Shown here: positions 1 through 33,456 of the stretch, piece after piece
Numbering within the stretch: position 1 is the stretch's first letter
Layout: every line of letters begins with the position of its first letter
Assembly (NCBI GenBank): GCA_025353905.1
Contig: JANXNW010000045.1
Span: 1 to 33,456, forward strand
DNA from: Hymenobacter sp.
Lineage (GTDB): Bacteria; Bacteroidota; Bacteroidia; Cytophagales; Hymenobacteraceae
Length of the DNA stretch: 33,456 nt
Direction of reading: 5' to 3'
The notes under the pieces: generated by a model
The model's input: only the letters and a program-made list of their open reading frames with translations
Told to the model about the DNA's origin: nothing
Databases searched by the model: none
Made by a program: the position numbers and the translations under genes

Positions 1-132
1 GAGGTGAGCGGCGGCACCCCGTTCAGCCCCGAGCTGAGTGGCCCGGCCCCCGCCGGGGTTCGCAGCCTGAAGCTGCGAGCCGGTGCCCGGCTCACCCTCG
101 CCAATGGCTGCCGGCTGAATGTGAACCAGTAA
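1..132 (+). CDS. C-terminal fragment of an unidentified protein (truncated by window edge)
   Basis: Frame 1 is open from base 1 to TAA at 130-132 (…GARLTLANGCRLNVNQ*); convergent with the next gene, 14 nt between stops. Confidence 0.5.
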   Translation, partial: EVSGGTPFSPELSGPAPAGVRSLKLRAGARLTLANGCRLNVNQ

Positions 133-146
133 TTTTGGAGCGGTCC

Positions 147-758
147 TTATCCCAGCCACTCACTGACTTGCTGAAACCGCACGCCCTGGCCCAGCAAGTC
201 GGCTTGGGCGGCGGCCATGCTCTCGGGGCTGATGCCGCGCGTCGCGTCTTCGACGACGCTGACCGCGAAGCCTTCCGCGCGCGCGTCTTTGGCCGTAAAA
301 TACACGCAGTAGTCGGCCGCCAGTCCGGCCACGGCTACATCCGATACGCCGCGCGCCCGCAAGTAGGCGCTCAGGCCGGTGGCGCGGCGGTGCCCATTGT
401 CGAAAAAGGCGCTGTACGAATCCAGCTCCGGGTCGGTGCCCTTGCGGAAGATGGCTTCCACGCGGTTCAGGTTCAGGCCGGGGTGCAGCGCGGCGCCGGC
501 CGAGCCTTGTACGCAGTGGTCGGGCCAGAGGCGCTGGGGCAGGCCCTGCCAGGTGATGTCCTCGAACAGGGCCCGGCCGGGGTGGGCGCTGGCAAAGCTG
601 CGGTGCCCGGCCGGGTGCCAGTCCTGGGTAGCTACCACGAGGTCGAAGCGCGGCTGCAAGTCGTTGAGCAGCGGCAGAATAGCGTCGCCCCCGCCCACGG
701 CCAGCGCGCCGCCGGGCAGGAAATCCAGCTGAAAGTCGATAAGTAGGAGGGCCGTCAT
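147..758 (-). CDS. pncA: nicotinamidase / isochorismatase-family hydrolase
   Basis: MTALLLIDFQLDFLPGGALAVGGGDAILP…VVATQDWHPAGHRSFA…DHCVQGSAGAALHP…VAGLAADYCVYFTAKDA; typical PncA catalytic and metal motifs. Start moved from 827 to the internal Met at 758. Confidence 0.93.
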   Translation of the reverse strand: MTALLLIDFQLDFLPGGALAVGGGDAILPLLNDLQPRFDLVVATQDWHPAGHRSFASAHPGRALFEDITWQGLPQRLWPDHCVQGSAGAALHPGLNLNRVEAIFRKGTDPELDSYSAFFDNGHRRATGLSAYLRARGVSDVAVAGLAADYCVYFTAKDARAEGFAVSVVEDATRGISPESMAAAQADLLGQGVRFQQVSEWLG

Positions 759-764
759 CGTTTT

Positions 765-864
765 GTAGGGGCGCGTCGCACGCGCCCGGTCGGTAAAATA
801 AGTATGGGTTGAAGTAAAAGCCGTCAACGAAGCGACCGTTCGGGCGCGTACGACGCGCCCCTAC
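765..864. repeat. inverted repeat, arms 765-788 and 841-864 (23/24 complementary), 52-nt spacer
   Basis: gtaggggcgcgtcgcacgcgcccg … cgggcgcgtacgacgcgcccctac; fills the pncA/mqo junction and contains the mqo stop codon. Confidence 0.9.
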
Positions 865-2363
865 GCGAGTTTCAACACCGCCGCCGAGTGCGCCCGCACT
901 TGCCGGGTCAGCTCCGCGTCCTGGGCCAGGCTTTGGCCGAAGCTCGGCACGAGCCGGCGCAGCGTGGCCTGCCACGCGGGCGAGGCGGCTTGTTCGGGGA
1001 AGCATTGCTGCACCAGGCTCAGCATGATGCTCACGGCGGTGCTCGCGCCCGGCGAGGCCCCGAGCAGGGCGGCCACCGAGCCGTCGGCGGCGGCCACCAC
1101 CTCGGTGCCGAATTCGAGCACGCCGCCTTCCTTTTTGTCTTTTTTGATGACCTGCACCCGCTGGCCGGCCACGGCGAGCTGCCAGTCGTCGGGGCGGGCC
1201 TGGGGGTAGTATTCGCGCAGGGCGGCGAGGCGGTCCTCGGGCGATTGCAGCACCTGCCCGATGAGGTAGCGCGTGAGGCTCAGGTTGCGCGCCCCGGCAT
1301 AGAGCAGTGGCCGGATGTTGCCCAGCTCGATGCTGCGAAACAAGTCCGCATAGGAGCCCTGCTTGAGAAATTTGGTCGAAAAGCCGGCGTAAGGACCGAA
1401 GAGCAACTCCTGGCGGCCGTTTATCTGGCGCGTGTCGAGGTGGGGCACCGACATGGGGGGCGAGCCGACAGCTGCTTTGCCGTACACTTTGGCTTCGTGT
1501 TGGGCGGTGACCTCGCGGTTCAAACACTTGAGCCACTGCCCGCTCACCGGAAAACCGCCGAAGCCGCTGGCTTCGGGGATGCCCGTTTTTTCGAGCAGCG
1601 GCAGCGAGCCGCCCCCGGCCCCGATGAACACGAACCGGGTGCGCACGATGCGGCTTTCGCCCGTAGCCAGGTCCTTGACCTTGACCCGCCACAGCCCGTC
1701 GTCCTTGCGCCGGAAATCCTCGATTTCCTGGCCCAGGGCGAACTCTACGCCCGGCCGCCGGCGCAGGTAGTCGAACATGGCCCGCGTGAGCGCCCCAAAA
1801 TTGACGTCGGTGCCGATGGCCATGCGCGTGGCGGCCACGGGCTGGGCCAGGTCGCGGCCGGCCATGACGAGCGGCGTCCAGGCCGCGATTTGGGCCGGGT
1901 CGTCCGAAAATTCCATGCCCGCGAACAGTGGCGAGCGCAGCAGCGCGGCGTGGCGCTGGCGCAAATACGCCACGTTGTCGGCCCCCCACACGAAGCTCAT
2001 GTGCGGAATGCTGTGGATGAACTGCTCCGGGGCGGGCAGCTGTCCGGCCGCTACCAGGCTGGCCCAGAACTGCTTGCTCAGCTCAAACTGCTCGGCAATC
2101 TTGTCGGCTTTGTCAATGTCAATCGTACCGTCGGGGCGTTGGGGCGTGTAGTTGAGCTCGCAAAAGGCCGAGTGGCCGGTACCGGCGTTGTTCCAGGCAT
2201 CGGAGCTTTCGGCCGCCACCTGGTCGAGGCGCTCGTAGATGGCTAGCGTCAGGCTGGGGTCCAGCTCTTTGAGCAAAACGCCGAGCGTGGCGCTCATAAT
2301 GCCGGCCCCGATGAGCACTACGTCGGCGGTCAGGGGTTGGGCGGCGGGAGTAGTCAGATTCAT
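861..2363 (-). CDS. mqo: malate:quinone oxidoreductase
   Basis: MNLTTPAAQPLTADVVLIGAGIMSATLGVLLKELDPSLTLAIYERLDQVAAESSDAWNNAGTGHSAFCELNYTPQ; FAD-binding N-terminus and Mqo-specific motifs. Confidence 0.95.
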   Translation of the reverse strand: MNLTTPAAQPLTADVVLIGAGIMSATLGVLLKELDPSLTLAIYERLDQVAAESSDAWNNAGTGHSAFCELNYTPQRPDGTIDIDKADKIAEQFELSKQFWASLVAAGQLPAPEQFIHSIPHMSFVWGADNVAYLRQRHAALLRSPLFAGMEFSDDPAQIAAWTPLVMAGRDLAQPVAATRMAIGTDVNFGALTRAMFDYLRRRPGVEFALGQEIEDFRRKDDGLWRVKVKDLATGESRIVRTRFVFIGAGGGSLPLLEKTGIPEASGFGGFPVSGQWLKCLNREVTAQHEAKVYGKAAVGSPPMSVPHLDTRQINGRQELLFGPYAGFSTKFLKQGSYADLFRSIELGNIRPLLYAGARNLSLTRYLIGQVLQSPEDRLAALREYYPQARPDDWQLAVAGQRVQVIKKDKKEGGVLEFGTEVVAAADGSVAALLGASPGASTAVSIMLSLVQQCFPEQAASPAWQATLRRLVPSFGQSLAQDAELTRQVRAHSAAVLKLA

Positions 2364-2461
2364 GCCAAGCGGAAATGAGTTGGGGCGCATACGAAAAACG
2401 GCCGCAGACCGTCGGCCCACCCGCCGCCCACCACCCGTCGCGGATAAAATTCGGATTTAAG

Positions 2462-2469
2462 CAAATTTA
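2462..2469 (-). promoter_or_regulatory. candidate Bacteroidota -7 box for mqo (TAAATTTG on minus strand)
   Basis: Matches TAnnTTTG consensus; lies in the divergent mqo/BLUF intergenic region. Confidence 0.45.
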
Positions 2470-2484
2470 ATCCCTGAAAACTGC

Positions 2485-2492
2485 TACCTTGC
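2485..2492 (+). promoter_or_regulatory. candidate -7 box for BLUF gene (TACCTTGC)
   Basis: Near match to TAnnTTTG, about 40 nt upstream of the BLUF start codon. Confidence 0.35.
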
Positions 2493-2531
2493 AGCCTGCT
2501 CTGCCTATCCACCTACCTCACATCTGCGCTG

Positions 2532-2957
2532 ATGGACCTCTACGGTATTGTGTACGTAAGTGCTGCCATCATTGACTTTGAGGAGGCGCAGCTGGCGCGG
2601 CTGCTGGGCCGTTCGCGGGCCCACAACCAAGCAGCCGGCATTACGGGGGCGCTGCTCTACGGCGGCAGCCGATTCTTGCAGGTACTTGAAGGTTCCGTTG
2701 TCGCCGTGCAGGCACTTTACGAGCGCATCGCGGCCGACCCGCGCCATGGTCAGTTCGAGCTGTTGGCCAATGGTCCGGTAGCCCGGCGCGAGTTTGCTGG
2801 CTGGCACATGAGCTTCGCTGCGCTCACCCCATCGCGCTTCGACGGCATGTTGGGCTACCTCAGCCCGAGCCAGCTGCTGCGTCAGGGCCGGCAGGCTACG
2901 GTACAACAGGTGCTGCGTGAGTTCCTGGCGGCCGGCGCGCAGTATCCGGTGGGGTAG
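2532..2957 (+). CDS. short BLUF-domain blue-light photoreceptor (PixD/Slr1694-like)
   Basis: MDLYGIVYVSAA…SRAHNQAAGITGALLYGGSRFLQVLEGSV…YERIAADPRHGQF…GWHMSF; Y8, N32, Q50, W91, M93 counted in this sequence coincide with the PixD photocycle residue numbers. Confidence 0.92.
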   Translation: MDLYGIVYVSAAIIDFEEAQLARLLGRSRAHNQAAGITGALLYGGSRFLQVLEGSVVAVQALYERIAADPRHGQFELLANGPVARREFAGWHMSFAALTPSRFDGMLGYLSPSQLLRQGRQATVQQVLREFLAAGAQYPVG

Positions 2958-3048
2958 GGGTTTCTTATTAGGCGAGTTTGAGCAAATTATTTTCGATTAA
3001 TTAACGGTTTCGGAAACTGCTTTATCCTCTGTGACTTGGCAACGCCTT

Positions 3049-3094
3049 AAACAAGAAACAAGAAACAAGAAATAAGAAATAAGAAACAAGAAAC
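3049..3094. repeat. tandem heptamer array (aaacaag/aaataag, about 6.5 copies)
   Basis: aaacaagaaacaagaaacaagaaataagaaataagaaacaagaaac, directly abutting the stop of the 3096 gene. Confidence 0.92.
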
Positions 3095-3095
3095 T

Positions 3096-3620
3096 TCACC
3101 CCCCAAACGGAAACGCCGCTCGCCACTCCCAGGGACCGCCACGGTAGGCCCAGAGCGCGAAGCCAGTGCCCAGCGCTTCAAACGGTTGAAAGTCAGCTTG
3201 CAGCTCTTCGTAAAGTGCGCGTGCCGTGGTGGAGGACACTTTATTTTGCACCGTTACGTGGGGACGCAGCTTCTGCTGGTCCTGGGCCGAGAGCCCGGCT
3301 TGCCATTGCCGCTGCCAGCCACTGTGCAGTGCGCGCAGCCCGGCGTGGTCGAGGGCGTAGCTCACTCCCTGGCCAGTGTAGTGCACGGCTGTTACGGCCA
3401 GCAGCAGTGGGCCCGCCTGGGCAGCCGCGTCGGCGGCGAGCCGGGCGCTGATGGCCGTTTCGTGCTGGCCCGGCAGGGCGTGAAACAAGGTGAGGTGGGC
3501 GGCCAGCACGTTGCGGGCGGGCGGGAAGTGCCGACGGCGCAGCTCGTCGAAAAACGCCTGGCTGGCCGCGTCGAGCGTCAGGGTGAGGATGAGCGGCGGG
3601 GTAGGGGCGGGGAGCAGCAC
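3096..3620 (-). CDS. 2H phosphoesterase (2'-5' RNA ligase family)
   Basis: Two H-hydrophobic-T-hydrophobic motifs, HLTLF and HVTV, spaced as in the 2H superfamily. Confidence 0.8.
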   Translation of the reverse strand: MLLPAPTPPLILTLTLDAASQAFFDELRRRHFPPARNVLAAHLTLFHALPGQHETAISARLAADAAAQAGPLLLAVTAVHYTGQGVSYALDHAGLRALHSGWQRQWQAGLSAQDQQKLRPHVTVQNKVSSTTARALYEELQADFQPFEALGTGFALWAYRGGPWEWRAAFPFGG

Positions 3621-3736
3621 GAGGAACGACGAATTAATTTAGAAGGCTGGTCAACGGGCTGATGATGAGTGCGAAAAGTTAAGCTGATAAGCAGTTGGAA
3701 AGGACTCATTCGGGGCCATCGCGGTGTTTTACTCCC

Positions 3737-4867
3737 ATGCAGACCGACATGTTTTTGCCCGTGCTCAACGCGCCCTCGCCGGCCCCCGCTTTTGCCCCTG
3801 CCGCCCTCGCCGACGCGCCCCGCGCCCACGGCGCCAAGCTGTGGCTGCCGCAGCGGGTGCTCTTCGCTCCCGACGCCCTGCAGGAGGACTTCGGCCAGCA
3901 GCTGCTGGCCCGTGCTACGGCGCTCAATCTCAACATCGAGCTGCTGAAAAGCAACCGCCTGACCAACCTGCGCGGTGCCGACGAGCGGGCCACCTACCGC
4001 GCCGCCAAAACCACGCTCGCCGTGGTGAACGCGCCCGCCGGGGCTTTGCGCCTGCAGCCCACGCCGCCTTCGGCCGACTTTCAGCTCAACCTGGCCGAAG
4101 GTTGCCCCGCCCACTGCCAGTACTGCTACCTGGCCGGCTCGCTCAGCGGCCCGCCCGTGGTGCGCGCCTTCGCCAATCTGCCCAAGCTGCTGGCCAATAC
4201 CCAGGTGTATGAGCGCGCCGACCGGCTGATAAGCTTCGAGGCTAGCTGCTACACCGATGTGCTCGGCATCGAGCACCTGACGGGCGCGCTGGCCGAGGCC
4301 GTGCGCTACTTCGCCGGCCGCGAAGGGGCGCGGCTGCGCTTCGTGAGCAAGTACGACCACGTGCAGAGCCTGCTCGGCTTGCCCCACGGCGGCCATACCC
4401 GGGCCCGCGCCTCGCTCAACGCCGAGCCGCTGGCCCGGCAGCTCGAAGGCGGCACGGCCAGTATCGAGGCCCGAATCCGGGGGTTGCGGCAGTTGGCGCT
4501 GCCCGTGGCCGAGGGTGGCGGCGGCTACCCGGTGGGCGTGGTGCTGGCCCCCATCATGCCCTTGCCTGATTGGGAGCAGCACTACGGCCAGCTGCTCGAC
4601 CGCCTGCAAGCCGCCTTCGATTTCAACTGCGACCTGACCGTGGAGTTCATTACTCACCGCTTCACGCCCGGCTCGAAAGAGGTGCTGCTCGGCTGGTACC
4701 CCAACACGAGCCTCGACCTGGAGGAGAGCACCCGCGCCGTGAAAACTAATAAGTTCGGTGGCCGCAAATACGTGTATCCCACGCCCACCATGCAGGCGCT
4801 CAAGAGCTGGTTCTACCGCGAGTGGCAGCGGCGGTTTCCCGCCGCGCCGGTGCAGTACTGGACCTGA
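3737..4867 (+). CDS. spore photoproduct lyase-family radical SAM protein
   Basis: LNLAEGCPAHCQYCYLAGSLSGPP (CX3CX2C cluster motif), followed by SPL-family pattern (FEASCYTDVLGIEHLTG, KYDHVQSLLGLPH, EFITHRFTPGSKEVL). Confidence 0.9.
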   Translation: MQTDMFLPVLNAPSPAPAFAPAALADAPRAHGAKLWLPQRVLFAPDALQEDFGQQLLARATALNLNIELLKSNRLTNLRGADERATYRAAKTTLAVVNAPAGALRLQPTPPSADFQLNLAEGCPAHCQYCYLAGSLSGPPVVRAFANLPKLLANTQVYERADRLISFEASCYTDVLGIEHLTGALAEAVRYFAGREGARLRFVSKYDHVQSLLGLPHGGHTRARASLNAEPLARQLEGGTASIEARIRGLRQLALPVAEGGGGYPVGVVLAPIMPLPDWEQHYGQLLDRLQAAFDFNCDLTVEFITHRFTPGSKEVLLGWYPNTSLDLEESTRAVKTNKFGGRKYVYPTPTMQALKSWFYREWQRRFPAAPVQYWT

Positions 4868-4925
4868 GGGCTGGGCTACAAGCGGGTTGTATCTTAGGGC
4901 CGGTAAATACTTTTCTTTTTTCCTC

Positions 4926-5159
4926 ATGACTCTCCTGCTAGTCGAAGTGCCCAACGAGGTAGCTGCCGAGGCGCTCGGTCGCCAGCCCGGCGTACGGGTG
5001 GTGGGCGTAGTTACGCCGCCCGAACCCGCTCCGGCCGGCGAGCCAACGTCCGCGCTGCTGGTCCCGCGCCGCTGGGCCGGTTCCTTACCGGACCAGTCGG
5101 CGGAAGCCTGGGACCAACATTTACGGACTGTCCGGGACGAATGGGAACGCATTTTTTAG
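4926..5159 (+). CDS. putative VapB-like antitoxin
   Basis: 77-aa ORF MTLLLVEVPNEVAAEALGRQPGV…RTVRDEWERIF overlapping the PIN toxin start by 19 bp. Confidence 0.65.
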   Translation: MTLLLVEVPNEVAAEALGRQPGVRVVGVVTPPEPAPAGEPTSALLVPRRWAGSLPDQSAEAWDQHLRTVRDEWERIF

Positions 5160-5554
5160 CGGATAGCAACGTCCTCATCGACCTGATGCTGGGTCGGCTG
5201 CCTGCGGTCAGCGCCTCTTGGCTGGAGCGCTTGTTAGCTACCCGGCAGGTAGCCATTTCAGTGGTTTCCCGCATCGAGCTACTCACCAAGACCGAACCGG
5301 CCGCTGAGTACGTCCTCATGCAGGCGCTGGTCAGTGAGCTGTCCGTGCTCGCCCTGGACGAGCCGGTCATCCTGCAAACCATCCGCCTGCGCCAGCAGCA
5401 CCGCATCAAGCTGCCCGATGCCATCATCGCAGCCTCGGCGTTGGTTCACGGGCTGTTGCTGCTCAGCCGCAACACCAATGACTTTCAAGCCGTCGCGGGT
5501 TTGCGTTTGTTGAACCCGCATGAGCCGGACGAGCTGCCGGAGTTGGCAGATTAA
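5141..5554 (+). CDS. PIN-domain toxin (VapC-like)
   Basis: MGTHFLADSNVLIDLMLG…VVSRIELLT…IKLPDAIIAASAL…LLSRNTNDF; conserved PIN acidic residues. Confidence 0.88.
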   Translation: MGTHFLADSNVLIDLMLGRLPAVSASWLERLLATRQVAISVVSRIELLTKTEPAAEYVLMQALVSELSVLALDEPVILQTIRLRQQHRIKLPDAIIAASALVHGLLLLSRNTNDFQAVAGLRLLNPHEPDELPELAD

Positions 5555-5601
5555 GCTGGGCGCGACGCAATGGCGCGCCCGCCGTTTAGCTAACAATCAA
5601 C

Positions 5602-5637
5602 AAAAAACCCTTCCCCCGCGCGGGGGAAGGGTTTTTT
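5602..5637. terminator. bidirectional intrinsic terminator
   Basis: Perfect palindrome aaaaaacccttcccccgc/gcgggggaagggtttttt between the convergent PIN toxin and giant T9SS gene. Confidence 0.93.
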
Positions 5638-5656
5638 TGTGGGAAGCTAACCGCGT

Positions 5657-8600
5657 TTATTCCTTCGTCAGCCGTTGGTTGAGGACGGACTGGCCGTTGG
5701 TATCGCTTACGCGCAGCAGGTAGGTGCCGCTCGCTAGCTCCCGCAGGTCCAGGGGCTGGGTCAGGCCGCCGACGGCCGTGGCCGAGCGCACCTGACGACC
5801 GGCCAGGTCGAGTACCAACACCCGGTAGGTGCCGCCCTGGGGCAGGCCGCGCAGGTCGAGCGTGGGGCTGGTGCCCGTCGCTACGGGGTTCGGGTACACG
5901 GCCGGGCTGCCCGTTGTGCTGGCTGCGGCCGGGAAGCTCAGCACCCGCACGGCCGAGTAGGTGGCCGTGCCATCCAGGTCTACCTGGCGCAGACGGTAGT
6001 ACACCGAGCCGCCATTGGCGAAGCGGGCCGCGTCGGCGTCGGGGAAGGCGTAATCGGTAGCCGTCACCTTATTGCCTTGCCCGGCCTGACGGCCGATTTT
6101 GCCGAAGCTCGTCCCGTCGAGCGAGCGCTCCACGTCAAAGTAGTCGTTGTTCACTTCCGAGGCCGTCGTCCACTTGAGCTGAGCGCTCGTGCCGCTGGCC
6201 GTGGCCGTGAAGGCCGTCAGCTGCACCGGCAGCGGGTTGGCACCCAGGATGAGCGTAACCGTTACCGTGTTGGTGCCAGCATACAGGTCGGTCGTGATAA
6301 TGTTTATCTGGAACGTGCCGCCGGCTTTGGTCAGCAGGGTCCGGTCGCCGACCGTGAACAGGCCCGTGTTGGGGTCGAAGGCCACGCCGGGGGGTAGCGC
6401 GTTGGTCGGGTTGCTGGCTGGGCCCCCGCTGCCGACGGGGCGCACGGCCCCGGTGCCGGTAGTGAGCAGGCCATTGACCGCGCCCGTTTGCAGCACACCC
6501 GTGGGGTTGTACACCAGGCCGGGGCTGGCCCCGCCGTTGGTGTAGCGCGCGCCGTTGTCGTCAATCACGAAGGCCAGCACGTCGTTGTTCTGATACGCGG
6601 TTGCTCCACCCTTAGCCGGCAGCACGGTATACACCGAGTTGCGGTCGGGCCCGACGGGTATCAGGTACAGGGCCACGTTGGAGAGCGTCCCAGCATTGTC
6701 GGTGGCGAAGTACGGGAACGTCGCGTTGCCCGCGTAGCCGGCCGTCGGCTGGAAGCGCAGCCGCGCGGCCTCGGCCGGGGTCAGCACCTGGCCCGCCGCC
6801 ACGGGCGTGTTGGTCGAGCCGCTGTTTAGGAACAGGATGCCCTGGCTGGGCAGCGGCAGCGCCAGAATGGTGTAGGAACTGAGCGAAGCCGCGCCCTGAG
6901 CAATGGCCGAAAGCGGCAGGATGGCCTGCGGCGCGGCGGCCGTATTGCCGAAGGGCGTGAGCGTCGTGACGCCAGCAGCCGGCAGCGTGGCGTTCACCAC
7001 GTCGCGGGCCAGCGGACCGGGGCTGATAATGCGCGTGAGCTGGCTGGCCGAAGCCGTCGCCACCGTGCCCGGTCCGGTAGCCGACAGGCTGGTCGGTACC
7101 GTGAACGAAGTGCCGGCCGCGCCGGGCGCCGTGAAGCTCAGCGTATTGACAATCGTATTGACGACGCCCGGCAGCAAGATGGCCGGCGTGGGCAGCGTCA
7201 GCACCCCCCCGGCGGGGAAGCTTGCCACGGCCACGCCATTAAGTACAATGTTAGTGGCCCCGCTGGGCACGGTTACCGTCTGAACGGTGCCCGTGGTGGC
7301 GGTCGGGCCGTTGTTCAAGGCCGAAATCAGGTAGCTCACCGTGGAGCCGGCCGCCACGTTGACCGGACCGCTAATCGTGGTCACGAGCGCCGAGGCGGGC
7401 GTGATGGCGACCGTCGTGCGGGCCACGTTGTTGGCCGGGTTCGAGTCTACCTCGCTGGTATTGATGTTGGCCGTAGCCACGAGCGGACCCGTGCCGGGAG
7501 CCTGGCTGATATCGATGATGTAGGTCAGCGAGGCGTTGGCGGCCAGGTTCAGCTGCGGGGGCAGCGTGAGCAGGCCGGTCAGGTTGTCGTAGCTCGCGCC
7601 GGCGGGGCTGCCGCCTATCGTCACGTTCACCGTGCCGCTGCCGCTGGTCAGGCCGGCCGGCAGCTGCACCGATTGCAGCAGGCCGGTTACGGCGGTGCCA
7701 GGGGCCGAAACAGTGGCCGTCAGGCTAATCGGGCTACCCGCCGTCACGCTGCCGGCACTGGCCGTGAGCGTCACCTGGGGATTAGCCGGACCATTGCTGG
7801 CCACGATGAAGGGCTGCACGATGGCCGTGTTGTTGCTCGGAACAAAGTCGGAAATACCCGTTACCCTGGCCGTGGCCGTGCTCGTAAGCGTCCCCTGGAA
7901 GCCGTCCGGCAGCACGTAGCTGATGGTGTTCTGAACGCTAGCCGCGCCGCCGGGGGCCAGGTTAGTCAGGGCTGGCAGCGTCACCAAGCCCTGCGTCTGG
8001 CTGCTGGCGCTTGAGTCGTAGGTTGAGCCGTCGGGGTAAGTGGCTATCGTGCCGCTGATGCCGCTCGGAGCTTGCCCGTTGATGAGCACCGCGTTGGGCC
8101 CCGTGATGGGCAGGCCCGTGGGCAGGCTCACCGTAGTGGCCACGCCGGGGGCGATGGCCGGGCCGTTGTTGGTGACGGTTACGCCGTAGGTGAGGCGGTT
8201 GCCGGCCGTTACCTGGCCGGCGGCGGTCAGCGTCACCTGCACGTCGGTGGTAGGCGTGATGCTGGTCGTCTGGCTGGCTCCGTTGTTGGCCGTATTCGGG
8301 TCGGCCGAAGAGCCCACCACGCCCGAGCTGATAGTCAGGCTCAGGTTGCCGTTGGCCGGTGCCAGGAACGTAAACGTCGTTTGCAAGGTCACGCCCACTG
8401 CCAGGCTGGCCAGGGCCGGGTAGGTCACCAGGCCCGTGGTCTGATTGTAGGTGAAAGCCGTAGCGCCGCTGCCAAACGTAGCAATGCTGCCACTCACGCT
8501 GGTCGGGATAGTCCCGTTGATTTGCAGCTGTGCGGCGGGAGGGCCCGTGATGGGCAGGCCAGTAGGCAGGCTCGCGGTCTGAACCAAATTGAAGCCACTG

Positions 8601-11600
8601 CCGGGGCCGTTGTCGCTCGTCGTCACGGTGTAGGTCAGCGGCTGGCCCGCCGTACCGATAGTCGGACCGGTAATCTGCACCGCCAAATCGGCCGTGGCGA
8701 CTACTGTGATGAGCGCCGAAGCTTCGTTGTCGGCCGGTACTTGGTCGGGCGAGGTGCTCAGCACCTGCACCGTGGCCGGTATCACGCCGCCGTTGGCCGG
8801 GGCGGTAAAGGTGATGGTGAAGGTCCGGTCATTGGCCACGCCGGGGGCCTGGCTGGCCGTAGCCGGCAGGGTCAGTACTCCCGTGGTAGCGTCGTAGCTG
8901 GCGCCCGCCGGGAAGGTTACCCCGCTCAGACCCGGCGGCAGCACCACGATGGTGCGCACTCCGGTGGCCGCGTTCGGGCCGGTGTTGCCCTGGGTCACGG
9001 TGAAAGTGCCCGTCGCGCCCGGTGCTACGCTGGTGGCGCTGGCCGAAATCAGGGCAAACACATTGGCCTGCCCGCCCACCGGGGCAGCGGTCGTGGTCGT
9101 GATGGTAGCCGTGTTATTGGTCGCCACGGCGTCGGGCACCGTCGAGCTGATGGTGGCCGTCAGGCTCTGCGCCCCGGCCGCAGCCGGCGCCGTGAAGCTC
9201 ACCGTCTGGCTCACCGACTGGCCGCTGGCCAGGGCCGGTATCGTGGGCCAGGTCACGGTGTAGCCCGTGGCTATCGAGCCGGTGACGACGCCGTTGCCGG
9301 TTACGTAGATGTTGCTGGCGCCGGCCGGCACACTCACGCGCTGGCTCACGCCGCTGGCCGGCGAGATGTAGACGCTGCTGCTGATGTTGGTGGAAGTCAC
9401 CACGTAGGCCACCTGGTTGCCGGCCGTAGCCGTAATCGGGCCGCTGATGGCGGTCGTGAGGTCGAAGGAAGGCGTGGTCTGGTTCGTAGTCGTCGCCGTG
9501 TTGTTGGCCGTCTGGCCCGCCTCGTTGGTGGTCGTCGAGATGGCCGCCGTCGCCGTCACCGGCCCGTAGGCGGGCTGGGTGTAGTTGATGGTTACGGTGA
9601 ACGACTCGCCCGAAGTCAACTGGCCGGGGCTGGCCGGGGTGTACCCCGCAACAGTAACCAAGCCCGTAGTGGGGTTGTAGGTGCCGATTCTGCCGTTACT
9701 GAGAACTACGCTGGCTCCGGTGAGGCCCGCCGGCAATTGAATGCTTACCACCACCCCGTCGGCGGTTACCTGCCCGGTGAGGGTGGGGTTCGAGAAAGTC
9801 GCCACGAACTGGCCCGGCGCACCCGCCAGCACGGGGCTGTTGCCCGTGATGGCCGCCTGCACGTCGGCCGCGATGATAATCGGCCGGTTGGGGCCAAACT
9901 CCGACGTGCCCAGGCCGGGCAGGTAGGAGGTGGCCGTCAGAAAGCCCGTGATGGCCGTGCCGCTCAGCGGAGGCGAGTTAGGACTGGCGGGCACGGTGAT
10001 GGTCGCGCTGAAATTGCCGCTGCCGTCGCAGGTCAGCGTCGTCAGGTAGGTGCGGCCCTCGCCGTGGGGCTGGCTCAGGTTGTCGCCCAGCACCACGTTG
10101 CCGTTGTTATTGGCCGGCACGTTGTCGGCCGTGAAAATTTCCACTTTCGCCCCGGCAAACCGCGCCTGGCCGGGGGCCGAGCCCACGTAGCCGCGCACGA
10201 TGACCTGGTCGCTGGTAGTGGCCGTGGCCGTGGCCTGGGTGAAAACCGGGTAATTGATGCCTTGGTTGCCGAATTCGGCGGTCGTGCTGCCCGTGTTGCC
10301 CGTCACACCGTCGCCGTTGCCGTAGTCGCGGGCCCCGACGGGGTTGCTCGAATTTACGGTGTAGAGCGGGCTGGTATTCAGGTCGATGCCCAGGTTGCCG
10401 CCGGTGGGCGAGTTAAAGGGCGTACCGTTGAAGTAGGTGCTGTTCTGGCTGATAATGACGCCCCGCTGCCCGTAGCCCACCACGATAGCCCCGGCCTGGG
10501 TCTGGTTGATGATGTTGAAGTAGATGGAGTCGGGGTTAGCGCCGCGGTCGGTGCCGCCGTTGCGCTGCAAGTACAGAATGGCCGCGCCCTCCAGCTGGGC
10601 CCGCGCCACCGAGGCGCCGCCGTTGCCGTTGTCGAAGAAGGTGTTGTTGCGCACCACGTTGTAGCCCCGGCCACCGAGGGCGTTGCGGCCAATGTCGAAC
10701 TGCAAGCCGTCGGAGTTGGCCGTCCGAATCAGGTTGGCTACGATGCGGACGGGGCCGGACCCATTGAGGTCACCCACCGAAATATTGTCGCCGCCGGTCT
10801 GGCGGTAGCCGTTCTGCACCAGCTCATTGCTCACAATTAGCACGTCGCTGCCCGCAGCCGTGCCCGCACTCGGAATGTTGATGCCCGAGTTGTTGCAAAA
10901 GGCTATCACGTTGTGGCGAACGACCACGCCGAGCGTCGCGCCGCTCAGGTAGACGCCGAACGTGCCCGCCGAGCCGGCGACACCTGCCGAGGCGATAACA
11001 CCCGGCCCGGCCGCTACGGTTACAGTCGGGTCAGCGATGTTGACGGGGTTGATGCCGACGAGGTTATTTTCTAGTACCGCGCCCGTGGCCCCGTCCACCA
11101 GCACGGTGCCGCTGTTCTGGTTCGCCCCATGCAAAGAGAAGCTGCGCACGGCCGAGTTGGCGGCCCCCTGAATGATGACTATATTCACCAAAGTGGTGAG
11201 GCCGTACACTTCCACTTCAGGTCGGTTGAAGGCGGTGTAGGCGAGCTTGCCCGTGCCCACGGTCGGGAACTGCCCGCCCGCGCCACCCAAGCCCACCGTG
11301 CCGGGGTTCGAGTCGCCCACGTTCAGCGTCTGGGTCGAAGCGTCCAGGGTAGTATTGGCCGCCGTGATGGCGTCGAGCGAGGAGCTGAGCAAGAGCACTG
11401 CCCAGCGGTTGGCGCCACTGCCGCCGTTGAGGCCGCTGGGTACACTCGCCTGCAGGCCCGGTACGGCCGCCCCGCCCGGAATCATGAAAATGCTCGTTTC
11501 CTGGCCCGCCGGCAGGGCGGTTGCCGTGCCCGCCGTGTTGAGGAAGCTGCCGGCCTGCGCCAGGCCCGCGTTGCCCAACGCGTTGGCATTCTGGATAAAC

Positions 11601-12718
11601 TGCCGCAACGACCCCTGGCCGTTGCCGTTGGTGTTGGTCACTACGTCAAAGTTGAAACCAAAGTCAACACCCGTGGTGGCGCCGGTGCCCAGCGCGACGG
11701 CGGCCACGCTCTGGGCCGTCAGGGTGCTGAAATTGGCCGCCGACGCGCTGACCGTAAACGGGTCGGTCGTGAAGATGGCGTAGCCGCTGGTTACGGCCGT
11801 GACGCTGGCCAGCACTGTCGTGCCGTTGATGTTCACCCGTACCGCCTGCTGGCCGCCGCCGCCCCGATTGGCCGCCGCAAAGCTGATGGCGTAGGTGCCG
11901 GCTGGCAGACTAAACGTCTGGCTCAGGCTGCCCGCGTTTTGGATGAAAGCCGCCCGTATACCCTGGGCACCCGTGCCGGCCGTCGTGCTGGGCGGGGTAA
12001 AGGCCGAGCCATTGCTCTGAATACCCGACGCGTTGCTGAATATCCAGCCAAAGGTGCTGGCGGGGATGGGGTTGTACTGGTAAGTGCCGCCATTATCGGT
12101 CAGCGTGCCCGCTTCAAAGCTTGGATTTTGAATGGGGTTAGTAGCCAGCGCCGTGCCGCCTTGCAGCACCTGCACGTTGTCCACGAACTGCGTATTGTCG
12201 CCGCTCGTGTTCAGGCCCTGAAACACGAGCGACGTGTTGTTGGACCCGGCGGTATTGGCCGGCCCGTCCGACCCGGCCGGGTTTTCGCCACCCACCCGGT
12301 TGCCGTCGGCTGCGCCGGCACTGGTGCGGAAAGTCTGCACCGGCAGCAGGCTGCTGGTGGCCCCCGCGCGCCCGCTCGAAACCGAAGAGTTCACGACCCG
12401 CACTGTGTATTTAGTGTTGGCAGTTAGTCCACTAAAAGTGTAGAGCCCGGCCCCGGTGGTGATGGCCGAGCTGACGAAATTCCCGCTGTTGGTGTCGTAG
12501 AGCTCGACAATGGCATTCGGCCGGCCGATGCTGCCCGTGTAGCCCGACGCGCTGGCCGAGGCAGTGGCGGTGCTCAGCGCCCGCCCGGCCCCACCGCCGT
12601 AGTTCACATCCTCAAAGACGGTACCACTGATGCTTTGCGCCGCCGCTGGCGCGGTTCCTCCGATAGCGAGCAGCATGGCCAGCGAGCGGAAGAAATTAGA
12701 GAATAAGGTTTTTTTCAT
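5657..12718 (-). CDS. very large secreted DUF11-repeat protein with T9SS type A C-terminal sorting domain
   Basis: Signal peptide MKKTLFSNFFRSLAMLLAIGGTAPAAAQ; SdrD-like first domain; parallel beta-helix-like middle; repeated DUF11-type segments (…VTNNGPAIAPGVATTVSLPTGLPITG…); C-term VYPNPVATG…LDLRGLPQGGTYRVLVLDLAGRQV…LASGTYLLRV. Confidence 0.92.
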   Translation of the reverse strand: MKKTLFSNFFRSLAMLLAIGGTAPAAAQSISGTVFEDVNYGGGAGRALSTATASASASGYTGSIGRPNAIVELYDTNSGNFVSSAITTGAGLYTFSGLTANTKYTVRVVNSSVSSGRAGATSSLLPVQTFRTSAGAADGNRVGGENPAGSDGPANTAGSNNTSLVFQGLNTSGDNTQFVDNVQVLQGGTALATNPIQNPSFEAGTLTDNGGTYQYNPIPASTFGWIFSNASGIQSNGSAFTPPSTTAGTGAQGIRAAFIQNAGSLSQTFSLPAGTYAISFAAANRGGGGQQAVRVNINGTTVLASVTAVTSGYAIFTTDPFTVSASAANFSTLTAQSVAAVALGTGATTGVDFGFNFDVVTNTNGNGQGSLRQFIQNANALGNAGLAQAGSFLNTAGTATALPAGQETSIFMIPGGAAVPGLQASVPSGLNGGSGANRWAVLLLSSSLDAITAANTTLDASTQTLNVGDSNPGTVGLGGAGGQFPTVGTGKLAYTAFNRPEVEVYGLTTLVNIVIIQGAANSAVRSFSLHGANQNSGTVLVDGATGAVLENNLVGINPVNIADPTVTVAAGPGVIASAGVAGSAGTFGVYLSGATLGVVVRHNVIAFCNNSGINIPSAGTAAGSDVLIVSNELVQNGYRQTGGDNISVGDLNGSGPVRIVANLIRTANSDGLQFDIGRNALGGRGYNVVRNNTFFDNGNGGASVARAQLEGAAILYLQRNGGTDRGANPDSIYFNIINQTQAGAIVVGYGQRGVIISQNSTYFNGTPFNSPTGGNLGIDLNTSPLYTVNSSNPVGARDYGNGDGVTGNTGSTTAEFGNQGINYPVFTQATATATTSDQVIVRGYVGSAPGQARFAGAKVEIFTADNVPANNNGNVVLGDNLSQPHGEGRTYLTTLTCDGSGNFSATITVPASPNSPPLSGTAITGFLTATSYLPGLGTSEFGPNRPIIIAADVQAAITGNSPVLAGAPGQFVATFSNPTLTGQVTADGVVVSIQLPAGLTGASVVLSNGRIGTYNPTTGLVTVAGYTPASPGQLTSGESFTVTINYTQPAYGPVTATAAISTTTNEAGQTANNTATTTNQTTPSFDLTTAISGPITATAGNQVAYVVTSTNISSSVYISPASGVSQRVSVPAGASNIYVTGNGVVTGSIATGYTVTWPTIPALASGQSVSQTVSFTAPAAAGAQSLTATISSTVPDAVATNNTATITTTTAAPVGGQANVFALISASATSVAPGATGTFTVTQGNTGPNAATGVRTIVVLPPGLSGVTFPAGASYDATTGVLTLPATASQAPGVANDRTFTITFTAPANGGVIPATVQVLSTSPDQVPADNEASALITVVATADLAVQITGPTIGTAGQPLTYTVTTSDNGPGSGFNLVQTASLPTGLPITGPPAAQLQINGTIPTSVSGSIATFGSGATAFTYNQTTGLVTYPALASLAVGVTLQTTFTFLAPANGNLSLTISSGVVGSSADPNTANNGASQTTSITPTTDVQVTLTAAGQVTAGNRLTYGVTVTNNGPAIAPGVATTVSLPTGLPITGPNAVLINGQAPSGISGTIATYPDGSTYDSSASSQTQGLVTLPALTNLAPGGAASVQNTISYVLPDGFQGTLTSTATARVTGISDFVPSNNTAIVQPFIVASNGPANPQVTLTASAGSVTAGSPISLTATVSAPGTAVTGLLQSVQLPAGLTSGSGTVNVTIGGSPAGASYDNLTGLLTLPPQLNLAANASLTYIIDISQAPGTGPLVATANINTSEVDSNPANNVARTTVAITPASALVTTISGPVNVAAGSTVSYLISALNNGPTATTGTVQTVTVPSGATNIVLNGVAVASFPAGGVLTLPTPAILLPGVVNTIVNTLSFTAPGAAGTSFTVPTSLSATGPGTVATASASQLTRIISPGPLARDVVNATLPAAGVTTLTPFGNTAAAPQAILPLSAIAQGAASLSSYTILALPLPSQGILFLNSGSTNTPVAAGQVLTPAEAARLRFQPTAGYAGNATFPYFATDNAGTLSNVALYLIPVGPDRNSVYTVLPAKGGATAYQNNDVLAFVIDDNGARYTNGGASPGLVYNPTGVLQTGAVNGLLTTGTGAVRPVGSGGPASNPTNALPPGVAFDPNTGLFTVGDRTLLTKAGGTFQINIITTDLYAGTNTVTVTLILGANPLPVQLTAFTATASGTSAQLKWTTASEVNNDYFDVERSLDGTSFGKIGRQAGQGNKVTATDYAFPDADAARFANGGSVYYRLRQVDLDGTATYSAVRVLSFPAAASTTGSPAVYPNPVATGTSPTLDLRGLPQGGTYRVLVLDLAGRQVRSATAVGGLTQPLDLRELASGTYLLRVSDTNGQSVLNQRLTKE

Positions 12719-12791
12719 AAAAATTAGAAAAAAAGAGTAGGCGTTAGCAACAGAAAGACAGATTGAGCGCAATGTGTGTAATTCGAAGCTC

Positions 12792-12799
12792 CAAAGGTA
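12792..12799 (-). promoter_or_regulatory. -7 promoter box TACCTTTG for the giant T9SS gene
   Basis: Exact TAnnTTTG on minus strand about 74 nt upstream of the start codon. Confidence 0.5.
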
Positions 12800-13012
12800 C
12801 TCCGACCTTACTTTGGTTTGGGCCAAAATTTCGGTTTAATTCGCTCAGTCCGGGAAAAAACTCGGTCAATCGCCCGGCTGAGTTGTCCGCAAGCCGCTTG
12901 GTGGCCGCCCCCGGCCCCCGCGCCTAACTAACGAAACGCCCCACCCTACCGGATTCGCCCGCCACTGGCCGTTACTTTGTGCGTCGGTCCGTTGGGGGCT
13001 GGCCGTTTCGTC

Positions 13013-13873
13013 ATGCAGATTCCCCTTTACCAAATAGACGCGTTTGCTAGTCGGCCATTTGCCGGCAACCCGGCCGCTGTGTGCCCCCTCGCGGCCTGGC
13101 TGCCCGACGCCACCATGCAGCTCATCGCGGCTGAAAACAACCTCGCCGAAACCGCCTTTTTCGTGCCCCTCGCGGCTGGAAATGCGGCCGGTGAAGCGGC
13201 CGGTTTCCACCTGCGCTGGTTCACGCCCACGTTTGAAATCGACCTTTGCGGTCACGCCACGTTGGCCACGGCCCACGTGCTGTGGACCGAGCTAGGCTTT
13301 GCCGGGGACGAAATCGTGTTTCAGAGCCAGAGCGGGCCGCTGCGGGTGCACCGCGAGGCCGACGGCCGGCTCGTGCTCGATTTTCCGAGCCGCCCGCCCC
13401 GGCCGCTGGCCCCCGCCCAGGACTCGGCCGACTTTCGGGCCGCGCTCACGGCCAGTCTGGGGCCAGGCGCGGCCGCGCCGCGGGCCGTGCTTGTCAGCCG
13501 CGATTTGGTAGTCGAGTTTGCCCAGGCAGCCGACGTGCTGGCCCTGCGCCCCGATTTCACGGCCCTGGCCGGCCTCACGGCCCTGGGCTACGTTGGGCTG
13601 ATTGCCACCGCGCCGGGGGCTGAGCCGGGCGTGGATTTTATTTCGCGTTTTTTCGCCCCTGAAGTGGGCGTACCCGAAGACCCCGTCACCGGCTCGGCCC
13701 ACAGTACGCTCATTCCGTTCTGGGCGGCCAAGCTGGGCCGCACCGAATTGTTCGCCCGGCAGGAGTCGGCGCGGGGCGGCGAGCTCTGGTGCCGGCTGCT
13801 GGGCGAGCGCGTGGCCATTGGCGGCTACGCTGTCACGTATTTGCGCGGGGCCATCCAGTTCGCGACGGCTTAG
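13013..13873 (+). CDS. PhzF-family isomerase
   Basis: MQIPLYQIDAFASRPFAGNPAAVCPL…NLAETAFFVP…LRWFTPTFEIDLCGHATLATAHVL…DPVTGSAHSTLIPFWA; PhzF hallmark motifs. Confidence 0.93.
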   Translation: MQIPLYQIDAFASRPFAGNPAAVCPLAAWLPDATMQLIAAENNLAETAFFVPLAAGNAAGEAAGFHLRWFTPTFEIDLCGHATLATAHVLWTELGFAGDEIVFQSQSGPLRVHREADGRLVLDFPSRPPRPLAPAQDSADFRAALTASLGPGAAAPRAVLVSRDLVVEFAQAADVLALRPDFTALAGLTALGYVGLIATAPGAEPGVDFISRFFAPEVGVPEDPVTGSAHSTLIPFWAAKLGRTELFARQESARGGELWCRLLGERVAIGGYAVTYLRGAIQFATA

Positions 13874-13912
13874 CGCGGCCGGTGGCGTTTCGCGGCGTTT
13901 CTTTGCCGCACC

Positions 13913-14626
13913 ATGCCCTTCGCCTCGCCGCTGACTTGTCTCATCGTTGATGACAACGAGATTAACCGCCTCACTCTAGAACACCTCGTGGACCTCACGC
14001 CTGAGCTGCGCCTGGTGGCCTCGCTGCCGGGCGGGCTGGAGGCGCTGGAGTTTTTCCGGCAGGGCGGGCAGTGCGAGCTGCTGCTGCTCGACATAGAAAT
14101 GCCCACCCTCAACGGCTTCGAGCTCGCCCGGCTGCTGCCCAAGCCGCCTCCGTTCATCGTGCTCGTTACCACGCACCGCGAGTTTGCCGTGGCCGCTTTC
14201 GACCTGCAAGTGGCGGATTACCTGGTGAAGCCCGTCGAGTTTGGACGCTTCTCGCAAGCCGTCGCCCGGGTGGTATCCCTGCGTCCGCCTTTGGCCGCCG
14301 ATGCCATCGAGATGCGGCCCGAGATATTTGTCAAAGTCGGCGGCCGCACGATACGCGTCAATTTCGACGACGTGCTCTACATCGAGGCCCTGTCCACCTA
14401 TTCGGTGCTCATCACGGCCAACCACAAGCACATCGTGTACCTGACCCTCAAAGCGCTGACCGAGCGGCTGCCCTTCGCCCATTTCGTGCGGGTGCATCGC
14501 TCCTACATCGTCAACATGCGCCACATCGAGGCTATCGAAGACAACGTGCTCCAAATCGGAGCGCACGAGGTGCCGGTCGGCAAGTCCTACCACGAAGAGT
14601 TTTTGCGCCAGCTGCGCAGCTTGTAG
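13913..14626 (+). CDS. LytTR-family response regulator
   Basis: REC domain (LIVDDNEINRLTLEHL…LLLDIEMPTLNGFELARLL…YLVKPVEF) plus LytTR domain (IFVKVGGRTIRVNFDDVLYIEALSTYSVLIT…FVRVHRSYIVNMRHIEAIE). Confidence 0.94.
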   Translation: MPFASPLTCLIVDDNEINRLTLEHLVDLTPELRLVASLPGGLEALEFFRQGGQCELLLLDIEMPTLNGFELARLLPKPPPFIVLVTTHREFAVAAFDLQVADYLVKPVEFGRFSQAVARVVSLRPPLAADAIEMRPEIFVKVGGRTIRVNFDDVLYIEALSTYSVLITANHKHIVYLTLKALTERLPFAHFVRVHRSYIVNMRHIEAIEDNVLQIGAHEVPVGKSYHEEFLRQLRSL

Positions 14627-14627
14627 G

Positions 14628-14792
14628 AGGTGAGTAGGTGAGAAGGTGAGAAGGTCAGTCATTGCGAGCGCAGCGAAGCAATCGCACCTGTTAGGCGCGT
14701 TGTTCAGCTCGGCGCTCGGCTCGTCAAACGTGCTCAACAGGTGCGATTGCTTCGCTGCGCTCGCAATGACTGACCTTCTCACCTACTCACCT
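14628..14792. repeat. long layered inverted repeat with core gtcattgcgagcgcagcgaagcaatcgcacctgtt
   Basis: Left arm 14628-14692, right arm 14736-14792; arms match except one extra octamer (ggtgagaa) in the left arm. Lies between convergent RR and HK genes. Confidence 0.93.
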
Positions 14793-17164
14793 ATTTCGTG
14801 GGGTAGCGCGGCCAGCGCGTACCTGGCTTGGGCGAGCAGCTGGGCGGCGGCGGCGGGCAGGTGGGCGAAGTCTTCGGGGCGGGCGGCTTCGAGCAGGCGC
14901 ACGGCTTCGGCCACGTCGGGCACGCCCACCGATTCGAGGCTGGGGCGGATATGGTGGGTGAGGTTGGCCGTTTCGACCCAGTGGCCAGCGGCGGCGGCCT
15001 CGGCGAGCTGGGCCAGGCTGGCGGGCATGTTGCGCAGGAACGAATCAATGATTTTACCCACGAACTCCTGCCGGCCCTGGGCCAGGCCGCGCAGCTTGGT
15101 TAGGTCGTAGGCCGGGCCGGCGGCCGGCTCCGGCGCGGGGGCCGCCGGGCGGGCGCCGGGGGCGGGCAGCAGGTCGGCCAGGGTGCGAAAGAGCAGGGCT
15201 TCGTCGAAGGGCTTGCTCAGGCAGGCATCGAGGCCGGCGGCCAGCGCGCGGGCCGCGTCGGTGGGGTCGGCGCTGGCCGTGAGCGCTATTACCGGCTGGC
15301 AAGCGCGGGCCGCGTCGGGCAAGGCCCGAATGGCGGCCGTCGTGTCGAGCCCGCTCAATCCGGGCAGGCGCAGGTCCATGAGCACGGCATCGTAGGGGGC
15401 GTTGGCGCGCACCAGGGCCAGCGCTTCGGGGCCGGTTTCGGCTTCGTCCACGCTCGCGCCCCAGCCTTCGAGCAGCAGCCGGGCCACGATGCGGTTCAGC
15501 TCATTGTCTTCGACGAGCAGCAGCCGGCGGCCGCGCAGCGCGCCGGTATCGTAGGGGTCGGCGGCGGGGTAATCGCCGGGGGCGCCGGCCGCCTCAGCCG
15601 GGGCCGGAATCAGGGCCGGGTTGGGGACCGGGGCTTTGGGCAGCGTCAGCCGAAAAACGAAGGTGCTGCCCTGGCCCAGCTCCGAATGCACCAGCAGCTG
15701 GCCGCCGAGCTGCGCGGTCAGCGCGTGCGAAATGCTTAGCCCCAGGCCCGTACCGCCGAAACGACGCCCGGTGTCGGCGTAGGCTTGGCTGAAGCTCTCA
15801 AAAATCAGCTCCTGCTTTTCGGGCGCGATGCCGATGCCCGTGTCGGTGACGCGGAAGCGGATGCTGAGCGAGTCGGCCGTTTCGGCGACTTGCTCGGCCA
15901 TTACGGTCACGTGCCCACCCGGCTCGGTAAACTTGATGGCGTTGGCCACGAGGTTTATCACAATCTGGTTGAGGCGGTAGGGGTCGCCGAGCACCCAGGG
16001 GTAGGGGCAGCTGGCGCGCAGCGGGGTGCTGGTCAGGTAGAGGCCCTTGTCTAGGGCCTGGGCCGCGAGCGGGCCCAGGCTCTCGGCCAGCGAGTCGCAG
16101 AGGTTGAACGGCACCACCTCGAAGCTGAGCTTGCCGGCCGTCATCTTGGCCAGGTCGAGCACGTCGCCCACCACGCGCAGCAGGTGCTGGCCCGTCTGCC
16201 GGATGGTGCGCACGTAGTCCTGCTGACGGGCGTCGAGCGGGGTTTTAGCCAACTGCCCGGCCAGGCCCAGCACCCCGTTGAGGGGCGTTCGGATTTCGTG
16301 GCTCACGTTGGCCAGGAAGCTTTCTCGGGCCCGCACGGCGGTTTCGGCGGCGGCTTTGGCTTGTTTGTGGGCTTGGTCGGTACGCACCCGCTCGGTGATG
16401 TCCTGGCCGTAGCCGATGACGTAGGGCGGCTGGCCGGGCTCGCGCACCAAGTGGTTGTCGTAGAGGATGTAACGCGTGCCGGCGGCCATGCGCACGGCCA
16501 CCACCCCGCGCTGGCTGCCAGTTTCGGCCATGCGGGCCAGGTAGGTGGCCACCCCAGCCCGGTGCTCGGGCGGAGCCAAGTCGGTTAGTTCGGCCAGGTT
16601 GGCCAAGTCGGCCAGCTCGGTTGAGTTGGTCAGCTTAGTCAGGTAGCTTCTGAATGGCTCAGCCGCCGGCACTTCGCTCAGCAGCTCGACGGCGGCCGGA
16701 TTCAGGCTCAGCAGGCGGCCGCCCAAATCGTGGGTGCAGATGAGGGCCTGCGAATAGGTCATCAGGTCGCGGTACTGCTTTTCGCGGCGGGCCAGCGCCT
16801 CGGTCGTGGCTACCTGGGCCGTGATGTCGGCCAGGTAGATGGTGGTGCCGTCGGCCGGCGGGGGCGCGCCGCTCACTATGTGCAGCTGAAACTGCCGCTC
16901 GCCGAGCCCGATACGGAGCGTACCGGCGGCCTCGCCGCGGGCAGCGGCGCGCAGCTGCCGCCGGGCCTGCAGGCGCTCGGCGCGGGTCAGGGACGCGTCC
17001 AGGGTCCGGGCGGCGGGGTTGGCGTACAGAGGACGGCCCGCCGCGTCGAGCCGCACGGTGGGGTGAGGGCTTTGGCTGAGCAGCGCGCGCAGGGCGGCCA
17101 GCTCGTCGGCCAGCGCATCGGGTGGGGCCGGGCGGGGCCGGCGGGGGGCAGAAGCGGCTTTCAT
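14783..17164 (-). CDS. hybrid sensor histidine kinase (PAS–HisKA–HATPase–REC–HPt)
   Basis: FLANVSHEIRTPLNGVLGLA; N/G boxes (NLVANAIKF, DTGIGI, GGTGLGLSIS); REC (LLLVEDNELNR…DAVLMDLRLPG…LSKPFDE); C-terminal HPt-like THHIRPSLESVG. Confidence 0.94.
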   Translation of the reverse strand: MKAASAPRRPRPAPPDALADELAALRALLSQSPHPTVRLDAAGRPLYANPAARTLDASLTRAERLQARRQLRAAARGEAAGTLRIGLGERQFQLHIVSGAPPPADGTTIYLADITAQVATTEALARREKQYRDLMTYSQALICTHDLGGRLLSLNPAAVELLSEVPAAEPFRSYLTKLTNSTELADLANLAELTDLAPPEHRAGVATYLARMAETGSQRGVVAVRMAAGTRYILYDNHLVREPGQPPYVIGYGQDITERVRTDQAHKQAKAAAETAVRARESFLANVSHEIRTPLNGVLGLAGQLAKTPLDARQQDYVRTIRQTGQHLLRVVGDVLDLAKMTAGKLSFEVVPFNLCDSLAESLGPLAAQALDKGLYLTSTPLRASCPYPWVLGDPYRLNQIVINLVANAIKFTEPGGHVTVMAEQVAETADSLSIRFRVTDTGIGIAPEKQELIFESFSQAYADTGRRFGGTGLGLSISHALTAQLGGQLLVHSELGQGSTFVFRLTLPKAPVPNPALIPAPAEAAGAPGDYPAADPYDTGALRGRRLLLVEDNELNRIVARLLLEGWGASVDEAETGPEALALVRANAPYDAVLMDLRLPGLSGLDTTAAIRALPDAARACQPVIALTASADPTDAARALAAGLDACLSKPFDEALLFRTLADLLPAPGARPAAPAPEPAAGPAYDLTKLRGLAQGRQEFVGKIIDSFLRNMPASLAQLAEAAAAGHWVETANLTHHIRPSLESVGVPDVAEAVRLLEAARPEDFAHLPAAAAQLLAQARYALAALPHEIGE
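16574..16645. repeat. degenerate 9-mer tandem repeat inside the histidine kinase gene
   Basis: Coding strand ctgactaag ctgaccaac tcaaccgag ctggccgac ttggccaac ctggccgaa ctaaccgac ttgg; encodes LTKLTNSTELADLANLAELTDL. Confidence 0.7.
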
Positions 17165-17317
17165 ACGCGGAGAAAATCCTTCGCCGACCAAGCGAAGCGC
17201 GACCGAATGTAGGCCCTCGCGTCCCAAAAAACTTTTGCCGCGGTGGGCAGAAGCCGCTTCTGAAACCAGCCGGCCCCGGCCCCGACGCAGACCCCCGACT
17301 CAGACCCTGACGCCGCG

Positions 17318-17989
17318 CTACTTGGGCCGTGGGGCGGCGCGGCGGGGCGCGGCGGTGGTCGTGGTCGAGGCCAGGGTGCGGGCGGGGTTGTCTTCCAGAA
17401 ACTTACCCCAGCTTTTGGTGCCGGCCTTGGCGTTGTTACCCTGCTGGTAGTGGTGGCAGAGGGCCACGGCGAGCGCGTCGGTGGCATCCAGAAACTTGCT
17501 GGCCTCGGCGATGGGCGGCAGGCTCAGCGTCTGGCGCAGGATGCGGGCTACCTGCTCCTTATCGGCTGCGCCCGAGCCGGTTACGGCCTGCTTGACTTTG
17601 GTCGGCGCGTATTCCACGAACGGAATGTCGCGGCTCAGGCAGGCGGCGATGGCCACGCCCTGGGCCCGGCCCAGCTTGAGCATACTCTGCACATTGACGC
17701 CGTAAAACGGAGCCTCGATGGCCAGCTCATCGGGCAGGTACTCGTCGATGAGCTCCAGCATCCGGCTGAAGATGCGCTTTAGCTTTACGGCATGATTGGC
17801 CGCTGTTCCGAGTGCTTTGAGGTTGATGACGTCGTAACAGCGCACGTCCACGTGCTGCCCGCGCACCTCGATGACGGCGTAGCCCATAATCTGGGTGCCG
17901 GGGTCGATGCCCATGATGACTTTTTCGGCCGGGGGCAGCCGCTGGGTGAGCTGGGTGGGGTGGGGAGCAAGAATACGGGAAACGGCCAT
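17318..17989 (-). CDS. ruvC: Holliday junction resolvase RuvC
   Basis: IMGIDPGTQIMGYAVIE…LAIEAPFYGVNVQSMLKLGRAQGVAIAA…YAPTKVKQAVTGSGAADKEQV…FLDATDALAVALCHHY. Confidence 0.95.
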   Translation of the reverse strand: MAVSRILAPHPTQLTQRLPPAEKVIMGIDPGTQIMGYAVIEVRGQHVDVRCYDVINLKALGTAANHAVKLKRIFSRMLELIDEYLPDELAIEAPFYGVNVQSMLKLGRAQGVAIAACLSRDIPFVEYAPTKVKQAVTGSGAADKEQVARILRQTLSLPPIAEASKFLDATDALAVALCHHYQQGNNAKAGTKSWGKFLEDNPARTLASTTTTAAPRRAAPRPK

Positions 17990-18021
17990 CTCGAACAAAG
18001 CTACGCCGCTCAGGCAGGGGA

Positions 18022-18173
18022 AGCCACTTGGGTTATTGGTTTTTGGTTGATGGTTGTTGGTTTTTGGGGTCGGCTGTTCGTGGTTGGGCGTTCGGTGCTG
18101 GAGGCCGCGAATCGAGCTGACCAACAACCAAAGACCAACAACCAACAACCAACAACCAAAAACCGAAGTGGCT
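18022..18173. repeat. layered inverted repeat of ttggttgttggtttttgg-type words
   Basis: Outer arms agccactt (18022-18029)/aagtggct (18166-18173); inner arms ggttattggtttttggttgatggttgttggtttttgg versus ccaacaaccaaagaccaacaaccaacaaccaacaaccaaaaacc. Confidence 0.88.
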
Positions 18174-18178
18174 GGATA

Positions 18179-19180
18179 GTGCTAGGTAAGCTGGCCGTGG
18201 CCGCCCTCACGCTGGGCCTGCTCTACCGCGCGGTATTCGCGGCCCCCGACACGGCGGCGGCCTGGCGACGGCTGCTGGCGGCCACCTTCAGCGGGGGGGC
18301 CGGCGCCACTTCCGGGCGCGGCCTGGTGCTGGCCGCGCTGGCGCTGGTGCCGCTCAATTGGGGCCTTGAAGCCTGGAAGTGGCACCGGCTGGCCCGTCAC
18401 CTCGGGCCGGGGCAGCGCTTCGGCGGCAGCCTGAAGGCGGTGTTGCTGGGCCTCACGCTGGGTTTTGCCACGCCCAACCGCGTCGGCGACTACGCCGCCC
18501 GGCTGCTGCTGCTGCCCGGCCGGCGGCGGGTGGCCGGCGTGGGGGCCGTGTTTCTGGGTCGCTACGCACAGCTCGTGGTTACGGTGCTGGCCGGCGCGGC
18601 GGGGCTGCTGTTTTTTGGGCTGAAATTTTACCCGGTGGGCTACCCGGCCGCTCAAGTGACCCTGGTGGCGGCGGCTGTGCTGCTGGCCGGAGCTGCGCTG
18701 CTGCCCCTTTACCAGGCGCGGCGGCTCGGGGCGCGGCTGGCCGCGCGGGGCTGGCGCGCGTGGCGTCTGGGCCGTTATCTGGGCCGCTGTTTGGCGGTGC
18801 TGCCTACGTACTCGGCTGGCGAGCTGCACGCGGTGCTGGCTTTGTCGGCAGCGCGCTACGCGGTGTTTTGCGCGCAGTTCGGCTTGCTGCTGGCGGCCTA
18901 CGGGGTGCGGGCCGCGCCGGGGCCGGCGCTGGCGGCCGTGGCGAGCACCTTCCTGCTCAAGTCGCTGGTGCCCTCACTCAGCGCGCTGACCGATGTGGGC
19001 GTCCGGGAGCTCTCGGCCACGCACCTATTTGGGCTGCTGGGGCAGCCGGCCCTGCCGGTACTCTCGGCCAGCCTGAGCCTGTGGGTGCTCAACATCGCGC
19101 TGCCCAGCGCCCTGGGCCTGCTGCTGCTGCCGGGGCTGCGCGTGTGGCGGGCGCGGCGCGGCTGGCGCGCGGTGCGATGA
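18179..19180 (+). CDS. flippase-like / lysylphosphatidylglycerol synthase TM-region (UPF0104) membrane protein
   Basis: Multi-TM protein …LNWGLEAWKWHRLARHLGPGQRFGGSLKAVLLGLTLGFATPNRVGDYAARLLLLPG…; GTG 18179 is a tentative start since the frame stays open through the upstream repeat. Confidence 0.8.
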   Translation: MLGKLAVAALTLGLLYRAVFAAPDTAAAWRRLLAATFSGGAGATSGRGLVLAALALVPLNWGLEAWKWHRLARHLGPGQRFGGSLKAVLLGLTLGFATPNRVGDYAARLLLLPGRRRVAGVGAVFLGRYAQLVVTVLAGAAGLLFFGLKFYPVGYPAAQVTLVAAAVLLAGAALLPLYQARRLGARLAARGWRAWRLGRYLGRCLAVLPTYSAGELHAVLALSAARYAVFCAQFGLLLAAYGVRAAPGPALAAVASTFLLKSLVPSLSALTDVGVRELSATHLFGLLGQPALPVLSASLSLWVLNIALPSALGLLLLPGLRVWRARRGWRAVR

Positions 19181-20625
19181 TTAGCGCGGCGCTGGTAGTT
19201 GGGATGGGGCTGCTGGGTGTGTCGGCGGTGTATGCGGGGGTGTGGGCGTGGCTGCGGGCTGGGGGGTTCTCGCCGCTCAACGACACCTCACCCCCTAGCC
19301 CCCTCTCCAAAAGAGAGGGGGGACTAGTTTCTAGCTCTAGTTCAAAAACAGATTTGAGCCTGATACTAGAAACTAGAACTAAGATTAGTCCCCCCTCTCT
19401 TTTGGAGAGGGGGCTAGGGGGTGAGGTGAGCGCGAGCGGCGAGAACCCCCTACTCTTCTCCGTCCTCGTTGCGGCCCGCGACGAGGCCGCTGCCCTGCCG
19501 CACCTGCTGCGCGCGCTGGCCGCCCAGACCCTGCCGCCGCCCTGTTTCGAGGTGCTCGTCGCCGACGACCACTCCACCGACGGCACCGCCGCCCTGGTGC
19601 TGGCCGCCGCCCGCACAGTGCCGTTTGCCCTCCGACTCATTCAGTTGCCGCCCGGCCAAACGGGTAAAAAAGCCGCCCTCACCGCCGCCGAAGCCCAGGC
19701 CCGCGCCCCCTGGGCCGCCTGCACCGACGCCGACTGCCGCCCCGCCCCCGGCTGGCTATTAACAATGAGTGAATGGGCTGGGCCAATGAGTGAATGGGCG
19801 AATGAGCGAATGAGTGAGGAAGAGGCGGCAATGAGTGAAGGAGTGAACGAGCGAATGAGTGATGAATTAAAAGCTCAGGAAGCTGAAAAAGCCCGCGAAG
19901 TCCCCACTCACTCAGTCACTCAGTCACTCAGTCACTCATTCACCCACTCACTCACTCACTTTCTGAGTGGGCCGGTGCGGCTTACGCCGGGCGGGGCTTG
20001 GTTTGATGGGCTGCTGGGACTGGAATTCGCCGGGCTCGGGGCAGTGGGGGCGGGGTGCATCGCGCGCCAGCAGCCCACGATGTGCAACGGGGCCAACCTG
20101 GCGTTTCGGCGCGCCTCGTTTCAGGAGGTGGGCGGCTACGGGGCGGCGGGCGGGGCCAGCATTGCCAGTGGCGACGACGAGTTTCTGCTCCACGAGATGC
20201 AGCGGCGCTACCCGGATGGGGTGCGCTTCGTGGCCGACGCGCGCGCCGTGGTCGATACGCCCGCTCCGGCCACGCTCGGGCGGCTGTTGGCCCAACGGGT
20301 GCGCTGGGCCAGCAAGTACCCGCACTATCGCTCGGCCGCGCCCCGCCGGCTGGCCCTGCTCGTGCTGAGCGCCAACCTGAGCCTGACCCTGGCCGCCGGG
20401 CTGGCGGCTGGCTGGCCGGCGCTACGGCCCTGGGCGGCGGCGGCGGCCGGGCTCAAGCTCGGCGCCGACGGGCTGCTGCTCTGGCCCATGCTGGGTCTGC
20501 TGGGCCGGCGGCGCTGGCTGGGCTGGCTATTGCCGCTGCAACTGCTGTACGCGCCCTATGCGCTGGCCGTGGCGCTGCGCGCCCGCGCCGGGCCCTACCA
20601 GTGGAAAAGCCGGACCGTGCGCTAG
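19177..20625 (+). CDS. family 2 glycosyltransferase with two in-frame repeat-derived insertions
   Basis: ATGA overlap with upstream gene; SVLVAARDEAAALPHLLRAL…VLVADDHSTDGTAALV…CTDADCRP…CNGANLAFRR…SGDDEFLLHEM…LLAQRVRWASKYPHYR; GT2 motifs interrupted by two low-complexity segments. Confidence 0.9.
   Translation: MISAALVVGMGLLGVSAVYAGVWAWLRAGGFSPLNDTSPPSPLSKREGGLVSSSSSKTDLSLILETRTKISPPSLLERGLGGEVSASGENPLLFSVLVAARDEAAALPHLLRALAAQTLPPPCFEVLVADDHSTDGTAALVLAAARTVPFALRLIQLPPGQTGKKAALTAAEAQARAPWAACTDADCRPAPGWLLTMSEWAGPMSEWANERMSEEEAAMSEGVNERMSDELKAQEAEKAREVPTHSVTQSLSHSFTHSLTHFLSGPVRLTPGGAWFDGLLGLEFAGLGAVGAGCIARQQPTMCNGANLAFRRASFQEVGGYGAAGGASIASGDDEFLLHEMQRRYPDGVRFVADARAVVDTPAPATLGRLLAQRVRWASKYPHYRSAAPRRLALLVLSANLSLTLAAGLAAGWPALRPWAAAAAGLKLGADGLLLWPMLGLLGRRRWLGWLLPLQLLYAPYALAVALRARAGPYQWKSRTVR
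19262..19450. repeat. layered inverted repeat inside the glycosyltransferase CDS
   Basis: Outer arms 19262-19278/19434-19450 (17 bp perfect); second layer 19284-19326/19386-19428 (cacctcaccccctagccccctctccaaaagagaggggggacta, 43 bp perfect); 59-nt interior with ctagtttctag words. Confidence 0.95.
19765..19961. repeat. second inverted repeat array (aatgagtg/cactcatt words) inside the glycosyltransferase CDS
   Basis: Left part 19765-19863 of gaatgagcgaatgagtga words; right part 19904-19961 of cactcagtcactcattcacc words; translated in frame. Confidence 0.9.
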
Positions 20626-20629
20626 AGCG

Positions 20630-20742
20630 GATTTCGATTTGATGTATGTAGCGCGCAGCCTTAGCTGGGCGGGTAAAAATCTCTTATCTAACGCTCTACG
20701 CGCCCAGCTAAGGCTGCGCGATACATACATCAAATCGAAATC
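20630..20742. repeat. inverted repeat, 42-nt arms (41/42), 29-nt loop
   Basis: gatttcgatttgatgtatgtagcgcgcagccttagctgggcg (20630-20671) versus cgcccagctaaggctgcgcgatacatacatcaaatcgaaatc (20701-20742). Confidence 0.95.
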
Positions 20743-20823
20743 TGTCTTATTGTATGTCTAAGCTCTCAACTCTAAAATCTAACTCAAACAATGTCTGAAG
20801 CCGCGAAGTAGCCGCCCGCCCGC

Positions 20824-20831
20824 TACCTTCG
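20824..20831 (+). promoter_or_regulatory. candidate -7 box TACCTTCG for the TPR gene
   Basis: Near-consensus TAnnTTTG, about 42 nt before the start codon, in the right arm of a small hairpin (20801-20834, ccgcgaagtagc/gctaccttcgcgg). Confidence 0.35.
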
Positions 20832-20872
20832 CGGCGCTGACTAACCTGGTCAGGGCTTACTCAGATACGTCT

Positions 20873-21979
20873 ATGCTTTCAACACGTACCCTGCTGACCG
20901 GCTGCCTCTTTGCGCTGAGCTTGCGCGCCGCCCCGGCCCTGGCGCAGGTTGATAGTGTGCGCGCCCGCACCCTGCCCGGCCGGCAGCTGGCCGAAAAAGC
21001 CTACAACGCCGGCCTGGTCAGCTTACAGGCCCACCAGTACGCCGCCGCGCTGACCAGCTTCAACCAGGCCCTGGCTACCAAGCCCGACTTTGCCCCGGCC
21101 TACACCAACCGCGCCGCAACCCAGCTGGGGCTCAAGAACTACGTCGCCGCCGTGGCCGACTACACCCAGGCCAGCCGTCTCAAGCCGGGCGCGTTCGAGC
21201 CGCTGATGGGGCGCGGGCAGGCTCACGAAGCCGCCGGCCAGCTTACTGAGGCCGAAGCCGACTACACGGCCGCCCAGCTAGCCAACCCGGCCTACGCCCC
21301 GGCCTGGTACGGGCGCGGGGTGCTGCGCTTCGAGCGGGGCGACTACGCGGCCGCGCTCAGCGATTTCGACGACGCCCTCAAGGTCGACCCCAAGTACGCC
21401 TACGCCTACCACGACCGGGCCAGCACCAACCTGCGCCTGGGCCATCCGGCCGAAGCCCTGCCCGACTACACCAAAGCGCTGGCCCTGGAGCCCACCCTGC
21501 TGCCGGCCCTGCTCAACCGGGCCGCCGCCGCCCGCCGCCTCGGCCGCCTCGACGATGCCCTGCGCGACTACGACGCTTACCTGGAAAAGGTGAGCACCAA
21601 TCCGTTGGCTTTTACGAATCGCGGTAATGCCCGCTTCGAGCAGCAGGACTACGTGGGGGCGCGCTCCGACTACGCCCGCGCTATCGTCCTCGACGCGAGC
21701 TACGCCTACGCCTGGAACAACCGCGCCGCCGCCGAGCTCAAGCTCCAGCACTACGAGCAGGCCGTCGCCGACGCCACCGAGGCCCTGCGCCTGCGCCCCG
21801 ACTACGCCGAAGCCTACCTCAACCGGGGCCACGCCCGCGAAATGCTGCGCCTCGCCGATGGCGCCTGCGCCGACTGGCGCCGCGCCGCCGAGCTGGGCCA
21901 GGCCGCGGGCAACGACTATGCCGCCGCCGCCGGCTGCGGTGGCCCCGCTGGCGAGGCCCCCACCACCACCGATAAATAG
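20873..21979 (+). CDS. secreted TPR-repeat protein
   Basis: Signal peptide then repeated TPR units (AYTNRAATQLGLKNYVAAVADYTQASRLKP; AYHDRASTNLRLGHPAEALPDYTKALALEP). Confidence 0.92.
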   Translation: MLSTRTLLTGCLFALSLRAAPALAQVDSVRARTLPGRQLAEKAYNAGLVSLQAHQYAAALTSFNQALATKPDFAPAYTNRAATQLGLKNYVAAVADYTQASRLKPGAFEPLMGRGQAHEAAGQLTEAEADYTAAQLANPAYAPAWYGRGVLRFERGDYAAALSDFDDALKVDPKYAYAYHDRASTNLRLGHPAEALPDYTKALALEPTLLPALLNRAAAARRLGRLDDALRDYDAYLEKVSTNPLAFTNRGNARFEQQDYVGARSDYARAIVLDASYAYAWNNRAAAELKLQHYEQAVADATEALRLRPDYAEAYLNRGHAREMLRLADGACADWRRAAELGQAAGNDYAAAAGCGGPAGEAPTTTDK

Positions 21980-22028
21980 CGCCTCCGCTACTGGGAAGCA
22001 GTTTTATTCACCTCCTGATTGCCTTGCT

Positions 22029-24149
22029 ATGGCTCCAAAAACTACGCCTCTGGATAAGCTATTTCGCCGGGGCGCGCGGTTGCTTTTGCTGCTGCTGCTT
22101 ACGCTGCCGCTCGGCAACCTGGCCTGGGGCCAGGCGCGCAACGTGGAATTCACCCCGGAAAAAATAACCGACCGCGAAAGCCTGCGCGAGGCCCTGCGCG
22201 AGCTCAAGGCCGGCGACGAGGTCTACCGCGCCGACCCGCCCCGCTACGGCATCGCCCTGCCATTCTACCTGCGCGCCCAGCAGCGCAACCCCGACAACGC
22301 GGCCCTGAACTCGAAAATCGGCGACTGCTACCTGCACTCGGCTACCAAAGCGCTGGCGCTGCCTTATTTGCAGCGCGCCCTGGCCCTGGCCGCGCCCGCC
22401 GGCCCGCGCGACCACTACCTGCTGGCCCGCGCCCTGCACCTGAGCGCCAAGTGGGCCGAGGCCATTAAGGAATATGAGCTGGCCGGGCCGGTGGGCGGCA
22501 GCCGCCAGGCCGACGAAGGCGAGCTGACCGTGACGGCCGCCGACCTGGCCCGCCGGGTGCAGGAGTGCCGCAACGGCCAGACGATGGAGCAGCACCCGGT
22601 GCGCGTGTTCGTGGACAACCTCGGGCCGGCCATCAACTCGCCCGAGGCCGATTACAGCCCTGTCGTGTCGGCCGACGAAACCACGCTGCTCTTCACCTCG
22701 CGCCGGCCGGGGCCGGGCACCCCGCCCAAAGACGCCACCGGCGACGGCTACTACGAGGATATTTTTCAGGCTGAGCAAGTGGATGACGTCTGGGGCAAGG
22801 CCACTAACCTGGGGCCCGCCGTGAACGCGCCCGCCCGCCACGACGCCACCGTGGGCCTGGCCCCCGACGGCCAGCGCCTGCTCGTATATGTGGACGAAAA
22901 CGGCGGCGACCTGCGCGAAAGCACCCTGCGCGGCACCGCCTGGGGGCCGCCCCAGCGCCTGGGCGGCCGCATCAACTCGCGCTACCACGAGTCGTCGGCC
23001 TCGTACTCGCCCGATGGGCGGGTTTTGTATTTCGTCAGCGACCGGCCCCCTGCGGATGGGCCGGGCGCTCAGGGCGGGCGCGACATCTACAAGATAGAAA
23101 TCGATGGGACCAGCCCGGCCCAGAACCTGGGGCCGACCATCAACACGCCCTACGGCGAGGAAGCCGTGTTCGTGCTGCCCGATGGCAAGACGATGTACTT
23201 CTCGTCGGAAGGCCACGACACGATGGGCGGCTACGACATCTTCAAATCGACGTTTGAAGACGGCAAGTGGAGCAAGCCCGAAAACCTGGGCTGGCCGATA
23301 AATACGCCCGACGACGACGTGTTTTTCGTAACCTCAGCCTCGGGCCGGCACGGGTATTACTCGTCCGAGCGGCCCGGTGGGCTCGGCGGCAAGGACATTT
23401 ACCTGGTCACGTTCCTGGGGCCGGAAAAGCCGCCCGTGCTCAGCGAGGAAAGCCAGCTGCTGGCTTCCCGACTGGCCCCGCTCAACGAGACGCTGCTCGC
23501 GCCGCCCATCGGGCTGGCTACGGCCAGGGTGACCATCCTCAAGGGCGTCGTGACGGATGCCGTCAGCAAGCAGCCGCTCGAAGCCACGATTGACCTGGTA
23601 GACAACAAGTCGGGCGAAACCATCGCCACCTTCCGCGCCAACGCCGCCTCGGGCCGCTACCTGGTGAGCCTGCCCTCGGGCATCAACTATGGCATCGTGG
23701 TGCGGCAGGACGGCTACTTGTTTCACTCCGAGAATTTCGACCTGCCCGCCGCCGCCACCTACGCCGAGGTCATCAAGGATATCGCCCTCAAAAAGCTCGA
23801 AGTGGGCGCGGTTATCGTGCTGAATAACATCTTTTTCGACACGGGCAAGGCCAACCTGCGCTCCGAAAGCACCGCCGAGCTGGAGCGCTTGCGCAAGCTG
23901 CTGGCCACCACGCCCACGCTGAAGCTCGAAATGGCCGGCCACACCGACAACGTGGGCAAGCCCGCCTTCAACCGCGACCTGAGCCAGCGCCGCGCCCAGG
24001 CCGTGGTTAGCTACCTCACCCAGCACGGCGTGAGCGCCGGGCGCCTGAGCGCCGCCGGCTTCGGCGAAACCCGCCCCGTAGCCCCCAACACCAAGCGGTC
24101 GGGCAGGCAGCTCAATCGGAGAACTGAGTTCAAGGTAACGGGTAAATAG
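22029..24149 (+). CDS. OmpA-family protein with TPR-like, PD40 propeller, regulatory-like and OmpA_C domains (PorE-like)
   Basis: Signal peptide; PD40 motifs (DYSPVVSADETTLLFTSRR, SYSPDGRVLYFVSDRP, FVLPDGKTMYFSSEGHDTMGGYDIFKS); ILKGVVTDAVSKQPLEATIDLVD; OmpA_C FFDTGKANLRSES…MAGHTDNVG…LSQRRAQAVVSYL. Confidence 0.9.
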   Translation: MAPKTTPLDKLFRRGARLLLLLLLTLPLGNLAWGQARNVEFTPEKITDRESLREALRELKAGDEVYRADPPRYGIALPFYLRAQQRNPDNAALNSKIGDCYLHSATKALALPYLQRALALAAPAGPRDHYLLARALHLSAKWAEAIKEYELAGPVGGSRQADEGELTVTAADLARRVQECRNGQTMEQHPVRVFVDNLGPAINSPEADYSPVVSADETTLLFTSRRPGPGTPPKDATGDGYYEDIFQAEQVDDVWGKATNLGPAVNAPARHDATVGLAPDGQRLLVYVDENGGDLRESTLRGTAWGPPQRLGGRINSRYHESSASYSPDGRVLYFVSDRPPADGPGAQGGRDIYKIEIDGTSPAQNLGPTINTPYGEEAVFVLPDGKTMYFSSEGHDTMGGYDIFKSTFEDGKWSKPENLGWPINTPDDDVFFVTSASGRHGYYSSERPGGLGGKDIYLVTFLGPEKPPVLSEESQLLASRLAPLNETLLAPPIGLATARVTILKGVVTDAVSKQPLEATIDLVDNKSGETIATFRANAASGRYLVSLPSGINYGIVVRQDGYLFHSENFDLPAAATYAEVIKDIALKKLEVGAVIVLNNIFFDTGKANLRSESTAELERLRKLLATTPTLKLEMAGHTDNVGKPAFNRDLSQRRAQAVVSYLTQHGVSAGRLSAAGFGETRPVAPNTKRSGRQLNRRTEFKVTGK

Positions 24150-24211
24150 CGCGAGAGCAGGGCTCTTGGCAGCCCCTCTTCACGCGCGCCTCGCGACTTG
24201 GGACACTCGCC

Positions 24212-24261
24212 CCACTGGTCGGCCTGCCGTTGCGCGCCGCGCGCTAAACGGCGGCCAGTGG
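24212..24261. terminator. possible hairpin between convergent OmpA-family and pullulanase genes
   Basis: ccactgg…gccgtt / aacggc…ccagtgg interrupted stem; no clear U-tract. Confidence 0.3.
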
Positions 24262-24273
24262 CGCCTGCGGCAC

Positions 24274-26301
24274 TTACTGCACCAGAATGAGGGCCGTGCT
24301 GCCCGGCAAGCTTAGGCCGGCCGTGCCGACTTCTACCTTGTCCAGTCCGGCGGGGTTGATGGCCATCCCGCGCAGTACGGCCCGGTACTGGCCGGGCGGC
24401 ACGGGCAGCGCGGCGGGGGCGGCGGTGCCGTTGAAGAGCACCGTGATGCTGGCCCAGCGGTCTTGGCCGGCGTGGTCGAGCAGCTGGTAGCCGAGCGTGC
24501 CGGGCGGCAGGCCGGGCAGAAAAACCAGGTGCCGCGCAATCAGCTCCTGGGTGGGCAGCCGAAAAGCCGGGTGCGCCCGGCGCAGGGCAATGAGCTGGCG
24601 GTAAAACTCGCTCACGGCGCGGTAGCGGGCCTTGCGCGCCCAGTCGAGCCGGTTCACGCTGTCGGGCTGATTGTAGGAGTTGGAGCTGCCGCCTTTGGTG
24701 CGCAGAAAGTCGTCGCCGACCGCCAAAAACGGCACCCCCTGCGAGGTAAAAACGATAGTGGCGGCCAGCGCGTCGAGCCGGATGAGCTCCTCTTCGCTGG
24801 CGGCGGGGTGGGCGGCGCGCAGCTCGTCCCAGAGCGTGCGGTCGTCGTGGCAGGCCACGTAATTGAGGGCCTGGCCGGGCTGGCTGGCCCAGGGCGCTTG
24901 GCTGTAATTGACTTTCGAATAATCTATTTGCGGATGCTGCGTGGCCCCCACGATACCAAACTTGACGCTCTCCTCCAGGCCCGGCCGGCCGCCGGCGAAG
25001 CCGCCCACGGTGGGCTGGTTATAGGGCCCCTTGACAGCATCGCGCAGCTCGTCGCCGAAGGCCGCCACCCGGCTGAGCTGCCCGAGGTTGGCTTTCACGG
25101 CGCGCTCGGCTTCGGGCAGGGGCGAGGGGCCGGCCGCCCAGCCTTCGCCGTACACGAAAATGCGGTGGTCAATCAGGTCGAGGGACACGCGCACGGCCCG
25201 CATCGTGCCCACGTCGAGCACCCCCATCAAATCAAACCGGAAGCCGTCGAGGTGGTAGGCCCGCGCCCAGTACGTGGTGGCGTCCACGATGAGCTTGCGC
25301 ACCATGGGCCGCTCCGAGGCCAGCTCGTTGCCGCAGGCCGTAGCATTGGCCAGCGAGCCATCGGCCCGGTGCCGAAAATAATAGCCCGGCACGAGCTGCT
25401 CGAACGCGCTGGAGCCGGCGTCGGCGACGTGGTTGAAGACGACATCGGCCACTACGCCCAGCCGGTGCTGGTGCAGGGCAAGCACGAGCTGGCGCAGCTC
25501 GCGGACGCGGGCAGCCGGGTCAGCGGCATCGGTGGCGTAGGTGCCCTCGGGCACGAAATAATTCAGCGGGTCGTAGCCCCAGCCATAGCGGTCGGGCTGG
25601 GCGGGCGCGGCTTCGTCGAGCGAGTTGAAATCGTTGAAAGGCAGCAGGTGCAGGTGCGTAATGCCCAGCTCCAGCAAGTGCTGCAGGCCGGTGCTCACGC
25701 CGCCCGGCCCGGTGGTGCCGACCTGCGTCAGGCCCAAAAACCGGCCCCGGTGGGCGGCGCTCACGCCCGAGGCCGGGTCGCTGGTGAGGTCGCGGACGCT
25801 GGCTTCGCCGATGACGATGTCGGTGGCGTTGGGCTGGCGCGGGCGCTGGTCGTCGGCCCAGCCAGGCGGGGTGGCCTGGCTGGGGTCGAGCCAGGCCCCG
25901 CGCTGGCCGTTCACGCCCACGGCGCGGGCGTAGGGGTCGGGCACCTCGGCCCGCGCCTGGTCCCCGATGGTGGCCTGCACGGTGTAAAATCCGCCCGTGC
26001 CGGCCGGTCGCGTGGCGTACCAGGTGCCTTGCGACCCCCGCTTCATGGCGAAGCTGCCCGTGGCCGTGCCGCCCGTGCCGGCCGCGTAAAGGCGCAGCCG
26101 AACGTTTTTGGCCGTGGGGGCCCAAACGAGCAGCGTACCCTGGCCGGTCTGCGAATCGAACGTCAGGCCCAGGTCGGGGCCGGTGTAGTGAGGGTAGAGT
26201 GCAGTCGGGAAGCGGCGCTCGTCGGGGTCGGGCGGGGCGGCTGGTTGGCCGGGCGAAAGGGTAGGAGCGAGCACGAGAAGCAGGAGCAGCAGGCGGTTCA
26301 T
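24274..26301 (-). CDS. pulA: type I pullulanase (GH13)
   Basis: Signal peptide; YGWGYDPLNYFVPEGTYA, DVVFNHV, LDGFRFDLMGVLD, VYGEGW, NYVACHDDRTLWDEL; GH13 regions I-IV present. Confidence 0.92.
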   Translation of the reverse strand: MNRLLLLLLVLAPTLSPGQPAAPPDPDERRFPTALYPHYTGPDLGLTFDSQTGQGTLLVWAPTAKNVRLRLYAAGTGGTATGSFAMKRGSQGTWYATRPAGTGGFYTVQATIGDQARAEVPDPYARAVGVNGQRGAWLDPSQATPPGWADDQRPRQPNATDIVIGEASVRDLTSDPASGVSAAHRGRFLGLTQVGTTGPGGVSTGLQHLLELGITHLHLLPFNDFNSLDEAAPAQPDRYGWGYDPLNYFVPEGTYATDAADPAARVRELRQLVLALHQHRLGVVADVVFNHVADAGSSAFEQLVPGYYFRHRADGSLANATACGNELASERPMVRKLIVDATTYWARAYHLDGFRFDLMGVLDVGTMRAVRVSLDLIDHRIFVYGEGWAAGPSPLPEAERAVKANLGQLSRVAAFGDELRDAVKGPYNQPTVGGFAGGRPGLEESVKFGIVGATQHPQIDYSKVNYSQAPWASQPGQALNYVACHDDRTLWDELRAAHPAASEEELIRLDALAATIVFTSQGVPFLAVGDDFLRTKGGSSNSYNQPDSVNRLDWARKARYRAVSEFYRQLIALRRAHPAFRLPTQELIARHLVFLPGLPPGTLGYQLLDHAGQDRWASITVLFNGTAAPAALPVPPGQYRAVLRGMAINPAGLDKVEVGTAGLSLPGSTALILVQ

Positions 26302-26326
26302 GCCGGCAAGCTACGGGGCGGAGCGA

Positions 26327-26393
26327 GTGAATGAGCGAATGAGTGAAATAGTCTTTGTCCTCCACTCTCTCATTCACTCATTTGCTCATTCAC
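26327..26393. repeat. short inverted repeat gtgaatgagcgaatgagtgaa / ttcactcatttgctcattcac
   Basis: Arms 26327-26347 and 26373-26393, 20/21 complementary, 25-nt loop; shares 18-nt gaatgagcgaatgagtga with the in-frame array at 19800-19817. Confidence 0.93.
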
Positions 26394-26397
26394 CCCC

Positions 26398-27069
26398 TTA
26401 CTCCCCGCCAAAGCGGTAGCGCAGGCCCAGCGACGCGGACCCCACCGCCGTGCCGGGCGGGTTGAGCAAAGTCGTGGACAGATAGCCGCCCAGTACCATC
26501 TCGAATTGCGCGTCGAGCAGACCAACTAAGCGGCAGCTCACGCCGGGACCGATGCCGAGCAGCAGGTTGCGGGCGTTGGTGTTGAATTCGGAGGTAGCGG
26601 GGTTGTTCGGGAAGGGGTTAGGACCGTTGAAAGTGGTAGTCCCGGTCGAAGTGTATTGCCCGCACTCGTAGACGAAGCCGCCCAGCGCATACACCTGCAC
26701 CCGTTGGGTAGGGCGGCGCGTGAGGGTGTAGCGTCCCAGCAGGGCCAGGGCCAGCCGCCGGTCCGTTGCCGTGCCCTGTTGCGTGAATGGATACTCCGTC
26801 CCGCTGGCATCGCGGTAGCTACTAGGCAAGAAATAGTTGGACCGGTACGAGCTGTACGTGGCGCTGAGCTGCACCGCCCATCGGGGCCGCAGCTGGTAGC
26901 CAAGTGTGAGCTGCCCGGGCACGCCCACGCCGACGCCCGGCGACTGGTAGTAGCTCGTGTAGAGGGCCGCCCCGACGTAGAAGCGCTGAGTCGGAGCCGG
27001 TGGCGAGGGCACTTGCGCGTGAGCGGCCAGGGGCAGGGCTAAAAGCAGCAGTAGTTGATGCAGTCGCAT
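26398..27069 (-). CDS. outer-membrane beta-barrel protein
   Basis: Signal peptide MRLHQLLLLLALPLAAHAQ; alternating amphipathic strands; C-term ASLGLRYRFGGE. Confidence 0.75.
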   Translation of the reverse strand: MRLHQLLLLLALPLAAHAQVPSPPAPTQRFYVGAALYTSYYQSPGVGVGVPGQLTLGYQLRPRWAVQLSATYSSYRSNYFLPSSYRDASGTEYPFTQQGTATDRRLALALLGRYTLTRRPTQRVQVYALGGFVYECGQYTSTGTTTFNGPNPFPNNPATSEFNTNARNLLLGIGPGVSCRLVGLLDAQFEMVLGGYLSTTLLNPPGTAVGSASLGLRYRFGGE

Positions 27070-27147
27070 AGCGAGGTGGGGAAAAGAGGAAAGAGAAAGA
27101 ACATCCTGGAGCGAACAGGCAGTCAGCCCAAGCCACCGATACGGTTG

Positions 27148-27822
27148 CTACCGTGAGCCCAGGCCGTAGCGCAGCCCCAGCGACAGGCCCGGGTCGGGCA
27201 CCGAGCGCAGCGCCATTACGTAGCTGTTGAGCGTAGCATCGAGCACGATTTCCAGGCGCTGAGCGCAGCGGTAGCGCGCACCCAGCCCGGCCGTGAGCCG
27301 GCCCAGCTCGTAGGCGTAGCCTTCGCGAAAGCTCGTGGTGGAAGAGACGTTCGTGCCGTAGTCCGTGTAGGTGTATTGGTAGAAGCTGCGGTAGCGCATC
27401 TGCTGAAGCACGTAGCCGCCCAGCAGGTCGAGTTGCAGGCGGCGCGCCGGCCGGCGCAGTGCGTAGCGCGCCAGCACCGCCCAGCTGAGCCGTCGCCAAC
27501 TGGCCTGCCCCACGTACTCGTTGCCATAGTCGGAGCCAGCGCTTTGCTGCCGGGAGCTGAGCTTGGAGTAGTCGAAGGTGGGGCGGCTGTAAGTCAGGGC
27601 GAATTGCAGGGTCAGCCGGGGCCGCAGCCGGTACCCGACGCTGGCCTGCACGGGCACTACCAGCTCGGCCAGGGAATTACCGCCAGCCTGTTGAAAATCA
27701 TCGTGTTGTGCGCTCAGACCCAGGTAATAGCGCGCCACGGGTGGGGCGGGCAGCTCCGGAATCTGGGCCAGGGCGCGGCCCAGGCTGCTCAGTAGCACCA
27801 GCAAAAGCAGTAGGCGTAACAT
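27148..27822 (-). CDS. outer-membrane beta-barrel protein (tandem paralog of the 26398 gene)
   Basis: MLRLLLLLVLLSSLGRALAQ; YYLGLSAQHDDFQQ…VGYRLRPRLTLQFALTYS aligns by eye with FYVGAALYTSYYQS…LGYQLRPRWAVQLSATYS. Confidence 0.75.
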   Translation of the reverse strand: MLRLLLLLVLLSSLGRALAQIPELPAPPVARYYLGLSAQHDDFQQAGGNSLAELVVPVQASVGYRLRPRLTLQFALTYSRPTFDYSKLSSRQQSAGSDYGNEYVGQASWRRLSWAVLARYALRRPARRLQLDLLGGYVLQQMRYRSFYQYTYTDYGTNVSSTTSFREGYAYELGRLTAGLGARYRCAQRLEIVLDATLNSYVMALRSVPDPGLSLGLRYGLGSR

Positions 27823-27931
27823 AGCAGGTCCAGGGAGGAGTTAAGCTTGCCTGAGCAAATGTAATGGGCAGACCGCCATGCCCAAAAGCGCGGATGGACG
27901 AGCTCAAGCGGCTCCGGCTGCTCACCAACCC

Positions 27932-27939
27932 TACTTTTG
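27932..27939 (+). promoter_or_regulatory. -7 promoter box TACTTTTG for the sce7726-like gene
   Basis: Exact TAnnTTTG match 21 nt before the start codon. Confidence 0.5.
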
Positions 27940-27960
27940 CCTGTCCGCCATCAAACCTCC

Positions 27961-28569
27961 ATGAACGACCCCGCCCTGCGCGCCCGCCTCTACCCCTTGC
28001 TCACGGGCGGCGTATGGGTGGACGAGCTGCCCACCGGCAGCACCCGCGCCGACGTGGTGCACATCACCGAGCATTTCATGCACGGCTACGAGCTCAAGGG
28101 CGACGGCGACACGCTGGTCCGGGTTAAAAACCAGCTGCGCTGCTACGCTGAAGTGTACGACTTTGTCACGTTCGTCGTCACCGAAAAGCACCTGCCCAAG
28201 CTGTTGCCCCGGCTGCCCGCCTGGGTGGGCGTACTCGTGGCCGGGGCCGCCGAGAGCGACGGTTTGCGCCCGCACCGCCCGGCCGCCTACAACGCCCGGG
28301 TGCAGCGCGCACCCCTCGCGGCGCTGCTGCTGCTCGACGAGGTAAAGCAGTATTTACTGGCCCAGGGCCTGGCCGGGGCCAGCACCCTGCGCCAGCGCGA
28401 CGTGGCCCGCTACCTGCGCACGGCCCACGGCCTGCCCCTGTCGGGCCTGGCCCGGCACGTGCGCGAGCGGCTCATCGCCCGCCTGCCCGAGCGTCTGCAC
28501 TGGCGCGAGGTGCGCCGCGCCGAGCGCCAGCTCGTCAAGCAGGTGCGGGCGCGCCGCCGGGCCAAGTGA
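27961..28569 (+). CDS. sce7726-family-like protein (possible nuclease-fold)
   Basis: VWVDELPTGSTRADVVHITEHFMHGYELKGDGDTLVRVKNQLRCYAEVYDFVTFVVTEKHLPKLLPRLPAWVGV resembles the sce7726 pattern, with a D…ExK triad. Confidence 0.75.
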   Translation: MNDPALRARLYPLLTGGVWVDELPTGSTRADVVHITEHFMHGYELKGDGDTLVRVKNQLRCYAEVYDFVTFVVTEKHLPKLLPRLPAWVGVLVAGAAESDGLRPHRPAAYNARVQRAPLAALLLLDEVKQYLLAQGLAGASTLRQRDVARYLRTAHGLPLSGLARHVRERLIARLPERLHWREVRRAERQLVKQVRARRRAK

Positions 28570-28573
28570 AACT

Positions 28574-28659
28574 GTGAGACATGAGACTGTGGGAAGTGAG
28601 ATATGAGACTATCGCCTGATAACGTCTCATGTCTCACTTCCCACAGTCTCATGTCTCAC
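28574..28659. repeat. 36-bp hairpin inverted repeat (35/36), 14-nt loop
   Basis: gtgagacatgagactgtgggaagtgagatatgagac (28574-28609) versus gtctcatgtctcacttcccacagtctcatgtctcac (28624-28659); fills a convergent junction. Confidence 0.95.
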
Positions 28660-28660
28660 C

Positions 28661-31600
28661 TCAACGTGGCGCCTCGCCGCCGCTGAGCAGACGGGCGGGC
28701 AGCAGGTGCAGCGTCGTGTCGAGGCGCTGGCTCAGCAGCAGCTGGTGGCTGAGGCGGCGTACGCTGGCCTGGGCCTGGGCGAATTCTTTTTGCTGAAAAA
28801 ACCGCACCCGGTACTTTTCGCGGGGGGCTTCGCGGCGCAGGTGCACGTAGGTGAGGCGGCCGCCGGGGCGGCGGCGCACGGGCTCACCCGCCTGGATGCG
28901 GGCCTTGCGCCGCTCGTTGTTGCCGAGCAGCGCGTGCAGCGGGCTTAGGCCCAAAAACAAGTCGGCGCGGCCGTCGAGGTCGTAGCGGCCGCTGAGCTGC
29001 AGCTCGGTCAGGTTCGAGTTCAGGCGCAGGTCGGGGATGAGCAGCTCGCCCCGGCTCAGCAGAAATTCGCTGCTGACGGGCTCGAAGTACAGGTGCTCGG
29101 TGCGCTTTTGCAGAAACTTAAACCGAAACGCCTCGCGCAAGGCTTCCAGGTCCACCAGCTCCAGGCCGCGCAGGTCGGCTTTGAGGTAGGCGTTGGTTTG
29201 GTCGAGCTCCAGCAGAAAGCGCTCGTCGAGGTCAGTGCGCAAGGCGGCGGCGCAGCGCAGGCGGCCGCGGATGTTGTCGGCCCCCGGCAGGCTGGGCCGC
29301 AGCGCGGCGGCCGTGGCAAAGAGGGTCGAGAGGTCAATGTCTTCGAGCAGCACCTGGGCCTGGAGCGGGTGGTGCTGGCGGCCGGCGTTGGTGCGCAGCC
29401 GTCCGCGCAGCGTCACCCGGCCGTCGAGCGCGTTCAGGGTGCAGTCGTCGAGCAGGGCTTCGCCGGCCCGCAGCCGCGAGCTGAGCTGAAACTGCGAGCC
29501 GCGCACCGGCCCGTAGCGCACCTGCTCGGCCTGCACCCGCAGCCGGGCCGTGAAGGTGCCGTCCACGAACACGGAGGGCGCGGGCCCCTCCGCGCCGCGG
29601 GCCAGCGCCCGGCGGGCGCGCCGGTCGGCGCGGGCAACCGTGGCGGCCGAGTCGGGCGCGGGCGGGGCCACGCTGGCCAGCAGACGCAGCAGGCGCGGCA
29701 CGTCGAGGCTGAGGTAGCGCAGGTCGAGGGTAGCATCGGCGCTGGTCAGGTGCAGGCCGTCGAGCGTGGCTGTGGCCGAGCCCAGGCCCACGCCGCCCTG
29801 CGGGGCCACGAAGCGCAGCTCGGGCAGCAGCAGCCCGTTGCCGCGCTTTTCGAGGCGCAGGCGCAGCTCGCGCAGCTGCTCACCGCCGGGCAGCCCCAGC
29901 CCGCCGATGTCGCAGGTAATCTGCCCGTTGGCGGCCAGCAGCAGCTCCCGAATAGCCGGGCTGCCGCTTGGCCCGCCGGCCCGCCGCGCCGGGTGGCGCG
30001 GGGGCCGCGTCAGGCGCCCGAGCAGGTAGCGGTAGCTGAGCGTATCGAACTTAAACCGAAGATTATACGAGACCGGGGCCACCCGATTGGTCGAGTCGGT
30101 GGGCCACTGCGCCTCACCGCCCACCTCGCCCGCCCAGAGCCGCCCCCGAATGCCGCTGAGCTGGATGCGCTCGCCGTCGTGGCGCACCCGCACGGCCAGT
30201 GCGCGCAGCGTGTCGGTGGCCAGCCCCAGCCGGCCGCAGCGCAGGGCCACGTCGAAGCGCAGACCGGCCGGCACGAAGCGCGAGCCCAGCGTGGTGACGA
30301 TGCGCTGCCGGGCCGCCCGGCTGCGGCGGGGGGGCGGAGTTGTTCTGCCCACCATTGCTGTCCGGCCAGGCAGGCTGTCGGGCGCGCCGCTGGCCGTCGC
30401 TACTGCCGCGCCTCCTGCCGCCGGCCGGCGCAATAGCGCCCGCAGGCTGGCCAAGTCGAGCTGGTCGAGCGTCAGCTCGCCTTTAATATCGGTGGTGGGC
30501 TGCCTGTCAAGCAGATAGTCAAATAAATATCGGGTCGTGCCGCTGGCCCGAAACCGCATGCCGGCCAGCACCCCCGACGCGTTAGACAGGTGCCACACGC
30601 TGTCATTCAAGCCGATGCGCACGTTGAGGCCATGCAGGTCGGGCCGGCCGGGGCCGAGGTCGAAGGCCGCCTCGTGGAGCGTGGCCGTGCCGCGCACCGC
30701 CAGGTGGGTGTTGGCCAGAAAATCGCGCCGCAAGTCGCGCCGCGAGTCGCGCCGCATCGGGTCAGCCGCCGGCAGCCGGCCGCGCACCTGCACGTCGAGG
30801 TCGGCTGTGCCCTGGCGGGCCCGCCAGGGGCCGGGTACGCTCAGCAGGGCGGCCAGCGCGGGCAGGGCCGTGCGCCCGCGCAGCCGCCCGCTCACCACCG
30901 GCCGTCGGAAATTACGCACCGCGAAAGCCACGTCGAGCAGCCCGGCCGGCGAGTGGATGCGGCACTCGCTCAGGGTCAGCGACATCGTTTCGGGCCGGTG
31001 GGCGGGGCCGTTGTCGTAGGTGCCGCTCAAATCCCAGCGGTCAATGCGCCGGGCCGGGTCGGGCCACTGCACCTGCGCCCCGCGCAGGGCAAAGCGCAGC
31101 TCCACGTGAGGCCGCGCTTTGGGGCCGCTCAGCCCGTCCATCAAATATGTGATGTGGGCCTTGCTGGGGCTGCGCGCATCTTTCAAAAACGGCCGCAGGC
31201 TGGGCGGCAGCGCCACGCCGAGCACGCTGAGCAGGGGCTGGCTGCCGGCAAAGCGCAGGGCGAGCACCGTGCCGCGGGGCACGGCCGCTGTATCGGCCCG
31301 GTGCTCGCCGCTCACCCGCACGGTGTCGCCGTTGAGCGTGGCGCGGGAGTCCAGAAACTCGCCCCGCCGCGCCGCGAACCCGTAGCGGTAGTTGAGCCAG
31401 ACCCGCACGGGCTCGTCGGTGAGCAGCTCGCCGGTGCGGTTGCGCAGCTGCTCCAGGCGGCCCGTGGCCTGGCCGCGCACGGCCAGCACCCCGCCGCGCA
31501 GGCTGGCCGAGAGCCGCGCCTTCGCCACCTGCGCCCGCAGCGCGCTCTTGATGTAGTCGTTGCGCGTATCGAGCCGGAAGTTATAAATCAGCAGCGAGTC

Positions 31601-32074
31601 GAGGCTCAGGTCGGCGGTGGGCACGCGGGTGGCGGCCGTGTGCCGGGTGCCGCGCAGGCCCCAGCTGCGGCCGAGCGAGTCCACGCGCTGGGTCAGGGCC
31701 ACCTCGCGCAGGGTGAGGCGCGTCACCTGCACCTGGCGGCGCAGCAGCGCCCGCAGGCTCAGGCGCAGGTCGGCGCGGCCCACGGCCAGCACCCGCACCG
31801 CGCGCCCGTGCGAGGTGTCGGTCAGGGCCAAATGCCCGAGCGAGGCCGTGAGGTGCGGGAAGTCGTGCCACACCGAAAACTCCACCTCGAACGGACTCAG
31901 CACCAGCTCCGAGCCCTGGGTGAGGCGGGTGCGCAATTGCTGCCGCACGTAGTCCTGCCCATAGCGGCCGCTCACGAGCCAGCCCACGCCGGCCAGCCCC
32001 AGCCCGAGCAGCACCAGCAGCAGGAGCAGCGTAGCGGCTACCCAGCGCCCAATCCGACCGGCCTTCGACTTCAT
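28661..32074 (-). CDS. AsmA-like protein
   Basis: N-terminal TM, then …VLSPFEVEFSVWHDFPHLTASLGHLALTDTS…; C-terminal LDGRADLFLGLSPLHALLGNNERRK; 1137 aa. Confidence 0.83.
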   Translation of the reverse strand: MKSKAGRIGRWVAATLLLLLVLLGLGLAGVGWLVSGRYGQDYVRQQLRTRLTQGSELVLSPFEVEFSVWHDFPHLTASLGHLALTDTSHGRAVRVLAVGRADLRLSLRALLRRQVQVTRLTLREVALTQRVDSLGRSWGLRGTRHTAATRVPTADLSLDSLLIYNFRLDTRNDYIKSALRAQVAKARLSASLRGGVLAVRGQATGRLEQLRNRTGELLTDEPVRVWLNYRYGFAARRGEFLDSRATLNGDTVRVSGEHRADTAAVPRGTVLALRFAGSQPLLSVLGVALPPSLRPFLKDARSPSKAHITYLMDGLSGPKARPHVELRFALRGAQVQWPDPARRIDRWDLSGTYDNGPAHRPETMSLTLSECRIHSPAGLLDVAFAVRNFRRPVVSGRLRGRTALPALAALLSVPGPWRARQGTADLDVQVRGRLPAADPMRRDSRRDLRRDFLANTHLAVRGTATLHEAAFDLGPGRPDLHGLNVRIGLNDSVWHLSNASGVLAGMRFRASGTTRYLFDYLLDRQPTTDIKGELTLDQLDLASLRALLRRPAAGGAAVATASGAPDSLPGRTAMVGRTTPPPRRSRAARQRIVTTLGSRFVPAGLRFDVALRCGRLGLATDTLRALAVRVRHDGERIQLSGIRGRLWAGEVGGEAQWPTDSTNRVAPVSYNLRFKFDTLSYRYLLGRLTRPPRHPARRAGGPSGSPAIRELLLAANGQITCDIGGLGLPGGEQLRELRLRLEKRGNGLLLPELRFVAPQGGVGLGSATATLDGLHLTSADATLDLRYLSLDVPRLLRLLASVAPPAPDSAATVARADRRARRALARGAEGPAPSVFVDGTFTARLRVQAEQVRYGPVRGSQFQLSSRLRAGEALLDDCTLNALDGRVTLRGRLRTNAGRQHHPLQAQVLLEDIDLSTLFATAAALRPSLPGADNIRGRLRCAAALRTDLDERFLLELDQTNAYLKADLRGLELVDLEALREAFRFKFLQKRTEHLYFEPVSSEFLLSRGELLIPDLRLNSNLTELQLSGRYDLDGRADLFLGLSPLHALLGNNERRKARIQAGEPVRRRPGGRLTYVHLRREAPREKYRVRFFQQKEFAQAQASVRRLSHQLLLSQRLDTTLHLLPARLLSGGEAPR

Positions 32075-32104
32075 ATGGGCAAGCTACGTCAGGAGCCAGT
32101 GAAT

Positions 32105-32277
32105 GGAAGTGGTGGGAGGTGAGGTGGGGAGGCAAAACGTCCGTCATGGCGAGCGCAGCGAAGCAATCGCACCTGTTGAGCGCGTCGGGCGAGCTTAGCA
32201 ACGAGCTGAGCAGGTGCGATTGCTTCACTGCGCTCGCCATGACCGGCGTTTTGCCTCCTCACCTTCTCACTACTTCC
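32105..32277. repeat. layered inverted repeat sharing its core with the 14628-14792 element
   Basis: Core gtcatggcgagcgcagcgaagcaatcgcacctgtt … gcaggtgcgattgcttcactgcgctcgccatgac, with outer arms ggaagtggtgggaggtgagg… / …cctcctcaccttctcactacttcc. Confidence 0.92.
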
Positions 32278-32337
32278 CTCAAACCGCGCATCTTTGCGCT
32301 TATTGCCGGCCGGCTGGCCTTTTAGCCCTTACGTTTT

Positions 32338-33375
32338 ATGAACCGTCGTGCTTCCCTGCTTGATTTGGCCAAAACGCTGGGCCTGGCCGCCTCTACCGTG
32401 TCGCGGGCGCTGGCCGACCACCACGACGTGAGCGCCGCCACCAAGGCGCGGGTACGCGCTCTGGCCGCCGAGCTGCACTACCAGCCCAACCCGCTCGCCG
32501 CCGGCCTGCGCCGGGGCCGCTCCAACACGCTCGGCGTGGTGGTACCCCACCTGACGGGCTATTTCTTCGCCCAGGTTATCGAAGGTATTGCTTCGGAAGC
32601 GCGCCAGGCGGGCTTCAGCGTCATGGTTTGCCAGTCGGACGAGAACGCCGCGCACGAGGCGCAGGCCATCGAGCTGCTCATCAACGCCCAGGTGGCGGGC
32701 ATCCTCGTCTCGCGCTCCGATGCCACCCAGGATTTTGCCCACTTCGAGGCGGCCCGGCAGCAAGGCATTCCGCTGGTGTTTTTCGACCGCGTGGTGGAAG
32801 GGCTCAAGGGGCCGAACATCAGCTCGGTAACGCTCAACGACTACCTCGGCGCGCGCCAGGTAGTCGAGCACCTGCTGGCCCAGGGCTGCCGCCGGGTGGC
32901 CCACCTCACCGGGCCGCTGACCGTCAACATTCACCGCCACCGCCACCAGGGCTACCTCGACGCGCTCGCCGCCGCCGGCCTCACCCCCGACCCGCGCCTG
33001 ACCGTGCTCTGCGAGCTCAGCCAGCAGGGCGGGGGCCAGGCCATGCGCCGCCTGCTGCACCTCTCGCCCAAGCGCCGCCCCGATGCCGTGTTCGCGTCCA
33101 ACGACCTGGCCGCCGTCGGCGGCCTGCAAGTGGCGCGCCGCCAGGGTGTGCGTGTGCCCCAGGACCTGGCCCTGGCCGGCTTCAGCAACGAGGTCTTTAC
33201 CACCCTCACCGAGCCGCCCCTGACCAGCGTGGACCAGCGCGGCGAGCAAATGGGCCGCACCGCGGTGCAGCTCTTGCAGCGGATGCTGCCCGCCGCCGGC
33301 CAGCACGCCCGCACCCCGCGCGGCATCGTGCTCAAGCCCCACCTGCTGATACGCGAGTCGTCGCTGCGGGGGTAG
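32338..33375 (+). CDS. LacI-family transcriptional regulator
   Basis: SLLDLAKTLGLAASTVSRALADHHDVSAATKARVRALAAELHYQPNPLAAGLRRGRSNTLGVVVPHL…; LacI HTH and periplasmic-binding-like effector domain. Confidence 0.95.
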   Translation: MNRRASLLDLAKTLGLAASTVSRALADHHDVSAATKARVRALAAELHYQPNPLAAGLRRGRSNTLGVVVPHLTGYFFAQVIEGIASEARQAGFSVMVCQSDENAAHEAQAIELLINAQVAGILVSRSDATQDFAHFEAARQQGIPLVFFDRVVEGLKGPNISSVTLNDYLGARQVVEHLLAQGCRRVAHLTGPLTVNIHRHRHQGYLDALAAAGLTPDPRLTVLCELSQQGGGQAMRRLLHLSPKRRPDAVFASNDLAAVGGLQVARRQGVRVPQDLALAGFSNEVFTTLTEPPLTSVDQRGEQMGRTAVQLLQRMLPAAGQHARTPRGIVLKPHLLIRESSLRG

Positions 33376-33456
33376 GCGAAGTGAGGACTGAAATTCAAAG
33401 CTGATTGGGCAAGCGCACTGGCACACTCAGCGCACCTTACTTGGCACGGGAAAGGG

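Follow-up and report, generated by a model that had tools for sequence, protein, structure and literature searches.

Palindromic repeats kept in frame in a glycosyltransferase and other proteins of Hymenobacter

Two inserts in a glycosyltransferase gene of Hymenobacter sp. are very probably (probability about 0.86) dispersed palindromic repeats in coding sequence, read as extra linker peptide in flexible linkers with a single open frame, in the manner of the Rickettsia palindromic elements (RPE). The gene lies in a stretch of 33,456 nucleotides, referred to as the window. A preliminary description had proposed mobile or amplifying palindromes whose translation is tolerated and gives rise to new stretches of protein. 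This reading was supported and is broader than proposed: the family of insert 1 (family A) is multicopy and found in many proteins, and the glycosyltransferase linker has been occupied repeatedly by unrelated families. Protein-coding palindromes as a kind are already known from Rickettsia and a few REP-rich genomes; the new aspects are the Hymenobacter families, their occurrence in enzymes that are essential, and the repeated occupation of a given linker by unrelated families, which extends over tens of lineages. In this genus of many sequenced species, the linkers of the essential enzymes IspG and MetH and of a glycosyltransferase have been filled repeatedly by unrelated palindromes.

Two palindromic inserts in one reading frame

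The features of the gene are as follows (all on the + strand).

19177..20625: GT2 glycosyltransferase ORF, 482 aa, open frame (Pfam Glycos_transf_2, 5.9e-16)
19180..19260: N-terminal membrane helix, residues 2-28 (AlphaFold helix, pLDDT 90-96)
19262..19450: insert 1, family A palindrome, translated AGGFSPLNDTSPPSPLSKREGG...SPPSLLERGLGGEVSASGENPL, recognised by inverted arms, genomic copies, fold and pLDDT
19262..19326: 5' arm of insert 1, 65 nt, 92% complementary to 19386-19450
19386..19450: 3' arm of insert 1, 65 nt, 92% complementary to 19262-19326
19459..19767: first part of the GT-A catalytic domain, with TDADC at residues 183-187 (Pfam PF00535, residues 95-197)
19764..19961: insert 2, octamer palindrome, translated MSEWAGPMSEWANERM...THSVTQSLSHSFTHSLTHF, recognised by octamer arms, genomic family and site length
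~19764..19862: 5' octamer arm of insert 2, AATGAGTG-like, with the in-frame TGA of each octamer replaced
19907..19960: 3' octamer arm of insert 2, TCACTCAG-like, an inverted copy of the 5' array
19969..20625: second part of the GT-A domain (GDDEFL, QRVRW) and the C-terminal membrane helices (Pfam PF13632)

The translation has no stop inside 19177-20625 and reads through both palindromic arrays, and the start codon overlaps the stop of an upstream membrane-protein ORF (17792-19180). The assignment to GT2 follows from the profile match and the catalytic motifs DAD, DD and QxxRW; the columns D333-D334-E335 and Q373-R374-R376-W377 are invariant among the orthologs. The preliminary description of an open frame through two unrelated inverted-repeat arrays was correct, and both peptides read as quoted there. 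Its statement that all GT2 motifs are intact beside the inserts holds for the catalytic motifs; however, the conserved WLxxYAxLL segment after TDADC is replaced by insert 2. A check for surface loops had also been suggested. In the AlphaFold model, in which the GT core is confident, insert 1 appears as a disordered tether (pLDDT 43-54 over residues 31-90), while insert 2 is modelled as a helix of moderate confidence that leads into a disordered tail.

The RNA fold of insert 1 has an energy of -161 kcal/mol (z = -18.6 vs shuffles), and its frame 0 holds no stop, with 6 and 7 stops in the other two frames. Family A has about 40 copies in the own genome, most of them matched on both strands as expected for palindromes, and these dozens of matches show that insert 1 is not a chance sequence. 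In the near-complete genome of a close relative (G079), the 18-nt core of the family was found 55 times forward and 55 times in reverse, corresponding to about 55 copies, and a reversed control gave 0. Most of the copies in this genome are intergenic, as judged from a sample of 15 paired copies with 3 inside long ORFs. The peptide form is present in 43 of 120 Hymenobacter genomes. In a 297-genome Bacteroidota sample, which contains only three Hymenobacter, the only match came from the window's own genome, and family A was absent from the ~294 genomes outside the genus.

A family A arm has one open frame only, and either orientation of the palindrome gives a nearly identical peptide. All 18 copies within ORFs have lengths divisible by three, which serves as an illustration only because in-ORF copies were defined by an open frame, so that the count is partly circular. 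The arm tips agree within one copy in 41 of 48 cases (14.7 expected by shuffling), which indicates that the two arms are copied or repaired together. Insert 1 is common to the window and its relatives L081, L082 and L086, a group with 99% support; its presence in these three sister species shows that it was inherited and is not private.

Insert 2 has a weaker fold (z = -4.6 vs shuffles). Its family takes the form (TGAGTGAN)n-spacer-(NTCACTCA)n, and similar octamer arrays at about 20 other inspected places of the own genome, nearly all intergenic, show that insert 2 is not due to chance either. All frames of the canonical octamer contain TGA. None of the in-frame ones remains in the window copy, whose arm 1 holds 0 stops in frame 0 and 7 in each of the other frames. 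A stop-free frame was found in only three of the 14 octamer arms checked, all three short. Among 92 orthologs the insert is private to the own genome, a single MAG (82% complete, 435 contigs). The site spans 76 aa in the window; almost all orthologs have 21-27, and three species in which tandem units have expanded have 33-44. In-frame tandem CTCACCA-like and AAGCACC-like expansions are seen at this site in L090, L084 and L126. The junctions of insert 2 are not clean, and with WLxxYAxLL overwritten, the glycosyltransferase of the window may be impaired despite its open ORF.

Other repeats were also observed in the window. A palindrome with 46-nt arms (96% complementary) lies in the intergenic region directly 3' of the GT stop codon (20630-20742), and is perhaps a terminator or a member of another repeat family. 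Two copies of another palindrome, with the reading SVIASAAKQSHLL...CDCFAALAMTD on both strands, lie at 14646-14782 and ~32110-32240. Palindromic AACCAAAAACC-type repeats at 18034-18163, noted as upstream of the membrane-protein gene, gave spurious microRNA matches in Rfam.

Repeated filling of linkers across the genus

Orthologs of the glycosyltransferase were collected from twenty named relatives and from 90 of 120 genus genomes that hold the gene; selection of the loci relied on the C-terminal half. In Hymenobacter, the linker that joins the membrane helix to FSVLIAARNE is a hotspot of repeats. Of about 90 linkers, 27 carry palindromes that exceed a codon-shuffle null by a z of at least 4, and 31 of 91 carry a recognised palindrome. 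The latter belong to the mutually unrelated families A (CACCCCCTAGCCCCCTCTCC), B and C, and to A2, a GC-rich variant resembling A. Family B consists of heptamers (AATGAAGAATTAAG) read as NEELRMKNEEL...NSSFLIPHSSL, and family C of heptamers of another kind (AGTTAAAAGTGAAAAG). When the family labels are mapped on a catalytic-domain tree, a minimum of 22 state changes is required, a parsimony count that covers gains and losses or replacements alike; the filled lineages fall into 24 pure clades (14 A, 2 A2, 6 B and 2 C). In three further orthologs (L130, L135 and L088) the linker carries long tandem repeats without inverted arms (NNSSEVPNSNSEIRNNS, TPNTQHPTPNTQHP, AKTETALASTQSAL), which suggests that it also grows by other routes.

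In Flammeovirgaceae and Cyclobacteriaceae, the linker of the orthologs is plain, with 20 residues and neither insert, so that the preliminary description escapes the objection it had named itself, i.e. the same segments in distant genera. Its expectation that related genomes lack both segments with clean junctions holds in part: the distant relatives lack both, and insert 2 is private; however, insert 1 is shared with three sister species, and the junction of insert 2 is not clean.

No linker element breaks the GT frame. The chance that a random insertion keeps the frame, in both phase and length, is about one in nine by our estimate; with 24 of 24 lineages in frame, this means selection to read through. 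Only two orthologs are broken (L124 and L125, both in draft genomes), by a frameshift near the same place between GKKAA and TDADC.

Family A is also found in frame in many unrelated proteins, always as SPPSPLSKREGG...LERGLGGEV. The hosts in the own genome are a GT4-deacetylase, an S8 protease, a RecB-like helicase, a methylmalonyl-CoA mutase (between the barrel and the B12 domain) and a topoisomerase (before the C-terminal zinc-type repeats). In other species they include MetH, IspG, Mfd (two species), CoA-transferases and an AddB-like nuclease. MetH and methylmalonyl-CoA mutase with family A still score above the NCBIfam equivalog cut-off. In Mfd (L213 and L219) the element sits at the same place in two species; G079 and G058 have further ORFs of about 1200 aa with family A, which may represent Mfd too.

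The linkers of MetH (loci L206 and L277-L285) and IspG (loci L208 and L291-L304) were compared in the same way. The MetH linker holds family A in G098 and G004 and family C in G083; it is empty in six other Hymenobacter and in the outgroups. The IspG linker holds family A in G075 and G012, family B in G093, another heptamer in G110 and further low-complexity filling in G004 and G114; it is empty in G022, G023, G112 and G083. The empty sites are clean in the orthologs of both enzymes.

Proposed origin and alternative explanations

Hymenobacter genomes are rich in several unrelated palindrome families of the same type. When a copy lands in a gene, it would be translated as an added linker peptide, and the gene copy would survive only if the palindrome arrives in the right frame, adds a multiple of three nucleotides and lies in a flexible linker or loop. 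Permissive sites of this kind lie between the membrane helix and the catalytic domain of GT2, between the modules of MetH, and between the domains of IspG. Since several unrelated families are present, these linkers are filled repeatedly and independently by different families, and the new segment would be a neutral linker extension filtered by selection. The translation of the inserts, the neutrality of the peptide and the copying mechanism are deduced from the sequence. The palindromes had been described as mobile or amplifying; they are amplified, multicopy and dispersed, and their dispersal suggests that they may be mobile. Translational bypass or splicing of the elements is unlikely, because frame and length would then need no keeping.

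It is rather unlikely that certain inter-domain linkers are specific landing sites to which a shared mechanism steers unrelated families. Such a mechanism might be, for example, copying into single-stranded or hairpin-prone sites or the replacement of one palindrome by another. If this were true, the linkers of essential enzymes would be turned over genus-wide by selfish DNA, and not by random arrival and filtering.

The state of the gene was assessed by comparison with the sister locus L081. The dN/dS values are 0.116/0.558 (~0.21) before insert 2 and 0.179/0.695 (~0.26) after it, indicating purifying selection on both sides. The ratio against the sister species as a whole is about 0.25 and does not differ from that between the sisters themselves, and the upstream gene has diverged to a similar extent (72-74% identity); these rule out a decay specific to the glycosyltransferase. 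A pseudogene or an assembly artefact, which the preliminary description had raised as an objection, might be suspected, as the MAG is fragmented and insert 2 is private and overwrites conserved residues. The objection is answered by this dN/dS, by a frame that has stayed open despite the many stops in the other two, and by the occurrence of insert 1 in isolates with few contigs (G079 and G058), and it is hardly credible.

The many occupations of the GT linker might instead go back to one ancestral palindrome that was lost or overwritten many times. The inherited copy of the window and its three sisters fits such a history, as do diverged remnants in L094, L123 and L084; however, the lineages in which A, B and C, families unrelated to one another, fill the site are interleaved, and many arms are still near-perfect palindromes, suggesting a recent origin or active arm repair. 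An old insertion with many losses is therefore unlikely. It is less probable still that the linkers are functional, i.e. that the hairpins are kept for ribosome pausing between the membrane helix and the catalytic domain, or for a useful peptide. A very strong hairpin does lie directly after the membrane helix, and one site is occupied recurrently; whereas 60 of the 91 GT orthologs have no recognised element, unrelated sequences occupy the same site, and the soluble enzymes MetH and IspG carry elements too.

For insert 2, local slippage of octamers in a CAC-rich loop, and not the arrival of a dispersed element, is possible but doubtful. Tandem CTCACCA-like units have expanded at the same site in L084, L090 and L126, and the native 3' flank in L080 and L082 already reads CCCATTCACTTC. 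However, the window has both inverted arms and a spacer, like the other octamer elements of the genome, and slippage alone does not make the AATGAGTG arm.

It is a long-standing question how such elements arrive, how fast they turn over and whether they contribute to protein evolution; in this genus it becomes directly countable, as empty and filled sites stand side by side in cultivable bacteria. For genome annotation, it is to be noted that peptides such as SPPSPLSKREGG or NEELRMKNEEL are repeat-derived.

Comparison with known repeat systems

No description of such elements in Hymenobacter was found in the literature searched. A search of Rfam gave no match above the gathering score, and only sub-threshold microRNA-like matches to the hairpins. 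The enterobacterial RU repeats (PMC2759123) are also MITE-like repeats lying in frame inside annotated genes; whereas their sequences and hosts are different, and genus-wide reuse of one linker is not among the features given for them in the abstract of that paper. The coding palindromes of Nematomorpha mitochondria (PMC6649704) are likewise long inverted repeats translated in conserved genes, with the arms kept matched. There, both arms encode conserved residues; whereas the arms in Hymenobacter are extra linker.

The REPIN/RAYT elements (PMC3116915) resemble the Hymenobacter elements in that two REPs are inverted and dispersed. A RAYT or IS200-like transposase was rejected as the mover of family A. 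The core lies within 2 of the 30 Y1 loci of the genus, which is about the chance expectation, and the two copies of the own genome (L108 and L109; 32 loci in total) also show no enrichment. These two Y1 genes are flanked by palindromes of their own (GGCCGCTGTTTAGCGCG... and ACACCAAGCTCCAGCTTGGTG), and are candidate REP-RAYT systems.

The GTAG- or CGTC-tagged REPs and REP dimers (PMC3733652) are inverted hairpin pairs, some of them inside ORFs and many in genes for replication and repair; for the intragenic copies, flexible linkers were proposed in that paper. RPE-4 and RPE-6 end in CGTC as well (PMC3733652). Family A differs in having no such end: in 98 arms a terminal GTAG or CGTC tag had no fixed position (the top count at a single offset was 7 of 98, for CGTC); whereas a fixed CTAG is present in the same arms, at +8 in 76 of them and at +37 in 71. 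The size of the whole element, about 100-150 bp, is a further difference. Two Xanthomonas recB genes have different REPs at about the same site (PMC3733652); whereas site reuse in Hymenobacter extends to tens of lineages.

The closest likeness is to the RPE (Ogata 2000 and 2002; Claverie and Ogata 2003, as cited in PMC6649704). As summarized in that source, they are multicopy palindromes that lie in frame in genes and also between them, and are tolerated by the host protein. Family A shares these properties, being a palindrome in many genomic copies, inserted in frame in unrelated conserved proteins and absent from orthologs. The likeness is one of kind, and a relation in sequence is not claimed; in Hymenobacter, unrelated families share one linker across many species.

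Follow-up and report, generated by a model that had tools for sequence, protein, structure and literature searches.

A palindrome read in frame within a Hymenobacter glycosyltransferase gene is probably a worn copy of a dispersed repeat family

The window analyzed here is a stretch of 33,456 nucleotides from the draft genome of a Hymenobacter species (labeled G000), and it contains a 189-bp palindrome coded in frame within a family 2 glycosyltransferase gene (Table 1). The ATG of this gene overlaps the stop codon of the upstream gene, and its product matches PF00535 over residues 95-197 with an E value of 5.9e-16. The palindrome lies in the linker that joins the N-terminal membrane helix to the GT2 domain, where it is read through as the peptide SPPSPLSKREGG...LERGLGGEV. 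Its parts follow the order host G-run, outer arm, step, REP-like hairpin, spacer, inverted hairpin, step, outer arm, and host C-run.

Table 1. The glycosyltransferase gene and the parts of the palindrome, in window coordinates
Feature	Position	Strand	Description	Basis
Family 2 glycosyltransferase	19177..20625	+	482 aa	ORF list; PF00535
Outer arms	19262-19278 / 19434-19450		17 bp, exact reverse complements; left = gggggttctcgccgctc	read from sequence
GGGGG	19262..19266	+	outermost 5 bp of left outer arm; host codons	orthologue alignment
Left outer arm	19267..19278	+	TTCTCGCCGCTC; genome-specific family module	recurrence in G000
Left step	19279..19283	+	5 nt, aacga, noncomplementary	read from sequence; within 19-nt word common to C1
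Left inner arm	19284..19326	+	43 nt: CACCTCACCCCCTAG guide and hairpin CCCCCTCTC-CAAAA-GAGAGGGGG	fold and genome word matches
Spacer word	19324..19334	+	ctagtttctag	read from sequence
Degenerate spacer/loop	19327..19385	.	59 nt	inverted-repeat search; spacer complementarity comparison
Spacer word	19366..19376	+	ctagaaactag, complement of 19324-19334, shifted register	read from sequence
Right inner arm	19386..19428	+	43 nt, inverted copy of left inner arm	sequence; inverted-repeat search
Right step	19429..19433	+	5 nt, agcgc	read from sequence
Right outer arm	19434..19445	+	GAGCGGCGAGAA	sequence; motif comparison
CCCCC	19446..19450	+	host codons leading into Pro-Leu-Leu-Phe	C-run at same place in G074

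The initial annotation described 17-bp outer arms, a 5-nt noncomplementary step, and perfect 43-bp inner arms, all of which were borne out by direct reading of the sequence; the inner arms are perfectly complementary throughout. The loop was also said to have its own ctagtttctag/ctagaaactag complement, and this pair is present, though its register is offset from that of the arms by 12 nt. When the whole is taken together, an inverted-repeat search returns two 65-nt arms (19262-19326 and 19386-19450) that are 92% complementary and 59 nt apart. Folding of the 145-nt core yields -65.4 kcal/mol (z = -14.05 relative to dinucleotide shuffles), a value that none of 200 shuffles reached; thus, the palindrome is not a product of chance. 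A single arm is a hairpin by itself (-10.7 kcal/mol, z of -3.09 against shuffles), and the two inverted REP-like arms together form one long hairpin. No per-copy covariation was found in the inner spacer, where own and swapped pairings scored 8.4 and 8.7 in G000, 5.7 and 6.3 in a second genome (G009), and 7.1 and 6.3 elsewhere. A search of window positions 13500-33456 against Rfam at the gathering score gave no matches and hence no known RNA family.

Other palindromes are present in the window. The same glycosyltransferase gene has a second in-frame palindrome at 19764-19970 (ATGAGTGAATG... / ...CACTCATTCACCCACTCACTCA), a kind found in frame only in the window among 120 orthologues; one orthologue (L196) has a different palindrome with stop codons. 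Another family (GTCATTGCGAGCGCAGCGAAGCAATCG) is represented by two copies, at 14635-14793 and 32122-32264, with arms of 67 and 64 nt. Three further long palindromes of different sequence lie at 18022-18173, 20630-20742, and 28574-28659, one of them directly 3' of the glycosyltransferase stop codon.

The palindrome under study is a worn copy of a dispersed family of short, mobile-looking palindromes found across Hymenobacter. With up to one mismatch allowed, G000 has 26 forward and 26 reverse occurrences of the 17-nt word CCCCCTAGCCCCCTCTC and none of a reversed control pattern, and many contigs of this draft assembly terminate at the repeat. Of 31 Hymenobacter genomes, 30 contain a match to the whole unit, and the exact 37-nt arm was found in 28 stretches of a named genome set, every one from Hymenobacter. 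In a phylum-wide sample, only 6 of 296 genomes had matches: the window's own, one more Hymenobacter, and four with a single isolated half-site. The titles and abstract openings covered by a literature search included no publication on this Hymenobacter family. The initial annotation held that its idea of layered growth would fail if the whole 189-bp unit recurred elsewhere as one conserved element, and what we found lies halfway. Among the other copies in G000, the closest has 87% identity, yet its match spans positions 9-154 of a 159-nt query starting at 19276 and thus ends in the step.

We extracted 69 two-armed copies (24 from G000, 21 from G009, and 24 from other genomes) and, in the 67 that had 60 nt of flanking sequence at each end, compared the self-complementarity of each copy's own flanks to that of flanks swapped between copies. 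In G000, own flanks averaged 13.8 versus 7.3 when swapped (22 copies); the corresponding values were 6.3 and 6.2 in G009 (21 copies), where the signal is absent, and 7.4 and 6.0 in other genomes (24 copies). Of the element ends in G000, 26 of 47 have a GAGCGGCGAG-like motif alongside, compared to 0 of 42 in G009 and 1 of 48 in other genomes; at a control distance of 200 nt, the counts were 0 of 45, 1 of 42, and 2 of 47, respectively. A second locus in G000 (contig C1) matches the left outer arm together with its step, CTCGCCGCTCAACGACACC, at 19 of 19 positions. Given the motif at element ends and this exact recurrence, the outer layer and its step form a family module particular to this genome. 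The proposal that the outer layer consists of glycosyltransferase codons was accordingly rejected save for the terminal G- and C-runs: GGGGG is found at the same place in three orthologues (G093, G091, and G074), and G074 has both runs in place, yet without the GAGCGGCGAG arm. By these alignments, the host codons in the outer arm are the outermost GGGGG/CCCCC only.

These data bear on whether the palindrome grew locally, by template switching at a replication hairpin that copied the element's own flank as an outer layer. Template switching makes perfect outer arms beyond an imperfect step, the outermost GGGGG/CCCCC is indeed host sequence, and some G000 copies are symmetric far out (41 nt in L029 and 33 nt in L005). 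Such growth should leave outer arms that occur nowhere else and come from the local flank, and only the 5-bp runs are of host origin, whereas the outer module is found again at other G000 loci and G009 has the same core without it. Moreover, the long symmetric flanks of L005, L064, L029, and L062 are alike by eye, so that they look like family sequence too. We consider local growth improbable, and the suggestion that this particular copy grew at its locus by copying enzyme codons is not supported, as both the outer motif and the 19-nt arm occur elsewhere in G000. The broader view in the initial annotation, of template switching or nested insertion with sequentially added layers rather than one transposition, fared better in part: the layers are modular and the outer ones vary by locus and genome, but the recurrence of the outer arm runs counter to locus-specific growth.

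The outer arm does not have a straightforward history, since its identical 19-nt counterpart at C1 calls for gene conversion or recent copying. In the sister species G093, the right flank GGTGTCGTTGGCGA mirrors the window's left arm GGTGTCGTTGAGCGGCGAG, and the left segment is missing; it is plausible from this mirroring that an ancestor had matching outer arms, with the step reflecting later erosion. The left outer segment of G091 and G074 aligns with that of the window, though its letters differ from the G000 module, suggesting that the insertion at the glycosyltransferase locus was probably inherited. Orthologous inserts (L108, L133, L135, and L183) have extra modules, either symmetric or one-sided. 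An extra mini-hairpin (GAGACCCC..GGGGC) is found in both arms of L108 and in the left arm only of L133 and L135, and it is possible that this asymmetry came about through arm-to-arm copying.

A different account of the layers is nested insertion, in which a REP-like doublet was put into the loop of an older target palindrome with GAGCGGCGAG arms. REP dimers inside target palindromes have been described in A. variabilis, T. roseum, and H. neapolitanus (Di Nocera 2013, PMC3733652, section 7), a direct precedent for this account, and the outer motif is both common to copies and genome-specific. As in those cases, the Hymenobacter arrangement is concentric, with a doublet within a larger symmetric sequence, and nested REP dimers are the nearest precedent for its onion shape. 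It differs in its genome-specific outer arm and in the relatives of the window's gene, given that glycosyltransferase orthologues without the outer arm retain the core. This counts against nesting, which we regard as a possible but doubtful origin.

To survey the linker, we took the top match in each of 120 genomes and scored the 240 nt 5' of the domain for inverted repeats, with 359 segments from the same genes and their upstream DNA as controls. A score of at least 16 was reached by 28 of 120 linker segments compared to 0 of 359 controls, and all 20 shuffles were beaten by 47 of 120 compared to 14 of 359. Two of the 28 (L184 and L186) are terminator-like hairpins upstream of the linker, which leaves 26 of 120 linkers with a strong palindrome. 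The upstream membrane segment is kept in frame in 25 of these 26, the exception being L205, at a hydropathy threshold of 1.6 that L181 missed at 1.55 and was accepted by eye. The linker occupants belong to several families, including the window's, a GC-rich relative, a AATGAAGAATT family, a AGTTAAAAGT family, and others. Occupant class changes at least 30 times on a FastTree tree of 117 rows, and the window's family alone accounts for at least 16 changes; these counts are rough, as the tree has 41 open forks and the 37 labeled rows were labeled by hand. Closely related sister genes can have different palindrome families (L181 versus L205, and L172 versus L169 and L170).

A similar pattern was seen between two close genomes, G029 and G085, which are 99.4% identical over a 140-kb chained alignment (258 kb aligned overall, in stretches chosen partly for holding repeats). 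Seven replacement blocks had both alleles between 15 and 300 nt; a palindrome scoring at least 12 was present in at least one allele of five blocks and in both alleles of three. At two slots where G029 has the window's family, G085 has another palindrome or a composite, and a third slot is common to both. The initial annotation had proposed comparing strains for empty sites, and in this pair the window's family showed neither a clean empty site nor a target duplication, its two variable slots being replacements rather than insertions. Clean insertions involved only other elements (116, 124, and about 1,200 nt), and short target duplications accompanied only those of 116 and 124 nt. In G029, L241 5942-6128 and L243 8520-8697 lie in intergenic slots that are filled by a different palindrome family in L242 and L244 of G085, with no empty site. 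Near 1570405 on G029:C1 (in L265), the two genomes have a common outer arm (GTAGGGTGCGG) around inner sequences of 67 and 23 nt in G029 and G085, respectively, with a middle layer in one genome only.

It is conceivable, and we propose it tentatively, that palindrome families replace each other at fixed slots such as linkers and gene ends, through recombination or hairpin repair, the glycosyltransferase copy being the present occupant of its slot. The palindrome-bearing two-sided blocks and the sister glycosyltransferase genes with different families both favor such exchange. The sample is small and from a single genome pair, however, the blocks contain some nonpalindromic flank, and homologous recombination of whole intergenic alleles would give the same picture. 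Exchange of this kind is compatible with the dispersed-repeat origin that we prefer. A stronger version, which strikes us as rather unlikely, is that fixed slots including interdomain linkers have unrelated families swapped through them without an empty site, the linker being rewritten in frame as a cassette and the layers being scars of exchange.

Palindromes within protein-coding sequence are known mainly from Rickettsia, along with scattered REP inserts. In Hymenobacter, open frames extending at least 50 codons to either side surround 14 of the 69 two-armed copies, and all 10 ORFs submitted to Pfam from among these have domains, so that in-frame insertion into unrelated genes is apparent from the predicted ORFs. 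The domains include those of methylmalonyl-CoA mutase, Hen1, a CoA transferase, a UvrD-like helicase (twice), a penicillin-binding protein, and a subtilase. In L021, L042, and L049, the insert separates annotated domains, and in L092 and L095, it sits within one; in L068, the true start may be downstream of the insert. The insert occupies the same site in the UvrD-like helicases of G000 and G009, which are 61% identical; Di Nocera and coworkers have noted REPs at roughly matching positions in two recB genes of Xanthomonas (PMC3733652, section 15). The RPEs of Rickettsia are described as palindromes of about 150 bp that lie in frame within unrelated genes (PMC10969869, PMC3733652), a description that the Hymenobacter element resembles. 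They belong to another phylum, and in Hymenobacter, one linker is reused by several families across the genus. By analogy, and as far as these descriptions go, RPEs appear to be the nearest functional precedent.

REPINs, described as inverted REP doublets with movement by RAYTs proposed (PMC3116915), and BIME-like REP doublets are likewise similar in having two inverted short hairpins, a variable spacer, high copy number, and dispersal. Two inverted hairpin units around a spacer were found in the 69 two-armed copies and in the folds of the arm and the whole element. The Hymenobacter element differs by its extra outer arm and by ACTAG inner ends instead of a GTAG tag: no GTAG/CGTC tetranucleotide stands at the end of the window hairpin, which is followed by GACTAG, and ACTAG inner ends are found in L102-L104 and L170. 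Nor was a Y1/RAYT gene seen beside the copies. MITEs are also short and nonautonomous with inverted terminal symmetry, but no target duplication was seen for the Hymenobacter family. We considered a Y1 transposase (RAYT) as the mobilizing enzyme, given that Y1 counts correlate loosely with repeat counts (rho of 0.48, P = 0.006, 31 genomes). This candidate was rejected. Among 20 sampled Y1 loci, none was flanked by the core, apart from one weak match with four errors, and two genomes (G008 and G026) have 61 and 58 repeat matches yet no Y1 match. We therefore name no enzyme for mobility.

Collectively, our findings suggest that the palindrome is probably a worn, dispersed, nonautonomous repeat made of two inverted REP-like hairpins around a variable spacer, together with an outer arm typical of G000. 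Direct observations are the existence and spread of the family, the module that forms the outer arm, and the in-frame location of the insert in the linker joining membrane helix and GT2 domain. The element would have arrived as one folded unit and may have been moved in trans, as a single-stranded hairpin, by some host or transposase enzyme. Copies that land in frame in flexible linkers would persist because translation through the palindrome gives a peptide that the protein can tolerate, and the layers would represent family modules eroded at different speeds, not successive copying of the locus's own flanks. The glycosyltransferase palindrome is a good natural example of selfish repeats tolerated inside proteins. 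With one gene from about 120 related species having several palindrome families in the same linker, the series amounts to a replicated natural experiment, and it allows tests of how selfish repeats get into proteins, of selection versus mere tolerance, and of whether one palindrome can replace another.
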